The notes under the pieces: model-generated | Databases searched by the model: none | The model's input: the letters and a program-made list of their open reading frames with translations, nothing else | What the model was told of the DNA's origin: nothing | Shown here: one piece after another, positions 1-64,000 of the stretch | How the letters are laid out: each line of letters begins with the position of its first letter | How positions within the stretch are numbered: position 1 is the first letter of the stretch | Translations under genes and position numbers: made by a program | NCBI GenBank assembly: GCA_002717365.1 | Contig: PBDJ01000008.1 | Coordinates: forward strand, 1-64,000 | Source of the DNA: Acidimicrobiaceae bacterium | GTDB taxonomy: Bacteria; Actinomycetota; Acidimicrobiia; Acidimicrobiales; MedAcidi-G1 | DNA: 64,000 nucleotides | Direction of reading: 5' to 3'

Positions 1-942
1 GTCATTATCGGTTCTGGACCAGCCGGCCTGACCGCGGCCATTTATACAGCTCGTGCCGATCTCGCTCCGTTGGTTGTCGAGGGCGAGCCATCATCAACTA
101 GCGACCAGCCGGGTGGTCAATTGATGCTGACTACAGACGTCGAGAACTTCCCCGGCTTCCCCGAAGGAATCACGGGCCCCCAGCTCATGTTGGATATGCG
201 GGCCCAAGCTGCCCGATTTGGAGCGGAGATCATCACCGAAAAAGTGTCCAAGGTCGACCTATCTACCCGGCCATTCAGGGTCTGGATCGGTGATCCCGAG
301 ACTTCTGAGCCGACCTACACAGCCGACGCTGTGGTGGTGTCCACCGGTGCCCGGTCAGTCATGCTGGGCCTGGAAGCCGAGCAGCGGCTTATCGGACACG
401 GCCTTTCGACCTGTGCTACGTGCGACGGGTTCTTCTTCCGAGACCAGGAGATCGCCGTGGTGGGTGGCGGTGACTCGGCCCTTGAGGAGGCTGGCTTCCT
501 GACCCGTTTCGCCAGCAAGGTGACCTTGATCCACCGACGTGACGAGCTCCGGGCGTCCAAGATTATGCAGCGACGGGCCTTCGACAACCCGAAGATTGAA
601 TTTGCCTGGAACACTGTCGTCAACGACATTTTGGGCGATTCCAAGGTCGAGGCACTGGACCTCCGGGACACGATGACGGGCGAGTCCCGTCGTCTCCCGG
701 TCACCGGCGTGTTCATCGCCATTGGCCATCGTCCCAACACCGATTTGTTCACCGGGCAACTGGATATGGATGAGGCTGGCTATCTGGTCACAGGTGCTGA
801 CCGGTCGACAACCAACGTAGAGGGTGTCTTCGCCTGTGGTGACGTCCAGGATCACACATATCGCCAGGCCGTGACCGCTGCCGCCTCTGGGTGCATGGCA
901 GCCCTTGACGCCGAACGGTGGCTCGAGAGCCGCGCCGATTAA
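1..942 (+). CDS. trxB: Thioredoxin reductase (5' truncated by window edge)
   Basis: Frame 1 is open from base 1 ([20 protein letters not shown]...) and joins the listed ORF at 70; CATCDG redox motif; [10 protein letters not shown]; followed by trxA. Confidence 0.97.
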
Positions 943-1035
943 ACGATCCGGCCGATAGCCCGGCCCTGCCGAGCCTTCGGTCCGGCGAGCCGATAGAAAA
1001 CACTCAAAGCCACAGACCCAAGAGAAGAGACTCCT

Positions 1036-1362
1036 ATGGCCGCTGTCATTACAAACCTTTCTGAGGCCACGTTCGATGAGGAAATCGGATCAGCCGCCGA
1101 ACCAGTGCTGGTCGACTTCTGGGCGGAGTGGTGTGGTCCGTGCAAGATGATTGCTCCCATCTTGGAGGAAATTGCCTCCGAGCAGATTGGTTCACTTCGA
1201 GTGGCCAAGGTCAACGTGGACGAAGCTCCGGATCTTGCTCGCCGGTTCGAGGTGATGAGCATTCCCACCCTAATTCTGTTTGACGGTGGCCTCCCGGCGA
1301 AGCGCCTGGTGGGAGCCAAGGGCAAACCCCAGCTCCTCGAAGAGCTGGCTGGATACCTCTAG
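1036..1362 (+). CDS. trxA: Thioredoxin
   Basis: WAEWCGPCKMIAPILEEIA active site, 108 aa. Confidence 0.98.
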   Translation: MAAVITNLSEATFDEEIGSAAEPVLVDFWAEWCGPCKMIAPILEEIASEQIGSLRVAKVNVDEAPDLARRFEVMSIPTLILFDGGLPAKRLVGAKGKPQLLEELAGYL

Positions 1363-1395
1363 ACCGGCTTTCTGGCTGGCCCGGTCGTTTGGCCG

Positions 1396-2403
1396 ATGTC
1401 CAAGCCGCTTCGTCCCGATGATCGAGGGGCAACAATCAGCGACCTCCACCGTCGCTTGGCGGCTGCCGGGCATCGGGTAGGCGGGGTTGAGGAAACCGAT
1501 GGGTATTTTGGACCCGAAACCACGCGGTCACTGCTGGCCTTCCAAGCCGAACGCGGCCTAAACGAGCGCGGTCTAGTCGACGACACCACCCAAGCCGCCC
1601 TGGTTGAAGCCGGGTTGCGCCTGGGCGATCGTCACCTCTACCTCCACACGCCGATGTTCCGCGGCGAGGATGTCGCTGACCTGCAGCTTCGCCTGGGAAG
1701 TCTAGGTTTTGATGCCGGACGGATCGACGGGATCTTCGGTCCGGATACGGCGGGGGCTCTGACTGACTTCCAGCGAAATACCGCCTTGGCCGTGGACGGG
1801 ATCGCCGGACCTCAAACCATCCGGGCGTTGCAGCAACTGTTAAGTCGACCAGCAGGCCGGACCACCGTGACACAGGTACGTGAGTTGGATCGACTACGCC
1901 AAGGCAGCCCCGAACTACATGGTCAGCGCTTAGCAGTCGGTCAGTTCGGTAGCTCTGCGGCCCTCAGCACGGCCTTGAGTCGGACGCTTCGGGCCCAAGG
2001 CGCCCACGTGTTGGATCTTGACCATCCGAATGAGGACACACAGGCGACCACAGCCAACGAGTTCCAGGCCACCCTATATATTGGACTCCGAATTGATAAT
2101 TACTCTCATTCTCGTATTAGCTACTTCTCCATCAAGGAATTCCAGAGCGAGGGTGGATTCCGCCTGGCCCACCAGTGCGCCTCAGGTCTGGACCGTGCCC
2201 TCCTCTCGGCCGATGTACCAGTTACCGAGTGCCTAGGCCGCCAGATTCCCGTGCTGCGAAAAACCCGAATGCCAGCCGTCCTGTGCAGCCTCGCCCCACC
2301 GTCAGTAGTGGTTCTATCGACGGCCGAAATCGCTGATGCTCTGGCCAATGCCATCACCCGGTGGATCGCCGATCCGGCTGCCGATCCGACCGGTAGTGGT
2401 TGA
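1396..2403 (+). CDS. CwlM-like protein: two peptidoglycan-binding repeats plus amidase_3-like C-terminal domain
   Basis: Two PG_binding_1-like repeats (DGYFGPETTRSLLAFQ; DGIFGPDTAGALTDFQ); C-terminus amidase-like (LYIGLRID..., RKTRMPAVLCSLAP); position between trxA and parB as cwlM in mycobacteria. Confidence 0.8.
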   Translation: MSKPLRPDDRGATISDLHRRLAAAGHRVGGVEETDGYFGPETTRSLLAFQAERGLNERGLVDDTTQAALVEAGLRLGDRHLYLHTPMFRGEDVADLQLRLGSLGFDAGRIDGIFGPDTAGALTDFQRNTALAVDGIAGPQTIRALQQLLSRPAGRTTVTQVRELDRLRQGSPELHGQRLAVGQFGSSAALSTALSRTLRAQGAHVLDLDHPNEDTQATTANEFQATLYIGLRIDNYSHSRISYFSIKEFQSEGGFRLAHQCASGLDRALLSADVPVTECLGRQIPVLRKTRMPAVLCSLAPPSVVVLSTAEIADALANAITRWIADPAADPTGSG

Positions 2404-2431
2404 TAACTGACCGACCGGGTTCCGAGCCGAG

Positions 2432-3358
2432 TCAGCCCTCTAACAAGCGAAAGAGTCGCTCCAGGTCGTCTAGATCGGCAAATTCTACGACGATCCGGCC
2501 CTTCCGACCCCGGGTGACCACCCGAACCGTTGTGTCGAGCCGATCGGCCAAAATCTGCTCAACCTCTAGCAGAGCCGCGTCCCGGGGACGGGCCGTGACC
2601 TCGCCCGGAGAATCCGCCTCGGGCATGGTTATCTCATCCAACGACCTCACTAGGTTCTCTGTCTGTCGGACCGACAGCCCTTCATCGACCACCCTGGTAG
2701 CCAGGCGCTCGATTAGCGGACGATCCCTCAGACCAGCCAGAGCCCGAGCGTGTCCGGCCGACAGCGATCCGGCCATGATCAACTGCTGCACAACGTCGGG
2801 TAGTTGCAAGAGACGCAGGCTGTTAGCTACCGCTGGGCGGCTCCGGCCGATCCGCACAGCCACCTCGTGCTGGGTAAAGCCAAAATCGTCCATTAAGCGG
2901 TGGAAAGCGGCAGCCTCCTCCAACGGGTTGAGGTCGTCGCGATGGAGATTCTCCACAATGGCCTGCTCCAACGAATCACGGTCCTCAACCGAGCGCACTA
3001 CAGCCGGAACAGTGGCCAAGCCGGCCCGCCGGGCGGCCCGCCATCGACGTTCACCGGCCACTAACTCGTAGCCATCAACACCTTTCCGCAGGAGGAGGGG
3101 CTGGAGAACCCCCTGTTCACGAATAGAGGCAGTGAGTTCGGCCATTTTTTCATCGTCGAAGCCCTGACGAGGCTGATATGGGTTGGGGGAGATGTCAGTC
3201 ACTGAAACCTCCTCAAACCGCATCTCCTCCCCGGTCCCCATTTCAGGCGTCATCAGCGAATCGTTGGCCAATCCTTCAGCTAGAGGGTGCAACGCCCCGG
3301 GAACGCCTCCTTCTGGTATCAGCGCAGAGAGACCCCTTCCTAAACCGCTCTTCTTCAT
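2432..3358 (-). CDS. parB: Chromosome partitioning protein ParB
   Basis: MKKSGLGRGLSALIPEGG start (ATG at 3358), NPYQPR, GERRWRAARRAG, helix-turn-helix; overlaps parA stop by 4 bp. Confidence 0.96.
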   Translation of the reverse strand: MKKSGLGRGLSALIPEGGVPGALHPLAEGLANDSLMTPEMGTGEEMRFEEVSVTDISPNPYQPRQGFDDEKMAELTASIREQGVLQPLLLRKGVDGYELVAGERRWRAARRAGLATVPAVVRSVEDRDSLEQAIVENLHRDDLNPLEEAAAFHRLMDDFGFTQHEVAVRIGRSRPAVANSLRLLQLPDVVQQLIMAGSLSAGHARALAGLRDRPLIERLATRVVDEGLSVRQTENLVRSLDEITMPEADSPGEVTARPRDAALLEVEQILADRLDTTVRVVTRGRKGRIVVEFADLDDLERLFRLLEG

Positions 3359-4164
3359 CCCAGGACCTCCTTGGCAAGTTGTCGGTATGCCACAGCACCC
3401 CGACATGTCGGATCGAACACGGTGATCGGCTGACCGAACGAAGGAGCCTCCGATAGGCGAATTGACCGGGGAATAACCTGCCGGCACACCTTTTCACCGA
3501 AATAGGCCCTGACCTCGTCGGCTACCTGTTCGGACAGCTTGGTCCGGGCGTCATACATGACAAGCGCTATGTGGGAGATCTCCAAGTCGGGATTCAGATT
3601 TGACCTAACCAAGTCCACATTGCCTACCAACTGTCCTAAACCCTCTAGGGCGTAGTACTCACACTGGATAGGAACCACTACCTCACTGGCCACCACCAAG
3701 GCATTCACGGTCAGTAGTCCCAAAGCCGGGGGGCAGTCGATGAGGACCAAGTCATAATCGTCGACTACTTCGCCTAACGCCCGTTCCAATCGATGTTCAC
3801 GGCTGAACGCCGTCACCAACTCGATCTCCGCTCCGGCCAACGGAAGGTTGGACGGCACTAGGTCCAAGTTGGGCACATCTGTAGCCCTGAGTACATCAAC
3901 CAGGGAGACTCGTTGGAGCAATACCTCGTAGATCGAAGCCTCAAGGTCCCGGCTGGACACCCCGACTCCGGTGGTGGCATTGGCCTGAGGATCCAGGTCT
4001 ACCAAGAGGACCTTTTGCCCCTCCTCGGCCATTGCCGCTCCAAGATTGATCGTGGTGGTGGTCTTGCCCACCCCGCCCTTCTGGTTAGCGACAGCGATGA
4101 CACGGGAGCGCCCGTTCTCAAACGGCATTGGATGCATCATGCACCCGACGCGACCCCAATGCAA
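3355..4164 (-). CDS. parA: Chromosome partitioning ATPase ParA
   Basis: Deviant Walker A ANQKGGVGKTTTTINLG, DLDPQANATTG; start may be the internal ATG at 4128 (MPFENGRSRV). Confidence 0.96.
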   Translation of the reverse strand: MHWGRVGCMMHPMPFENGRSRVIAVANQKGGVGKTTTTINLGAAMAEEGQKVLLVDLDPQANATTGVGVSSRDLEASIYEVLLQRVSLVDVLRATDVPNLDLVPSNLPLAGAEIELVTAFSREHRLERALGEVVDDYDLVLIDCPPALGLLTVNALVVASEVVVPIQCEYYALEGLGQLVGNVDLVRSNLNPDLEISHIALVMYDARTKLSEQVADEVRAYFGEKVCRQVIPRSIRLSEAPSFGQPITVFDPTCRGAVAYRQLAKEVLG

Positions 4165-4237
4165 TCACCCTCCAACTAATCATCCGAAAAGGTCGAGGCC
4201 CCTACAACGAAGCAGCTCCCGAGTCCTAGCGGCCTTG

Positions 4238-4253
4238 TGTTTCACGTGGAACA
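4238..4253. promoter_or_regulatory. parS: parS site 1 (TGTTTCACGTGGAACA)
   Basis: Near-palindromic 16-mer differing by one base from the parS consensus TGTTTCACGTGAAACA, between parA and rsmG. Confidence 0.9.
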
Positions 4254-4301
4254 CACGATTTCAATTTATTAATAACCATTCTTTTTATATAGATCACGGG
4301 A

Positions 4302-4317
4302 TGTTTCACGTGGAACA
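4302..4317. promoter_or_regulatory. parS: parS site 2 (TGTTTCACGTGGAACA)
   Basis: Identical 16-mer 64 bp from site 1. Confidence 0.9.
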
Positions 4318-4329
4318 TCCCGTCCCCGT

Positions 4330-5013
4330 TTACCCCCGAAACAGCGGATCCGAAGTCTGGCGACTGAACCGCCGGGGAAACCGATCCGGGCAGTCGGTCA
4401 CCATCTGCATGGCTCGGTAGCCGGCTTGGCCGGTGTGCCAACCCCCCCGGTCCTCCAGGCCTATTGTCCTCAAACCGCCATCCTCCCACCGTCCAGCCCT
4501 ATCCCGGGTGCTGTCCGGTGGCTCGCTAACCACCAGAAATCCCCCCGGCATGAGGAGGGGAGCACCACACTCTGCCGTTGGCCCCGGAGGAGCAAAGCCC
4601 CGGGCCGTCACCAGATTCGCCTTGCCTCGGAGCGTCCCCCGGCCGACCTCAACCGCATCGGCCACCACGACCTCCACGCGATCCCCGAGGCCTAACCGGC
4701 GAACCGCCCACCGGAGAAAGGACCCACGTCGCTCCCCTCGGTCCACCAGAACCCAAAAGCACGTCGTCAAAGTAGCCAGAACCAAGCCCGGTATCCCACC
4801 ACCGGTGCCCAAGTCAACGGCCAGAGCATCGGCAGATGGCCTCACTACACCAGAACTATCCGGATCTAACCACCCGAAAGGGCTTAAAGCCCCATCTAAC
4901 AACCCAAAACGAAGGAAACCCGCGCTGTGCGCGGGCCCCTCTGCGGCCCCCGCAGGGGTCAGGTACCCCTCCAAGACCGCCCTGTCGAGGATCTCCTCGA
5001 CCGTAACTGTCAC
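4330..5013 (-). CDS. rsmG: 16S rRNA (guanine(527)-N(7))-methyltransferase RsmG
   Basis: VDLGTGGGIPGLVLA SAM motif; position between parA and jag. Confidence 0.93.
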   Translation of the reverse strand: MTVTVEEILDRAVLEGYLTPAGAAEGPAHSAGFLRFGLLDGALSPFGWLDPDSSGVVRPSADALAVDLGTGGGIPGLVLATLTTCFWVLVDRGERRGSFLRWAVRRLGLGDRVEVVVADAVEVGRGTLRGKANLVTARGFAPPGPTAECGAPLLMPGGFLVVSEPPDSTRDRAGRWEDGGLRTIGLEDRGGWHTGQAGYRAMQMVTDCPDRFPRRFSRQTSDPLFRG

Positions 5014-6023
5014 CCGGTGGACTCAACCATGATCATCACACGGCGATCGGCATCACTGCCCTCCGAAACCGTCATCAGGCCATCGATCTCGCCAATCGTG
5101 TCGTGAACCACCTTTCTGTCCGCAGCGCCCATGGGCTCGAGAGCACGGGGACGACCATCGGTCAGTACTTCTTCAGCCTGATTTCGAGCAAAATCGGCCA
5201 AAAACGATCGGCGTCGCTCACGGTACCCACCGATGTCAACGATTAGAGAACCCTCAGCCTGGCCATCAGAGCTCCGCTGGACCAGCGTCCGTGACAACTC
5301 AGTAATGGCACGTACCGTCTCACCTCGCTGGCCGATGGCCAGACCCAGGTTCAAGCCCTGAGCCTCCACCGTCAAGCGGTCTTCGTCGATTGTGCTCGCT
5401 ACCCGGGCATCTAGACCCATCTTGTCGAGCAGCCCCTGGACAAAGCCCTCGGTGATCTGAGCCTGTGTCTGCAGATCCATGGCCTCCACCTCAGTCCTCT
5501 CTCGATCGCCTCCGCGATCGTTTCCGTTCGCCGACTTCACCGACGACTCCTTGGCCGCCTTCTGGCGACCCCTGTTCCGGCCCGTCTCCGAACTTTGGGT
5601 GTTTTGGTCCTTTTTAGACTCTGAACTGCCTCTTTCTACTTCTCGATCCTTTCCACCGCTACGCCGGCGTCGATTGTCGCCCGACCGGGGACTCTGACCG
5701 GGATCACCATCCGACGATCCGCTGGATCGAGCTCCTTTTTGATTTTCCTGGCCCTTCCGGCTAGATGAACGACCCTGGTTCTGACCACCGTTCCGATCAC
5801 TTCGTCGCTTCCGGTCACGACGGTCCACCTTCGCACGGGGACTTGTCGGACGCACCCGCGCCCGGAGACGAGCTTCTGACTTCTTCAAACCGAACATCGT
5901 TCTGCTCGGCTCGGCCAGGACCTCTACTTCCAGGTCGTCCTCAGCCACACCGAGCCGGTCGAGCGCACGTTCCTTAGCTTCATCGAGTGAAGCACCAGTG
6001 GTTTCAATCCACTCCATGCTCAC
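5010..6023 (-). CDS. jag: Jag/KhpB family RNA-binding protein (Jag_N, charged linker, KH, R3H)
   Basis: N-terminal MEWIETTGASLDEAKERALDRLGV; C-terminal KH plus R3H (RRRSFLADFARNQAEEV...PMGAADRKVVHDTI); upstream of rsmG. Confidence 0.92.
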   Translation of the reverse strand: MSMEWIETTGASLDEAKERALDRLGVAEDDLEVEVLAEPSRTMFGLKKSEARLRARVRPTSPRAKVDRRDRKRRSDRNGGQNQGRSSSRKGQENQKGARSSGSSDGDPGQSPRSGDNRRRRSGGKDREVERGSSESKKDQNTQSSETGRNRGRQKAAKESSVKSANGNDRGGDRERTEVEAMDLQTQAQITEGFVQGLLDKMGLDARVASTIDEDRLTVEAQGLNLGLAIGQRGETVRAITELSRTLVQRSSDGQAEGSLIVDIGGYRERRRSFLADFARNQAEEVLTDGRPRALEPMGAADRKVVHDTIGEIDGLMTVSEGSDADRRVMIMVESTG

Positions 6024-7222
6024 TTCCTCCTCTTCTTCTTGGAGCCGCGGGCTCGTGTGGTCCCCGGAGGCGTTGTTCGTCCTCCACGGTCACGGGCCGC
6101 TGGCGGTCTCTTGTCGGTTTTTGTCTGCTCATCAGTCACTTCTTTGCGACCGCGGCGGCCTGTTTTCTTTTTTTTCGCCAGAGCGGCTGGTTTCTGGTTC
6201 CGTGGAGAGCGTGTCCCCGACCCATTCTGTGCGGGTGGCTCTTTGTCGATTTTTTGAGAACTCTTCTTATTATTTCCCGCTGTGGTTCGTCCACTCCGGG
6301 CCGACGACTCTTGTACTGACCTATCATTACTGGTCGTAGCCGTTTTCTTCGGAGAAGGAGTCTTCTTCGTTTCCTTGACCGGCTTAGCCTTCTCTGGAAC
6401 CACGACAGGTGTCACTTCGGCATTGGGCCCGTAAAGGCTCCTAGTGATATAGGCCTGTTGACCAATTCGGTACAGGTTGGAAACCACGAAGTAGAGGACC
6501 AGTGACGCGTCGAGCGAGACGGAGATGATTGGCAGGAAAAACGGCATTACCTTCATCATCATTTGCATCTGCGGATTGACCGCTGCGTCTGGGTTGCGGC
6601 CCCGGATCTGGCGCTGCTGAAACCACGAGCTGATGCCGACCACCAAGATCAGCAGGGCGTACGGGAGAACGGCTACGACGCTCTCCGACAGGGCGGTACT
6701 AGCTGACCTCGAAAGGTCCATGCCAAGGAAAACCATCTCTGACCGGTTGCTCAGATCGCGGAAGATTTCCGAACCGTGGTCGATATATGCCGGATAAAAG
6801 GCCTGTGGATCGGTCGGAGCCCCACCTAGGGTCTCCCCAACACTCAGGCGCCCAGCCACCCAACCGACGCTGTCTCCCAGATCCGACAACCTTCGGGTAA
6901 TACCCCGTAGGACCTGATAGAGCACCAGGAAGACGGGCATCTGGGCAAACAGGGGTAGGCAACCACCCATGGGGTTGATGTTGTTGGCCTTGTAGAAAGC
7001 CATCATCTCCTGATTGAGAGCTTCCCGGTTGCCCTTGTGGCGAGCTTGGATCTTCTTCAGCTCTGGCCCCAGGTGCTGCATCTTGATCATCGACCGTGTG
7101 CCCTTCAAAGTCACAGGCGTTAGAACAACCATGACCACCAGGGTCAGCATGATGATGGCCAGACCCACGCTGGGTACTAGCGAATAAAACCAAGCCATAA
7201 GGTTGGCAATCAGGTCGAACAT
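6020..7222 (-). CDS. yidC: Membrane protein insertase YidC
   Basis: ATG at 7222 ([28 protein letters not shown]), 60KD_IMP features (GGCLPLFAQMPVFLVLYQVLRG), basic C-terminal tail. Confidence 0.95.
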   Translation of the reverse strand: MFDLIANLMAWFYSLVPSVGLAIIMLTLVVMVVLTPVTLKGTRSMIKMQHLGPELKKIQARHKGNREALNQEMMAFYKANNINPMGGCLPLFAQMPVFLVLYQVLRGITRRLSDLGDSVGWVAGRLSVGETLGGAPTDPQAFYPAYIDHGSEIFRDLSNRSEMVFLGMDLSRSASTALSESVVAVLPYALLILVVGISSWFQQRQIRGRNPDAAVNPQMQMMMKVMPFFLPIISVSLDASLVLYFVVSNLYRIGQQAYITRSLYGPNAEVTPVVVPEKAKPVKETKKTPSPKKTATTSNDRSVQESSARSGRTTAGNNKKSSQKIDKEPPAQNGSGTRSPRNQKPAALAKKKKTGRRGRKEVTDEQTKTDKRPPAARDRGGRTTPPGTTRARGSKKKRRK

Positions 7223-7524
7223 CAGGCGTTTCCTCGAGTAAAAATAGGAGTCGCTTCGGGGACCGGGTCCCACCCGTGGGACCCCCACGGGTGGCAGCGA
7301 CAGATCCGACGTAGAGCCAGCCACGAACCTCGACCAGCGCCGTGGCGCGCTATGGCATCCAGGGCGTAGTTCGAACACGACGGAACAAACCGACAGGGAC
7401 TGGGCCGATGTGCGGCCAGATGCTGATAGCCGCGAACGATGGTCAGTAGCCCACGAGAAACAATGCCCTGTTCAGAATGTGTTTTCATCAAGTCATACGG
7501 AGGGGGAGATAGTTTTGACGGCAC
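7222..7524 (-). CDS. yidD: Membrane protein insertion efficiency factor YidD
   Basis: [31 protein letters not shown]...[18 protein letters not shown]. Confidence 0.95.
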
Positions 7525-7825
7525 TGGTTAAACACCGCCGCAGTTCGTCGTAGGTCGCACCTGAGGCCTCCGGTCGAACCCGAACCAGATAATCCCCGGT
7601 CGGCATGCTGGTAGGCGACCTTTCGATCTCCATGAGGATTGACCGCAGCCGACGCCGTATCCGATTACGCACCACCGCCGGACCAACCGGTCGCGGAATG
7701 GCGTAGGCAACGCGGACCACACCCTCCGATGGGCGAAAGACAATCCCAAGCGGGCCACGTCGTACCCATCGCCCGTCATGACGGAGCGCATGGAAGTCGT
7801 CTCGGCGGCTGAGGCTACGAATCAA
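7493..7825 (-). CDS. rnpA: Ribonuclease P protein component
   Basis: RnpA signature [20 protein letters not shown] start overlapping the rpmH stop. Confidence 0.95.
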
Positions 7826-7956
7826 GCCGACAGGCGGGCTCGGCCCTTCTGGCGCCTGGCGCTGATAATGGCCCGGCCGGCACGGGTACGCATGCGCTTC
7901 CGAAAGCCGTGCTTGCGAGAACGACGGCGGGTGTTGGGCTGGTAGGTCCGCTTCAT
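7822..7956 (-). CDS. rpmH: 50S ribosomal protein L34
   Basis: Translated by hand: [44 protein letters not shown]; 44 aa, below the cutoff of the supplied ORF track. Confidence 0.97.
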
Positions 7957-8231
7957 AAGTGGTCTCCTGCTGGCACGGTGGACGTCATCAGGAGGGGGAG
8001 CGTCCAGGTGCTATCGATTCGTGTCGGCCGGGGTACTGGTGCACCCACTCGTCCACCTCTCGGTTGACGGGACCGGCTCGGCTGCCGATCAGATCGGACC
8101 CTCCGAAAGTGGGAAAGCCCGAAACCCGGAACTCAGGTTAGGGGTGTCACTGGGTCCGCACCAACCACCGGTTTCCTACCCAACACAACTTTCCGGCGGG
8201 TGTCCTGAGAAATCCTGATCCCCAATCACCG

Positions 8232-8497
8232 TTGTCCACAGTTTCCACAAACCCACCTTGCTCTTTGTACTCGTCACCTAGTGGCAACAACCCCCTTGGC
8301 ATAAAGAGACCGATCAGTTTCTTTCTGTCATAAAAGAGGCATTGATCAGGGGTGATGTGGAGTTGTATCGAACCTTGCGCGCCGTCATCCACAGGCTGCT
8401 ACGTTGCCCCGCCCACTGAGAGGGCGGAGTGGGCCTCCACCGGTCGTTCTTCGCGTTCCGGTGGTCTTTCCACAGCAAATTCCACATCTGTGGACAA
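8232..8497. promoter_or_regulatory. DnaA-box-containing region upstream of dnaA
   Basis: TTGTCCACA at 8232-8240, TCATCCACA at 8385-8393, TGTGGACAA (reverse TTGTCCACA) at 8489-8497. Confidence 0.7.
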
Positions 8498-8513
8498 CCG
8501 AACGGAGAAAACG

Positions 8514-9920
8514 ATGGCAGACGCAACAGTGCTGTGGGAGGCCTGTGCAGCGGCAATCCAGTCCCAGGTATCAGACGTGGTCTGGCAAATGACGTTCACT
8601 GCCGCCCAACCGGTAACTGCTGACGACGAGACCCTGGTCGTCTCCGTCCCCAGCACTCTCATCCGGGACCGCATCGAGGGTCGCTACCACACGGTCGTTC
8701 ACGGCGCGGTCGCCGAAGTCAGTGACGACCAACTGACACTACGAATCGTGATTCGCGAGGAGGACCCAGAAGAGGATCTAGTCCTACCCGACCCGATTCC
8801 CCCAACTGTGGAACTACCTACTTCCTCTAAACCATCAGTTTCTTTAGCCCTCGATCCCCTGACCCGACCCACCACGACGAGTACTGATATTCCGTTCGCC
8901 GGTCGGTTGACCTTCGAAGACTTCGTCATCGGAACATCCAACAGGTTTGCCCACGCTGCGGCCCAAGCGGTAGCTGAGACCCCCGGCCGGTCCTACAACC
9001 CCCTGTTTATTTATGGCGATGCCGGCCTCGGCAAGACCCACCTCCTACAAGCTGTTGGTAATTACGTCACAGCCCACTATCCGACATACCAGGTCCGTTA
9101 TGTGTCCAGCGAAACGTTCATGAACCGTTTCGTAGAAGCCATTCGTAACAAGCAACTCCCTGAGTTCAAGGAGCGTTACCGCCGTAACGACGTACTCTTG
9201 GTAGACGACATCCAGTTCATGGAAGGAAAGGAAGGCCTCCAAGAAGAATTCTTCCACACGTTCAACTCCATCCAGGGTGACGGTGGGCAGATCGTTCTGA
9301 CTAGTGATCGTGCCCCGGATTCCATCTCGACGTTGGAAGATCGGCTCCGTAGTCGGTTCAAGATGGGCTTAGTCACCCACATCCAACCGCCGGACGTCGA
9401 AACCCGCCTAGCCATCCTCCGCAAGAAAGTGGTCGGCAGTTCGAGCGGCGTCCCGGTCCCCGACGATGTCCTCCTCTTTATTGCCGAGAACGTCACAGAC
9501 AACATCCGAGAACTGGAAGGTGCTTTGACGCGGGTCACCGCCTACTCAAACCTCAACGACGAACCCTGTACTAGAGACCTAGCGCTTAGCATCCTGGGAG
9601 ACCTCATCTCCACGACATCACCTTTGGTCATTACGCCGGATCTCATCCTGGCTAAGACCTCAGAGATCTACGGCTTTAGTCGAGAGGACCTTGTTGGAGC
9701 CAGCCGGCGCCGTCCACTCGTCACCGCCCGTCAGGTATCCATGTATGTCTTCCGGGAGATCACTGATCTCAGTTATCCAGCTATCGCCCGGGAATTTGGA
9801 GGACGTGATCACACCACCGTTATCCACGCCGTGGACAAGATCAGCCGCCTGATGTCTGAACGCCGCGACATCTATGACCAGGTTTCGGCATTGGTATCAG
9901 CCGTCCGGTCTCGTAACTGA
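8514..9920 (+). CDS. dnaA: Chromosomal replication initiator protein DnaA
   Basis: GDAGLGKTHLLQAVGN Walker A, VDDIQFMEGKEG, C-terminal GGRDHTTVIHAVDKI; ATG at 8514 preferred over the ORF-track start at 8352. Confidence 0.98.
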   Translation: MADATVLWEACAAAIQSQVSDVVWQMTFTAAQPVTADDETLVVSVPSTLIRDRIEGRYHTVVHGAVAEVSDDQLTLRIVIREEDPEEDLVLPDPIPPTVELPTSSKPSVSLALDPLTRPTTTSTDIPFAGRLTFEDFVIGTSNRFAHAAAQAVAETPGRSYNPLFIYGDAGLGKTHLLQAVGNYVTAHYPTYQVRYVSSETFMNRFVEAIRNKQLPEFKERYRRNDVLLVDDIQFMEGKEGLQEEFFHTFNSIQGDGGQIVLTSDRAPDSISTLEDRLRSRFKMGLVTHIQPPDVETRLAILRKKVVGSSSGVPVPDDVLLFIAENVTDNIRELEGALTRVTAYSNLNDEPCTRDLALSILGDLISTTSPLVITPDLILAKTSEIYGFSREDLVGASRRRPLVTARQVSMYVFREITDLSYPAIAREFGGRDHTTVIHAVDKISRLMSERRDIYDQVSALVSAVRSRN

Positions 9921-10146
9921 TTCGGTCTTCAAATCCAGTGGATAGCCCTGTGCGCTGCCGGTGGACAGCCACCACCCTGTCCACACCACCCAACCGGGTT
10001 ACCTCCGCCCCTGAGGACAATGGTGGACAACCATCAACCCACTATCGTCACCGTGACCTGCGAAGATGGGAGATACTCCACAATCCACAACCCCTATTAC
10101 TGCAATTACCAAATTTGAATTCCATCCAATTGAAAGTGATTCCCTT
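9921..10146. promoter_or_regulatory. oriC: Probable oriC (dnaA-dnaN intergenic) with degenerate DnaA boxes and an AT-rich stretch
   Basis: CTGTCCACA 9977-9985, GGTGGACAA 10022-10030, GTGGATAG/GTGGACAG near 9937 and 9960, CAATCCACA 10081-10089; AT-rich 10091-10143. Confidence 0.75.
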
Positions 10147-11241
10147 GTGAAGTTTCGTTGTGAACGTGACGTCTTAGACCGAGCGTTTTCCGTTGCCCGT
10201 CGCGCCGTTTCAGGTCGGAGTGGCTCTCATCCAGTCCTCTCCGGTCTTCAACTGGAATTGGTCGGAAATCACCTGACTGTCACCGGCAGTGATGGGGATC
10301 TCACCATTCGGGTTAAAGCTGAGGTCGGAGGGAAGAAGGACGGGGCAGTCGTGCTGTCGGCCCAGTTGGCATCAGACATCGTGCGATCCTTGGATGCCGG
10401 TCAAGTGGAATTTTCTGTCGAGGATGACGGGGCCACGTTGGTGGCTGGTCGTTCGGATTTCAGCCTTCGCACCATGCCGACCAACGAGTACCCGAGATTC
10501 GAAGAGCCCAGCGGTGATTCTGTGAACTTGAACGCTGTGATGGTGGCCGACGCCCTGGACCAGGTGGTCAAAGCAGCCAGCTTGGACGACGCTCGCCCCA
10601 TCCTCACTGGCGTTCTAATGGCCGCCGAGGAAGACGGTTTGCGATTTGTGGCAACCGACTCCTACCGCCTAGCTGTTCGTGACCTTCCTGGTACCGAGAT
10701 CTTGGGTCGCGATCAAACTGTTCTAGTTCCGTCCCGGGCTTTGGATGCCGTAGGACGGGTACTAGGTGACGCATCGAGCCTCACTATCCGTCTAGGTGAT
10801 CGTGACGCCTCCTTCATCATCAACGACGTCCAAATAGTGACCCGCCTCATCGAGGGTGAGTTCCCCAACTACCGAGGTCTCATCCCGGACAGTCACCCCA
10901 ATGCCTTGGTTGTTGACCGGGTGGCTTTCCTTGAAGCGGTGCGTCGGGTAGGGATTATGGCTAGGGATGCCACACCTGTTCGGCTGACCATGTCAGCCGA
11001 CGGGCTGGAACTTGTGGCCATTACCCAGGATGTAGGTCAAGGCCGGGAAACCATAGATGCCGAGTACTCCGGGTCAGATCTAACGGTGGCTTTCAATCCC
11101 GACTACCTGTTAGATGGCCTCGAGGTGAGTCCAGGAGACGAGGTGCGGTTGGAAACCGTGGACTCACTCAAACCAGCGGTGCTTCGCAGTGTGGGGAACG
11201 ACCATTTTTTATACCTGTTGATGCCCGTCCGGGTGTCCTAA
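10147..11241 (+). CDS. dnaN: DNA polymerase III subunit beta
   Basis: Beta-clamp; GTG start (MKFRCERDVLDRAFSVARRAV), C-terminal YLLMPVRV. Confidence 0.97.
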   Translation: MKFRCERDVLDRAFSVARRAVSGRSGSHPVLSGLQLELVGNHLTVTGSDGDLTIRVKAEVGGKKDGAVVLSAQLASDIVRSLDAGQVEFSVEDDGATLVAGRSDFSLRTMPTNEYPRFEEPSGDSVNLNAVMVADALDQVVKAASLDDARPILTGVLMAAEEDGLRFVATDSYRLAVRDLPGTEILGRDQTVLVPSRALDAVGRVLGDASSLTIRLGDRDASFIINDVQIVTRLIEGEFPNYRGLIPDSHPNALVVDRVAFLEAVRRVGIMARDATPVRLTMSADGLELVAITQDVGQGRETIDAEYSGSDLTVAFNPDYLLDGLEVSPGDEVRLETVDSLKPAVLRSVGNDHFLYLLMPVRVS

Positions 11242-11281
11242 ACACCCACAGGACTACCTCCCGGATAACAAACCGGATGTC

Positions 11282-12355
11282 ATGACCGTCCAGAGGCTCT
11301 GGCTCGCCGATTTCCGGAACCACAAAACGCTTGAGGTTTCCCTTGACCCAGGGGTGACTGTCGTCGTGGGGGCGAATGGCGACGGAAAGACCAACCTGCT
11401 TGAGGGTCTGGCTTGGCTTGCCCGTGGAACTTCATTCAGGGGCGCATCGACTGAGGCCATGGTCCGGAAGGGTGCCGATCGGGCGGTCATTCGAGCTGAG
11501 GTGGTCGATAGAGACCGGGTGGTTCTGTTGGAGGCCGAGCTAGTGGCCTCAGGGCGGAACCGGATCCAGGTCAATAAGAATCGCGTACAACGCCTCCGAG
11601 ACCTCCTAGGTCACTTCCGGACCACCGTCTTCGGACCCGACGACCTGATCTTGGTCAAAGGGGGACCCGCCGAGAGACGGACCTTGATCGACGATCTGCT
11701 GGTCGACCTCCAGCCCCGGAATCAAGCGCTCCGAGCCGACTTAGATCGTGTTTTGAGACAGCGCAACACTCTTCTGAAACAGGCCCGAGGGCGGTCCACC
11801 CCGAAAGTCAACGACACGCTCGATGTGTGGGATGCCAAGTTGTCCGAAGTAGGCGAGGCCCTGACAGCAGCTCGCATGGAACTGCTGACCGCCCTAGGGC
11901 CCGAAGCCAATCGACTACTGGGGATGTTGACGGGTGGTCGATCGGGATTAGCCATGACCTACGTCAGCGAGTGGAAGGACGACAGCTTGGCTGTTGCGCT
12001 CCGACAGGTTCGCCCGGAGGATCTACGGCGCGGTTTGAGCACGGTGGGACCCCACCGAGACGAAATTCGTATTGAGGTAGACGACCTTCCGGCACGGACC
12101 CATGCTTCCCAAGGGGAGCAGCGGTCGGTGGCCCTGGCCCTCCGACTGGCTGGCCATCAGATCGTGGTTGATCGAACAAAGACCGATCCGGTGGTTCTTC
12201 TGGACGACGTGTTTTCGGAACTGGACGATGATCGGTCGCGGGCCCTAGTAGACCTCCTCCCAGCTACCCAGGCCATTTTGACCACAGCCAGCGCGGTACC
12301 TGCCGGGGTAGCCCCCGGAACAGTTCTGCGCCTGTCCGACAGGACCCCGAGATGA
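11282..12355 (+). CDS. recF: DNA replication and repair protein RecF
   Basis: LADFRNHKTLEVSLDPGVTVVVGANGDGKTNLLEG; ABC signature and VVLLDDVFSELDDDR. Confidence 0.97.
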   Translation: MTVQRLWLADFRNHKTLEVSLDPGVTVVVGANGDGKTNLLEGLAWLARGTSFRGASTEAMVRKGADRAVIRAEVVDRDRVVLLEAELVASGRNRIQVNKNRVQRLRDLLGHFRTTVFGPDDLILVKGGPAERRTLIDDLLVDLQPRNQALRADLDRVLRQRNTLLKQARGRSTPKVNDTLDVWDAKLSEVGEALTAARMELLTALGPEANRLLGMLTGGRSGLAMTYVSEWKDDSLAVALRQVRPEDLRRGLSTVGPHRDEIRIEVDDLPARTHASQGEQRSVALALRLAGHQIVVDRTKTDPVVLLDDVFSELDDDRSRALVDLLPATQAILTTASAVPAGVAPGTVLRLSDRTPR

Positions 12356-12666
12356 GTCCAGATCGTGGCCCGGTTCCCATTCGGGCCAGCCTGGAAAAAC
12401 TCCTAGCCGGGCTGGGTTCCCCGGAAATTGACAGCATGACCATGCTGGTCGAGCGGTGGCCCGAGGTGGTGGGGGAGCACTTGGCTGAGCGGATTCAGGC
12501 CGTCGCCGTGCAGAGAAGAGAGCTCCTTGTGACCGTTGACGATCCTGCCTGGGCCAGCCAAATCGCTTGGTTAGAAGCCCAGTTGCTGGAGCGCGTTGAG
12601 GGCATTGTGGGGCCGGGTCGGATCGTTGCCGTCCGAGTCCGGGTGGAGGCCGTCGGAGGGGGCTAA
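12352..12666 (+). CDS. DUF721 (DciA-like) family protein
   Basis: Small protein between recF and gyrB; ...ERWPEVVGEHLAERIQAVAVQRRELLVTVDDPAWASQIAWLEAQLLERV. Confidence 0.88.
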   Translation: MSPDRGPVPIRASLEKLLAGLGSPEIDSMTMLVERWPEVVGEHLAERIQAVAVQRRELLVTVDDPAWASQIAWLEAQLLERVEGIVGPGRIVAVRVRVEAVGGG

Positions 12667-12690
12667 AGACGCCCCTGTGGGGACCCCAGG

Positions 12691-12745
12691 GTGTGGGTCC
12701 ATGGAGAGCCCGTGTGGGTCCGTGGAGAGCCCGTGTGGAGAGCCC
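12691..12745 (+). repeat. 21-bp tandem repeat (2 full units plus a shortened third)
   Basis: GTGTGGGTCCATGGAGAGCCC / GTGTGGGTCCGTGGAGAGCCC / GTGTGGAGAGCCC, intergenic upstream of gyrB. Confidence 0.85.
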
Positions 12746-12912
12746 TTGCGGGAGCCTGGATAAAGGCCACTGGTCCGTGGCTAATCTTGGCCTAGCTGGT
12801 AGGCTACTAAAGTCGTGAACTTACCCTCTGACCTGCGGTTTTGTACCGTATTGACTGGTTTTTTGACCAGTGGAATTCCGTACGGGAGTACACCGGTGAA
12901 AGGGTCCCGAAG

Positions 12913-14838
12913 ATGAGCGCGGAGACCTCCTACAGCGCCGCCGACATCACGGTTTTGGAAGGTCTCGAGGCCGTCCGGAAGAGGCCCGGTATGTACATCG
13001 GATCGACCGGCCCAACTGGGCTCCACCACCTCGTCTGGGAGGTCGTCGATAACTCGGTGGATGAGGCGATGGCCGGACACTGCACAACCATCGATGTCAC
13101 CCTCCTGGACGACGATTGCTGCCAAGTAACCGACGACGGTCGGGGAATTCCGGTTGGCCAACACCACCAGTACGACGACCTAGCGGCGGCTGAGGTGGTG
13201 CTGACCCTTCTCCACGCTGGAGGCAAGTTCGGCGGCGAGGGGTACAAGGTGTCCGGTGGGCTCCACGGGGTCGGCATCTCGGTTGTGAACGCCTTATCCA
13301 GCCGGGTAGAGGTCGAGATCGACCGCAACGGCCGGCACCACTACATGGACTTTGTGGAGGGCGGTCGGCTGGAGACCCGACTGTCGGACGTAGGCGACGC
13401 CCCGGACGGCCGTACGGGAACCACAGTCCGGTTCTGGCCCGATGGCTCGATCTTTGATGACACCCGCTTCCGGTTCCAGACGCTGGCCGAAAGGTTTCAG
13501 ATGATGGCCTTTCTGAACCGCGGCCTAAGGATCCGGCTCCGCGATGAACGGGAGGGAGACCACCACGAGGAGGTCGACCACTGCTACGAGGGCGGTATCC
13601 GGGACTTCGTAGCTCACGTCAACGCCTCTAAGGAATCGTTGTTCACCGAGGTGGGTTATATCCAGGGCGAGGAGGATGGTCAGGAGGTCGAGGTGGCCTT
13701 CCAGTGGAACACTGGCTTCAACACCGATGGTCTCCACTCGTTTGCCAACGGCATAAACACTCTCGAGGGAGGAATGCACGAGGAGGGCTTCCGGAGTGCC
13801 CTGACGGGGGTGATGAACCGGTACGCACGCAAGCGGGGCCAACTCCGGGAGAACGATGACAACCTCCAAGGGGAGGACATCCGCGAGGGCCTGACGGCCA
13901 TCATCAGCGTGCGCTTGGTCGATCCGCAATTCGAGGGCCAGACCAAGTCGAAGCTGGGCAACGTAGAGACCAGGTCGTTGGTCCAGCGGACTACCAATGA
14001 CAAGTTGGCCGAGTGGCTAGAGGAACACCCGTCGGAGGGCAAAAGGATCGTCCAGAAGGCGATCAACGCCCAACGGGCCCGGGTAGCTGCCCAGGATGCC
14101 CGAAAGTCGGCCCGTCGCAAGTCCGCCCTAGACGGGGCCGGCATGCCTGACAAGCTCAAGGACTGCGCGTCAGGAGACTCGCGAGAATCTGAGCTATTCA
14201 TCGTGGAGGGGGACTCGGCCGGTGGCTCAGCCGTTCAGGCCCGAGACCCCCGCACCATGGCCATCCTGCCCATCCGGGGAAAGATCCTGAACGTGGAGCG
14301 GGCCCGCTCCGACCGAATGCTCAAGAACGCGGAGATCCAGACCCTGATCCAAGCCATCGGCGGCGGGTTCGGCGAAGACTTCGAAGTGGACAAGATCCGG
14401 TACCACAAGGTGATCCTGCTGTGCGACGCCGACGTGGACGGAAGTCACATCAGGACACTCCTGTTGACGTTCTTCTTCCGCCAGATGAGGGCCTTGGTCG
14501 AAAATGGCCATGTGTACATCGCCCAGCCACCCCTTTATTCCACGGTGGTTGGACGCGAAAAGATGTATCTGAAGGATGACCACGCCAAGACCGCCTTCCT
14601 GATTGACAACCCATCCCACAAGAAAGAGTTCCAGCGTCTGAAGGGCCTGGGAGAGATGGACTTCGCCGAACTCCAGGAGACCACCATGGATCCGACCCGT
14701 CGAAGCCTCCTACAGGTTTCAGTCGAGATGTTGGCTATCGCCGACGAGGTTTTCTCCACCCTCATGGGTGAGGACGTGGAGAGCCGCAAGCGGTTCATCC
14801 AAACCAACGCCCGCGACGTGCGGTTCCTAGACATCTGA
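12913..14838 (+). CDS. gyrB: DNA gyrase subunit B
   Basis: VLEGLEAVRKRPGMYIGSTG, GGLHGVGISVVNALS, EGDSAGGSA, DADVDGSHIRTLLLTFFFRQM. Confidence 0.98.
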   Translation: MSAETSYSAADITVLEGLEAVRKRPGMYIGSTGPTGLHHLVWEVVDNSVDEAMAGHCTTIDVTLLDDDCCQVTDDGRGIPVGQHHQYDDLAAAEVVLTLLHAGGKFGGEGYKVSGGLHGVGISVVNALSSRVEVEIDRNGRHHYMDFVEGGRLETRLSDVGDAPDGRTGTTVRFWPDGSIFDDTRFRFQTLAERFQMMAFLNRGLRIRLRDEREGDHHEEVDHCYEGGIRDFVAHVNASKESLFTEVGYIQGEEDGQEVEVAFQWNTGFNTDGLHSFANGINTLEGGMHEEGFRSALTGVMNRYARKRGQLRENDDNLQGEDIREGLTAIISVRLVDPQFEGQTKSKLGNVETRSLVQRTTNDKLAEWLEEHPSEGKRIVQKAINAQRARVAAQDARKSARRKSALDGAGMPDKLKDCASGDSRESELFIVEGDSAGGSAVQARDPRTMAILPIRGKILNVERARSDRMLKNAEIQTLIQAIGGGFGEDFEVDKIRYHKVILLCDADVDGSHIRTLLLTFFFRQMRALVENGHVYIAQPPLYSTVVGREKMYLKDDHAKTAFLIDNPSHKKEFQRLKGLGEMDFAELQETTMDPTRRSLLQVSVEMLAIADEVFSTLMGEDVESRKRFIQTNARDVRFLDI

Positions 14839-17309
14839 TGGGCAAAGTTGTGGAACCGCCGGTGGAGGACGACACCCCCAACCTGGGTTCGATCCAACCC
14901 ATCGAGATCCAAGAGGAGATGGAGCAGTCGTTCCTCGACTACGCCATGTCGGTCATCGTGTCGCGGGCCCTACCTGATGCCCGCGACGGCTTGAAGCCCG
15001 TCCACCGTCGAATCCTCTGGGGGATGTACGACCTGGGGGCCCGGCCCGACCGACCGACCATGAAGTGCGCCCGGGTGACCGGCGAGGTTATGGGCAAGTA
15101 CCACCCGCACGGGGACCAGGCCATCTATGACGCTCTGGTGCGCATGGGCCAGGATTTCAGCCTTCGCCATCCGGTGGTCCACCCGAAGGGCAACTTTGGG
15201 TACTCGCCTGACGACGCCGCGGCAGCCGCCCGTTACACCGAATGCCGTCTCGATCCCATCGCCCTACAACTTCTGGCAGGGATAGACGAGGACACGGTGG
15301 ACTTTGCCGACAACTACTCGGGTGAGTTCACCGAACCGGAAGTCCTCCCGGCCCGGTTCCCTAACCTGCTGGTCAACGGAAGCCAGGGCATCGCCGTAGG
15401 CATGGCCACCAACATCCCCACCCACAACTTGGGAGAGGTGGTGGACGCCACGATCCACCTGATCGACTACCCGGACGCCACGCCCGACGACCTCATGGCC
15501 CACCTGCCAGCACCCGACTTCCCCACCGGGGCGCTCATCTTGGGCCGGGCCGGGATCCGTGACGCCTATCGGACCGGGCGGGGACAGGTCCGGATGCGAG
15601 CTCGGACCGACATCGAGGAGGGGTCACGGTCCAGCCGGATCGTGGTTACCGAGTTGCCGTACCAAGCCAGCCCCAACCTGATCATGTCCAAGATCCGGGA
15701 CCTGGTGGACGCCCGCGAGTTGGACGGAATTGCCGACGTCAACGACGAGTCAGCGCAGGGGTTGACCCGAATCGTGATCACTTTGAAACGCGACGCCCCG
15801 GCCTTGGTGATCCTGAACAACCTATTTAAGCGAACCCCGTTGCAGACCACCTTCTCGGTCAACACCGTGGCGCTGGTGGACGACGTCCCCCGCACGCTGG
15901 ACCTACGCGAGCTGTTGGTGGCCTACATAGATCACCAGGTGGAGGTGGTACGACGCCGGAGCGAGTTCCGGTTGGGTCGAGCACGAGACGAGGCGCACAC
16001 CACGGAAGGCCTACTCAAAGCCCTAGAGCGGATCGACGACGTGATCGCTCTGATCCGTGGTTCGGCCGACCGCCAGACGGCCCGAACTGGCCTGATGGCC
16101 GATCCGTTCAAGTTCACCGAGATCCAGGCCAACCACATCCTGGACATGCAGTTGGTCCGCCTGACCCGACTGGGTCGTACCAATCTCGAGGAACGGATGG
16201 CCGAGCTCCGCGAGACCATCACCGAACTGGAGGCCATTCTGGCCGACGAGAGCCGTCTGCTTTCCGTGATCAAGGACGAACTAGTTGCGATCCGGGCCAA
16301 CCATGCCACCCCCCGACGCAGCGAGATCATCCGCGACCCGGGTGAACTGGACATCGAGGACCTTATTGACGACGAAGAACTGGTCTTCGCCATGAGTGCT
16401 GCGGGCTACGTGAAGACCATGTCGACGTCGGTGTTCCGGACTCAGGGCCGCGGCGGGAAGGGCATCACGGGCGCCAAACTCAAGGACGAGGACGCGGTGT
16501 CACACCTGATCCACACCACGGCACACGCCTACCTGCTGTTCTTCTCGACCCGGGGGCGGGTCTACCGCCTAAAGGCCCACGAAGTTCCGACGGCTGGCCG
16601 CACGGCCCGGGGAACTTCCATCATGAACCTGCTACCCCTCCAGCCTGATGAGCGGATTCAGGCCGTCATCGACACCCGTGACTACGAATCAAATCGCTTC
16701 TTGTTCTTCGCTACCCGCAGTGGCCGAGTCAAGAAGACCCGCTTCACGGCCTACGACTCATCGTTAAAGGCTGGCCTGATAGCCGTGCGGCTGAACGACG
16801 GCGACGAGTTGGTGGCCGTGGTGCCAACCAGCGGATCGGACGACCTGTTCCTCGTGTCCCGAACCGGTCAAACGCTGCGGATCGACGAGAACGACGTTCG
16901 GGCCATGGGTCGAGACGCTGCCGGTGTGGTGGGTATGAAGTTCCGCGGCGACGACGAGCTGGTCTCGTGCTGCGTGGCCCGAAAAGACGCCACCATCTTG
17001 CACCTCACCACCGAGGGTTATGGCAAATGCACGGCACTCGACGAGTTTGGTACCAAGGGCCGGGCCGGGCTGGGGGTCCGTGGGATCCGGATTACTGATG
17101 ACCGCGGCTCAGTGGCCGGGGCTCTGATAGTCGGCGAAGGTGACGACCTGTTCGCCGTAACGACCGCCGGGATGATTATCCGGATGCCGGCTGCCGAGAT
17201 CTCGGTCCAGGGTCGGGACGCCACCGGGGTCCGAGTCGTGTCGCCTGGTGACGGCCAGGAGGTGACTGCCGTGTCTCCCGCACCGCCTGAGGATCTGGTG
17301 GTTGACTGA
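14838..17309 (+). CDS. gyrA: DNA gyrase subunit A
   Basis: [45 protein letters not shown] catalytic Tyr; C-terminal beta-propeller repeats. Confidence 0.98.
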
Positions 17310-17558
17310 CTGTCAGAGGTTGAGTTCACCGGCTTATGGGGGTGCTCCTGGCTCCCAGACGCTTTTTCAAGACCAAACTTCCTTAACAACACAACGCGGA
17401 GGGGATTTTTGGGCGCCGGTGTTGGACAGGTACTGGCCCCGGATTGGCCATCCTGACTTTGGCAAAGTCCTAGGTGTCAAGGGATGGAAGCGGTCAGTGG
17501 CTGCGTTGTTCGACCGTGACCGGTGGCATGCCGACGGTGACCCCTAGACTCCCGGCCC

Positions 17559-18356
17559 GTGGCCGACGACCAGATCGAGGGTTCGTCCCTAGACGACAGG
17601 TCGGACGACGGGCCGCTGGATTCCGGTGACGCCGTTATGGCAGGCGAACGAGAAGAATCACCCCGTACTTCGGATGGTTCACCAACTACCGAATCCTCAG
17701 CTGACCTTCTGGCTCGCCGGGTCGGTGATAGCGAGGAGGAGCCGGTCGATGATGGGGGCCTACACCCCGACCCGGTTTTTAGCGACGACCGGGTGTCTCG
17801 TCGGCCCCGGTTAGTCCGCCGACCTAACCGCGATCGGGCTCCAAAGGTTCGACGACCGAGCCGCGAACCTCAGGGACTAAGGGGGTCCCGGACGCCTTCG
17901 GGCGGCTATCGGGTGCGTCGAGTTCGGCGCCTCGTCCGCCACGTCGAGCCGTGGTCGATGCTCAAGGTCTGTCTCGTTTTCTATCTATGTGTCTGGGGCC
18001 TTCTGGTTATTGCTACCAAGATGCTGTGGAGTGCGGCCGACGAGGCAGGGACTATCGCCAAGATCGAATCGTTCGTGGAGGAGTTGTTTGCTCTCGAGTC
18101 GTTTGAGTTTGACTCGGACCAGATCTTCCGGATCTTTGTTCTGGGTGGCCTTGTTGTAGTGGTGGGCGGTATCGGAATCACCGTGGTCTTGACGGTGCTA
18201 TTCAATCTGATCAGTGATCTGACCGGAGGTGTCCGGTTCACGATGATCGAAGAAGAGACGGCGGTTCGGCAGCGTCGGCTGCGTCGCGGTGATGTCCTAG
18301 TTGAACCGGCGGAGATGCCGTCAGGTGGGCCTAGTCCGCCGCCGACCAGCGGGTAG
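17559..18356 (+). CDS. DUF3566 family transmembrane protein
   Basis: C-terminal two-TM region (VEPWSMLKVCLVFYLCVWGLLVIATKMLW ... ITVVLTVLFNLISDLTGGVRFTMIEEE); position after gyrA as in other actinobacteria. Confidence 0.88.
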   Translation: MADDQIEGSSLDDRSDDGPLDSGDAVMAGEREESPRTSDGSPTTESSADLLARRVGDSEEEPVDDGGLHPDPVFSDDRVSRRPRLVRRPNRDRAPKVRRPSREPQGLRGSRTPSGGYRVRRVRRLVRHVEPWSMLKVCLVFYLCVWGLLVIATKMLWSAADEAGTIAKIESFVEELFALESFEFDSDQIFRIFVLGGLVVVVGGIGITVVLTVLFNLISDLTGGVRFTMIEEETAVRQRRLRRGDVLVEPAEMPSGGPSPPPTSG

Positions 18357-18395
18357 TCAGGGTTCGGACCCCGGGGATACTGTTCCGGGTTCTGC

Positions 18396-18469
<74 letters not shown>

Positions 18470-18474
18470 CGTCC

Positions 18475-18612
18475 ATGCAGGCCATAAGACGAGCTCTCGC
18501 CGCCATTTCGGTGGCTGCCGCAATTGCCGGAGCCTTAAGGCTCCGTGGTGGGGCTGGGATCACCCGTCGGTCGGGTGGCTGGCGGCTCCTGTCCGGTCCG
18601 GAACGTCGCTGA
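18475..18612 (+). CDS. Small hypothetical protein, 45 aa, overlapping the next start (TGATG)
   Basis: Hand translation MQAIRRALAAISVAAAIAGALRLRGGAGITRRSGGWRLLSGPERR; stop TGA at 18610-18612 overlaps ATG 18612. Confidence 0.4.
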   Translation: MQAIRRALAAISVAAAIAGALRLRGGAGITRRSGGWRLLSGPERR

Positions 18613-19607
18613 TGCGTGTCGCTGTGTTGGGAGCGGGGGCTGTGGGGTCACGGGTGGTCCGCCAACTGCTTAGCACCGGCTCTGTGGATCGCATTGTTCT
18701 ACGTGACACGTCGGCTGAACGCCTGGCCCAGGTGTCACGCTCGTTGGGGGACCGGGTGGAATTGGAACACCACCCGTTTCCATCTGATCTAGAGGCCGAT
18801 GCTGTGGTTGTGGCCACCCCCCGGGGGACTCAACTAGAGGCCGTAGAGGCGGCGATCCAGGCCCGTAGGCCGGCCGTACTTGTCGGTGATGGGCTGGCCG
18901 AGACGATTGCCATCCTGCACCTAGCCGGTGCGGCGGCTCGGGCTCGGGTCCCGGTGGTTGTCGGGGCCGGCTTTGCTCCTGGGTTTAGTTGTGTCCTGGC
19001 TGCCCACGGAAGATCATGGTTTGACACGGTCAGAGAGATGCACGTCTCCAAGGCGGGTACCGGCGGGCCAGCCTGTGCCCTGGTCCACCACCGTGCCTTG
19101 AGCCGCCGTTCCTACGACTGGCGCGAGGACAGCTGGGTTCGGCGTGCCGGGGGGTCGGGTCGAGAACTGGCTTGGTTCCCGGACCCGGTTGGTCCCCGCG
19201 ACTGCTACCGGGCAGCGTTGCCTGACCCTGTCCTCCTCCACCACGCCTTCCCAACGGTGGAGAGGATTACCGCCCGGGTTGCTGCGACCCGTCGGGACCG
19301 ACTCACGGCACCGCTTCCCATGTTGTCCCCACCGCACGTGGAGGGTGGCAACGGGGCTATCCGGGTAGAGGTTCGGGGTCGACGAGCTGGCGTGGAGGAC
19401 GTAGTGGTGCTGGGTGTTACTGAACGTCCGGCGGTTGCGGCGGCGGCCGTGGCGGCCACCACCGTGGAGTGGTTGCTAGCCGACCGACACCTTGTCCAGG
19501 GGATGGTCGGGCTGGCCGAGATGGTTGAGCCGCTGGCTTTCCTCGATGATCTGGCTGATCGGGGAATCGAGGCTCAGATCTTTGAGGGCGAGCGGTCGCT
19601 GGCCTGA
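18612..19607 (+). CDS. Saccharopine dehydrogenase-like NAD(P)-binding protein
   Basis: N-terminal Rossmann MRVAVLGAGAVGSRVVRQLL, DAVVVATPRGTQLEAVEAAI. Confidence 0.7.
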   Translation: MRVAVLGAGAVGSRVVRQLLSTGSVDRIVLRDTSAERLAQVSRSLGDRVELEHHPFPSDLEADAVVVATPRGTQLEAVEAAIQARRPAVLVGDGLAETIAILHLAGAAARARVPVVVGAGFAPGFSCVLAAHGRSWFDTVREMHVSKAGTGGPACALVHHRALSRRSYDWREDSWVRRAGGSGRELAWFPDPVGPRDCYRAALPDPVLLHHAFPTVERITARVAATRRDRLTAPLPMLSPPHVEGGNGAIRVEVRGRRAGVEDVVVLGVTERPAVAAAAVAATTVEWLLADRHLVQGMVGLAEMVEPLAFLDDLADRGIEAQIFEGERSLA

Positions 19608-19626
19608 GGGGGCGGACTACTGGCGA

Positions 19627-20412
19627 TCAGGTACGGCCGACGAGGGCCAGAACCAGGGGGGCCAGAGTCGGGTTGGTGGCCAGGGCGTCGCCACCTTCGG
19701 CGGTGACTGCTCCGGACAGGTCGCAGAACAGACCCCCGGCTTCCGGAAAGATGGTCAGCATGGGGGCCACGTCCCACCTGCTCACGATCGGGTCGACCAT
19801 GGCGTCGGCTCGACCGGTAGCCACCAGGACATAGCCGTAGGCGTCGCCCCAGGTCCGTATTACGGCACCGTTCCCAACGAACGCGTCTAGAGCAGCGGCC
19901 GACGGCCAGTAGTCGACGCCGCTGGTCACGACGCACGCTCCTTGGAGATCGGTTCGGTCGCCGACCCGCGTTGGTTCTCCGTCCACGAAGCACCCACGCC
20001 CCCGGCCGGCCCATACACACTCATCCAAACCAGGAACGTTGATCACGCCGACGGCCGGGCCGTGGTCGTCCTCGAGGGCAACAAGGTTGGCGTACAGCGG
20101 AACGCCGTGGATAAAGGATTGGGTGCCGTCGATGGGGTCCAGGATCCAGGTACGGCCCGAGGTCCCTGCGACGTCGGGCTCTTCCTCGCCGATCACTGAG
20201 TCGTCGGGGAAGGTTTCGACAATCCGGTCCCTCAGGAGCCGCTCGGCTTCGCGGTCGGCGACGGTGACGGGAGTGCCATCACCCTTGGTTTCCACGTCCA
20301 AGTCGGTCCGGCGGAAGTACCGCAGTGTCAAGGCGCCGGCTTCCCGGGCTATCTGGACGGCAAAATCCACCAGGGCCGGGTCTACGGCCGGCCGGGGATC
20401 AGATGCGGTCAT
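19627..20412 (-). CDS. Inositol monophosphatase-family phosphatase, HisN-like (histidinol-phosphatase)
   Basis: GEEE, WILDPIDGTQSFIHGVPLYANLVAL and SRWDVAPM motifs. Confidence 0.85.
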   Translation of the reverse strand: MTASDPRPAVDPALVDFAVQIAREAGALTLRYFRRTDLDVETKGDGTPVTVADREAERLLRDRIVETFPDDSVIGEEEPDVAGTSGRTWILDPIDGTQSFIHGVPLYANLVALEDDHGPAVGVINVPGLDECVWAGRGRGCFVDGEPTRVGDRTDLQGACVVTSGVDYWPSAAALDAFVGNGAVIRTWGDAYGYVLVATGRADAMVDPIVSRWDVAPMLTIFPEAGGLFCDLSGAVTAEGGDALATNPTLAPLVLALVGRT

Positions 20413-20469
20413 CGCAGGAGCCTAGGACCGGGCGTCTGGAGAGGGGGGCTTGATTAGGTGGAGCTGAAC

Positions 20470-20514
20470 TAGCGCGCTCGGAGGGACTCGAACCCCCAAC
20501 CTTCTGATCCGTAA
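20470..20514. repeat. Distal att-like copy: 45-bp duplication of the tRNA-Arg 3' half
   Basis: TAGCGCGCTCGGAGGGACTCGAACCCCCAACCTTCTGATCCGTAA identical to 23560-23604; not part of a complete tRNA. Confidence 0.95.
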
Positions 20515-20611
20515 GTAGGGCCACGGGGATCTCCAGTCGGGTTATTTCTGCTCTGAACAGCCCATTCTACGACAGCTCTGTGTCTGACTGTGCCCCCGTG
20601 TGCCACTCCTG

Positions 20612-20631
20612 TGGCTGCCGGTGTGGCTGCC
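20612..20631. repeat. 20-bp subterminal repeat, left (TGGCTGCCGGTGTGGCTGCC)
   Basis: 19/20 identical to 23469-23488 near the other end of the element; internally repeats TGGCTGCC. Confidence 0.6.
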
Positions 20632-20768
20632 TAGTCGAAGATCACTCCGGCGGCTTCCGGATCGAACCCGGTCGGCAAGGAGTCGCTTAGTCGGGAACGT
20701 AGGCAATGCATCTCCAGCCCATTACCCCATAAAAGAGACAGTCGACGGCGTGGCGAGAAGTCCTTCAC
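20631..20768 (-). CDS. Small hypothetical ORF, 45 aa
   Basis: GTG start 20768; MKDFSPRRRLSLLWGNGLEMHCLRSRLSDSLPTGFDPEAAGVIFD; preceded by the same leader sequence as the lipoprotein gene. Confidence 0.35.
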   Translation of the reverse strand: MKDFSPRRRLSLLWGNGLEMHCLRSRLSDSLPTGFDPEAAGVIFD

Positions 20769-20775
20769 AGTTTGA

Positions 20776-20860
20776 GTCTGTCACCCCTCCCCGGAGGCGA
20801 GGAGTTCGTAAACCCACAGGGATTGGACCTCTGAGGGGGCGGGGGTGTCTCTGACGCCCT
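20776..20860 (-). repeat. Leader/hairpin repeat copy B
   Basis: Minus strand AGGGCGTCAGAGACACCCCC...CCTCAG[~44 nt]GGGGAGGGGTGACAGACT; homologous to 22408-22450 with a longer loop. Confidence 0.7.
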
Positions 20861-20885
20861 ACGTGTAGATACGTACAGACATCAA

Positions 20886-22400
20886 CTAACCGTTTGTGGG
20901 TGGGATTGAGGCTGTTCGGCACCAACTGAGGCTCTCCTCGACTTGATCACGCTCCGGTGACCTGCTCCGCAATAGTTCTGCAATCGCAGGGGAATAGAAG
21001 TCAAAGAAACACGTCGCGTTCAAGAATTCCTCATGTTGTGCTGTAGGCACGCGATGGAAGTTGTCATAGATCCCATGATCAAACTTGGCCCACCCCCATT
21101 GTAAAAAACCAACGCTAGTTGCCACGAGATCGCCCTCATCCATCTCAAGGGGAGACAACTCATAGTCGCCACCAGACTGCACCGATGCCGTGGACCCCTG
21201 GGTGCTTGGCTCTCTGGTAAAGAGGGCAGCGATCTCCGCGACAGGTTCAGCAATGTGGTCAAACCGGAAGAGGAGCCCTTCACATTTTGTTCGAAACTCG
21301 AGTCTGTATTGGAGGTCGAACAGCCCCGTTTCTCCACGTTGCATGTAGTTGTGCCCGTGGTAGAGGGTTGCGTCAACCGGTAGCCGGAGGTTGACTTCGT
21401 TCTGACCGAAGGGAAGATCGAAATACCCATGTCCCTTCCTAAATCCCTCCGAGGTGAAACGTGCCGGAGGCCCAACTTCTACGAGAAGTGACGGATCCTC
21501 CAGAGGGAAGGTCGTAAACCAACCGGTGAAGTCATCTGGACAGTCGCCGCGCGGCTGCAAGGCAACGGCGAGAGTGGTAGAGGCCACGTCGCAGTCAGAC
21601 TCGTCGCAGTCAGAAAGTTGAACGAAGATCTCTTCAACAAAAACCCCCCATCCAAGTTGATACTCATACGCGCCTCCATAACTCTCACCGTCCCGCAGGC
21701 TGGATGTCCACCGCAACGAGTCAATGTCGTCGTATCCACTTGCTTCACACGAGAGCAATCTGGCTGGTTCGTCAAACGAACAATCAACCGTCAATTCGAC
21801 TCCCGCACTAGTCCTTTCCGAGGCGGGTGAGTCTGCTGTCATCGGGGTATCGCCCCCCTCTTCGGGGACGAGTGCCGAAGTATCAATCGATATTTCTACA
21901 ATCTGACAGTTCGAACCTTGGCATTCCTCTAGGACCACCTCGGTGGTTGGCGTAAGCAACTCGTCGTGAATGGTGAAGTCCCATTGGCTACCCGCGCCAT
22001 GCGCCCACGAACCAGACGAGGTCCACGTCAACTGTGAGCCGTCCTGATAGCCGGTTGAGCGACAGGACACCTTCAACCCTTCGGCATCAAGCGTGCAATC
22101 AATAACAAGGCCTGCAAGCACAGTCGTAGTCGGTGTCACGGTCGTAGGTGTGGGTGCAGCAGTCGTGGTCGCAGCAACCGTCGTCGTCGGTACAACAGTC
22201 GTGGTCGCAGCAACCGTCGTCGTCGGTACAACAGTTGTGGTCGCAGCAACCGTCGTCGTCGGTACAACAGTTGTGGTCGACGCCTGAGTTACTACAGGGG
22301 CAACCGTCGTAGTTGGCGTCGCTGTGTCTGGACTCCCACCACACCCCGAAGCGACTAACAGGAACGCCAGCGCAACCACACCCGTCAGGACCTTCTTCAC
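20886..22400 (-). CDS. Lipoprotein with Thr-rich repetitive linker and two Cys-containing Ig-like repeats
   Basis: GTG start at 22400: MKKVLTGVVALAFLLVASGCGG lipobox; (VVPTTTVAATTT)n; repeated VxDCxxDxxxLxxSCxxSGYxDxxxLxWTSS. Confidence 0.75.
   Translation of the reverse strand: MKKVLTGVVALAFLLVASGCGGSPDTATPTTTVAPVVTQASTTTVVPTTTVAATTTVVPTTTVAATTTVVPTTTVAATTTAAPTPTTVTPTTTVLAGLVIDCTLDAEGLKVSCRSTGYQDGSQLTWTSSGSWAHGAGSQWDFTIHDELLTPTTEVVLEECQGSNCQIVEISIDTSALVPEEGGDTPMTADSPASERTSAGVELTVDCSFDEPARLLSCEASGYDDIDSLRWTSSLRDGESYGGAYEYQLGWGVFVEEIFVQLSDCDESDCDVASTTLAVALQPRGDCPDDFTGWFTTFPLEDPSLLVEVGPPARFTSEGFRKGHGYFDLPFGQNEVNLRLPVDATLYHGHNYMQRGETGLFDLQYRLEFRTKCEGLLFRFDHIAEPVAEIAALFTREPSTQGSTASVQSGGDYELSPLEMDEGDLVATSVGFLQWGWAKFDHGIYDNFHRVPTAQHEEFLNATCFFDFYSPAIAELLRSRSPERDQVEESLSWCRTASIPPTNG
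22162..22269 (-). repeat. 36-bp tandem coding repeat x3 (VVPTTTVAATTT)
   Basis: gtcgtggtcgcagcaaccgtcgtcgtcggtacaaca, three near-identical contiguous units, no spacers. Confidence 0.95.
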
Positions 22401-22407
22401 GGCCTCA

Positions 22408-22450
22408 GTCTGCCACCCCTCCCCTGAGGGGGGGGTGTCTCTGACGCCCT
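22408..22450 (-). repeat. Leader/hairpin repeat copy A
   Basis: Minus strand AGGGCGTCAGAGACACCCCCCCCTCAGGGGAGGGGTGGCAGACT, immediately 5' of the lipoprotein GTG start. Confidence 0.75.
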
Positions 22451-22575
22451 GGGACAAGCAACTAATCCGGAACACCCCTAACGGGAGGCCATGCGCCTCC
22501 CATAGTTGGACCACCGCGTAATACGAGATCTTTATTGGGGGGCGCTGCCCAAGATTCAGCAGTTGCTACTAATGG

Positions 22576-23445
22576 TCAACCCGAGATGATCCAGCCACCC
22601 ACAAAGACGATGACGAGGAACACAGCAGCGATAACGAGTTGTCGAAAAAGGGTGACGCCCTCCTTCGGCTCGCTTCTTGTATCCCCTTGGCCACTTGATG
22701 TAGCAGATATGAACCCTCCTAGAACCATCACGATCCCGAAGAGAACAACCATCCAGAGGCCAGCGCCAACATTCGCTGAGACGACGAATCCCTCTTCAGC
22801 AGACAACTTTCTCGACCAGTCAGAGACACTGCTCACGTCATAGATCCCCACGGTCGTGACAAGGCATCCCAAGACCGCAATGAAGATTGGAATACCGCGA
22901 CCCTGTCTTCGCGCTCGAGAGATCATCGACAGCAGAGCCCCGAGTGCACCCAAGACCGCGACGGTGACCGCATCCTCTGGAGCTGACTCAAACCCAGATC
23001 GATGGATGGTGCCAACAAACAGAGCGGTTGCGGTGGCCCATGGCAGCACTCCCGAAAATACAAGTGCTCCTCCAGCAACAGCGGATGCGATCAGTGCCGA
23101 AGACCTCTTGCCCACGGAACTCTTCGCTTGCTGCGCGTTCCTTCCTTGGTCAGGAGTCTGTTGGTTGCCTACATCGGGCTTCGTCGGCGGGAGTCCGCCA
23201 ACCTCGTGTCCACACGACCGGCAGAACCTGTCTTCCGGTGATACTTCGTCACCGCATTGTCCACAAAATCGATGCTCTTCTGAGACGGGTAGCACCACGA
23301 AGTAAGTCTTCCATGCAGACGCCTGAACCGGTTCAGGAAGAACCGGGGCAAACACGATGGCCACGGGGGCACTGGTCACTGTTGGTACGCCACGGTCGTG
23401 GCGCTGTTCGCAAAGTACACGTGCGTAGACGTCTGGTCGCGACAC
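22576..23445 (-). CDS. Zinc-ribbon membrane protein
   Basis: EEHRFCGQCGDEVSPEDRFCRSCGHEVGG double CxxC zinc ribbon followed by several TM segments; true start uncertain (probably the GTG of VVLPVSEEH). Confidence 0.7.
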   Translation of the reverse strand: MSRPDVYARVLCEQRHDRGVPTVTSAPVAIVFAPVLPEPVQASAWKTYFVVLPVSEEHRFCGQCGDEVSPEDRFCRSCGHEVGGLPPTKPDVGNQQTPDQGRNAQQAKSSVGKRSSALIASAVAGGALVFSGVLPWATATALFVGTIHRSGFESAPEDAVTVAVLGALGALLSMISRARRQGRGIPIFIAVLGCLVTTVGIYDVSSVSDWSRKLSAEEGFVVSANVGAGLWMVVLFGIVMVLGGFISATSSGQGDTRSEPKEGVTLFRQLVIAAVFLVIVFVGGWIISG

Positions 23446-23468
23446 CTAGGGCGGGTAAGGAAGGGGTT

Positions 23469-23488
23469 TGGCTGCCGGTTTGGCTGCC
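23469..23488. repeat. 20-bp subterminal repeat, right (TGGCTGCCGGTTTGGCTGCC)
   Basis: 19/20 match to 20612-20631, same orientation. Confidence 0.6.
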
Positions 23489-23501
23489 GCAACACCGCAG
23501 G

Positions 23502-23523
23502 CCAACCCATGTAAATGGGTTGG
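23502..23523. repeat. Perfect 9-bp inverted repeat with 4-nt loop next to the tRNA-proximal att copy
   Basis: CCAACCCAT-GTAA-ATGGGTTGG. Confidence 0.75.
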
Positions 23524-23562
23524 TTGAACCGGTTAGGGGTCCTGACCTGCGAACTTGTTTAG

Positions 23563-23636
23563 CGCGCTCGGAGGGACTCGAACCCCCAACCTTCTGATCC
23601 GTAATCAGATGCTCTATCCAATTGGGCTACGAGCGC
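23563..23636 (-). tRNA. tRNA-Arg (ACG)
   Basis: Minus strand GCGCTCGTAGCCCAATTGGATAGAGCATCTGATTACGGATCAGAAGGTTGGGGGTTCGAGTCCCTCCGAGCGCG. Confidence 0.96.
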
Positions 23637-23707
23637 AGGGAGCCGAGTTTAGGGGCGGCCTGGAATCGGTCCACCGCCGGTTGGTAGGACATCAGGGGTT
23701 CGAATGG

Positions 23708-23797
23708 CGGAGAGGGTGGGATTCGAACCCACGATGAGTTTTTGACCCATACTCCCTTAGCAGGGGAGCGCCTTCGACCAGACTCGGCCACCTCTCC
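23708..23797 (-). tRNA. tRNA-Ser (GCT)
   Basis: Minus strand GGAGAGGTGGCCGAG...CTCCCCTGCTAAGGGAG...GGGTTCGAATCCCACCCTCTCCG with long variable arm. Confidence 0.95.
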
Positions 23798-23859
23798 TCG
23801 GGCCCGGATGCTATCTGCGCCCCAGAGGCCATTAGGTCTCCGCCGATACGCTGCGCGGC

Positions 23860-23947
23860 GGAGGGATGGCAGAGCGGACGATTGCGACGGTCTTGAAAAC
23901 CGTTGAGCCTCACGGCTCCGGGGGTTCGAATCCCCCTCCCTCCGCCA
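23860..23947 (+). tRNA. tRNA-Ser (TGA)
   Basis: GGAGGGATGGCAGAGCGG...CGGTCTTGAAAACCG...GGGGTTCGAATCCCCCTCCCTCCGCCA, encoded CCA. Confidence 0.96.
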
Positions 23948-23983
23948 CAAACAGCAGCCGGCTCCGTTACTACTGCTGGTCAG

Positions 23984-24931
23984 TCAGCCCAGGATGCGCG
24001 ATCGGAGGTCGGTCAACCAGTCGTCTGCTGACAGTGAAGCTTCGGAGGCCTCGTGCCGGACGGTCTCCCCGTTGGACCCGGCGGTCGGGTAGGAGCCCAG
24101 GAACTTTACGCGGCCATGTTTCATGTGGAGGTTCCGGAGGCAGTCGGCTACCAGCTCGTCGGCTAGGTGACCCTCAAGGTCCATCAGGAAGCAGTAGTCG
24201 CCGAGGCCCTGCTTGGTGGGACGGGACTCCAGCCGGGTCAGATTGAGGGACCGGGCGGCAAACTCCTGAAGAATCCCCAGCAACGATCCCGGACGGTCAG
24301 CCCGCTGGAACACGACGAGAGAGGTCTTGTCGTGACCGGTTGGAGCGGGGATCCCATCCGCGGCCACCAGAACAAAGCGGGTTTGGTTCTCGGGGTGGTC
24401 CTCGACATCGGCGGCCAACACCTCCAACCCGTAGGCCTCAGCAGCCCGACTCGGAGCAATAGCTGCCGTCCGTCCGTCGGGCTCAGTGGCCAGCAGGCGA
24501 GCAGCGTCGGCTGTGGAGTTCGAGGCTTGAACTTCGACGTCTGGAAGGTTTAGGGCCAGCCAGCCTCGGCACTGGGCGATAGCGTGTGGGAACGAAACGA
24601 TCCGTTCCACGTCGGTTATTGCCGTGCCCGGAGCCACCATCAGGTTTAGCTGGATCGAGATCACGACCTCACGCTGGATGAACAGGTCGACCTCGAAAGC
24701 CAAGGTGTCCTGGGTGATGTTGACACTGCCCTCAATCGAGTTCTCGATTGCCGCAAATCCGAGAGAGGTCTCACCTTTGACCACCCGACGGAACACGTCC
24801 GGGATGGACGACGCCAGTTGTAGGTCCAGCGACACCAGGTCGGGTTGGGTGTAGAGCGCCTGTTCGGTGAAGGTGCCCTGGGGGCCCAGGTACGCCAACG
24901 TCGAACGGTCCGGGGGTGCGAGGTGGGCCAC
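23984..24931 (-). CDS. pheA: Prephenate dehydratase
   Basis: AYLGPQGTFTEQAL, IENSIEGSVNITQDTL, C-terminal ACT domain SLLGILQEFAARSLNLTRLESRPTK; GTG start at 24931 preferred. Confidence 0.93.
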   Translation of the reverse strand: MAHLAPPDRSTLAYLGPQGTFTEQALYTQPDLVSLDLQLASSIPDVFRRVVKGETSLGFAAIENSIEGSVNITQDTLAFEVDLFIQREVVISIQLNLMVAPGTAITDVERIVSFPHAIAQCRGWLALNLPDVEVQASNSTADAARLLATEPDGRTAAIAPSRAAEAYGLEVLAADVEDHPENQTRFVLVAADGIPAPTGHDKTSLVVFQRADRPGSLLGILQEFAARSLNLTRLESRPTKQGLGDYCFLMDLEGHLADELVADCLRNLHMKHGRVKFLGSYPTAGSNGETVRHEASEASLSADDWLTDLRSRILG

Positions 24932-24950
24932 GAGGGGCAAGGATAGTGAC

Positions 24951-25706
24951 GTGGACGCTGACGCCCTTCGTGGATTGCTGTTAGACGTGGCATCCGGCCG
25001 GGTGGACCCGGACGAAGCGCTGCGCCGTTTGCAGCGTTTGCCCTTTGCTGACGTGGGACTGGCTCGCATCGATCACCACCGGGCGTTGAGACAGGGGCTA
25101 CCTGAGGCCGTCTACGGGCCGGGTAAGACAGCCGAGGAGGTAGCTGTGGTGGTGGCCGAGTTGCTGGAAGGTGGCACCGGTCCGGTCGTTTTGTCCCGGG
25201 CCGACAAGACCCAGGTCGAAGCGGCGCTGGCCGTGGACGCAACAGGCACGGTCCTTGGTCGGACCGCGGTTTGGCGACGGGCACCGGTCCGCTCCGAGAG
25301 GGTTCTGGTGGTTACTGCTGGCACAGCCGATGCTCCGATAGCTGACGAGTGCGCGGCGGTCCTGTGGGCCCACGGGATCCATGCCGATCGGCTGGTTGAC
25401 GTCGGCGTATCTGGGCTTCACCGCCTGCTGGCTGACATGGACCGGGTACAGGACGCTGATGCTGTGGTCGTGGTGGCCGGGATGGAGGGTGCCTTGGCCA
25501 GTGTGGTCGGTGGTCTGACCAGCGCCCCTGTGGTGGCCGTTCCAACCAGCGTGGGCTACGGCGCCTCGTTGGACGGTGTAACCGCCCTGCTAGGCATGTT
25601 GGCTTCCTGCGCCTCAGGCCTCACCGTGGTCGGGATCGACAACGGGTTTGGCGCGGCGTGTGCCGTGATGCGCCAACTCGGCCCCCGAGGGGCTGACGCC
25701 CGATGA
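24951..25706 (+). CDS. larB: LarB: pyridinium-3,5-biscarboxylic acid mononucleotide synthase (PurE-like)
   Basis: VVTAGTADAPIADECA, DVGVSGLHRLL, VVAGMEGALASVVGGL, PVVAVPTSVGYGAS; followed by larC. Confidence 0.92.
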   Translation: MDADALRGLLLDVASGRVDPDEALRRLQRLPFADVGLARIDHHRALRQGLPEAVYGPGKTAEEVAVVVAELLEGGTGPVVLSRADKTQVEAALAVDATGTVLGRTAVWRRAPVRSERVLVVTAGTADAPIADECAAVLWAHGIHADRLVDVGVSGLHRLLADMDRVQDADAVVVVAGMEGALASVVGGLTSAPVVAVPTSVGYGASLDGVTALLGMLASCASGLTVVGIDNGFGAACAVMRQLGPRGADAR

Positions 25707-26923
25707 CCCGGCGGGCCTGGTTCAACTGCTTTTCCGGAATCTCCGGTGACATGGCACTTGGTGCCCTGCTAGATGCCGGCGCCGACGTAGACGAGGTCCG
25801 GACATTGGTCGATCGGCTTCCCATCGACGGATGGACCTTGCAAGCTGAGCCGGTCTTGCGGTGTGGCCTGGCTGGGACAAAGGTTCAGGTGGGGGTTACG
25901 GAGACAACGGTTTACCGGACAGCGGCCAACATCCTGGCCATGATCAACGAGGCCACCCTGCCTGACCGGGTGGCCCGTCGGGCACGGTCCGTCTTCGGGG
26001 CGTTGGCCGAGGTGGAGGGTCGACTGCATGACCGGCCACCAGCGCAGGTCCATTTCCACGAAGTAGGAGCCCTGGACAGCATCGTCGACGTAATCGGCAC
26101 GTGTGCCGCCCTCGAGGTGCTAGATGTGGACGAAGTGTGGTCCTCCAGCGTGGCTACTGGTCAGGGGATGGTCCGGTCGGCCCACGGCCTAATCCCCATT
26201 CCCGCTCCAGCCACCGTGGGGTTGCTGGCCGGGGCACCGACCCATGGCACCAACGTCGCACACGAGTTGACCACCCCGACCGGAGCGGCGTTGTTGGCCG
26301 CACTAGCCACTGGCTGGGGAGCGCTGCCGCCGCTGGTGGTGGAGGTCACCGGCTACGGCGCCGGCGACCGGGAATTGGAAGGGCGCCCCAACCTGACCCA
26401 GGTGGTGGTGGGGACGGCCACCGACGAGGTGATCGGTGGTCCCGGCTCGGGCCAGCCGCTTACCCGCCTAGACGTGAACGTCGACGACGCCACCGGCGAG
26501 ACCCTGGCCCATGCTGTGGCTGAGTGCCTAGCCGCCGGAGCCTGGGACGCCTGGGTTACCCCCATCGTCATGAAGAAGGGTCGACCGGCTCACGTGGTTA
26601 GTGCTCTGTGCGACCCAGCGGCCGTAGCCACGGTGGCCGGGGTACTGACTGCCGAGACGGGCTCGCTGGGTGTCCGGGCCCACGGGGTGGAACGGTGGGC
26701 CACCGTCCGGACCATGCACGAGGTGGAGATCGACGGCTACACCGTGGCCATCAAGGTGTCGGCCGGTCGGGCCAAGGCTGAACACGACGATGCGGCACGG
26801 GTAGCCCGGGCTACCGGACGGCCACTGCGCGAAGTGGTGTCCCTGGCCGAGGAAGCTTGGAGACGCTCATCGGGGATCGAACGGTCGGGCCTTGTGCCGC
26901 CGCCCGACGGCGAGCCGGCGTGA
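25703..26923 (+). CDS. larC: LarC: nickel insertion protein, nickel-pincer cofactor synthesis
   Basis: WFNCFSGISGDMALGALLDAGAD, VHFHEVGALDSIVDVIG, PTPTGAALLAAL-like; single uninterrupted ORF. Confidence 0.92.
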   Translation: MTRRAWFNCFSGISGDMALGALLDAGADVDEVRTLVDRLPIDGWTLQAEPVLRCGLAGTKVQVGVTETTVYRTAANILAMINEATLPDRVARRARSVFGALAEVEGRLHDRPPAQVHFHEVGALDSIVDVIGTCAALEVLDVDEVWSSSVATGQGMVRSAHGLIPIPAPATVGLLAGAPTHGTNVAHELTTPTGAALLAALATGWGALPPLVVEVTGYGAGDRELEGRPNLTQVVVGTATDEVIGGPGSGQPLTRLDVNVDDATGETLAHAVAECLAAGAWDAWVTPIVMKKGRPAHVVSALCDPAAVATVAGVLTAETGSLGVRAHGVERWATVRTMHEVEIDGYTVAIKVSAGRAKAEHDDAARVARATGRPLREVVSLAEEAWRRSSGIERSGLVPPPDGEPA

Positions 26924-26936
26924 CCGCCTCCCTACG

Positions 26937-27668
26937 ATGACCATTGCAATGAGCACCGACGACCGCCTGTATTTCCGCCAGTTGTTGTCCGGACGGGACT
27001 TTGCCACCGCCGACCCGATGGCCCGCCAAATGGTCAACTTCGCCTACCTCATCGGGGACCGCGAGGCCGGTGAGGCGGTCGTCGTGGACCCGGCATACGA
27101 CGTAGGTGGTCTGATGGACGCCCTGGAGGCAGACGGCATGCGGTGCACCGGCGTGCTGGCCACCCACTACCACCCGGACCACGTTGGCGGTTCCATGATG
27201 GGCTTCCAGATCAGCGGGGCCAAGGAGCTGTTGGAGTTGATCTCGGTTCCGGTCCACGCTCAGCGGGACGAGGCCGGGTTCATCGCCGAGGTGACAGGCT
27301 TGGGCGACGACGAGATCATTGGACACGACAGTGGCGACGTGGTGTCGATCGGAGCGATCGACATCGAGCTCATTCACACCCCGGGCCACACCCCGGGAAG
27401 CCAGTGCTTTCTGGTCGACGGGCGCCTGGTGGCCGGCGACACACTGTTTCTGGAGGGCTGTGGTCGGACCGACCTCCCCGGTGGGGATCCGGCCGCCCTG
27501 TACCACAGCCTCCACCATCGTCTGGCCAGAGTCCCCGACGACGCTGTTCTCTACCCCGGTCACCTGTACTCACCCCAGCCGTCGGCGCCGATGGGTGACA
27601 CCCGCCGAGACAACTTCGTGTTCATGCCCCGCTCCGAGGAGCAGTGGCTGGCTATGTTCGGCGGCTGA
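26937..27668 (+). CDS. MBL-fold metallo-hydrolase (hydroxyacylglutathione hydrolase-like)
   Basis: THYHPDHVGG, HTPGHTPGS, GDTLF, YPGHLYS motifs. Confidence 0.88.
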   Translation: MTIAMSTDDRLYFRQLLSGRDFATADPMARQMVNFAYLIGDREAGEAVVVDPAYDVGGLMDALEADGMRCTGVLATHYHPDHVGGSMMGFQISGAKELLELISVPVHAQRDEAGFIAEVTGLGDDEIIGHDSGDVVSIGAIDIELIHTPGHTPGSQCFLVDGRLVAGDTLFLEGCGRTDLPGGDPAALYHSLHHRLARVPDDAVLYPGHLYSPQPSAPMGDTRRDNFVFMPRSEEQWLAMFGG

Positions 27669-27703
27669 CTACAACCGGCTCCGGCCACGAATGGAGGATT
27701 TCC

Positions 27704-28690
27704 ATGTTTCGAGCCTTACGGGTAGACCGGACTGAAAATGGCTTTCAACGGGCCGTCGTTGATCTGACTGACGACGACCTCCCAGAGGGCGACGTCCTGG
27801 TTGACATCGAGTACTCCACGGTCAACTACAAGGACGGTCTAGCCGTTACCGACACAGCCCCCGTGTTACGGAACTTCCCCATGGTCCCTGGCATCGACTT
27901 AGCCGGCACGGTGTCGGCTTCCGACGATCCGGAGGTGCCGGTCGGCCAACGGGTAGTTGTGAACGGCTGGGGTATTGGTGAGGAAACCTGGGGAGGGTTC
28001 GCCCAACGGGCCCGGGTTCACGGTGATTGGACGGTTGTCCTCCCGGACGGCATCGGATCGGCAGATGCCATGGCGATCGGGACAGCCGGCTACACGGCCA
28101 TGCTCTGCGTCCTGGCCCTCGAGGACCACGACGTCATACCGGAGGCCGGTCCGGTGTTGGTCACCGGGGCCGCCGGAGGCGTGGGAAGCGTGGCCGTCGC
28201 CCTGCTGGCCGCCCGTGGCTATGAAGTACACGCCTCGACGGGCCGCCCCGAGGAGGCCGACTACCTGGTCGGCCTCGGAGCATCAGAGATCGTGGACCGG
28301 GCTGAGCTTTCGGAAGCCGGTGGGCGTCCGTTGGTCCGAGCACGGTGGGCGGGGGCCGTGGACGCCGTGGGAAGCCACACGCTGGCCAACGTCCTGTCCC
28401 AGATCCAACCAGAGGGCTGCGTGGCGGCCTGTGGCAACGCCCAGGGGACTGACCTGGCGACCACGGTCTTTCCGTTCATCCTCCGGGGGGTCACCCTCCG
28501 TGGCGTGCATTCGGTACATGTGCCGCGACCTCGGCGACTTGAGGCCTGGCGTCGCTTGGATGAGGACTTAGATCGGGATCTGCTGGCTTCTATGACCCGG
28601 ACGGTCGGCTTGGACGACGTGCCGGCGGTGGCTGCCGAGATCCTGGCCGGACGAGTGCGTGGTCGGGTCGTAGTCGACGTCCACGCATAG
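27704..28690 (+). CDS. AcuI-like acrylyl-CoA reductase / MDR-family oxidoreductase
   Basis: STVNYKDGLAVT, VPGIDLAGTV, VTGAAGGVGSVAVALLAARGYEVHASTGR. Confidence 0.83.
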   Translation: MFRALRVDRTENGFQRAVVDLTDDDLPEGDVLVDIEYSTVNYKDGLAVTDTAPVLRNFPMVPGIDLAGTVSASDDPEVPVGQRVVVNGWGIGEETWGGFAQRARVHGDWTVVLPDGIGSADAMAIGTAGYTAMLCVLALEDHDVIPEAGPVLVTGAAGGVGSVAVALLAARGYEVHASTGRPEEADYLVGLGASEIVDRAELSEAGGRPLVRARWAGAVDAVGSHTLANVLSQIQPEGCVAACGNAQGTDLATTVFPFILRGVTLRGVHSVHVPRPRRLEAWRRLDEDLDRDLLASMTRTVGLDDVPAVAAEILAGRVRGRVVVDVHA

Positions 28691-28706
28691 GCCGACGGGG
28701 CAACCG

Positions 28707-29777
28707 GTGCGGCTCGGCTTGGGGGTCGATGTCTGGTCTGAACGACGCGTCGCGTTACCTCTGCGTCGGATTTTGTTGGCCGAGCGCCTGGGCTTCGACT
28801 CGGTGTGGACGGGGGAGATCTATGGGGCCGATGCCATTACCCCTCTTGCCTTCTTGGCTGCTCACACCCGCCACCTTCGGTTGGGCAGCGCTGCTGCTCA
28901 AGTTCCCGCTCGACCACCGACTACGACGGCCATGCAGTTCGGCACGTTGGAAGCTTTGGCTCCCGGCCGGGTGGTATGCGGTCTGGGCCTTTCGGGGCCC
29001 CGGGTGGCCGAAGGGTGGTACGGCCAACCATGGGGTATCCCGAACCAGCGGCTTCGGGACTACGTGGCCATCGTCCGGCAGGTGTTTCGCCGGGAGGGCC
29101 CGGTGGCCCATAACGGCTCGGAGCTGTCTTTGCCTTACACAGGGCCCGGTTCGGTGGGGGCCGGTCGACCCCTGACCTCGATCCTGCAGATGAATCCAGA
29201 TATCCCGATCTTCTTAGCCACTGGTGGTCCGGCCAATGTACGGCTGGCGGCTGAGGTGGCTGACGGTTGGCTGCCTCTCGGCTACACGCCGGGCAGTGCC
29301 CATCTCTACGAGGAGGACCTTGCGGAGGGCCTGCGGCGTGGCGATCGCACCATGGACGATCTGGAGGTGCAGACCGGGGCGACGTTGTGTCTGACGGACG
29401 ATGTGGGAGCGGCCCTGGACGCCGTTCGGCCGGGAGTGGCCATGCGGGTCGGCGGCTATGGGACGGCCTCCCATAATTTCCATCGTGACGCCATGGTGCG
29501 GCGGGGGTTCGGTGAGGCTGCTGATCGGATTGTTGAGTTGTTTGTCGCGGGCCGTCGCGAGGAGGCGGCTGCCGCGGTTCCCGACGACTATCTGGATGAC
29601 GGTGCTCTGGTTGGGTCCCGTCGCCGTATCACCGAACGGTTCGAACAGTGGTGCGCCACGGTGACCACCGGGCTCACTGTGCGCCCGTCGACAGTTGACG
29701 AGATGGAATTGATGGCGGAGTTGGCTGGATGCGAGTTACGGCCCGACGTGGAGGTCCCCCCGGGTCCGATCTTCTGA
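28707..29777 (+). CDS. LLM-class (F420-dependent) oxidoreductase
   Basis: LAERLGFDSVWTGEIYGADAITPLAFLAAHTRHLRLGSA luciferase-like fold motifs. Confidence 0.85.
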   Translation: MRLGLGVDVWSERRVALPLRRILLAERLGFDSVWTGEIYGADAITPLAFLAAHTRHLRLGSAAAQVPARPPTTTAMQFGTLEALAPGRVVCGLGLSGPRVAEGWYGQPWGIPNQRLRDYVAIVRQVFRREGPVAHNGSELSLPYTGPGSVGAGRPLTSILQMNPDIPIFLATGGPANVRLAAEVADGWLPLGYTPGSAHLYEEDLAEGLRRGDRTMDDLEVQTGATLCLTDDVGAALDAVRPGVAMRVGGYGTASHNFHRDAMVRRGFGEAADRIVELFVAGRREEAAAAVPDDYLDDGALVGSRRRITERFEQWCATVTTGLTVRPSTVDEMELMAELAGCELRPDVEVPPGPIF

Positions 29778-29810
29778 GGTCGATCGTGCCACCGGATTCG
29801 GCCCGCTGGG

Positions 29811-29897
<87 letters not shown>

Positions 29898-30059
29898 GAG
29901 CAGCGTCGGGAAGGCTAACGGGATCCGGAGTGATGAGGAACGGCGGCCGGTGGGCGCCGGGGCCGCCCGGGGATCGACAAGTAGCATCGTCGGCACCGTG
30001 GGTGTTGTTCTTCCCCTCTTCGTTGGGCCGGGTGGCCGCCGGCCGACATTGGGGGCCCT

Positions 30060-31202
30060 GTGATGGCCATACGGCGGTCACATCGACCCCGGTCCGTGCG
30101 CCTGGTGGCTGGAACGGCCACCCACACGGGCCAGATCCGGGCGTCCAACCAAGATGCCGTGGGCATGGTCGACGATTTGTTTGTGGTGGCCGACGGCATG
30201 GGTGGTCACCGGGGGGGCGAGGTGGCTGCCGCCGAGGCGGTTGACGTCCTAATGGTCGGTCTGGAGCGTTCCGACCGGGCGGGTCTGGTGGCCGCCGTAC
30301 GTGCCGCCAACCGGTCGATCCTGGAACGGGCGGCTGCCGAGCCGGATTTGTCGGGGATGGGAACCACGTTATGTGCCCTGGCCGTGGTCGATTCACCCAG
30401 TGGGGACGACGCCCTGGCTGTGGTCAACATTGGTGACAGCCGTGTCTACCGGTTCGCGGCCGGTCGCCTCGACCAGATCAGTGACGACCACAGCTTGGTG
30501 GCCGACTTGGTGCGGGCCGGGGAGATTACCTCTGAAGAGGCGGCCCATCATCCGCAGCGCAACATCCTGACCCGGGCTTTGGGTATTGAGGCTGATCCGC
30601 TGATCGACAGTTGGGATTTGGTGCCGGTTCGCGGTGACCGGTACCTGCTGTGCAGCGACGGCCTCTTCAATGAATTGGACGACGGGCGGTTGACCGAGAT
30701 GTTGTCCGGAGGTTCGGTCCAGGAGGTCGCTGACCGCCTAGTCCAGGAGGCGGTGGATAACGGGGGACATGACAACGTCACGGTGCTGGTGGCCGAGGTG
30801 GCGACTGGCCCGGAGCCCCGGGGAACGGATCGAGAGGCGATCTCAATGGCCCGTTCGGAGCAGGCCCTTCGTTCGTTACCAGTTCCCGAGAACGCACCTG
30901 GCGTCGTCCGGGCCTCCCTGGCCTCGGCGTCTTGCATCTTGGCTGCCGCTGTGCTGGTCCTCGGGATGTACGCCCACCAGGGGTGGTTCATCGGATCAGA
31001 CGATGGTGACGTGGCGGTGTTTCGGGGACGCCCGTCGGGTCTTTTATGGTTCGATCCGACACTGGTGGAGGGCGGGGACTTGAGGGTCGCTGGCTTGGAC
31101 GAGCCGACACGCATTGCTGTCGAAGAGACAATCGTGGTCGGGTCCTTAGACGAGGCCCGACGTCTAATCGAGGGCTTCCGGGGGACCGTGAGTGGGGCCT
31201 GA
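30060..31202 (+). CDS. pstP: PP2C-family Ser/Thr phosphatase (PstP-like) with C-terminal TM
   Basis: GQIRASNQDAVG, VVADGMGGHRGGEVAA, NIGDSRVYR, LLCSDGLFNEL, GGHDNVTVLVAEV; TM near aa 290-310. Confidence 0.9.
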   Translation: MMAIRRSHRPRSVRLVAGTATHTGQIRASNQDAVGMVDDLFVVADGMGGHRGGEVAAAEAVDVLMVGLERSDRAGLVAAVRAANRSILERAAAEPDLSGMGTTLCALAVVDSPSGDDALAVVNIGDSRVYRFAAGRLDQISDDHSLVADLVRAGEITSEEAAHHPQRNILTRALGIEADPLIDSWDLVPVRGDRYLLCSDGLFNELDDGRLTEMLSGGSVQEVADRLVQEAVDNGGHDNVTVLVAEVATGPEPRGTDREAISMARSEQALRSLPVPENAPGVVRASLASASCILAAAVLVLGMYAHQGWFIGSDDGDVAVFRGRPSGLLWFDPTLVEGGDLRVAGLDEPTRIAVEETIVVGSLDEARRLIEGFRGTVSGA

Positions 31203-31244
31203 CCGACGGTCGCGGGAATCAGACGAACGGTAGAATTGGTCGCC

Positions 31245-33164
31245 GTGTCCACACTGGGTCCCACCGTCTTCAACCAGCGGTATGAACTCCACCGGCAGAT
31301 CGCCCGCGGCGGTATGGCCGACGTGTACTTGGCGCGTGACCTGCTGCTGGATCGTCCGGTGGCGGTCAAAGTTTTATTCGACGAGTTCTCTGGCGATTCC
31401 AGCTTTGTGGAGCGCTTTCGTCGGGAGGCCCAAGCGGCGGCCAACCTGAACCATCCCAACATCGTCAGTGTGTATGACTGGGGTGAGGAGCAGGGCACCT
31501 ACTTCATCGTCATGGAGTATGTGGAGGGCAGGAGTTTGGCCGAAATGCTTCGCACAGAGGGTGGCATCCATCCGGATCGGGCGGCCGACATCGCTGCCGA
31601 CATCGCGGCCGCTCTGGCCTTCGCCCACCGCAACGGATTGGTTCATCGTGACGTCAAGCCAGGGAACGTGCTGGTAGCGCCGAACGGCCAGGTCAAGGTG
31701 GCCGACTTCGGCATCGCCACGGCCCTCGTTGGGACTCGCAACGATCTCACCCAGGCCGGTTCCGTTATGGGTACGGCTACTTACTTCTCACCCGAGCAGG
31801 CTCAGGGTCGGCCGGTTGACCCGCGGAGCGACCTTTACTCGTTGGGTGTCGTGCTCTACGAGATGCTCCTGGGGCGTCCACCGTTCACCGGTGAGACCCC
31901 GGTGGCCATTGCCTACCGGCATGTCCAGGACAGCCCCCAGTCGCTACGGGCTGCTGGGGCGGCGGTGGCTGAGTCCCTGGAGGCCATCACTCTCAAATTG
32001 CTGGCCAAGAACCCCGTCAACCGGTATCCCACCGCCGAGGACCTCCGTGGTGATCTCCGCCGCTACCGCGAAGGGGCCCACGATCTTCGGGCTAATCAGG
32101 GGATTCCTTCCCCGACCAGCCCGACGGTTCCCCTGCCGGCACCGGGTGTGGACTTCGGCAAGGGAACCAGGCACCGGCGTGATGACGGCCTACGCCGGAC
32201 GGCCTTATTCACCGTTGTGCTGGTCGGCCTACTGGTGGTATTCGGCTACCTGGTGTTGGAATTCTTCGACACGCTGGGGGTCGACGGTGGCGATGATCTT
32301 GCTCCGACGGAGGTAGCCCTGGTGGAGGTACCGACGCTCATCGGCCGTCCGGTGGATCAGGCACGGGCGACCCTGCGGGACGCCCGGTTGAGCGTGCAGA
32401 TGGATTATGAGGCCAACTCGGATTACCCGGAGAACACGGTCTTCGGTCAGGAGCCGCGGGCGGGGACCAAGATCGAACCAGCCGAGACAGTCCGGTTGTG
32501 GGTTAGTCAGGGGACAGGACCCATGGTTCTTCTGGACGTGCTTGGTGACCAGGCGGCCGATGCCACCCGCGACCTTCAGGCCATGGGCCTCAAGGTGGAG
32601 ACGGTCGGCCAAGAGCATCCGGTGGTGTCCGACGGTGAGGTCATTGACCAGTCACCCGACCCGGGGGTCGAAGTGGCCGTGGGTGCCCGGGTGATCTTGT
32701 TCGTATCGACCGGGCCGGCCGTCGAGGAGGTCCCCGATCTCTCCAACCGGCCGGCACTAGACGCCATGAACATCGTCTCGAAGTTGGGCTGGCAGGCCAG
32801 CACCATGGAGGAGCGGAGCCGGACGGTACCCATTGGACAGGTGGTTCGCACCGAGCCGCCTGCCCACAGTGAGCTGGCACCTGGAAGCACCCTCCTGATC
32901 GTGGTGTCTTCTGGCCTTCCGTTGGTATCGGTGCCGCCGGTTGAGGGTATGAGGGAGTCGACAGCCGTCCTGGCTCTCGAGTCGATCGACCTCGCGGTGA
33001 ACGTGCGCTACGAGACCCTGCCCGCCTTTAGCCCGAACGACGGACGGGTTATTAGCCAGAGTCCAGTCGCTGATCTGGAGATCGATTTGGGCACCACGGT
33101 GACCATCGTGGTCGGGCAGGCCGAGGATCTAGAAGGGGCCGACATCGAGGATCCGTCCGGCTGA
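31245..33164 (+). CDS. pknB: Ser/Thr protein kinase PknB with four PASTA domains
   Basis: VFNQRYELHRQIARGGMADVYLARD, HRDVKPGNVLV, single TM, four PASTA repeats ending VSQG/VSTG/VSSG/VVGQ. Confidence 0.95.
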   Translation: MSTLGPTVFNQRYELHRQIARGGMADVYLARDLLLDRPVAVKVLFDEFSGDSSFVERFRREAQAAANLNHPNIVSVYDWGEEQGTYFIVMEYVEGRSLAEMLRTEGGIHPDRAADIAADIAAALAFAHRNGLVHRDVKPGNVLVAPNGQVKVADFGIATALVGTRNDLTQAGSVMGTATYFSPEQAQGRPVDPRSDLYSLGVVLYEMLLGRPPFTGETPVAIAYRHVQDSPQSLRAAGAAVAESLEAITLKLLAKNPVNRYPTAEDLRGDLRRYREGAHDLRANQGIPSPTSPTVPLPAPGVDFGKGTRHRRDDGLRRTALFTVVLVGLLVVFGYLVLEFFDTLGVDGGDDLAPTEVALVEVPTLIGRPVDQARATLRDARLSVQMDYEANSDYPENTVFGQEPRAGTKIEPAETVRLWVSQGTGPMVLLDVLGDQAADATRDLQAMGLKVETVGQEHPVVSDGEVIDQSPDPGVEVAVGARVILFVSTGPAVEEVPDLSNRPALDAMNIVSKLGWQASTMEERSRTVPIGQVVRTEPPAHSELAPGSTLLIVVSSGLPLVSVPPVEGMRESTAVLALESIDLAVNVRYETLPAFSPNDGRVISQSPVADLEIDLGTTVTIVVGQAEDLEGADIEDPSG

Positions 33165-33180
33165 TCCGGACCGGGCCCAG

Positions 33181-33759
33181 TTAGGAGACTCGGGCCAGGA
33201 AGTTGGTAAGCAGGTCGTGGCCGCTGGCCGTCAGGATCGACTCGGGGTGGAACTGCACACCTTCGACATCTAGATGTCGGTGGCGGAGCCCCATGACGAG
33301 GCCGTCTTCACTGGTCGCCGTGATCTCCAGCTCTTCGGGGACCGATTCGCGGTCCACGATCAGGGAGTGGTAGCGGGTGGCCTCCAGGGGGGCGGGGAGT
33401 CCGGCGAACACGCCAGTGCCCTCGTGGTGGATTCGAGATGTCTTGCCATGCATGACCTCCGGGGCTCGGACCACCTCGCCGCCCCATGCTGCCCCAATGG
33501 CTTGGTGGCCGAGGCAGACGCCCAGTACGGGGACCCGGCCGGCAGCCCAGCGGATGACTGCTATGGAAACGCCGGCGTCCTCGGGTCGACCTGGTCCCGG
33601 ACTGATTAGCACTGCGTCGGGCTCCAGGGCCTCGACCTCGTTGAGGGTGACTGCATCGTGGCGGTGGACCTGCGGGTCGGCACCTAGCTCACCGAGGTAC
33701 TGGACGAGGTTGTAGACGAACGAATCGTAATTGTCGATGACCAGAACCCGGGCGCCCAT
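33181..33759 (-). CDS. pabA: Glutamine amidotransferase component of anthranilate/aminodeoxychorismate synthase
   Basis: [39 protein letters not shown]. Confidence 0.92.
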
Positions 33760-33850
33760 CCGGCCACGCTAGCTAACGCTGCTCGTTGAGTCGTCGGAGA
33801 ATCACCTTGGACTACACGGGTCAGCCACCCGTTGCCCTATCCTCCGGGTC

Positions 33851-34165
33851 ATGTCGAGTAGCGAGGACATCGAACCGCAAAACGTTCCGGTGCGGCCCAC
33901 CCCGGCCAAGCGCAGGGTCCAGGGCGGTCGAGTCACCCCCAAGGGAACCCGGGCTGGCGCTCCCCCCAGTAACTCGTTGTCGGCGGGTCATGAGCCATCC
34001 CCGACCTGGGTGGCGGTGCTGATGTTCGGTTTACTGGGTCTTGGCATCCTCATCATCTTCTTCAACTACGTGGGCTGGATGCCGGGTGGGACGAGTAACG
34101 GATTCTTGCTTCTGGGCTTGGGTTCCATCCTGGGCGGCATCATCACCGCTACCCAATACCACTAA
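33851..34165 (+). CDS. crgA: Cell division protein CrgA
   Basis: Short protein with two C-terminal TM helices (PTWVAVLMFGLLGLGILIIFFNYVGWMPGG...LGLGSILGGIITATQYH), next to pabA and pknB as in mycobacteria. Confidence 0.9.
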   Translation: MSSSEDIEPQNVPVRPTPAKRRVQGGRVTPKGTRAGAPPSNSLSAGHEPSPTWVAVLMFGLLGLGILIIFFNYVGWMPGGTSNGFLLLGLGSILGGIITATQYH

Positions 34166-34252
34166 CCAGTTGCTTTTGGGCCGAAGGTGGCAAACCACAG
34201 CAATGTGATTTGCCCACAAACTTTCCCACAGCCTGTGGACAACGCGTCCGGG

Positions 34253-34504
34253 TTACTCCTCGGTGGCTATCAACTCCATGTCGTCCATGCAGTGGCGGGG
34301 CGGATTTGGGCTCTCGTCAGTGGCGACCGTCATACGGACCTCGGTTCCGCAGAGGCTGCACCGATATTGCAACTTGACCTTCCGGAGCTCACCTGCGGGT
34401 GGTGGTTCGGGAAGCGGCGTGGCCAGTGTCCGGAGGACGGCGAGGCCCATACGGAGGAGGACCATGGCCACCGCTACGGCCATGAGGATCTTGAGAACCA
34501 GCAC
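34253..34504 (-). CDS. Small membrane-anchored CxxC protein, unknown function
   Basis: 83 aa: N-terminal TM plus YRCSLCGTEVRM...PRHCMDDMELI. Confidence 0.6.
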   Translation of the reverse strand: MLVLKILMAVAVAMVLLRMGLAVLRTLATPLPEPPPAGELRKVKLQYRCSLCGTEVRMTVATDESPNPPRHCMDDMELIATEE

Positions 34505-34635
34505 CTGTTCAGCCTACGGGCCGCCTCCAGTGGGTGCCCGTGGGCTCGTGGCGACCACCGGTTCTGATTCGGCCGGTAGGGTCCGGTTCGCCCCGACCGG
34601 CTCGTTCGGTCGACCGCCTCGCCGGAGGACACCCC

Positions 34636-35157
34636 ATGGAGCCGACCACTGCCACCGACCTGGCCCTTCTGGTGGTCCGGGCCGTCGTCGGCCTAACCCT
34701 GGCCGCCCACGGCTGGAACAAGTTCACAGGGGGTGGGAAGATCCCCGGCACTGGGCGGTGGTTTGACAGCATCGGTATGCGGCCAGGGCGGTTCAACGCC
34801 TATTTGGCCGCTTCCACCGAGGTGGGTGCCGGCCTGCTGCTGGCCGTGGGACTGCTCACTTCGCTGGCCGCGGCAGGCGTGATCGGCGTTATGACAGTGG
34901 CTGGCTGGACATCGCATCGGACCAACGGTTTTTTCATCATCAAAGAAGGTTGGGAGTACGTGTTCGTGCTGGCCTCCGTATCCCTGGCGGTGGCCACCCT
35001 CGGCCCCGGATCCTGGTCGGTAGACGACGCCCTGGGTATCGCCGGCGACATGGATGGCATGGCCGGTTTCTGGATTGCCTTAGTGATTGGTGTGGGGGGC
35101 GGTATCGCCCAGATGCTGGTCTTCTACCGGCCGTCCAGCGTGTCATCGGGGGATTGA
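34636..35157 (+). CDS. DoxX-family membrane protein
   Basis: LLVVRAVVGLTLAAHGWNKFTGGGKI... four TM; ATG at 34636. Confidence 0.82.
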   Translation: MEPTTATDLALLVVRAVVGLTLAAHGWNKFTGGGKIPGTGRWFDSIGMRPGRFNAYLAASTEVGAGLLLAVGLLTSLAAAGVIGVMTVAGWTSHRTNGFFIIKEGWEYVFVLASVSLAVATLGPGSWSVDDALGIAGDMDGMAGFWIALVIGVGGGIAQMLVFYRPSSVSSGD

Positions 35158-35552
35158 AGTTTCGCGGCGATCCCATCGTGTTTGGCGACAAGGCGCCGGG
35201 GGGCGGTGAGCCGCCAACACTCCTCTACCACGCCGGCTACCTCGTCCCAATCGAGGTCCACGTCCAATCGGAGGCCCACCCAGCCCCGCGGGCCGACGTA
35301 GGGCGGGACGAAGAACCGGTCCGGCTCTTGTTCCACCAGTTCGGCTTGCACCCCGGGAGCCGCCTTGAACCAGAGGTTGGGTCGCCCGTCGGTCGGACTT
35401 TCGTGGAGATTGCAGAAGGCCGGGCGTTTAGCCACGCCGAACGTCGGCATCCCGTGGTTGAGGCGTTCCTCCACGCCGGGGAGGGCGAGGCAGATATCAC
35501 GAAACCGGTCGACCAGGTCGTCGACCGATGGCCCACGGGGTGGATGGTCCAT
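35124..35552 (-). CDS. MmcQ/YjbR-family protein
   Basis: ICLALPGVEERLNHGMPTFGVAKRPAFCNLH...VGPRGWVGLRLD; starts at the 3' end of tRNA-Ala. Confidence 0.75.
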   Translation of the reverse strand: MDHPPRGPSVDDLVDRFRDICLALPGVEERLNHGMPTFGVAKRPAFCNLHESPTDGRPNLWFKAAPGVQAELVEQEPDRFFVPPYVGPRGWVGLRLDVDLDWDEVAGVVEECWRLTAPRRLVAKHDGIAAKLQSPDDTLDGR

Positions 35553-35628
35553 GGTGGAGCTGATGGGAATCGAACCCACGACCCCCTGCTTGCAAAGCAG
35601 GTGCTCTAGCCAACTGAGCTACAGCCCC
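35552..35628 (-). tRNA. tRNA-Ala (TGC)
   Basis: Minus strand GGGGCTGTAGCTCAGTTGGCTAGAGCACCTGCTTTGCAAGCAGG..GGTTCGATTCCCATCAGCTCCACCA. Confidence 0.96.
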
Positions 35629-35723
35629 GAGGCGTCCCAAGAGGATGCCAATCATCGTAGGGCGATGAGGCACGATGTCGGGATGCCATTTGTCTCTCCA
35701 CTGCGGTTCACCGGGCCGACCTC

Positions 35724-36788
35724 GTGATCAAGTACCTGGGGTCCAAGCGACGGTTGGTGCCGGTACTCGGTGAAATGTTCACCGCCTCAGGGGCCCGGAC
35801 GGCCCTCGACCTGTTTACCGGGACGACCCGGGTGGCCCAGGAGTTCAAACGCCGGAGCGGTCTGGTTACCGCCGTGGACTCGGCCCGCTATTCGGAGGCT
35901 TTCGCCCGGTGCTATGTGGAGATCGACGCCGACTTAGTCGACGCCGGGGAGGTTGCTGGGGCGTTGGAGTACCTGTCTCACCTCCCGGGAGAACCCGGCT
36001 ACGTCACCGAGGTGTTTTGTGAACAGTCCCGCTTCTTTCAACCGTTCAACGGGGCACGGATCGACGCCATCCGTAACGCGCTGGATACCGATTTCACCGG
36101 TACCCCCTTGTTCCCTATTTTGCTAACCAGCCTGTTGGAGGCGGCCGACCGGGTGGACTCCACCACCGGCCAGCAGATGGCCTACCTCAAGTCATGGGCA
36201 CCCCGGTCGTTCAACCCGCTAGAACTACGACCTCCCACCTTGCTGGCCGGAGCGGGGACCGCGGTGAGAGGCGACGCCTTGGACCTGGTCGGGACGCTCG
36301 GCCCGTTCGATCTTGCCTACCTAGATCCCCCATACAACCAGCACCGGTACATTGCCAACTACCACGTGTGGGAGACCTTGGTGGCGTGGGACGCCCCTAA
36401 GCACTACGGAGTGGCGTGCAAGCGCGTCGACGTGCGCGATGACTCCACAAGGAGCTCGTTCAACCGGAAGCGGGAGATGCCTGTCGCTCTGGCCGAGGTC
36501 GTGGGCGCTGTGGACGCCGAGGTGGTGGTGGTCTCCTACAACGACGAGGCGTGGATTAGTCGAGACGACCTAGTTGACTTGTGCCGGATCCGAGGTGAGG
36601 TCTGCCTGCTGGCCTTCGATTCGAAGCGGTACGTAGGAGCCCAGATCGGCATCCACTCGCCGTCCGGCGAACGGGTCGGCAAGGTCTCCCACCTCAGGAA
36701 CCAGGAGTACCTAGTGGTGGCCGGGGAGCGCTCCTTGATCCGGAATATGGCAGCACGGTTCACCAGCAACCGGTTAGATGCCGGCTAA
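35724..36788 (+). CDS. D12-class adenine-specific DNA methyltransferase
   Basis: MIKYLGSKRRLVP, LDLFTGTTRVAQEFK, AYLDPPYNQHRYIANYHVWETL (DPPY motif IV). Confidence 0.85.
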   Translation: MIKYLGSKRRLVPVLGEMFTASGARTALDLFTGTTRVAQEFKRRSGLVTAVDSARYSEAFARCYVEIDADLVDAGEVAGALEYLSHLPGEPGYVTEVFCEQSRFFQPFNGARIDAIRNALDTDFTGTPLFPILLTSLLEAADRVDSTTGQQMAYLKSWAPRSFNPLELRPPTLLAGAGTAVRGDALDLVGTLGPFDLAYLDPPYNQHRYIANYHVWETLVAWDAPKHYGVACKRVDVRDDSTRSSFNRKREMPVALAEVVGAVDAEVVVVSYNDEAWISRDDLVDLCRIRGEVCLLAFDSKRYVGAQIGIHSPSGERVGKVSHLRNQEYLVVAGERSLIRNMAARFTSNRLDAG

Positions 36789-36843
36789 GGACCGTTCTTC
36801 AGACTGCCGACGAGGTGCTAACAGTCGTGTTAGGTGGTGGCCT

Positions 36844-37665
36844 TCAGGTGGCCATGGGGCGGCCAAAGGGAAGTTCGCCCAGCCAGCCGGTCAGAAATGC
36901 TTCGGCTCGCTCACAGGCACCGATTATGGGTCCGTCGCCGTGACCCACCACGTCGGCGACGACCTCGCTCACCAGAGCTCGGGTTCGATCAGCGTCACCA
37001 ACCAGTGGCCCGCAGGTAGTGACGAAGTCGGGCAAGGCCAGGATGTCATTGCGTTGACAGTGGGCGATGGCTTTGGCGGTCAGAGGCAGTGGCCCGGTCG
37101 GGACCACCACCCGTACGCCGAGTTGGTCGGCTACCCGGTGGTCGATGGCCCCTACCCGGACCCCGGCGAACAGCAGGTCGGCCGGGGCGGTGAACGGGTC
37201 CTCGACCTCCAACACCGAAAGTCCCCGGTCGACTAGAGCTTCGGTCAGCGCCTGCCCACCTGAGCCGTCGACTACCGCCGTCTCGGCCGTGGGGAAGGCA
37301 GCTATCGCGGCGGCTACCGCTCCGGCGGCTACCAGAACCGCATCGGCCGGGGCCTCCACGGCACCGAGCTCACCAGCTTCCACCCCCTTGGCAGCGGCCA
37401 GCCGGTAGCCAGCCTCCCAGCCGGCGACCTCCCCGGCGAAGGCGGTGAGGGCCACTGCCCGGCCCTCGGGGGTGGAGTTGATGCCGGCGGAGATGCCGGT
37501 CTCCCGGCGCTCCAGGATCGCCAGGGCGTAGGTAACCGATCGGGCCAGATCCCGGGCGCCGCCCTGGAGGACTTTGGGAGCGAGCCGAGCCACGCCATGG
37601 CCGGATACGTCAGCCAGGTCTACGGCCAGGAAAGCATCGGTGGTGGTCAGTTTGCGGATGAACAT
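36844..37665 (-). CDS. Divergent Glu/Leu/Phe/Val dehydrogenase-like protein
   Basis: C-terminal half follows GDH Rossmann-domain order (VVDGSGGQALTEALVDRGL ... VVVPTGPLPLTAKAIAHCQRNDILALPDFVTTCGPLVG); ATG at 37665. Confidence 0.5.
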   Translation of the reverse strand: MFIRKLTTTDAFLAVDLADVSGHGVARLAPKVLQGGARDLARSVTYALAILERRETGISAGINSTPEGRAVALTAFAGEVAGWEAGYRLAAAKGVEAGELGAVEAPADAVLVAAGAVAAAIAAFPTAETAVVDGSGGQALTEALVDRGLSVLEVEDPFTAPADLLFAGVRVGAIDHRVADQLGVRVVVPTGPLPLTAKAIAHCQRNDILALPDFVTTCGPLVGDADRTRALVSEVVADVVGHGDGPIIGACERAEAFLTGWLGELPFGRPMAT

Positions 37666-37690
37666 GGCGATGGGGTAGCGGCCTCGTCGG

Positions 37691-37906
37691 TCAGACGTCG
37701 TCGAGGGAGCCGACCACCTGGTCGATCTGGAAGCGAGCGTCGTCCAGCCGGGACCGGCAGTGGCGGATGAGGGCGTCGGCACGTTCGACCCGAACGGCTA
37801 GTTGGTCGACGTCGGTGGTGTCGGACTCCAGGGCGGCCAGGATCTCCTGCAACTCATCGAGGGCTGCGGCGTAACCGCCGATGTCCGTTGGCTGGTCGTT
37901 GGTCAC
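37691..37906 (-). CDS. xseB: Exodeoxyribonuclease VII small subunit
   Basis: GYAAALDELQEILAALESDTTDVDQLAVRVERADALIRHCRSRL. Confidence 0.9.
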   Translation of the reverse strand: MTNDQPTDIGGYAAALDELQEILAALESDTTDVDQLAVRVERADALIRHCRSRLDDARFQIDQVVGSLDDV

Positions 37907-39207
37907 CGTGTCCCCCCAGGATCGTCAGCCGACGTGGTGTCGACCGTGCTGGTGACCGTACCTCCGGCAACCCGGGTGACTAGTGGGTCACCGGGCGAGA
38001 CATCGGACACCGACCGGACCAGGCTGCCGTCGGCCCGTCGGGTGATTGACCAGCCGCGGGCCACGATCCGAGCCGGGTCCAGGGCCCGGAGCCGACCCGC
38101 CATACCGTCCAGCCTTTCCACCTGGCGGTCGAGGACCCCCAGTGGCTCCCGCCGCAGGCGCCCCCCGAGGTCGACCAACCGGTCGGCCCGGCGGTCCAAC
38201 ACGGTGTTGGCTGCCGCCGCCGTTCGGCGGGCTAGGTCATCGACCAACAGCCCGGCCCGGTCGACGACTCCGGTTACCCGTTCGGCGATGGCAACCTGTA
38301 GCCCGGCCACAGCGTCGGCGAAGGCCCGGACCTGTTCGACGATGGCCGTTGCACAGGCTGTTGGAGTCTTGAGGACTGTGTGGGCCACCTCATCGGCCAC
38401 CGCGCGATCCACCTCGTGGCCGATACCGGTCACCACAGGCACATCCAATGTGGCGATGGTGCGGGCCAGGACCTCAGCGTCGAAAGCTGCCAGGTCGGAG
38501 GCCGATCCCCCGCCTCGGACCAAGGCGATGACATCGGGTCGGTGGGTAGCCAATACATGTAGGGCCTCAGAAAGGTCAGCGGCTGCGCCATCACCCTGGA
38601 CCCGGGTGTCGTGTTCCAAAACGGTGAACGGTAATCCACTACGGACCAGTTCCTGGATGAAGTCGGCATGGGCTGCTGAACCCACGCTGGTCACGAGACC
38701 GATGCACAACGGGGGAACGGGAATGGGGTTCGCCCGGTTGGCGGTGAGGAGGTCATCTTTGGCGAGTTGGCGCAGTAGCCGTTCCCGCTCAGCGGCCAAA
38801 CGCCCCAAAGTGAAGGTCGGGTCTACCCCATTCATGATCAGTTGCAGACGACCGTTGGGTGGGTAGAAGTCCAGCCGGGCCCGGATCCGGAGTTGGAGGT
38901 CGTCGACTAGGGAAAGGCCACCTGCCTCAGCCAAGGTCCGATCAACTACGGCCCGGGAATTCTTAAACAGCGCCACGCTGAACTTTGCCGCCACGGCCTT
39001 CCCGGGTACCTCTGACGGCTCGACGAGATCGAAGTAGGCATGGCCCGATCGCGCCTCACGGTAGTTGGAGACCTGTCCCTCCACCCAGAGGTCCTCGGGG
39101 AACAGCCCATCCAGTCCGTCCTTCACCAGGACACCAAGGGCGCCTACGGTTAGGACGGGCAGGTCTCCGGCCGGGAAGTTGACTAAGCGGGACGATGAGG
39201 GGTCCAC
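37903..39207 (-). CDS. xseA: Exodeoxyribonuclease VII large subunit
   Basis: LWVEGQVSNYREARSGHAYFDL, DVIALVRGGGSASDLAAFDAEVLARTIATLDVPVVTGIGHEVDRAVADEVA. Confidence 0.96.
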   Translation of the reverse strand: MDPSSSRLVNFPAGDLPVLTVGALGVLVKDGLDGLFPEDLWVEGQVSNYREARSGHAYFDLVEPSEVPGKAVAAKFSVALFKNSRAVVDRTLAEAGGLSLVDDLQLRIRARLDFYPPNGRLQLIMNGVDPTFTLGRLAAERERLLRQLAKDDLLTANRANPIPVPPLCIGLVTSVGSAAHADFIQELVRSGLPFTVLEHDTRVQGDGAAADLSEALHVLATHRPDVIALVRGGGSASDLAAFDAEVLARTIATLDVPVVTGIGHEVDRAVADEVAHTVLKTPTACATAIVEQVRAFADAVAGLQVAIAERVTGVVDRAGLLVDDLARRTAAAANTVLDRRADRLVDLGGRLRREPLGVLDRQVERLDGMAGRLRALDPARIVARGWSITRRADGSLVRSVSDVSPGDPLVTRVAGGTVTSTVDTTSADDPGGTR

Positions 39208-39429
39208 GTCAGCGACCCTACCGATAGGAGGGGATAACTTGCCGACCCCGAGGAGCCCTACGGCATCACGGAGTTGTTACAGCGCTGGCTAGTCGGAAAG
39301 CTGCGGTCGGGGATACCGTTCGGCCCACAGACTCAGTGATTTCAAGTTCTGGTGGTCCAACCACTGGCTTTAATTAGTTTGGACGTCCTGGATTTGTGCG
39401 ACTCGCAGTCGAAGACGAATGGACAGACC

Positions 39430-41310
39430 ATGGCGCTGACCGATGGTGAAACCCTGGTCGTTGAGGAGTCGTCACGGGCTGTCACGATTGCTCACCAGAT
39501 TCGCACAATGTCCTTACTCCGCCCCGAGAAGGTGGCGATGCGGGAGAAGGACTTCGGTATCTGGCAGGAGTACACCTGGGAGAAGACTTGGGATCTCGTC
39601 CACACGGCAGCTCACGGTCTGCTGGCCCTCGGTGTCGACGTCGGCGACCGAGTCTCGATCCAATCAGAGAACCGGCCTGAGTGGCTGATCCTGGACTTCG
39701 CCACAGTGGCTGTGCGCGGTATCACCGTTGGCTTTTACCCCACTAACCCCACGGCAGAGGTCGAGTACCTGTTGACCGACTGCGGGTCGATACTCCACCT
39801 GGCCGAGGACCAGGAACAGGTCGACCGGGTGCTCGAGATCGATAGTTCAAAAATCGCCGGTGTCCGAAAAATCCTCTACTGCGAACCCCGGGGTGTGCAG
39901 CAATACGACGACGAGCGGCTCCTGGCCTGGGATGACTTCCTAGCCATCGGACTGGAGCATCGGTTGGCCCATGAGCATGCCGTCGAGGACCGCATGGACC
40001 AGGCGCATGTCGACGACGTGATGACACTCGTCTACACGTCAGGGACGACGGGTCCGCCGAAGGGAGCGATGCTCACCCACGCCAACGTGGCCTACTGCAT
40101 GTCGTACTTCGACGACGCTGGCCTTCGAGGCGGACGCGCGCCGAGTAACGACGACGTTCAGGTCTGCTACCTGCCGCTGTGTCACGTGGCCGAGCGTATT
40201 TTTTCCACATTCCACGCAGCCCATATTGGCCTGACCCTCAACTTCGCTGAGTCCATCGACACCGTCCAGGAAAACCTCCGAGAGGTCCAGCCCACCCTGT
40301 TCTTCGCTGTGCCCCGGATCTGGGAGAAACTCCACGCTGGGGTCATGATCAAAGGTGCAGACGCCAGTGCGTTCAAGCGCCTGTGGCTGGGGTTCGGGTT
40401 CTTTCTCGCCGGGGTGATCGGTCGGGACAAAGTGGCCAACGGCGGCCTGCACACCTTCCGAAGCCGGCTACTGGCCGCTATCGGCTACCCACTGGTGTTC
40501 CGGGCCCTGAAGGAAAGGCTCGGTCTGCGACGCTGCTGGTACGCAGGATCCGGTGCAGCCCCCATTGCCCCGGAGATTCTGGAGTTCTTCATGGGGATCG
40601 GTGTGCCGGTCTACGAACTGTACGGAATGACTGAGAACTCGGCCATTGCCACCGCGAATTTTCCAGGGCGCCTGAAGTTGGGCACGGTTGGAGAGCCCCT
40701 TGGCCAGAACCGGCCGGAGTTCGGCTTTCGGATCGATGAGGAAACGGGTGAGATCCAGGTAAAGCACCCGGGGGTATTTGCCGGCTACTGGAACAAGCCC
40801 GAGCAGACGGCTGAGACTTTCACTGATGACGGTTGGCTCATGACTGGCGACGTCGGCGAGTGGGTGGAAGGCACCCATGTCCGGCTTGTGGACCGGATCA
40901 AGCACATCATCATCACCTCGGGGGGCAAGAACATCTCGCCCTCGGAGATCGAAAACAGCCTCAAGACGTCGCCCTACGTCAAGGAGGCCATGGTCATCGG
41001 GGACCGACGCAAGTTCCTGTCAGCGCTTATCGGTATCGAGTTGGACACCGTCGGCGACTGGGCCCTGCGGAAAAATATCCCGTACACCACGTACCGCGAC
41101 CTATCCGAAAAGCCTGAGGTCTTGGAACTCATCCAGGGTGTGATCAAGGAAACCAACGAGAAGTTCGCCCGGGTCGAGGAAGTCAAACGGTTCCGGATGA
41201 TTCCCAAGGAACTAGACCACGAGGACGGCGAGCTCACAGCTACCCAGAAGATCAAGAGGTCTTCTATGGAGGAAATGTTCAACGAACTCATTGAAGAGAT
41301 GTACGTGTGA
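39430..41310 (+). CDS. Long-chain acyl-CoA synthetase (AMP-binding)
   Basis: LVYTSGTTGPPKGAMLTHAN, YGMTENSAI, GWLMTGDVGEW, GGKNISPSEIEN. Confidence 0.94.
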   Translation: MALTDGETLVVEESSRAVTIAHQIRTMSLLRPEKVAMREKDFGIWQEYTWEKTWDLVHTAAHGLLALGVDVGDRVSIQSENRPEWLILDFATVAVRGITVGFYPTNPTAEVEYLLTDCGSILHLAEDQEQVDRVLEIDSSKIAGVRKILYCEPRGVQQYDDERLLAWDDFLAIGLEHRLAHEHAVEDRMDQAHVDDVMTLVYTSGTTGPPKGAMLTHANVAYCMSYFDDAGLRGGRAPSNDDVQVCYLPLCHVAERIFSTFHAAHIGLTLNFAESIDTVQENLREVQPTLFFAVPRIWEKLHAGVMIKGADASAFKRLWLGFGFFLAGVIGRDKVANGGLHTFRSRLLAAIGYPLVFRALKERLGLRRCWYAGSGAAPIAPEILEFFMGIGVPVYELYGMTENSAIATANFPGRLKLGTVGEPLGQNRPEFGFRIDEETGEIQVKHPGVFAGYWNKPEQTAETFTDDGWLMTGDVGEWVEGTHVRLVDRIKHIIITSGGKNISPSEIENSLKTSPYVKEAMVIGDRRKFLSALIGIELDTVGDWALRKNIPYTTYRDLSEKPEVLELIQGVIKETNEKFARVEEVKRFRMIPKELDHEDGELTATQKIKRSSMEEMFNELIEEMYV

Positions 41311-42281
41311 GCGGCCTCCCGCTGGTGCTGGCTGCCAACGCTTTGGACACCTTTGTCCAGACGCTCTTCAAGGCTCTCGCACTCGGGTCGCTCTATGCGC
41401 TTCTGGCACTCGGCTTCGTACTCATCTACAAAGCCACCCAGACGATCAACTTTGCCCAAGGAGCGCTAGCTCTCGCTGGGACCTGGTTTCTGTCGATCAT
41501 CTTCATGGACTGGGAAATACCCGGTCGTTGGATTGGTGGACCGGGTTGGGTCCACTGGTTCATCGCACTTTTGTTGGCTGCGACTGCCACGGCGGTGCTT
41601 GGCCTGATTGTCGAACGTCTAACTATTCGCCCGATGATTGGCGAACCCCTCTTCTCGATGGCTGTCATCACCCTCGGGCTGGAAGTCGTGATTCGAGTTG
41701 TCGCCTTCGACGCTGTCAACACCACCCCGCGGATACTTGGTATCCCATGGGGAGCGGAGACATTCAAAATCGGCGGCGCAATGGTTGCCTGGTCCTACAT
41801 CGCAGCCATTGGGATGGCCGGTGTCGCCTTCCTCGGCACCTGGCGGTTCTTCAAAACCCGGACCGGTGTGGCCATGAGGGCTACCGCCTTCGACCAGGAA
41901 GCAGCGCTCGCCCAGGGCATCAACGTCGGTCGGGTCTTCGCTATCGCCTGGGCGGCTGGAGCCGCCTTGGCTGCAATCTCCGGGATCTTCGCCTCAATGC
42001 CTCCCTGGGGCCCGGCTGGCTTAGCCAGTCGGGACGGTGCCTTCTTTGCCTTTCGTGCACTGCCAGCGGTGATTCTCGGCGGTCTTGATTCAGTTGTGGG
42101 GGCACTGATCGGTGGCCTAATTATCGGATTTGCCGAAGTATTCGCTGGTCAGTACCTCGCGAGTTACACAGGTGTCATTGGCACGGGCTACCAACAGGTA
42201 GTGCCCTACGTGGTCATGCTCGTTGGTCTTCTGGTGAGGCCCTACGGCATATTCGGGACAGCAGAGGTTCGCCGGGTATGA
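41307..42281 (+). CDS. Branched-chain amino acid-type ABC transporter permease (LivH-like)
   Basis: ALALGSLYALLALGFVLIYKATQTINFAQGALALAG, GGLDSVVGALIGGLIIGFAEV. Confidence 0.93.
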   Translation: MSGLPLVLAANALDTFVQTLFKALALGSLYALLALGFVLIYKATQTINFAQGALALAGTWFLSIIFMDWEIPGRWIGGPGWVHWFIALLLAATATAVLGLIVERLTIRPMIGEPLFSMAVITLGLEVVIRVVAFDAVNTTPRILGIPWGAETFKIGGAMVAWSYIAAIGMAGVAFLGTWRFFKTRTGVAMRATAFDQEAALAQGINVGRVFAIAWAAGAALAAISGIFASMPPWGPAGLASRDGAFFAFRALPAVILGGLDSVVGALIGGLIIGFAEVFAGQYLASYTGVIGTGYQQVVPYVVMLVGLLVRPYGIFGTAEVRRV

Positions 42282-43531
42282 GGGGTCGGCCGAACCTTTA
42301 CACGTCCTACGAGGCTGAGTCACAACTTATGCCCACGCGTACCAAGAAAGTCGTTCTCGGCCTCTTTCTGGTCGTGGCCGTGCTGATGCCGTTTGACCTG
42401 CCGATAATTGACCAACTCCCGGTCGTTCGCTTTCTAGGCGACAACGTGTGGCTCCGCCTCGTCAATAGGGCGCTCTGCTTCATGATTGCTGCACTCGGCT
42501 TGAACATTTTGTCGGGCCTAGCCGGTCAGATCTCATTGGGTCATACGTTCTTTGGAGGCGTTGGTGCCTACACGGCAGTGCTGATGGGGGGAAAGGCATC
42601 TTCGAATTTGTGGGGTTGGGGTCTTCCCATGTGGTTGTGGCTTCCGGCTGCCGGAGTCGTTGCTGCAGCAGTGGGCATCGCAGTCGCCCCCGCGGCGGTT
42701 CGAGTCCGTGGCCTGTACCTCGGCATCGTCACCCTTGGTCTCGTTTTCATCGGACTTCACCTCTCACGGGTATTTCCGGAAATAGCAGGCCCGGGCGCAC
42801 TAGGTCGCAAGTGGCCTCGGATGGAACTCCGGCTCTGGAAGGAGGATGAACCATTCCTCGACTTTTCCCGAGATGGGCATTGGCTGTGGTTCGACATCAA
42901 CAAGAACCAGAAGACCTACCTGTTTCTTCTGGTCGTCGTCATCGTCATGGCCTGGATGGCCGCCAACCTTGCTCGTAGCAGAACCGGTAGAGCACTTCAG
43001 GCCATTCGCGATCGTGATGTTGCCGCTGAGATCATGGGTGTCCCCGAATACCGTTACAAGACCACCGCGTTCGCTATCTCATCCTTCTATGCCGGGATTG
43101 GCGGGGCCCTGTTCGCCTCCCTGTCTGTGCAGCTACCCCCGGAACAATGGAGCCTCATCGGCGCGGTCACGTTCATCGCAGCGCTACTCATCGGAGGAAT
43201 GGGACGCGTGTCAGGAGTTCTGATGGGCTCATTCTTCGTCGTGACATCTCACCGTTTCGTTGAGGAGATCGTGGACTGGATGAAACACCAGGCTGAGGAG
43301 GGAGGCGTGTTCTCAGGTTTCTTCGATTTCCTGATCAGCACGGGACAAGGAGACGGCGGTTTCGTTTCCGTTATGGAGACTGCCCTGGGCTACCCGTTGC
43401 CAGTGAGCGCCCTTGATGAGATCATCTATGGCCTCCTAATCATCTTCTTTTTGCTATTCGAACCGTTAGGCCTTTATGGCATCTGGATCAAGATCCGCAA
43501 CTACTGGAAGGGATGGCCGTTCAGTTACTGA
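42278..43531 (+). CDS. Branched-chain amino acid-type ABC transporter permease (LivM-like)
   Basis: LGLNILSGLAGQISLGHTFFGGVGAYTAVL, GRALQAIRDRDVAAEIMGV. Confidence 0.93.
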   Translation: MRGRPNLYTSYEAESQLMPTRTKKVVLGLFLVVAVLMPFDLPIIDQLPVVRFLGDNVWLRLVNRALCFMIAALGLNILSGLAGQISLGHTFFGGVGAYTAVLMGGKASSNLWGWGLPMWLWLPAAGVVAAAVGIAVAPAAVRVRGLYLGIVTLGLVFIGLHLSRVFPEIAGPGALGRKWPRMELRLWKEDEPFLDFSRDGHWLWFDINKNQKTYLFLLVVVIVMAWMAANLARSRTGRALQAIRDRDVAAEIMGVPEYRYKTTAFAISSFYAGIGGALFASLSVQLPPEQWSLIGAVTFIAALLIGGMGRVSGVLMGSFFVVTSHRFVEEIVDWMKHQAEEGGVFSGFFDFLISTGQGDGGFVSVMETALGYPLPVSALDEIIYGLLIIFFLLFEPLGLYGIWIKIRNYWKGWPFSY

Positions 43532-43607
43532 ACCGCCGCCCAATACAAATAGATCTCGGGACTCCATCTGGGTCCGACGGGAACCGACAAATGAGGGGAA
43601 ACTCAAC

Positions 43608-45965
43608 ATGAAGCGTTTGACGAGGGTGTTGGCTCTGTTGCTGACGCTGACAATGATCGCCGCGGCTTGTGGCAGCGACGACGACGGGGACGTTGCTCCG
43701 GCGACGACAGCTGCTCCGGCGACGACAGCTGCTCCGGCGACGACAGCTGCTCCGGCGACGACAGCTGCTCCAACGACAGAGGCTCCTGTGGAGTCTTTGT
43801 CGGAGTTGAACGTGGCCTATTTCCTGGAATGGCCGACGGCCAACCAGGTAGCCCAGGTCGAACAGACCTATGACGATGCCCTGGGCATGACGGTGAATTG
43901 GTTGCCGTTCGGTTCCGGGGGCGACATGGCGTTGGCCATGGAGGCCGGCGACATTGACATCGCCTATTCGCAGGGTCTGACGCCGTTCGCGAACTTCGTG
44001 ACATCGGGGTCCGAGTTGGAGATTGTCGGCGTGGCGGTGAGTTATGCGGACGCTGATAACTGTGTGGCCCATCCCGACTACGGGGTGACGGCGGACAACG
44101 CGGCTGAGACGTTGGCCGGCCAGAAGGTTTATGCCCCGGTCGGCAATGTGACGCACTACAAGCTCCTCAAGATGTTGGGGCACCTGGGTGTGGCGTTGGA
44201 CAGTTTCGAGCATGTGCCGTCTGATGGTGGCGCTGCTGCAGTGGCCGCTTTTGAGAGCGGTGACGTGGCCATGGCTTGTGCGTTCGGTGGCGGTGTGCTG
44301 TCAATGCTGGCCGCCGGCGGGAACCTGGTCATGACCGGTTCGGAGCAGGAGGCCATCGGTATCCGGGTGTTTGACATCATCTCGATCCCGACCCAGTTCG
44401 GTATCGACCATCCGGACGTCGTCGAGACGTTCCTACAGGTCACCGAGGATGCCAACGCGGCCTACGCGAGTCACCGCGGTCCTCTCGAGGACACGATTGC
44501 TGAGGCGGCGGGTATGACCGTCGAGGGTTCGAACGCTCTGCTGGACATGTTCTCGTTCCCGGACCGGGCGACCCAGTTGTCCGACGCTTGGCTGGGCGGA
44601 ACCGTCCAGGACGTGATGAAGCAGCAGATGGACTTCTTCGTCGAGCAGGGAGAGATCCCCAAGGCGCTGGACTCCTACGACGCCTTCGTCAACACCACGT
44701 TCCTCGAGGCAATCGACGACGTCGAAGTCGTAGTCGTTCCTACCGCCTACGACTATGGGGTCACAGATGACACCATCCGGATCGGCGCTATTGCCGACCT
44801 CACTGGCATCTTCGCTCCGCTAGTCATCCAGATCATCGATGCCCAGACCTCGTACTGGAACATGGTCAACGACCACGGCGGTATCGACGGCAAGCAGGTT
44901 GACTTCGTTGTGATGGACAACGCCTACGACGTGCCGACTCACCTTGAACGCTACGAGGCGATGAAGGACAAAGATTCTGGTGTCGTATTCCTCAGCCAGT
45001 CGACGGGCTCGCCACACACGGCAGCAATCGCCGAGGATCTGGTTGCGGACGGCCTAGGAGCCATCCCGTTGTCGTGGTATTCGGGTTGGCCTGATCCGTC
45101 GTTCGGCAAGAACGTCTTCGAGTCGTATACGAACTACTGCTACGAGTCGATGAACGGTGTGGACTGGCTGGCCAGCAACGTTGTCGAGGGGGATGCCAAA
45201 CTCGCTGTTATTTCCTACCCGGGTGAGTACGGGCAGGATGGTGCGACCGGTGCCAAGATGGCCGCGGAGGCCCTGGGCATTGAAGTCGTCTATGACGGAG
45301 AGGGAGCAGCTATTCCCGGTGCCGATCAGACGCCGGTTATTGCCGGTCTGATCGAGTCCGGTGCCAACTTGGTATGGGCAACCGTGGGGCCATCGGTGTT
45401 TGCCGAGATCTTCGGTGGAGCTGCCGCTCAGGGCTTTCTGCCGATCTGGTCGGGTAACTCGCCGACCTACAACTACATGCTGCTGGCCACGCCGCTGGCA
45501 CCGGCGCTTGATGCGGTCTACTACCAGTCGAGTTATGTACTGGCGTGGAACACCAGTGATGCACCAGGCATGAAGCACATGGTGGCGGAGCTCCAGGATC
45601 GAATCCCGGACAAGCCTCTCTCGGATGTCTACGCAGTGGGCTGGACCGAGGCCATGGCTACGCACCAGATCCTCGAGACGGCAGCCAAGAACAAGGACAT
45701 GACCCGTGCCGGTGTGATTGCGGCGGCTAACGAGACGGTCGTGGACTATCAGGGCCTTGCTCCCAACCAGGGTTACGGCGGCGATATCAACGACTTCATC
45801 GTGAGGGAGTCGTACATCTTCGACATCCAGGCCGACCTGTTTGACGTCGAAGCCACGGTCGCTGGTGGCGGAAGCACAGGTTCGGTATTGCTGGCCGGCG
45901 GTCCGATCATGTCGGACCTGGCCCGCGATCACGTCTATGAGAGTGCCTGCTTCTCTGCTGGCTGA
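43608..45965 (+). CDS. Chimeric ABC substrate-binding lipoprotein: TauA-like type II SBP fused to LivK-like type I SBP
   Basis: Lipobox MIAAACGS; (APATTA)x4 linker; N-half LNVAYFLEWPTANQVAQVEQTYDDALGMTVNWLPFGSGGDMALAMEAGDIDIAYSQ; C-half TDDTIRIGAIADLTGIFAPLVIQIIDAQTSYWNMVNDHGGIDGKQVDFVVMDNAYD; continuous frame. Confidence 0.88.
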   Translation: MKRLTRVLALLLTLTMIAAACGSDDDGDVAPATTAAPATTAAPATTAAPATTAAPTTEAPVESLSELNVAYFLEWPTANQVAQVEQTYDDALGMTVNWLPFGSGGDMALAMEAGDIDIAYSQGLTPFANFVTSGSELEIVGVAVSYADADNCVAHPDYGVTADNAAETLAGQKVYAPVGNVTHYKLLKMLGHLGVALDSFEHVPSDGGAAAVAAFESGDVAMACAFGGGVLSMLAAGGNLVMTGSEQEAIGIRVFDIISIPTQFGIDHPDVVETFLQVTEDANAAYASHRGPLEDTIAEAAGMTVEGSNALLDMFSFPDRATQLSDAWLGGTVQDVMKQQMDFFVEQGEIPKALDSYDAFVNTTFLEAIDDVEVVVVPTAYDYGVTDDTIRIGAIADLTGIFAPLVIQIIDAQTSYWNMVNDHGGIDGKQVDFVVMDNAYDVPTHLERYEAMKDKDSGVVFLSQSTGSPHTAAIAEDLVADGLGAIPLSWYSGWPDPSFGKNVFESYTNYCYESMNGVDWLASNVVEGDAKLAVISYPGEYGQDGATGAKMAAEALGIEVVYDGEGAAIPGADQTPVIAGLIESGANLVWATVGPSVFAEIFGGAAAQGFLPIWSGNSPTYNYMLLATPLAPALDAVYYQSSYVLAWNTSDAPGMKHMVAELQDRIPDKPLSDVYAVGWTEAMATHQILETAAKNKDMTRAGVIAAANETVVDYQGLAPNQGYGGDINDFIVRESYIFDIQADLFDVEATVAGGGSTGSVLLAGGPIMSDLARDHVYESACFSAG
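43695..43766 (+). repeat. 18-bp tandem coding repeat x4 (APATTA) in lipoprotein linker
   Basis: gctccggcgacgacagct repeated four times. Confidence 0.95.
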
Positions 45966-45997
45966 TCGTCTGACGAAGGACCGAAATTGATGGAACG

Positions 45998-46027
45998 AGG
46001 GGGCGGCCGGCTCGCCGGTCGCCCCCT
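45998..46027 (+). terminator. Strong GC-rich hairpin between the SBP gene and livF-like gene
   Basis: AGGGGGCGGCCGGC-TC-GCCGGTCGCCCCCT, 14-bp arms with one G-T wobble; no long T-run. Confidence 0.55.
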
Positions 46028-46069
46028 CTGTTCGTTGCACCGGGACCGATTGGTCATTAGGGGTCATTG

Positions 46070-46864
46070 ATGCTTGAAGTGGCCAACCTAGAAGTGGTTT
46101 ATAACGAGGTCATCCTCGTCCTGCGCGGCCTGTCCATTGAGGTGCCAGATGGGCAGATTGTGGCCCTGCTGGGGGCCAACGGTGCCGGTAAGACAACGAC
46201 AACACGTGCCATAACCGGGCTGTTGGACGTTCACGAGGGCAAGATCACCAAGGGGACCGTCACCCTTGCTGGTGAGCGCATCGAAAATCTAGAACCGTCA
46301 CAAATTGTGCGGTCGGGTATCACCCAGGTGATGGAGGGCCGCCGGGTGTTCGCCGAGCTCACCGTTGACGAGAACCTGGTTACGGGTGGGATTACCAACA
46401 CCGACCGGGTCTCGATCTCCGAAGCCCACGACCGGGTCATGACAATGTTCCCAGTGTTGGCCGACCGACGGACCGCTACGGCGGGCTATTTGTCAGGCGG
46501 TGAGCAGCAGATGCTCGCTATTGGGCGAGCGCTGATGTCGAACCCGAAGTTGCTAATCCTTGACGAGCCGTCCCTAGGCCTGGCTCCCAAACTGGTGGCC
46601 CAAATCCGCGACACCATCGTCGAGATCAACCAGTCAGGGACCAGCGTCCTGCTCATCGAGCAGAACGCCAATATGGCCCTGTCCATCGCCGACTACGGCT
46701 ACATCATGGAGACCGGCAAGATCGTCATGGACGGCGAGGCTGCCAAGCTCCTCAAGGACGAGGACGTCCAGGAGTTCTACCTCGGCCTCCACGGTGATGG
46801 GGGCGACCGAAAGTCGTTCCGCGAGGTGAAGCACTACAAGCGACGGAAACGGTGGCTGTCATGA
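46070..46864 (+). CDS. ABC transporter ATP-binding protein (LivF-like)
   Basis: LLGANGAGKTTTTRAITGLL, YLSGGEQQMLAIGRALMSNPKLLILDEPSLGLAP. Confidence 0.93.
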   Translation: MLEVANLEVVYNEVILVLRGLSIEVPDGQIVALLGANGAGKTTTTRAITGLLDVHEGKITKGTVTLAGERIENLEPSQIVRSGITQVMEGRRVFAELTVDENLVTGGITNTDRVSISEAHDRVMTMFPVLADRRTATAGYLSGGEQQMLAIGRALMSNPKLLILDEPSLGLAPKLVAQIRDTIVEINQSGTSVLLIEQNANMALSIADYGYIMETGKIVMDGEAAKLLKDEDVQEFYLGLHGDGGDRKSFREVKHYKRRKRWLS

Positions 46865-47667
46865 ACGGTCCCCAGCAGAACGAGCCGCTGCTTGAGGTTG
46901 ACGGCATCAGCCTGTCATTCAAGGGCGTCAAGGCCATCAACGACGTGTCCTTTCAGGTAGGGACCGAAGAGTTGTTCGCCATCATCGGTCCCAACGGTGC
47001 TGGCAAGACCTCGATCTTCAACAGCATCAGCCAGGTGTACCACCCGCAGGAGGGGGACATCCGGTGGAAGGGCGAGTCCATCATGGGCAATCGTCCAGAT
47101 CGGGTTGCCGAACGGGGCATTGCCCGCACGTTCCAGAACATCGAACTCTTTCCGCATATGACGGTGCTGGAGAACCTGCTGCTGGGTCGCCACATTCGTA
47201 TGAAACGGTCCTGGTTGGCCGGTGCCCTGTGGTTCGGGCCAGCCAAGCGCGAGGAGATGGAACACCGGCGGGTCGTAGAGGACATCATCGACTTCCTGGA
47301 GATCGAACAGTGGCGGAAGCACCCGGTGGCGCTACTGCCCTATGGCTTTCAAAAACGCGTGGAACTGGGCCGGGCCCTGGCCATGGAGCCGGAACTACTC
47401 CTTCTGGACGAGCCAGTGGCCGGCATGAACCTGGAGGAGACCGAGGACATGGCCCGGTTCATCCTCGACATCCGGGAGGAACTTGGCATCTCGATCGTCC
47501 TGGTAGAGCACGACATGGGTCTGGTCATGGACATCGCCGACCGGGTGCTGGTGCTGGACTTCGGACAAAAGATCGCCGAAGGCATACCGGCCGACGTGCA
47601 GCGAGACCCGGCAGTGATTGCTGCCTATCTGGGTGATGAGGCGGGCTTGGCCACTACCGACCAATGA
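46852..47667 (+). CDS. ABC transporter ATP-binding protein (LivG-like)
   Basis: IIGPNGAGKTSIFNSISQVYHP, ARTFQNIELFPHMTVLENLLLG, LLDEPVAGMNLEETEDMARFI. Confidence 0.93.
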   Translation: MAVMNGPQQNEPLLEVDGISLSFKGVKAINDVSFQVGTEELFAIIGPNGAGKTSIFNSISQVYHPQEGDIRWKGESIMGNRPDRVAERGIARTFQNIELFPHMTVLENLLLGRHIRMKRSWLAGALWFGPAKREEMEHRRVVEDIIDFLEIEQWRKHPVALLPYGFQKRVELGRALAMEPELLLLDEPVAGMNLEETEDMARFILDIREELGISIVLVEHDMGLVMDIADRVLVLDFGQKIAEGIPADVQRDPAVIAAYLGDEAGLATTDQ

Positions 47668-48164
47668 CCGACGGGCCGCGTTCCGACCCGTTCCTAAAGC
47701 AGGCCACCGACCGGGTGGCCGGGTCGGATCCCGGTATCGACCTCGATCTTTTTCGCCTGTCGTTTGCCCTGACCCGGGCCGCCAACCGGTTTACCCGACA
47801 TGTGGAATCAGCGGTCCACCGGCCGCGCAACCTGTCCACGGCGAGGTTTCGTATCCTTTTCACCGTCTGGGCCTGTGGTCCGCTGGCCGCCCACCGGATC
47901 GCCGTGCTGGCCGGCCTGTCTCGAGCCTCGGTGTCCAGCGCGGTCAACATCTTGGAACGCGATGGACACGTGGTGCGTTCCAGGGGGCACGACGACCGCC
48001 GGCTAGTGACCGTGTCGCTGACCCCGACCGGGGAGGACGCGGTGAGCGATGCCTACGCGGGTCAACACGAGGTAGAACGCGACCTCTACGCTGCCCTCGG
48101 GACAGGAGACCGAGAGGTCCTGGCTCGCCTTCTAGAGTCACTGCTCGACGTTCCACTGGACTGA
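47664..48164 (+). CDS. MarR-family transcriptional regulator
   Basis: LSTARFRILFTVWACGPLAAHRIAVLAGLSRASVSSAVNILERDGHVVRSRGHDDRRLVTVSLTPTGEDAV. Confidence 0.92.
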   Translation: MTDGPRSDPFLKQATDRVAGSDPGIDLDLFRLSFALTRAANRFTRHVESAVHRPRNLSTARFRILFTVWACGPLAAHRIAVLAGLSRASVSSAVNILERDGHVVRSRGHDDRRLVTVSLTPTGEDAVSDAYAGQHEVERDLYAALGTGDREVLARLLESLLDVPLD

Positions 48165-48204
48165 TCGGTTCGGGCGAACGAGACGGTTCCCGCACCGGAA
48201 CGGC

Positions 48205-50652
48205 CTAGAGGCGGACCTGCAGGCTGTCCGGGTCATAGAACGGTCGGTAAGAGGCCGTCGCCGGAACCAGTACACCGTTCACCGACACCTCGAAGGCGCC
48301 CTCGATGACAGCGGCCCTCGGGGTATCCGGCTCGCAGCCCACGTAGGCCATGCCCAAGGCCCCGCCCACCGTGTGGCCATACATGCCCGAGGTGATGCGA
48401 CCCACCAGAGCACCATCCCGGAACACCGGTTCGTCGTGGTAGAGCAACGGCTCCGGGTCGTCGAGGCGGAACTGGACCAGCCTCCGCGTCACCCCGGCCT
48501 CCTTCTGGGTTAACAGGGCCTCCCGACCGAGGAAGCCCCCGGGCTTGTCGAAGGCCACCCCCCATGAGAGGCCAGCCTCCAGCGGCGTGTCCTCCTCGGC
48601 GATGTCGTCGCCCCAGTGGCGGTAGGCCTTCTCCATCCGCAGGGAGTTCATGGCGTGGTAGCCGGCCGGTTTGAGGCCGGCTGAGGCGCCGGACTCCCAG
48701 AGGGAGTCAAAGGCGCCGACGGCGAACTCGGCAGGTACGTACAACTCCCAGCCCAGCTCGCCCATATAGGTCCGGCGCACAGCGATAGCCCGGGCATACG
48801 CCAGGTCGATCTCTTGCAGGGTGCCGAACGGGAAGGCCTCGTTAGACAGGTCGGCGTCGGTCAGCGGTGCCACGATGTCGCGGGCCCGGGGTCCGAACAC
48901 GCCCAGCACGGCGTAGCCGGAGGTCACGTCGGTGACCGTTATGCGGGCGTCGTCCGGAGTATTGCGGGCGATCCAGTCGGCGTCCTTGACCTGGGTGGTG
49001 TAGGCGGTGACCACCAGGAACCTTTCCTCGTCTAGGCGGTTGACGGTCAGGTCGGCTTCGATCCCGCCCCGATCATTCAGCCACGTGGTGTACACCGAGG
49101 TGCCCGGTTCGACGTCGATGTCAGCCGACGAGATCCGGTTCAGCACGGCGCAAGCGTCGGGACCTTGGACGAGCAGCTTGGCCAGCGAGGTCTGGTCGAA
49201 AAGGGCCGCACCCTCCCGGCAGGCCCGGTGCTCGGCCGCCGAGTGTTCGAACCAGTTCTGGCGTCCGTAGGTGTACTCGTAGACCGGCTCCATGCCATCA
49301 GGGGCGTACCAGTTCGGCCGCTCCCAGCCGCCGTTCTCACCGTGGCAGGCCCCAAGGTCCACAAGACGGTCATGGACCGGGGATCGGCGCACGCCACGGG
49401 CCGTCTCGACCTGGCGAAACGGCCAGTGCATGGCGTACAACAGACCGAGGGCCTCGACCGATCGGTCGTGGAGGTACCGGCGGTTGGTCTGGAAGGACTG
49501 CATGCGACGGATGTCGACGTCCCACAGGTCCATGGGGGGCCGGCCGTTGACGATCCACTCGGCAAGCACCTTGCCGGCGCCTCCGGCTGATTGCATGCCG
49601 ATGGAGTTGAAGCCGGTAGCCACCCAGTGGTTGCGTAGTTCCGGGGTCTCGCCCAGCAGGTACCGGTCGTCGGGGGTGAACGACTCAGGACCGTTGAAAA
49701 ACAGACGGATGCCCACATCGACCAAGGCGGGGATGCGCTTGCACGCCGCTTCCCACACCGGAGCCAGGTGCTCCCAGTCTTCGTCGAGCTGCATAAACGG
49801 CCGGTCGGTGGGGATGCCATCCATACCGAACGGCTTGGCCACCGGCTCAAAGGCACCAACCATCAAGCGGCCAGCCTCCTCCTTCACATAAATGCAGTTG
49901 TCGGTGTCGCGCAACACCGGTAGACCCGACGGCAGGTCCGGGATCGGTTCAGTAACCAGATAGAAGTGCTCGCAGGCGTGCAGCGGGATATTGACACCGA
50001 TGTCGCGGCCCAACTGGTGTGACCACATACCGGCTGCCGTGATGACATGCTCGGCATCAATCAGACCCTGGTCGGTGTCTACGCCGACAGCTCGGCCATC
50101 GGCGGTGCGGATACGCTCGACCGATACGCCCTCAAGGATCCGGACGCCCTTCTCCTTGGCTACGGCGGCCAGGGCCATCGTGGTGTCGACCGGGGAGGCC
50201 TGGCCATCGCCGGGCAGCCACACGCCACCGACGATCCCCTCGGGGTTGAGTAGCGGGTAGCGCCCACAGAGGTCCTCGGCGGTGATTACCTCGACGTCCA
50301 CGTCAAAGGCGTTGGCCATACCGGCGCCCCGGACGAGTTCTTCCATTCGTTCCGAGTTGTCGGCCACGCTGAGCGATCCGACCTTCCTGAAACCGGTGGG
50401 GTGACCCATCTCATGCTCAAGGGCGTCGTAAAGCTCGGCCGAGTAGGCGGCCAAACGGGTCATGTTGTGGGTGGCCCGGAGGCAGCCAACGAGGCCAGCC
50501 GCGTGCCAGGTGGTGCCGCTGGTCAGCGTGTTGCGCTCCAGCAGGACCACGTCGTTCCAGCCCAGTTCAGCAAGGTGGTAGGCCACGCTGGCGCCGACGA
50601 TGCCACCACCGATGATGACAACCTGGGCCCGATCGGGGACTTGCTTGGCCAT
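48205..50652 (-). CDS. FAD-dependent oxidoreductase / GcvT fusion (dimethylglycine/sarcosine dehydrogenase-like)
   Basis: VVIIGGGIVGASVAYHLAELGWNDVVLLERNTLTSGTTWHAAGLVG; C-terminal GCV_T/aminomethyltransferase domains (RRTYMGELGWELYVPAEFA). Confidence 0.9.
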   Translation of the reverse strand: MAKQVPDRAQVVIIGGGIVGASVAYHLAELGWNDVVLLERNTLTSGTTWHAAGLVGCLRATHNMTRLAAYSAELYDALEHEMGHPTGFRKVGSLSVADNSERMEELVRGAGMANAFDVDVEVITAEDLCGRYPLLNPEGIVGGVWLPGDGQASPVDTTMALAAVAKEKGVRILEGVSVERIRTADGRAVGVDTDQGLIDAEHVITAAGMWSHQLGRDIGVNIPLHACEHFYLVTEPIPDLPSGLPVLRDTDNCIYVKEEAGRLMVGAFEPVAKPFGMDGIPTDRPFMQLDEDWEHLAPVWEAACKRIPALVDVGIRLFFNGPESFTPDDRYLLGETPELRNHWVATGFNSIGMQSAGGAGKVLAEWIVNGRPPMDLWDVDIRRMQSFQTNRRYLHDRSVEALGLLYAMHWPFRQVETARGVRRSPVHDRLVDLGACHGENGGWERPNWYAPDGMEPVYEYTYGRQNWFEHSAAEHRACREGAALFDQTSLAKLLVQGPDACAVLNRISSADIDVEPGTSVYTTWLNDRGGIEADLTVNRLDEERFLVVTAYTTQVKDADWIARNTPDDARITVTDVTSGYAVLGVFGPRARDIVAPLTDADLSNEAFPFGTLQEIDLAYARAIAVRRTYMGELGWELYVPAEFAVGAFDSLWESGASAGLKPAGYHAMNSLRMEKAYRHWGDDIAEEDTPLEAGLSWGVAFDKPGGFLGREALLTQKEAGVTRRLVQFRLDDPEPLLYHDEPVFRDGALVGRITSGMYGHTVGGALGMAYVGCEPDTPRAAVIEGAFEVSVNGVLVPATASYRPFYDPDSLQVRL

Positions 50653-50804
50653 AGACGGCGACTCTTTCGTGTTGTCGACGGTGGTTCCGACGGGACCTTG
50701 CCGTTAGATCGAATCGCTAATAGGTTACGAACTCTAACTCCAGCGAGGCCGACGGTCGACATCAAGTCCGCAGGAGTGTACGACCCGAAACCCCGGGAGA
50801 TTCC

Positions 50805-52175
50805 ATGAGCACCCATCGGGAACTGGCCAGGAAGCACCTCGTACCCCACTTCACCCCGAAGGCGGCATGGCACAGCGACAGCCTGCCCGTCATCGAACGC
50901 GGCGAAGGCTGCTACCTCTACGACGTCGACGGCAACGAGTACTTGGACGGATTAGCCGGCTTGTTCTGCGTCAACATCGGTCACGGGCGACCAGATCTGT
51001 CGGCTGCCGCAGCTAAGCAGATGGACACGCTGTCCTACTCCACCAACTGGGGTTTCGCACACCCGCCATCCATCGAAGCGGCGACCATGATCGCCGGTTT
51101 CGCTCCTGGGGATTTGAGCGAGACCTTCTTCGTGAGCTCAGGGTCCGAGGCCGTGGAGTCAGCCATCAAATTTGCCCGCAACTACCATTTGGCACGGGGA
51201 GACGAGAGCCGGTACAAGGTCATCTCTCGCAACTGGGCCTACCACGGAACCACCCTGGGAGCGCTCTCGGTGACCGGCATCCCCAAGTTCCGGGACCCTT
51301 ACCTGCCGATCCTGTGGGACGGTACCCGCCACGTGCCCAACACCCGGCAGTGCACCTCACCGGACGGTACTCCGGTTGCCGAGTTGTCCTGCGTGCAGGC
51401 CGTCGAGGAGACCATTCTGGCTGAGGGCCCGGAGACGGTTTCCATGGTCATTGCCGAGCCAATCCAGAACGGTGGTGGTGCCCTGGTCCCACCCGACGGG
51501 TACTGGCAGGAACTCCGCCGCATCTGCGATCGGTATGGCGTGCTACTGGTTGCCGACGAGGTCATCTGCTCATTCGGCCGGTTCGGCCACTGGTTCGCCA
51601 GCGAGCGCAACGGCGTGGTGCCCGACATGATTACCTTCGCCAAAGGCGTCACATCGGCTTACCAGCCCTTGGGTGGCATGGTCATCAGGGGCCCGCTGGT
51701 CGACGAGGTTTTCGACTCGTCTATTGGTTCGTACGTGCACGGTTCCACCTTCGGGGGTCATCCGGTGGCTACCGCAGTGGCCGTGGCCAACATGACCGCT
51801 ATGAGCGACGAGGGCGTCATGCAGCACGTTCTGGACACTGAGGACTACTTCACCGACCAACTCCGGGCCATGGGTGAAGCCCATGCCTGTGTCCGGGAGG
51901 TCCGGGGTACAGGCTTCTTCTACGCCGTCGACCTGTGCGCGGACTCGGACACCAACCGAGACCTCAGCACGACCCAGGAGGCTGGCCTACGGGGTGGCGT
52001 CCTGGGAGGCATGGTCCGCGAGGAGCGCATGACGGTCCGTCCTGACGACCGTGGTTACACAGGCTTGAGCATCTCGCCGCCCCTGGTCGCCGACCGGGCG
52101 GTGATCGACGACTTGGTGGCCCGGGTCGACCGGGTGGCCGACCGGGTTGATACCTGGCTGACCGGGAACGACTGA
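50805..52175 (+). CDS. Class III aminotransferase, taurine:pyruvate aminotransferase (Tpa)-like
   Basis: LPVIERGEGCYLYDVDGNEYLDGLAGLFCVNIGHG, FFVSSGSEAVESAIKFAR, LLVADEVICSFGRFGHWF, ITFAKGVTSAYQPLGG. Confidence 0.8.
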   Translation: MSTHRELARKHLVPHFTPKAAWHSDSLPVIERGEGCYLYDVDGNEYLDGLAGLFCVNIGHGRPDLSAAAAKQMDTLSYSTNWGFAHPPSIEAATMIAGFAPGDLSETFFVSSGSEAVESAIKFARNYHLARGDESRYKVISRNWAYHGTTLGALSVTGIPKFRDPYLPILWDGTRHVPNTRQCTSPDGTPVAELSCVQAVEETILAEGPETVSMVIAEPIQNGGGALVPPDGYWQELRRICDRYGVLLVADEVICSFGRFGHWFASERNGVVPDMITFAKGVTSAYQPLGGMVIRGPLVDEVFDSSIGSYVHGSTFGGHPVATAVAVANMTAMSDEGVMQHVLDTEDYFTDQLRAMGEAHACVREVRGTGFFYAVDLCADSDTNRDLSTTQEAGLRGGVLGGMVREERMTVRPDDRGYTGLSISPPLVADRAVIDDLVARVDRVADRVDTWLTGND

Positions 52176-52259
52176 CCGGTCTTTGGGTAACAGGCTGACC
52201 GGCCTGCTCTACGATCTGCGAGGCTCCACCCAACGCGGTGGGGCAAGGGGAGTGACCAG

Positions 52260-53066
52260 GTGAAGGATCTCTCAGTAGGTGAGCTAGGCATGGTCTACGA
52301 GCTGCCGAAGGGCGGTTCGGTCGAGGCCCTGCAAAACGTCTCTTTCGACCTCAGGGCAGGACGGCTCCTGACGCTGCTCGGGCCCTCGGGGTGTGGGAAG
52401 ACCACGCTGCTCAACATCATTGCCGGCTTCCTGGCGCCGACCTCCGGTTCGGTCACCCTTGGAGGAGACTCCATCACCGGTCCCGGACAGGAACGAGGCA
52501 TGGTGTTCCAGCAGGGAGCCCTGTTCGAGTGGCAGACGGTTTCCCAGAACGTGGCCTTCGGACCCCGAATGAACCGGAAGAAGCGTTCGGAGACCGAGAC
52601 CCTGGTCCGCGACCTACTGTCCACGGTTGGGCTCCAGGGCTTTGGCGACAAGGCGGTCTATGAGCTGTCAGGCGGGATGCAGCAGCGCGTTGCCCTAGCC
52701 CGCTGTCTGGCCAACGACCCCGAAGTCATCCTCATGGACGAGCCGCTCGGTGCCCTGGATGCCCTCACTCGGGAGAAGATGCAAGGGCTCATCCTCAAAC
52801 TCTGGCAGGAGACCGGAAAGACAATCATCCTGGTCACCCATAGCGTGGAGGAGGCCCTCTACCTGGGGGACCGCCTGTTCGTGATGGCCCCCCGGCCAGG
52901 CCGGATCGAGCGGGAGTATGAGCTTCCCTTCGCCAAGGAGGGCCTGGACGTGGACCCGCGTGCGATGAAGGCCTCTCCCGAGTTCATCGCCAAGCGGGAG
53001 GAGTTGCTGTCCCTCATCTGGGAGATGGAGGAGCAGATCATGGGCCACGAGGGGGCGATGTCATGA
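52260..53066 (+). CDS. ABC transporter ATP-binding protein (TauB/SsuB-like)
   Basis: LLGPSGCGKTTLLNIIAGFLAPTSGSVTLGG, GMVFQQGALFEWQTVSQNVAFGP, LSGGMQQRVALARCLANDPEVILMDEPLGALDALTR. Confidence 0.9.
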   Translation: MKDLSVGELGMVYELPKGGSVEALQNVSFDLRAGRLLTLLGPSGCGKTTLLNIIAGFLAPTSGSVTLGGDSITGPGQERGMVFQQGALFEWQTVSQNVAFGPRMNRKKRSETETLVRDLLSTVGLQGFGDKAVYELSGGMQQRVALARCLANDPEVILMDEPLGALDALTREKMQGLILKLWQETGKTIILVTHSVEEALYLGDRLFVMAPRPGRIEREYELPFAKEGLDVDPRAMKASPEFIAKREELLSLIWEMEEQIMGHEGAMS

Positions 53067-53920
53067 CCGTCCTGTCCCGCTTCCGACCCGCTGGCCGCAA
53101 CAGGAGTGCCGGTGCCCGTAAGACGGTGACCTTTGGAGACGCCTCAGAGGTCAAAGGCTCACCGTCGTGGAGTGTCGCATCGTTGATCTTCCTGTTCTTC
53201 GTCTGGTGGTGGATCAAACGGGGACCGGACCCCATGATCAACGACCGCACCTTCCCATCACTTCGCCAGAGTTGGGACGCCTTCTTCGAACTCGTGGACA
53301 TCGGCTACCGGCGGGTCGGGTTGTGGGACCACACCTGGGCCAGCCTGTGGCGGGTGCTCAAGGGCCTCATCTACGGAGTAGTGGTGGGCGTGCCTGTGGG
53401 CTTTGCCATGGGACTTTCCAACCGGCTCCGAGGCATCTTCGACCCCGTTGTGGAACTCCTCCGCCCCGTGCCGCCCCTGGCTCTTCTGCCGCTGTTTATC
53501 GTGTGGTTTGGCATTGGTGAGGGCTCGAAGGTCAACCTCCTGTTCTTCGCTGCAGTGTGGATCATGGTCATCGCGGCGAGGGCCGGAGTACTGGGCGTGC
53601 ACGGCTCCAAGGTCCACGCTGCCTACTCGCTGGGGGCCAGCAGGTGGCAGATCCTGCGCTACGTGATCCTCCCGAACGCCCTTCCCGACATCTTTACCGG
53701 GATGCGGGTGGCTCTCGGCGTGTGCTGGGGGACCCTGGTGGCCGCAGAGCTCACCGGAACTACCACCGGCCTGGGAGCCATGATCTTTGCTGCCTCGAAA
53801 TTTTTCCGGATGGACATCGTGGTGGTGTCAATCATCATCATCGGGGTCATCGGCGTGGCCATGGACCTCGTCATGCGGTTCTTGGAACGACGCCTCATCC
53901 CCTGGCGTGGTAAGGGCTGA
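53063..53920 (+). CDS. ABC transporter permease (TauC/SsuC-like)
   Basis: [60 protein letters not shown]-loop [30 protein letters not shown]. Confidence 0.92.
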
Positions 53921-53931
53921 CGTCCTCCCGG

Positions 53932-54831
53932 ATGATCCGTCCCACCCCGATTGTCGCCGACTGGTACGCCCGAGCGGCTGCCGATCCGGCCCGGGTGGTT
54001 CTGGCCGATGCTGGAGATCCGCGAGCCGACGAGGCGACGGCCCGCCTTATCGACGAGGGTCTAGCCGTGCCGGTTCCCCCGGAAGTGGACCCCACCGACG
54101 TCCGTCAGGACGAGGCCGTGGCCCGGGCGATCGAGGCGGGCCTGGATCCCGACGACCCGGTGGTGGCGGCCACCGTGCTGGTCCGGTCCGGAGTAGCTGA
54201 CGCCGCGGTGGCCGGGGCGACCCGGCCCACAGCCGACGTAGTCCGCGCTGGCCTGCGGGTGATCGGGACGGTGTCGGATGCCGACGTGGTGTCCAGCTGT
54301 TTTCTCCTGGTCCTGCCCGACGGCCGTCCGGTGGCCTACGGAGACTGCGGCGTGATACCTGACCCGGATGCCGCCCAGTTGGCCTCTATCGCATTGGCCA
54401 CTGCCGCTACGTTCGCTGCGCTGGTTGGTAAAGAACCACGGGTAGCCCTGTTGTCGTTTTCGACCCGGGGAAGTGCCGAACACCCAAGGGTTGACAAGGT
54501 CCGGGAGGCCACAGCACTGGTTGCCGACCGGTGTCCCGGGCTAGCTGTGGACGGCGAGCTTCAGTTCGACACGGCATGGGTGCCTGAGGTAGCGGCGGCC
54601 AAGGCCCCGGGTTCGCCGGTAGCCGGATCGGCCAACGTATTTGTGTTCCCAGACCTGGACAGTGGAAACATTGCCTACAAGATCACTGAGAGGCTGGGCG
54701 GAGCCCGAGCCTTCGGGCCACTGCTCCAGGGTCTCGGCGGGGTTCTTCACGATCTGTCACGAGGCTGTTCGGCTGATGACGTCGTAGACGTGGCGGTGAT
54801 CGCTGGGCTGCAGGCCCGCGCCACAGCCTGA
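53932..54831 (+). CDS. Phosphate acetyl/acyltransferase (Pta-like)
   Basis: [103 protein letters not shown]. Confidence 0.9.
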
Positions 54832-54844
54832 CCGACGCCACCTC

Positions 54845-55642
54845 GTGCCAGCTACCGCTGTCCTCCTAGTTCTCATCTCGACCGTCCTCCACGCGGGCTG
54901 GAACACCCGCCTCCACCGGTCGGCTGATCCGGAGACGACTGCGGCCCTGTCTTATCTCCTGGTGGGCATCGTCCTGCTCCCGGCAGTCTGGTTTGATCCA
55001 CCATCCGAGGTCCTGGGTTGGGTGGTGGCCTCCGCAGCGGCCCAAGGGGTGTACATGGCTTTGCTTGGGACGGCCTACCGGACGGGCAGCCTGAGTGTCG
55101 CCTACCCGATTTCTCGGGGTACCGCCCCCCTGCTGGTTGGCCTTGGTGGGTGGTTGCTGCTGGACGAGACGCCGACGGCGGCTACGGCCACCGGACTGGT
55201 GGTGTTGGTGGGAGGACTTCTGGTTCTGGCCGGGTTGGGCAACCAACTCCAGGAAAGACGTGCTGTGGTGCTGGCTGCGGTCACCGGCCTGTGCACGGTG
55301 GCCTACTCGCTCATTGATGCCCGGTCGGTGGACCTGACGGGATCGCTGGGCTACCTGTCGGTGATCATGATCCTCAGTTCAGGGTCCGTACTCTTGGGTC
55401 GACGACCGGGGTGGGCCCGGATGCGGTTCGTACTGGGTAGTTCGGCGATCGTAGGTGCCGGCCAGGGAGGGGCGTATGCCCTCGTCCTGTTGGCTTTTCA
55501 GCAGGCCCAAGCTGGGCAGGTGGCCGGGCTACGCCAGATCTCCGTGGTGCTCGGAGTGCTGTTGGCGCGAGAGGCCCTCGGGCCCCGGTCACTCTGGGGT
55601 TCTTTGCTGGTGGCTGCCGGAGCCACCCTGGTCATCTGGTAG
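54845..55642 (+). CDS. DMT-superfamily (EamA-like) transporter
   Basis: Ten-TM pattern with internal duplication; SVAYPISRGTAPLLVGLGGWLLLDETPT. Confidence 0.82.
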   Translation: MPATAVLLVLISTVLHAGWNTRLHRSADPETTAALSYLLVGIVLLPAVWFDPPSEVLGWVVASAAAQGVYMALLGTAYRTGSLSVAYPISRGTAPLLVGLGGWLLLDETPTAATATGLVVLVGGLLVLAGLGNQLQERRAVVLAAVTGLCTVAYSLIDARSVDLTGSLGYLSVIMILSSGSVLLGRRPGWARMRFVLGSSAIVGAGQGGAYALVLLAFQQAQAGQVAGLRQISVVLGVLLAREALGPRSLWGSLLVAAGATLVIW

Positions 55643-55729
55643 GCGACCGATGGTCAAATCAGGGTTGACTCACGAAAACAAGATTACCCCTAACTGGAAG
55701 GTAAGAGTATCTAACACTAGGATCCGGGG

Positions 55730-56305
55730 GTGAGCCGAAGAACCCTGGATACGCAGCAGGTGGTGGAGAGCGCGGCAGCTTTGGCCGACGCCGAGGGGCT
55801 GGACGCCGTGACCCTTACCCGGGTGGCCGAGCATCTGGGCGTTCGCCAGCCGGCCCTGTACCGCCACGTTGACAGCTTCGACGCCCTTATCCGAGCTCTC
55901 GGCCTCCGGGGTCGCGGAATCCTGGCCGACCGCTTGGGGGCGGCTGCCGTGGGAATGGCCGGAGACGATGCCGTGTGGGCCATGGGCGTGGCGTGGCGGT
56001 CCATGGTGGCCGACCACCCGGGCCTCTATGCGGCAACCGACCGCTATCCGTGCGCCACAGACCCGGAACTGGAGGAAGCGGTGGAGCGAGTGGTCGAGGT
56101 GCTGGGTCAAGCCCTAACCGCCTACGGGCTGAGCGACGTCGACCGCGTCCACGCCGCTCGCTCCATGCGGAGTGTCTTTCACGGTTTTGCCCACCTCGAG
56201 TCGGGTGACGGACACCCTTACGCCCTCGATCTGGACGACAGCTTCAACCGCCTGGTCAACCTGCTGTGTGCCGGCATCCGGCAGATGGCAACTGTGCCCG
56301 TTTGA
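55730..56305 (+). CDS. TetR-family transcriptional regulator
   Basis: VVESAAALADAEGLDAVTLTRVAEHLGVRQPALYRHVDSFDALIRAL. Confidence 0.9.
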   Translation: MSRRTLDTQQVVESAAALADAEGLDAVTLTRVAEHLGVRQPALYRHVDSFDALIRALGLRGRGILADRLGAAAVGMAGDDAVWAMGVAWRSMVADHPGLYAATDRYPCATDPELEEAVERVVEVLGQALTAYGLSDVDRVHAARSMRSVFHGFAHLESGDGHPYALDLDDSFNRLVNLLCAGIRQMATVPV

Positions 56306-56345
56306 TCCGACCGAACATTCCGACGGCTCGACGAGTGATTTTGCC

Positions 56346-57893
56346 ATGACCCGCCTTGGCTTCGTCCTGGACTCCGGGAGCTGCATCGGTTGCCATGCCT
56401 GCACGGTGGCCTGCAAGAGCGAGCACGATGTTCCGCTGGGCGTCAATCGCACGTGGCTCAAGTACGTGGAGACCGGAACCCATCCGGATACCGAACGCCA
56501 CTTTTCGGTCATGCGGTGTAACCACTGTGACGACGCCCCATGCATGACCATCTGTCCGACGTCGGCCCTCTTTCGCTCCGACAACGGAGTTGTCGACTTC
56601 AACGATGACAACTGCATTGGCTGCAAGGCGTGCATGAACGCCTGTCCATACGACGCCATCTACCTCAACCCGCAGACGAAGACTGCTCACAAGTGCAATT
56701 TTTGCAACCACCGGGTGGAGGACGGTCTGGAGCCGTCGTGCGTCGTGGTGTGCCCCACCCAGGCCATCAGGGTCGGGGACCTAGACGATCCGTCGTCGGA
56801 GATCTCCCGACTCCACGCCGGCGGCGGGATGGTCCGGTCACCGGAGCAGAACACCCGGCCTAAGGTCGTCTACACGGGTGTCTCGTCGGCATCGCTGGAC
56901 CCTCTGGCCTCGGCCATCGCCGGCGATGGGATGATCTGGGCAGACACAACACCCGCCCACTCCACGCCCACGTCGGTCGCGTTAACCGCCGCCCCCGTAC
57001 GGGACGACGGACAGGACATGGCCCGCACCACTTACACCACCCAGCATCCGCCGACCTGGGGATCGATGGTGTCGGGGTACCTGGTCACCAAGGCCATCGC
57101 CGCCGGCGTGATGCTGATGGCCGCCCTTCTAGTCCTCCTCGGGCACGGAGACGACCGAATGGCCGTCGGTGTGGTCCCCCCCGTGGTGGCCGGTGTATTC
57201 CTGGCTCTCACCGGGGTGCTGCTGGTCGGTGACCTCAAGCAGCCGAAGCGATTCGTCTACCTGTTCACCCGGGGCAACCGAACATCCTGGTTGGTCAAGG
57301 GAGCCTGGGTCCTTGGTGCCTTTGCGGCCTGTCTGGCCGCCTGGTGGATCGCCAGCCTGACCGGCGCCGGGGGAGCGCTCGCAGCGCTGGCGGTGCCGAC
57401 CGCCCTACTGGCCCTGGGAACGGCCGGGTACACGGCATTCCTATTCAGCCAGTGCGAGGGCCGGGACCTGTGGCAGGAACCGCTGCTGCTGCCGGTGCTG
57501 GTGAGCCAGGCCGTCATGGCCGGTGGGGCTACCTATTCGCTGCTCGACCTGTTCCTGGACGTCCCGTCCCATGGGGCTATCAAGTGGGCTTTCCTAGCCG
57601 GCCTAGTGGCCAACACCGGCCTCGTGGCCGCCGAACTAACTAGCGTGCACTCCCGCCACGTGACTATGGCCCTGGCCGAGTTGCGGTGGGGCGGCCAGCG
57701 GAAGCGTTACCGCGAGTTCGTTTTTTGCACGGCCTTCTCGCTGGTGTTCCTTGGCCTGGACGTCGTGTTCGGCGAAATCGTCTTCGACTGGTCCGGTCCG
57801 GTCCAGCCGCTCGTCCCCCTGGCCGCCCTATACGGCCTGTTCGCCTACGAGGACGCCTACGTGCGGGCCGGCCAGTCGGTCCCGCTCTCCTAG
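56346..57893 (+). CDS. Fused four-cluster ferredoxin plus NrfD/PsrC membrane subunit (SoeB-SoeC-like)
   Basis: CIGCHACTVAC, CNHCDDAPCMTIC, CIGCKACMNACPYDA, CNFCNHRVEDGLEPSCVVVCP, then eight or so TM helices of the NrfD type. Confidence 0.88.
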   Translation: MTRLGFVLDSGSCIGCHACTVACKSEHDVPLGVNRTWLKYVETGTHPDTERHFSVMRCNHCDDAPCMTICPTSALFRSDNGVVDFNDDNCIGCKACMNACPYDAIYLNPQTKTAHKCNFCNHRVEDGLEPSCVVVCPTQAIRVGDLDDPSSEISRLHAGGGMVRSPEQNTRPKVVYTGVSSASLDPLASAIAGDGMIWADTTPAHSTPTSVALTAAPVRDDGQDMARTTYTTQHPPTWGSMVSGYLVTKAIAAGVMLMAALLVLLGHGDDRMAVGVVPPVVAGVFLALTGVLLVGDLKQPKRFVYLFTRGNRTSWLVKGAWVLGAFAACLAAWWIASLTGAGGALAALAVPTALLALGTAGYTAFLFSQCEGRDLWQEPLLLPVLVSQAVMAGGATYSLLDLFLDVPSHGAIKWAFLAGLVANTGLVAAELTSVHSRHVTMALAELRWGGQRKRYREFVFCTAFSLVFLGLDVVFGEIVFDWSGPVQPLVPLAALYGLFAYEDAYVRAGQSVPLS

Positions 57894-57914
57894 GCCGCGA
57901 TCCGGGGCACGACG

Positions 57915-60743
57915 ATGACCACTGACGGGACCACCACCGGACTCTCCGGCTATCCACCCGAGGAGACCTGGGACCACGTGGAGTCCCTGGACGCTGCCGC
58001 CTGGCCCACGAAGGTCCGTCGGGCCCATCGCCTCGTTCCCACCACCTGTTTCAACTGCGAGGCCAACTGCGGCCTACTGGCCTGGGTGGACAAGGAGACG
58101 GGTCGGATCACCAAGTTCGAGGGCAACCCGGTTCACCCGGCCAGCCGGGGTCGGAACTGTGCCAAAGGCCCGGCCACCATCAACCAGGTCGAGGACCCCG
58201 AGCGGATCTTGTACCCGATGAAGCGGGTCGGCGAGCGAGGAGAGGGCCTCTGGGAGCGCATCAGTTGGGACCAGGCCCTCGAGGACATCGGTGGTCGGAT
58301 CGGCCAGGCGTTCCGCGAGGATCGCCACCACGAGGTCATGTACCACGTTGGTCGGATGGGCGACGACAGCTATATGGAACGGGTGCTCCACTCTTGGGGG
58401 ATAGACGGCCACAACAGCCACACCAACATCTGCTCTAGCGGTGCTCGGGTGGGCTACGCCTCCTGGATGGGCTTTGACCGACCGTCAGCCGACTTTGCCA
58501 ACGCCAAGGTGATTTTCCTCATCTCGTCACACCTGGAGGCTGGCCACTACTTCAACCCTCACGCCCAGCGGATCATCGAGGGGCAGCAGAACGGAGCGAC
58601 CGTCATTTGCGTAGACCCGCGCCTGTCCAACACAGCTTCCAAGGCCGACCACTGGTTTTCAGCGTGGCCGGGAACCGAAGCATTCCTGCTGTTGGCCATT
58701 GCTCGCCTGCTGGTTGAGAACGAAACCTGGGATCGGACCTTCTTCGAGCGCTGGGTCAACTGGGAGACTTTCCTTCGGGAGGCCCGACCCGACCTGGATC
58801 CAGTGTTCAACAACGTGGGTCCAGCTCTGCTTGACCACTACGCCGACTACACACCGGCTGCTGCGGCCAGGATGTGCGGAGTCGACGAGGACCGCATCAG
58901 GACCGTGGCTGATGTCATCGGCGACGGTCTAGGGGCCTTCGCATCGCACACCTGGCGGGCTTCGTCAGCGGGCAATGAAGGTGGCTGGATGGTGGCCCGG
59001 TGCCTCCAATTCCTGAACGTTCTGACCGGCTCGGTGGGGACCGAGGGAGGGACCAACGCCAACGGCTGGAACAAGTTCATTCCCGTTACTCCGGTCCACC
59101 CAGAACCCCAGGATCGTTGGAACGAACTCCAGTGGCCTATCGAGTACCCGCTCTCCCACCACGAGTTGTCGATCCTGCTGCCCCACTTCTTGAAAGCCGG
59201 ACGGGCCACGCTGGATACCTACTTCACCCGGGTCTACAACCCGCTGTGGACCAACCCAGACGGCTTTACTTGGATGGAGGTGCTCCGGGATCCGGAGAAA
59301 ATTGGTTGCCATGTGGCGCTGACGCCGACCTGGAACGAATCGGCGTGGTTCGCCGACTATGTGCTCCCCATGGGGGTCGCCTCTGAGCGCCACGACGTGT
59401 CTAGTTTCGAGACCCACAACGGCCGGTGGATTGGGTTTCGCCAGCCGGTTGCCCGGCGCCACCGCGAGTTAGACGGCGAGGTATTCGAGCGCACCTACGA
59501 GGCCAACCCGGGCGAGGTATGGGAGGAGCAGGAGTTCTGGATCGATCTGTCATGGCGCATCGATCCGGACGGCTCACTGGGCATCCGGTCCCAGTTCGAG
59601 AGCTGGGAGAACCCGGGGACCCCGTTGACCCTCGACGAGTACTACACGATGCTGTTTGATGGGTCGGTTCCGGGCCTTCCTGCAGCGGCCGAAGCCGAGG
59701 GCCTTACGCCTTTGGAGTACATGCGGCGCAAGGGCTCGTTTGCCCTCCCCGGAGACCAGGTAAAGGTGTACGAGCGGGACGTACCGGAGGCCGACCTGGT
59801 CGGCGCCGACCGCGACGAAAACGGGGTGTGGCGTCGGCCGGGCACGGCCGGCTCCTATCAGTCGCTGGAGGACATCGTCGGCCACATGCCGTTTATTGGC
59901 GACGGGTCACCGGCCGTGGACATCAACGGCCAGGCCAAGCTCGGCTTTCCGACACCGTCCAAGAAACTGGAGTTCTTCTCGGAGACGATGCGCGACTGGG
60001 GGTGGCCCGAATACACACTTCCGGCCTTCATCCGGAGTCAGGTTCACTGGGAGGATCTGGACCTGTCAGCTGGTGAGCGGATCCTCGTGCCGACATTCCG
60101 GATTCCGACCCTGATCCATACCCGCTCGGCCAACAGCCAGTGGCTGAACGAGATCAGCCACCGTCATCCGCTGTGGTTGCATCCGTCGGACGCCGAGAAG
60201 TTGGGTATTGAAGAGAACGGCCTAGTTCGTATCACGACCCGGACCGGCCACTTCGTCATCTCGGCATGGCGCACGGAGGGGATCCGTCCCGGTGTGGTGG
60301 CGGCTAGTCACCACATGGGCCGTTGGCGATTGGAAGAAGAGGCGGCCCGCTCCTGGGGGGCGGGTAAGGCCTCGATCGATCAGGACGACGACGGCCGATG
60401 GCGGCTCCGCCGGGAGCACGGCCAGGAGCCCTATGGGAGCGACGACCCGGACACCGAGCTGATCTGGTGGACCGACACCGGCGTGCACCAGAACCTGACC
60501 TTTCCCGTACAGCCTGATCCGATCAGCGGTATGCACTGCTGGCTTCAGCGAGTCACTGTGGCCCCGGCAGAGGCCGGTGACGCCTACGGTGACGTGGTGG
60601 TCGACACAGAGGTATCCCACCGCATCTTTGAGGAGTGGCTTGCCAAAACCCGGCCCGGTCCTGGGCCCGGTGGGCTGCGCCGACCTCTGTGGATGGCCCG
60701 GCCGTTCAAGCCAAAGGCCACCGCCTACGGCTACGGCGATTGA
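57915..60743 (+). CDS. Molybdopterin oxidoreductase, DMSO reductase family (SoeA-like)
   Basis: CFNCEANCGLLAWVDKETGRITKFEGNPVHPASRGRNCAKG FeS motif; NICSSGARVG; no N-terminal Tat (RR) signal; downstream of FeS-NrfD fusion. Confidence 0.87.
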   Translation: MTTDGTTTGLSGYPPEETWDHVESLDAAAWPTKVRRAHRLVPTTCFNCEANCGLLAWVDKETGRITKFEGNPVHPASRGRNCAKGPATINQVEDPERILYPMKRVGERGEGLWERISWDQALEDIGGRIGQAFREDRHHEVMYHVGRMGDDSYMERVLHSWGIDGHNSHTNICSSGARVGYASWMGFDRPSADFANAKVIFLISSHLEAGHYFNPHAQRIIEGQQNGATVICVDPRLSNTASKADHWFSAWPGTEAFLLLAIARLLVENETWDRTFFERWVNWETFLREARPDLDPVFNNVGPALLDHYADYTPAAAARMCGVDEDRIRTVADVIGDGLGAFASHTWRASSAGNEGGWMVARCLQFLNVLTGSVGTEGGTNANGWNKFIPVTPVHPEPQDRWNELQWPIEYPLSHHELSILLPHFLKAGRATLDTYFTRVYNPLWTNPDGFTWMEVLRDPEKIGCHVALTPTWNESAWFADYVLPMGVASERHDVSSFETHNGRWIGFRQPVARRHRELDGEVFERTYEANPGEVWEEQEFWIDLSWRIDPDGSLGIRSQFESWENPGTPLTLDEYYTMLFDGSVPGLPAAAEAEGLTPLEYMRRKGSFALPGDQVKVYERDVPEADLVGADRDENGVWRRPGTAGSYQSLEDIVGHMPFIGDGSPAVDINGQAKLGFPTPSKKLEFFSETMRDWGWPEYTLPAFIRSQVHWEDLDLSAGERILVPTFRIPTLIHTRSANSQWLNEISHRHPLWLHPSDAEKLGIEENGLVRITTRTGHFVISAWRTEGIRPGVVAASHHMGRWRLEEEAARSWGAGKASIDQDDDGRWRLRREHGQEPYGSDDPDTELIWWTDTGVHQNLTFPVQPDPISGMHCWLQRVTVAPAEAGDAYGDVVVDTEVSHRIFEEWLAKTRPGPGPGGLRRPLWMARPFKPKATAYGYGD

Positions 60744-60778
60744 CCGTTGGTGTCGAACGGGTTTCCGTATCGGCTGGA

Positions 60779-61489
60779 TTACAGGTAAGCGTTAGCTGTT
60801 AGGTCGGCGGGGACTACTGAGTCGATCACGGTTCGCAGCGTGGACTCGAAGAGCGATGGCAGGTCACTGCTGGTGGCTAGGGCTTCACGGGTTACCGGAT
60901 CTAGGTCCGGGTCGTCAAGGTCGGCCAGCACCGAGGTGCGGCGATGGTCGGCTGGGACGAGGTCGTCCAGCATGGTGATCACGATGAAGCCACCCACGCA
61001 CGCCGTGATGGCTCGTAGGGCGTCGCGGGCCGCCTCGCCTACCACCCCGGACTCTTGTAACTCGCGTGCCATGGCCAACTCCAGATGCTGGGCGTGGAGT
61101 GACGCAGCCCCGTGGGCGCTGGCTAACCGGCTGATCTCCCGGTGGGTAATGGCGCTCTCCCAGATGAGGCGAGCCACAGCCAGGACGCGGTCGCGCGCCG
61201 TTGCGCCCTCCACAGGGGCCTCAGCCAGTCGGGCACCGTGGCGACGGACCAGGGCGGTGATCAACTCGGAGCGGTTGCCCACATGCCAGTAGATGGTGGT
61301 TGTGGCCACGTCAAGCTCGTTGGCCAGGCGTCGCATAGTCAGGGCGTCGGCCCCGTCGGTCTCGACCAAGGTGATAGCTCGGTCCAGGATTTCTGTGGCT
61401 CCGATGCCAGCCCGGCGTCCAGGGTGTCGGGAATCCCCGTCGGTGGGTTCAGGTGGTGGCATTTCCGGTGCTTTGGGGTTGTGTTCCAT
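60779..61489 (-). CDS. TetR-family transcriptional regulator
   Basis: ATEILDRAITLVETDGADALTMRRLANELDVATTTIYWHVGNRSELITALV; ATG at 61489. Confidence 0.9.
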   Translation of the reverse strand: MEHNPKAPEMPPPEPTDGDSRHPGRRAGIGATEILDRAITLVETDGADALTMRRLANELDVATTTIYWHVGNRSELITALVRRHGARLAEAPVEGATARDRVLAVARLIWESAITHREISRLASAHGAASLHAQHLELAMARELQESGVVGEAARDALRAITACVGGFIVITMLDDLVPADHRRTSVLADLDDPDLDPVTREALATSSDLPSLFESTLRTVIDSVVPADLTANAYL

Positions 61490-61503
61490 GGGTGATCTCT
61501 GCA

Positions 61504-61532
61504 ACAGTGTACAAGATCGAATAGGACACTGT
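61504..61532. promoter_or_regulatory. Candidate TetR operator (inverted repeat ACAGTGT-N15-ACACTGT)
   Basis: Perfect 7-bp arms in the intergenic gap between divergent tetR and amidohydrolase genes. Confidence 0.55.
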
Positions 61533-61577
61533 CCAAGAGGCGGTTGCTGCCCGAGGACTGAGAAACCGGAGGAATCC

Positions 61578-62858
61578 ATGAACCGCCAGGTCAGTACAGG
61601 CGACGAGCCGTACATCGTTGTCTCGTCCGACACCCACGCTGGGCTGCAGTGCGAGGAATACCGTCCGTACCTGGATTCCGCCCTCCACGACGAATTCGAT
61701 GACTACGTGGCCGAGCGCCACAAGCATCGTCAAATTGCTGAGGAGGTAAACGCCGAGTTTCTTGCCGAGTGGGAAGGCGAGAACGAGTGGGGCCTGCGGG
61801 GCGCCTATGACCCGGAGGTCCGCGATCCGGTGCTGGATGCCGACGGCGTGGCTGGCGAGATCATCTTCGCCGACGGCGATGCCGTCACCGGCCAGGAGTC
61901 GCCACCTTTCGGCGCGGGCCTGGCTGCCGGCATGATCACTGACTCCCGGCTGGCTTTTGGGGGGGCCCGAGCACACAATCGATGGTTGGAGGAGTTCTGC
62001 GCCACCGAACCGGTACGCCGTGCCGGGGTGGCATTGGTGCCGGTTACCCATGATGTGGATCTGGCTGTGGCCGAAGTCGAGTCTTTGGCCGGCCGTCCGG
62101 GCATTAAGGGGGTGATGGTTCCGACCATGTGGCACGGTTTCCCGGCCTACGGGTCCGATCACTACGACCGTTTCTGGGCGGCGTGTGCTGATGCCGGTCT
62201 GGTCGTGCACACCCACTCCGGTGAATCCGACTTCCGAAGTTACGACAACAACGTGGCTATGTACATCAGCGAGGTCCCGTTCTGGACCCACCGGATCCTC
62301 TGGCAGCTCCTCTTCTCCGGGAAGTTCGACAAATACCCAAACCTCCGGTACGCCGTCGTGGAGTGCGGCTCCTATTGGGTGGGCGACCTGCTCTGGAAGG
62401 CCGACGTCAACTTCGGGGCCAGCTTCAAGGTCAAGAAGATGGGCTCCCGCATGAAGGGGCTCATCTCCCGCTTGCCGTCCGAGTACTTCGGCACCAACGT
62501 GTTCATCGGGGCCTCGACCATGTCGCGCGAGGAGGTCCGGCGCCGACACGTCAATGGCATCGACGCCCTGATGTGGGGCACCGACTACCCGCATCCCGAG
62601 GGCTCGTGGCCGAACACCCGGGAGCGGCTCAGGACCGACTTCCAGGACGCCACCGTCGAGGACACCCGTCGGCTGCTAGGCCTCAACGCCATCGACTGCT
62701 ACGGGCTGGACGAGTCGGGCCTGCGGGTCGTGGCCGACCGGATTGGTCCCACGCCGGAGGACCTGGGCCAGGACCTGGACCAGCGCACACCGCCCGACGC
62801 CAGCCGCCACGCCCGGTGGTGGCTGGACGAGTACGGCTGCGAGATGCAGTACGCCTGA
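61578..62858 (+). CDS. Amidohydrolase family 2 metal-dependent hydrolase
   Basis: YIVVSSDTHAGLQCEEYRPYLD, GLVVHTHSGE, MWGTDYPHPEGSWPNTRERL; ATG at 61578. Confidence 0.9.
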   Translation: MNRQVSTGDEPYIVVSSDTHAGLQCEEYRPYLDSALHDEFDDYVAERHKHRQIAEEVNAEFLAEWEGENEWGLRGAYDPEVRDPVLDADGVAGEIIFADGDAVTGQESPPFGAGLAAGMITDSRLAFGGARAHNRWLEEFCATEPVRRAGVALVPVTHDVDLAVAEVESLAGRPGIKGVMVPTMWHGFPAYGSDHYDRFWAACADAGLVVHTHSGESDFRSYDNNVAMYISEVPFWTHRILWQLLFSGKFDKYPNLRYAVVECGSYWVGDLLWKADVNFGASFKVKKMGSRMKGLISRLPSEYFGTNVFIGASTMSREEVRRRHVNGIDALMWGTDYPHPEGSWPNTRERLRTDFQDATVEDTRRLLGLNAIDCYGLDESGLRVVADRIGPTPEDLGQDLDQRTPPDASRHARWWLDEYGCEMQYA

Positions 62859-62890
62859 CCGGAAAGAACGACCACTAGCGAGGACTAGCC

Positions 62891-64000
62891 ATGAGCGAGC
62901 ACCACATCGTCATCTCGGCCGACAGCCACTGCGGCGCCGACCTCTGGGACTACCGGAACTACTTGGAGTCCAAGTACCACCCGGAGTTCGACGACTGGGC
63001 CCGGTCGATCGAGGCCGCCCAGGCCCGAACCGCCGAGCGGTTCAAGGACGCTCCCCGGTCCACCCTGAACGTGGGCGTCGACGGCGATCCAGAGGTGGAC
63101 GGGAACCGTAACTACGACAGCGACCGCCGCCTCCGGGAGCAGGAGGCCGACGGGGTGGTGGCCACAGTGCTGTTTCCCAACACCCAGCCGCCGTTCGCCC
63201 CGTCGGCGGCCAGTCAGTTCGAGGCTCCGCCCTACACCGAGGACATGGAGCACCGCTGGGCCGGGCTGCGGGCCCACAACCGCTGGCTGCTGGACCTGGT
63301 GTCCGAGGCACCGGAGCGGCGAGCCGGTATCGCCCAGATCTTCTTGGGCGACGTGGAGGGCTCGGTGGCCGAGATCGAGTGGGCGGCCGAGAACGGGCTC
63401 CGGGGCGGGATCCTGGTGCCCGGAGCTCCGCCCGACTCTCCGTTCGAGCCTCTCTACTCGGCGACCTACCGACCGATTTGGGAGGCTGCGGCGGCCAACG
63501 ACATGCCCCTGAACCACCATTCGGGTGGGGCCACGCCCAGTTTTGGCCAGCACTTCCCAGCCTCCCTGGCCATCTTCCTGCTGGAGGTCTCGTGGTGGAG
63601 CCACCGTGGGCTGTGGCACCTCATGTTCTCTGGGGTGTTCGAACGCCATCCCGACCTGCAGTGGGTGAACACCGAGACAGGAACGGCTTGGGTGCCCGAC
63701 ACGCTTGAGAAGTTGGACTCCTTCTACGACCGGATGAAGTACTCGACCTACGGATCGGAGTCCATCTTCGGGGGGATGGCGGTGGCGGAGATGTCACTCC
63801 GACCGTCGGAGTACTGGCAGCGGCAGTGTCATGTGGGGGCCAGCTTCCTGCGGCCGTCCGAGACCGAGACGGCCCGCCAGATCGGCGTGGAGAACATCAT
63901 GTGGGGATCGGACTACCCGCATATCGAAGGCTCCCACCCCTACACCGACGAGCACCTGCGGCTGACCTTCGGCCAGATGACGGAGGAGGAGGCCACCATG
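62891..64000 (+). CDS. Second amidohydrolase family 2 protein (3' truncated by window edge)
   Basis: Open frame from ATG 62891 to the end: MSEHHIVISADSHCGADLWDYRNYLESKYHPEFDDW ... NIMWGSDYPHIEGSHPYTDEHLRLTFGQMTEEEATM; absent from the ORF track because no stop is reached. Confidence 0.92.
   Translation, partial: MSEHHIVISADSHCGADLWDYRNYLESKYHPEFDDWARSIEAAQARTAERFKDAPRSTLNVGVDGDPEVDGNRNYDSDRRLREQEADGVVATVLFPNTQPPFAPSAASQFEAPPYTEDMEHRWAGLRAHNRWLLDLVSEAPERRAGIAQIFLGDVEGSVAEIEWAAENGLRGGILVPGAPPDSPFEPLYSATYRPIWEAAAANDMPLNHHSGGATPSFGQHFPASLAIFLLEVSWWSHRGLWHLMFSGVFERHPDLQWVNTETGTAWVPDTLEKLDSFYDRMKYSTYGSESIFGGMAVAEMSLRPSEYWQRQCHVGASFLRPSETETARQIGVENIMWGSDYPHIEGSHPYTDEHLRLTFGQMTEEEATM

Follow-up and report, generated by a model that had tools for sequence, protein, structure and literature searches.

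Can an insertion at a tRNA gene that carries no integrase still be a mobile element? Islands of this kind tend to be dismissed as debris, and the first-pass annotation of the DNA analysed here (the window, a stretch of 64,000 nucleotides from an uncultured member of the Acidimicrobiales) left two readings for the segment 20470-23604, namely that it is mobilised in trans or that it is a remnant. Our comparisons favour the first reading, short of proof, as the arms of the segment match those of integrase-bearing elements. We propose that 20470-23604 is probably a non-autonomous integrative element, composed of an att core, two attP arms and two cargo genes and devoid of an integrase, which would be recognised in trans by a subfamily of integrases directed to tRNA-Arg(ACG).

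Boundaries, target gene and empty site

The segment is bounded by a 45-bp direct repeat, TAGCGCGCTCGGAGGGACTCGAACCCCCAACCTTCTGATCCGTAA, whose two copies show zero mismatches and lie 3090 bp apart, start to start (Table 1). As in tRNA-integrated elements, the 3' part of the tRNA is contained in the direct repeat and the target tRNA-Arg(ACG) gene is intact. The perfect duplication of its 3' half, described in the first-pass annotation, was confirmed at 45 of 45 positions; the copy begins in the anticodon loop, as had been stated, but ends 2 bp, and not 3 bp, past the 3' end assigned by ARAGORN. When the core was sought elsewhere in the assembled genome, just one 22-bp match was obtained besides the two copies. 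The interior has a G+C content of 56.9%, versus 62.6% for the 64-kb window.

Table 1. Features of the element and of its target gene, with positions in the window
Feature	Position	Strand	Remarks
Distal att core, 45-bp copy of the tRNA-Arg 3' half	20470..20514	.	exact direct repeat
Distal (R) attP arm	20515..20631	.	conserved in other tRNA-Arg elements with unrelated cargo
R arm-type pair, TGGCTGCC-GGTG-TGGCTGCC (putative)	20612..20631	+	starts exactly 97 bp from core
45-aa ORF, tail ...PEAAGVIFD* abutting the R arm	20631..20768	-	tail beside R-arm sequence in G024:C65 and G056:C25
Palindromic repeat 3' of the lipoprotein gene	20763..20860	.	direct repeats D3/D4; edge of 99%-identical block common to G015:C20
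Cargo gene 1, lipoprotein, 504 aa; signal peptide, Thr-rich linker, two Ig-like domains, C-terminal domain	20886..22400	-	
Palindromic repeat, second copy, at the lipoprotein gene 5' end	22395..22450	.	direct repeats D3/D4
Cargo gene 2, zinc-ribbon protein with hydrophobic segments, 240 aa from GTG at 23298	22576..23298	-	ORF open to 23445
L arm-type pair, TGGCTGCC-GGTT-TGGCTGCC (putative)	23469..23488	+	ends exactly 71 bp from core
Proximal (L) attP arm, ending ...GGGGTCCTGACCTGCGAACTTGTT	23489..23559	.	91% to G001; 87% to isolated copy in G058/G060
Proximal att core, within tRNA-Arg	23560..23604	.	exact direct repeat
tRNA-Arg(ACG), intact target gene	23562..23636	-	ARAGORN

An empty site, which the annotation had proposed to look for in close relatives, is found in G008: here the IMPase gene runs into tRNA-Arg, with one core, flanks matching those of the window and no partial tRNA copy. 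The window flanks, joined by script, align along the G008 site, except for about 40 bp extra on the IMPase side of G008. Identity over the flanking IMPase gene is 90-92% for the nearest relatives in the sample, G008 among them; between the window and G008 the gene diverges by 8.4%.

Paired repeats at both ends of the element

Subterminal repeats had also been suggested as a mark to search for, and they are present. A paired repeat, TGGCTGCC-N4-TGGCTGCC, is found at either end of the element, placed as are the arm-type sites of integrases, and the pairs match those of elements that bear a tRNA-Arg-specific integrase. Across the 64-kb window the pair pattern occurs five times with up to two mismatches (0.71 expected), and its only two exact matches are the ends of the element. 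In the R arm, the distance of 97 bp between core and pair is kept in all seven arms that retain the first repeat, those of the window, G024, G062, two ends in G050 and two elements in G006, the last two counting by the first repeat alone. On the L side, the window has a distance of 71 bp in common with G050 and G022, where an integrase gene adjoins the arm; in G407 and G130 the distance is 60 bp, shorter by about one DNA helical turn. The element shares with the G050/G407 system the paired TGGCTGYC arm repeats at a fixed distance from the core; one repeat position differs between the window and the helper arms (TGGCTGCC versus TGGCTGTC), and at the position of the L-arm end G050, G022, G407 and G130 have CTGACCTGC. 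Their position and their co-occurrence with such integrases suggest that the repeat pairs act as integrase arm-type sites.

The R arm is 90% identical to the window's in G062, 88% in G002 and 82-84% in two G006 elements. The corresponding IMPase identities are lower (72% for G062 and 78% for G002) and the cargo is unrelated. Copies of arm sequence were also seen apart from complete elements: the L arm occurs with no adjoining tRNA core in G060:C32 and G058:C30 (L115, L116), beside an aldo-keto-reductase-like gene, and a second R-arm copy in G024:C65 (L122, 8327-8451) lies by a scaffold gap and runs into a hydrolase-like reading frame.

Other insertions at tRNA-Arg(ACG)

Insertions bounded by the tRNA-Arg 3' half were found in G002 (two in tandem), G006 (three in tandem), G024, G017 and probably G013, all with unrelated cargo and with no integrase recognised inside. 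In G062 and G057 the distal att and the R arm lie at or near a contig end, and in G011 a second core is followed by a scaffold gap before the tRNA. The proximal ends of the G002 and G006 insertions are of other types than the window's, the R arm of G002 has no repeat pair, and the R arms of G006 retain one repeat; these insertions look decayed or hybrid. In the window element the arm pairs are intact at both ends. In another metagenome-assembled genome (L190), a tRNA-Arg insertion has different tandem arm repeats (GGTGCAA...), which points to an integrase of another specificity using this site as well.

Could the partial tRNA copy have arisen with no site-specific recombination, through an assembly error or unequal homologous recombination? 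The window genome is an incomplete assembly (45 contigs, 78% complete), and the contigs of relatives often end near the tRNA-Arg repeat, as such an artefact would have it. We regard this origin as highly improbable, since the flanks of the element lie on one 69-kb contig and are syntenic with G008, other genomes carry the same tRNA-half duplications and arms around different cargo, and the arm pairs keep a fixed spacing at both ends. The earlier attribution of the locus to integration by a tyrosine recombinase at the tRNA is supported by the exact repeat, the intact tRNA, the empty site in G008 and the arm pairs.

A candidate helper integrase

The element lacks the integrase of its own that tRNA-integrated tyrosine-recombinase elements have. 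No recombinase is encoded within 20470-23604, in agreement with the first-pass annotation: the four Pfam integrase hits of the genome are all on other contigs, and a tblastn search of 20400-23700 with three tRNA-Arg integrases and two excisionase-like proteins returned only read-through of the tRNA, with no remnant of either gene. In the window's own genome, an integrase lies beside tmRNA and an integrase fragment beside tRNA-Pro(GGG) (G000:C45 and G000:C1; L124, L126).

Where, then, might the recombinase come from? This type of arm pair adjoins a tyrosine integrase gene at tRNA-Arg(ACG) in four genomes. In G050, an excisionase-like HTH gene and an integrase gene that runs off the contig lie beside the L arm; G022 has the N-terminal part of an integrase at a contig end, 53% identical to that of G050; and in G407 and G130 the integrase is full-length, with 404 aa and 66% identity to that of G050 in the former and 407 aa and 49% identity in the latter. 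The G407 element also carries an excisionase-like gene and proteins that, judged by eye from sequence, resemble type I restriction-modification subunits. Among 397 genomes of the order, the best matches to the G050 integrase are those of G407, G130 and G022 (50-66%), all at tRNA-Arg(ACG). The next matches fall to 31-36%, and of those examined one is at tRNA-Arg(TCG) and one near tRNA-Val. An integrase of the tRNA-Arg(ACG) subfamily was found neither in the window genome nor in 16 genus mates, several of them above 90% completeness.

Integrases at tRNA-Pro(TGG) (G014, G015) and at tRNA-Val (G014) were also considered as helpers and were rejected, as they have another target tRNA and their tandem arm repeats, where seen, are alike in layout and unlike in sequence. 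In G014:C52 (L131, 7987-11345), two copies of tRNA-Pro(TGG) enclose a compact element, about 3.3 kb long, whose only genes are an integrase and a lipoprotein of the Thr-rich-linker type; G015:C206 (L132) is similarly arranged.

The same att system could also serve a phage satellite, a packaged element moved between cells in the virions of a helper phage, and the small size and the dependence on a helper would fit such a hitch-hiker (PMC11389934). We consider this quite improbable. No gene for packaging, for capsid formation or remodelling or for replication was detected by Pfam in the six interior ORFs or by NCBIfam in the two cargo genes. The search for the att core in phages, which the annotation had advised, was run with the att and arm patterns on IMG/VR viral contigs and gave nothing or chance hits; the arm pattern was matched in other bacterial genomes. 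As for the helper-type integrase, its relatives in phage records reach 28-29% identity at best (26-29% in phage and plasmid records), and a scan of IMG/VR yielded no confirmed relative.

Cargo genes and the remnant alternative

All three reading frames that the first-pass annotation listed for the interior are present: those of the repetitive lipoprotein and of the membrane protein with a zinc ribbon, and the short ORF of 45 aa. In the AlphaFold model of the lipoprotein, two beta-sandwich domains are confidently predicted and the C-terminal part is unreliable (pLDDT below 50). The longer ORF of cargo gene 2 matches Pfam Zn_Ribbon_1 (E=9e-7). The lipoprotein C-terminal region finds a match in 6 of 298 genomes of the order, the window's own counted; within the family, the 47 other genomes contain no full-length match to the zinc-ribbon protein, and three of them have short partial matches. 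By this distribution, the interior genes are accessory and not core genes. Of the two observations that the annotation had named as refuting it, a partial tRNA copy in relatives without the element and an interior of universally syntenic core genes, neither was made.

The lipoprotein has relatives outside the element. Positions 20828-22150, covering its C-terminal part and the 3' palindrome, are 99% identical to a different locus in another species (L043, G015:C20), while the N-terminal linker and the upstream part are only about 75% identical; identity breaks within the Thr-rich linker, as if paralogues had swapped domains. The genus has many dispersed lipoprotein genes with a signal peptide, a Thr-rich linker, sometimes a flanking palindrome and differing C-terminal domains (L128, L131, L132, L243-L258), the one in L131 carrying a Pfam Beta-lactamase domain. 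Integron-like cassettes were set aside as an account of the palindrome-flanked genes, which are mostly dispersed and do not form long arrays.

The 45-aa ORF has no Pfam match and, in 397 genomes, only chance-level matches outside the window. We had considered it as the C-terminus of an integrase, an idea that was dropped because its last residues look like those of a pentapeptide-repeat protein: the pentapeptide protein of G009:C175 ends in ...GVIFD*, and a gene tail ...GVIFD/E* adjoins the R arm in the window, G024:C65 and G056:C25. The ORF is probably the remnant of a gene tail of this type and not a functional gene. A conserved tail at the R arm suggests a past replacement or deletion of interior sequence, as in a remnant.

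This leads to the main rival of our proposal, that an autonomous element integrated long ago at tRNA-Arg, lost its excisionase and integrase genes, retained or acquired cargo and has since become fixed, turning by decay into what is known as a cis-mobilizable element (CIME). The shared tail is consistent with such a history, as are the absence of a helper integrase from the genus and the hybrid or degenerate ends of the G002 and G006 insertions, which show that decayed islands do occur at tRNA-Arg. Against it, the arm pairs of the window element are intact at both ends with exact spacing, and no trace of an integrase or excisionase gene was detected. Its cores remain identical despite the divergence of the IMPase gene from G008. 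Had the distal copy been evolving neutrally since before the window and G008 lineages separated, the chance of such identity would be about 0.02; an att core kept under constraint because it still works is another explanation. On balance, we find a dead remnant rather unlikely.

Proposed mechanism and implications

Taken together, the duplication, the empty site in G008, the arm pairs at exact spacing and the presence of the same arms beside an integrase elsewhere are best explained by an element recognised in trans. We propose that a tyrosine integrase of the G050/G022/G407/G130 subfamily would come from an autonomous element, either resident in the same cell or newly arriving, and would act by binding the TGGCTGYC arm pairs and recombining at the 45-bp core; integration would restore a full tRNA-Arg, and excision would release a circle. 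An integrase of the G050/G407 type would act on the window element, which may still be moving and may be taken between cells by some vehicle.

A broader view is possible, and we put it forward tentatively: in this Acidimicrobiales family, tRNA-Arg(ACG) may be a gene-capture platform, where arbitrary genes between the same two attP arms would circulate among species in cargo-only units a few kb long, none of them coding for a recombinase. Rare autonomous elements would move these units in trans, and they would pile up in tandem beside the tRNA, somewhat like integron cassettes. The base-exact spacing of attP arms at several insertions that have no genes in common, and the same arm type beside a specific integrase, make mobilisation in trans directly testable, and the spacing signature (core-97-pair and pair-71-core) could find non-autonomous elements missed by an integrase-based search.

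Comparison with known systems

Compared with the autonomous elements of G050, G022, G407 and G130, the window element has the same target tRNA-Arg(ACG), the same L-arm layout and the same type of arm pair, but cargo genes take the place of the integrase that those elements carry, accompanied in G050 and G407 by an excisionase-like gene. By definition, the closest named kind is the CIMEs, for example the ICESt1-related islands, which are bounded by att sites and lack integration and transfer genes (PMC5704250). Like these, the window element retains attL and attR at the sequence level and has no integration or transfer genes as judged from ORFs, Pfam and tblastn, and tandem arrays such as accretion would give are seen at tRNA-Arg in the relatives G002 and G006. 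It differs in its size of about 3 kb, with two genes and complete arm pairs at both ends, and in that several genera have insertions like it whose cargo is unrelated. Since the element stands singly, any mobilisation would proceed in trans and not by accretion. As to an origin of the CIME type by decay, the element contains no recognisable ICE/IME, integrase or excisionase remnant, and the gene tail at its R end is of another kind.

At the ssrA gene of Dehalococcoides, several att-bounded islands, with or without an integration module, likewise occupy one RNA gene; there a serine recombinase acts at tmRNA, whereas here the site is a tRNA-Arg, the enzyme would be a tyrosine integrase, and arm-type pairs are recognisable (PMC3146451). 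MITEs and CALINs are also non-autonomous DNA kept movable through recombinase sites alone, although they belong to other recombination systems; in the element described here, protein-coding cargo lies between what appear to be the attP arms of a tyrosine integrase (PMC11389934).

Follow-up and report, generated by a model that had tools for sequence, protein, structure and literature searches.

One open reading frame in the window (the whole 64,000-nucleotide stretch of Acidimicrobiaceae DNA analysed here) encodes a lipid-anchored polypeptide that, in our assessment, probably comprises two complete, independent receptors serving two ABC importers of a single gene cluster. The frame joins two different substrate-binding protein (SBP) folds through a conserved junction, the permease sets of both importers are present, and TauA domains co-occur with the TauC permease. 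The features of the region are collected in Table 1.

Table 1. Features of the fusion gene and of the Liv and taurine gene clusters around it (positions in the window).
Feature	Position	Strand	Evidence and remarks
livH-type permease	41307..42281	+	BPD_transp_2
livM-type permease	42278..43531	+	BPD_transp_2
Fused two-receptor SBP lipoprotein gene	43608..45965	+	785 aa; Pfam, phmmer, AlphaFold, Foldseek
Signal peptide and lipobox, Cys21 expected to be lipidated	43608..43670	+	sequence
Flexible linker with (APATTA)4, aa 22-64	43671..43799	+	sequence; model confidence low there
TauA-type (type II) substrate-binding domain, aa 65-372	43800..44723	+	phmmer, NCBIfam, pocket alignment, Foldseek
Short inter-domain junction VEVVVVPTA, aa 373-381	44724..44750	+	model and DNA comparison
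LivK-type (type I, Peripla_BP_6) substrate-binding domain, aa 382-785	44751..45962	+	Pfam, phmmer, Foldseek
livF-type ATPase	46067..46864	+	Pfam, NCBIfam; start more likely at the ATG at 46070
livG-type ATPase	46852..47667	+	Pfam, NCBIfam
MarR-family regulator	47664..48164	+	Pfam
Dimethylglycine-dehydrogenase (DMGDH)-like oxidoreductase (DAO+FAO_M+GCV_T)	48205..50652	-	Pfam; 5l46 at E 6e-140, nearly full length
Class III aminotransferase; Tpa (taurine:pyruvate aminotransferase) by context	50805..52175	+	Pfam, NCBIfam
TauB-type ATPase	52260..53066	+	TauB is the top NCBIfam model (E 8e-84, under the cut-off)
TauC-type permease	53063..53920	+	TauC is the top NCBIfam model (E 6e-73, under the cut-off)
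Phosphotransacetylase-like (Pta)	53932..54831	+	NCBIfam

The sequence, the searches and the structural model all bear out the layout proposed in the first-pass annotation, an uninterrupted frame with a lipobox, an (APATTA)4 linker and a type II followed by a type I domain. The frame contains no internal stop, a GAGGGG ends 9 nt upstream of its ATG, and the signal peptide with the lipobox TMIAAAC and Cys21 identifies the product as a lipoprotein. The two halves belong to different SBP families, TauA-type and Peripla_BP_6. In DNA comparisons, homology to other TauA fusions ends at about nucleotide 1124 of the gene, and homology to other livK genes starts at about nucleotide 1137. The AlphaFold model of the fusion (mean pLDDT 71, pTM 0.44) displays two compact units with a low-confidence stretch at aa 373-380 in between; given the low pTM, the relative placement of the units is meaningless. 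Neither Pfam nor the model reveals a permease domain in the frame, which sets it apart from the GlnPQ type, where the binding domains are fused to a transmembrane domain.

In Pfam, the N-half gives a sub-threshold match to NMT1_2 only. Its resemblance to E. coli TauA, previously noted by eye, is confirmed by phmmer (6ssy, E 7e-19 over aa 69-365), by the best NCBIfam model, taurine_ABC_bnd (TIGR01729, an equivalog model; E 6e-34), and by Foldseek, where this half of the AlphaFold model adopts the TauA fold with a target TM of 0.88 on 6ssy. The taurine_ABC_bnd score of 117.9 bits lies under the curated cut-off of 304 bits, short of equivalog assignment. Asp205 of E. coli TauA is the residue that determines taurine selectivity (PMC6906117). 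Its equivalent is kept in the fusion (as Asp256), together with those of Ser60, Gly61 and Gly79, and the equivalents of Gln30, Thr132 and Glu106 are changed to Phe, Val and Asp. All ten inspected pocket positions are identical across the 59 TauA domains compared (59/59), fused or free, so these domains probably share one ligand. As judged from the pocket sequence, taurine is the likely ligand, and another small amino-sulfonate is possible since the Gln30 and Thr132 equivalents are replaced and Glu106 is Asp.

The C-half is a clear Peripla_BP_6 domain (PF13458, aa 389-718, E 8e-37, 128.2 bits versus a cut-off of 31.7). The Pfam and NCBIfam calls place the gene where it had been located at first reading, in the SBP position of a Liv operon with the order livH-livM-[TauA+LivK]-livF-livG-marR. 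The combination of TauA-like and LivK-like receptors in one chimera is real, but the accompanying idea that the C-half binds Leu, Ile or Val is not supported. The closest structure is the type I SBP 4n03 of Thermomonospora curvata (phmmer E 1e-40; Foldseek TM 0.79), which its deposition describes as a fatty-acid SBP. Next to the operon, the DMGDH-like gene is the customary neighbour, and it adjoins the orthologous Liv operon in the relatives examined. This neighbour argues against branched-chain amino acids and for another ligand, which may be an N-methylated amine or amino acid.

Past the Liv operon, the DMGDH-like gene on the other strand is followed by the genes aminotransferase-tauB-tauC-pta, with tauB and tauC 6.3 kb downstream of the fusion gene. 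No tauA lies between the aminotransferase gene and tauB in the window; a free tauA fills this gap in the relatives L038 and L039 and in many sponge-associated Acidimicrobiia, in which it frequently encodes a tandem TauA-TauA protein. The aminotransferase is not established as a proven Tpa, as its best model is a general one with a score below the cut-off, and it is identified by context. A gene for Xsc above the curated cut-off is found on another contig of the same genome (G000:C7), which makes a route from taurine to acetyl-CoA through the aminotransferase, Xsc and Pta plausible; the search for Xsc covered 23 family genomes, and 21 of them have a gene above this cut-off. Beyond the taurine cluster, inspection by eye suggested a ferredoxin-type 4Fe-4S/membrane protein with a 942-aa molybdopterin-oxidoreductase-like protein (56172-60743) and two amidohydrolase-like frames in a row (61293-64000).

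From this arrangement, the following mechanism can be proposed. Both receptors would fold independently on the one lipid-anchored chain. The TauA domain would capture taurine or a close amino-sulfonate and pass it to TauBC (52260-53920), and the LivK domain would capture a second, different ligand and pass it to LivHMFG. Imported taurine would then enter the Tpa-Xsc-Pta route. The short inter-domain linker may limit simultaneous docking. The ligands, the docking and the action of the product as one uncleaved protein are predictions.

The same architecture was found when related genomes were searched for it, as the first-pass annotation had advised. The TauA-LivK fusion occurs with the same junction between the two domains, reading VEVVVVPTA or VEVVVVPSA, in four genomes of the genus: that of the window (G000), G001 (98% protein identity and 94% DNA identity over the full length), G008 (96%, with the contig starting inside the TauA domain) and G013 (78%). 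In one genome per species from 85,462 species, a search whose reach is limited to close relatives, no TauA-LivK protein was detected beyond such relatives.

Support for delivery to two permeases comes from the distribution of the TauA domain. Across the 37 family genomes, a TauA domain and an intact TauC occur together in 13, TauC alone in one, TauA alone in none and neither of them in 23 (Fisher 3.9e-9, in a test that ignores shared ancestry and is applied to draft MAGs). The single exception, G007, contains TauBC, and a TauA domain was not found there. The partner of TauA in the 13 genomes is LivK in G000, G001, G008 and G013, SBP_bac_5 in G002, G003, G014, G015 and G016, and type I plus Bmp domains in G020, while TauA is free beside tauB in G019, G021 and G025. 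The TauA domain thus moves and the association with TauC stays, whatever the partner and even without one, suggesting that the partner is irrelevant to TauBC. Decay of tauBC has left short remnants in G005 and G006, while tauB is broken in G028 and tauC is truncated in G029, and none of these four genomes has a TauA domain; in G006, the livK locus carries a different partner. At L150, L152, L157 and L161, tauB and tauC have decayed independently (fused remnant, truncation, split frame), and the aminotransferase and pta genes remain. Because tauBC belongs to this cluster and TauA domains follow TauC from genome to genome, delivery to two permeases, one of the uses suggested in the first-pass annotation, is now the best-supported reading. 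The other suggestion made there, that one ligand is sensed and another transported, is not supported. Neither tauBC nor the many other partner combinations of the clade figured in that annotation. Recent transfer of a TauA cassette was also considered and is not supported: the DNA identity to the SBP_bac_5-fused copies is 86-87%, near the 82-84% of tauB, tauC and the aminotransferase gene.

Other pairs of domain and permease fit the notion that each domain serves its own importer. In 23 genomes, OpuAC and ProV are both present in 12, ProV only in two, OpuAC only in one and neither in eight (Fisher 7e-4); in G001 and G011, the sole close OpuAC domain lies within a fusion and a ProV gene is present. 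In G005, the order livH-livM-[type I+SBP_bac_5]-dppB-dppC-dppD-dppF puts a fusion where the genes of two importers meet. In G003 (contig C66; L145, 2352-9522), an operon that lacks livK is itself chimeric: immediately after livH-livM come genes for an OpuAC lipoprotein, for ProV and for a BPD_transp_1 (ProW-like) permease.

The fusion belongs to a larger set. The orthologous livK locus encodes TauA as the N-terminal partner in four genomes, OpuAC in G003, G015 and G002 (from the tail), a different type I domain in G005 and G022 and, judging from short tails, G011 and G017, NMT1 in G006 and Bmp+SBP_bac_3 in G025; the assignments for G002, G003, G005, G011, G015, G017 and G025 are based on partial domains or short tails, several partners being cut by contig ends and G025 being cut inside LivK. 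No partner is present in G010, G014, G028, G030 and G034. Elsewhere, the family combines TauA+type I+OpuAC, TauA+SBP_bac_8, type I+SBP_bac_5, OpuAC+SBP_bac_5, Bmp+SBP_bac_5, Bmp+Bmp+SBP_bac_5, type I+NMT1, type I+Bmp+type I, Bmp+SBP_bac_3+OpuAC and type I+beta-lactamase-fold. The genome of the window encodes a second multi-domain SBP (L081), in which a type I domain precedes a divergent domain that shares 52-65% identity with the final domains of L122 and L125, that of L125 being type I-like with a weak Pfam match. By our count, about half of the type I SBP genes in ten family genomes are multi-domain.

Several related arrangements were observed in passing. Sponge-associated Acidimicrobiia carry a tandem TauA-TauA directly upstream of tauBC, chromosome-level assemblies included (L042, L045, L046, L047, L048, L052, L057, L063-L066, L068). 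The lipoproteins that join a type I SBP to a beta-lactamase fold (PF00144) are at L083 (7418-10087, minus strand) and L127 (6183-9173, minus strand), and L091 is a tandem of two PF00144 domains. Tandem SBP copies with identical HMM scores in G021 (L121, L123, L124, L131) reflect very recent duplication, gene conversion or an assembly effect.

A stretch of signal and linker DNA recurs at many sites per genome, and G013 contains several copies of one type I cassette, with 80-87% DNA identity, fused to different partners; these repeats suggest that the fusions are made by recombination between SBP genes. On balance, we lean slightly towards the view that this family of marine Acidimicrobiales maintains combinatorial multi-receptor lipoproteins, with two or three unrelated SBP folds (from TauA, type I, OpuAC, Bmp, SBP_bac_3, SBP_bac_5, NMT1 and SBP_bac_8) per lipid anchor, partners swapped among species at a given locus, and each domain serving its own importer in trans. 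The same recurrent DNA would also be expected if shuffling were neutral, similar signal and linker stretches recombining and both halves being kept because each still works, with no benefit from tethering. The five different partners, or none, at the livK locus and the variously fused cassettes of G013 fit this explanation, which does not conflict with two working halves. Against it, junctions are conserved across species within each fusion class, the pocket of fused TauA domains is invariant, and a use is suggested by gene seams (L082, for example) and by how many fusions there are; we regard neutral shuffling as rather unlikely, while leaving it some weight.

It appears improbable that both domains feed LivHMFG alone, as tandem receptors for two ligands in the manner of GlnPQ. 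The fusion gene does lie within the Liv operon, and relatives without tauBC have retained Xsc and, in most cases, the aminotransferase, so that taurine or a precursor may enter by Liv as well. However, TauA domains vanish together with tauBC instead of being retained with Liv, and five genomes have TauA fused to SBP_bac_5 outside the Liv operon, in L034, where this was checked, in an opp/dpp operon with permeases and ATPases on its flanks. A sensory or surface role for the TauA half, in place of one in transport, is conceivable in principle and very improbable given its tight co-occurrence with the TauC permease and a fusion protein in which Pfam finds no signalling domain. Finally, a spurious union of two genes of a repeat-rich MAG by misassembly or a frame error, to which the many multi-SBP genes at contig ends might point (as expected of repeated cassettes), is largely refuted and hardly credible, since the same junction recurs in the three other species, at 78-98% identity across the four genomes, from different studies and with intact flanking operons, and tandem TauA-TauA genes also occur in the chromosome-level sponge-symbiont assemblies OX638344 and OX638350. 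As a control for chance long frames in GC-rich DNA, type I SBP frames of at least 750 aa were examined in other families of the order, most shorter ones being too small for two such domains. Eight of about 147 listed type I genes lie in such frames, of which one has two SBP domains (a tandem, G061) and seven only one; frame length alone was therefore not taken as evidence.

If one anchored protein serves two importers of different classes, as it apparently does in a clade that recombines its receptors freely, the survival of SBP-permease specificity under tethering becomes testable. The case also bears on the economy of surface receptors in bacteria of the oligotrophic ocean and on the evolution of receptor repertoires by domain shuffling. 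Homology-based annotation names such proteins by one half, and only the C-half passes in Pfam here.

The taurine dissimilation clusters of alphaproteobacteria have the form tpa-tauABC-xsc-pta. The present cluster shares the aminotransferase, tauBC and pta genes with them, with xsc elsewhere in the genome, but has no tauA gene, the TauA domain being inside the Liv SBP. Textbook ABC importers have one SBP each, or several SBPs sharing one importer. Ionotropic glutamate receptors also combine type I and type II periplasmic-binding folds in one polypeptide, in the opposite domain order and in a eukaryotic ion channel. Compared with E. coli TauA (6ssy; PMC6906117), the fusion domain has the same fold, the four retained pocket residues and the company of TauB and TauC, and differs in its 27% identity, the three altered pocket positions, the attached second receptor and the lipid anchor. 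The C-half resembles 4n03 and the Peripla_BP_6 family in fold, in sequence (about 27% identity over the C-half) and in its Liv-type operon, but sits behind another SBP in one chain. GlnPQ of Lactococcus is one importer with tandem substrate-binding domains fused to its permease (PMC8025302). The fusion protein likewise presents two covalently linked receptors, with predicted different ligands, near the membrane; its lipoprotein chain joins folds of two importers, whereas the GlnPQ domains sit on the permease of one. GlnPQ and OpuA were the only fused or tandem SBPs found in a literature search that covered few subscription papers, so that absence is weak evidence, and lipoproteins in which SBPs of unlike fold and importer are joined did not turn up in this partial search. 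Tandem receptors on one permease are already known from GlnPQ and OpuA; the combinatorial receptor set would be more than a variant of the known tandem receptors if a functional rule were shown.
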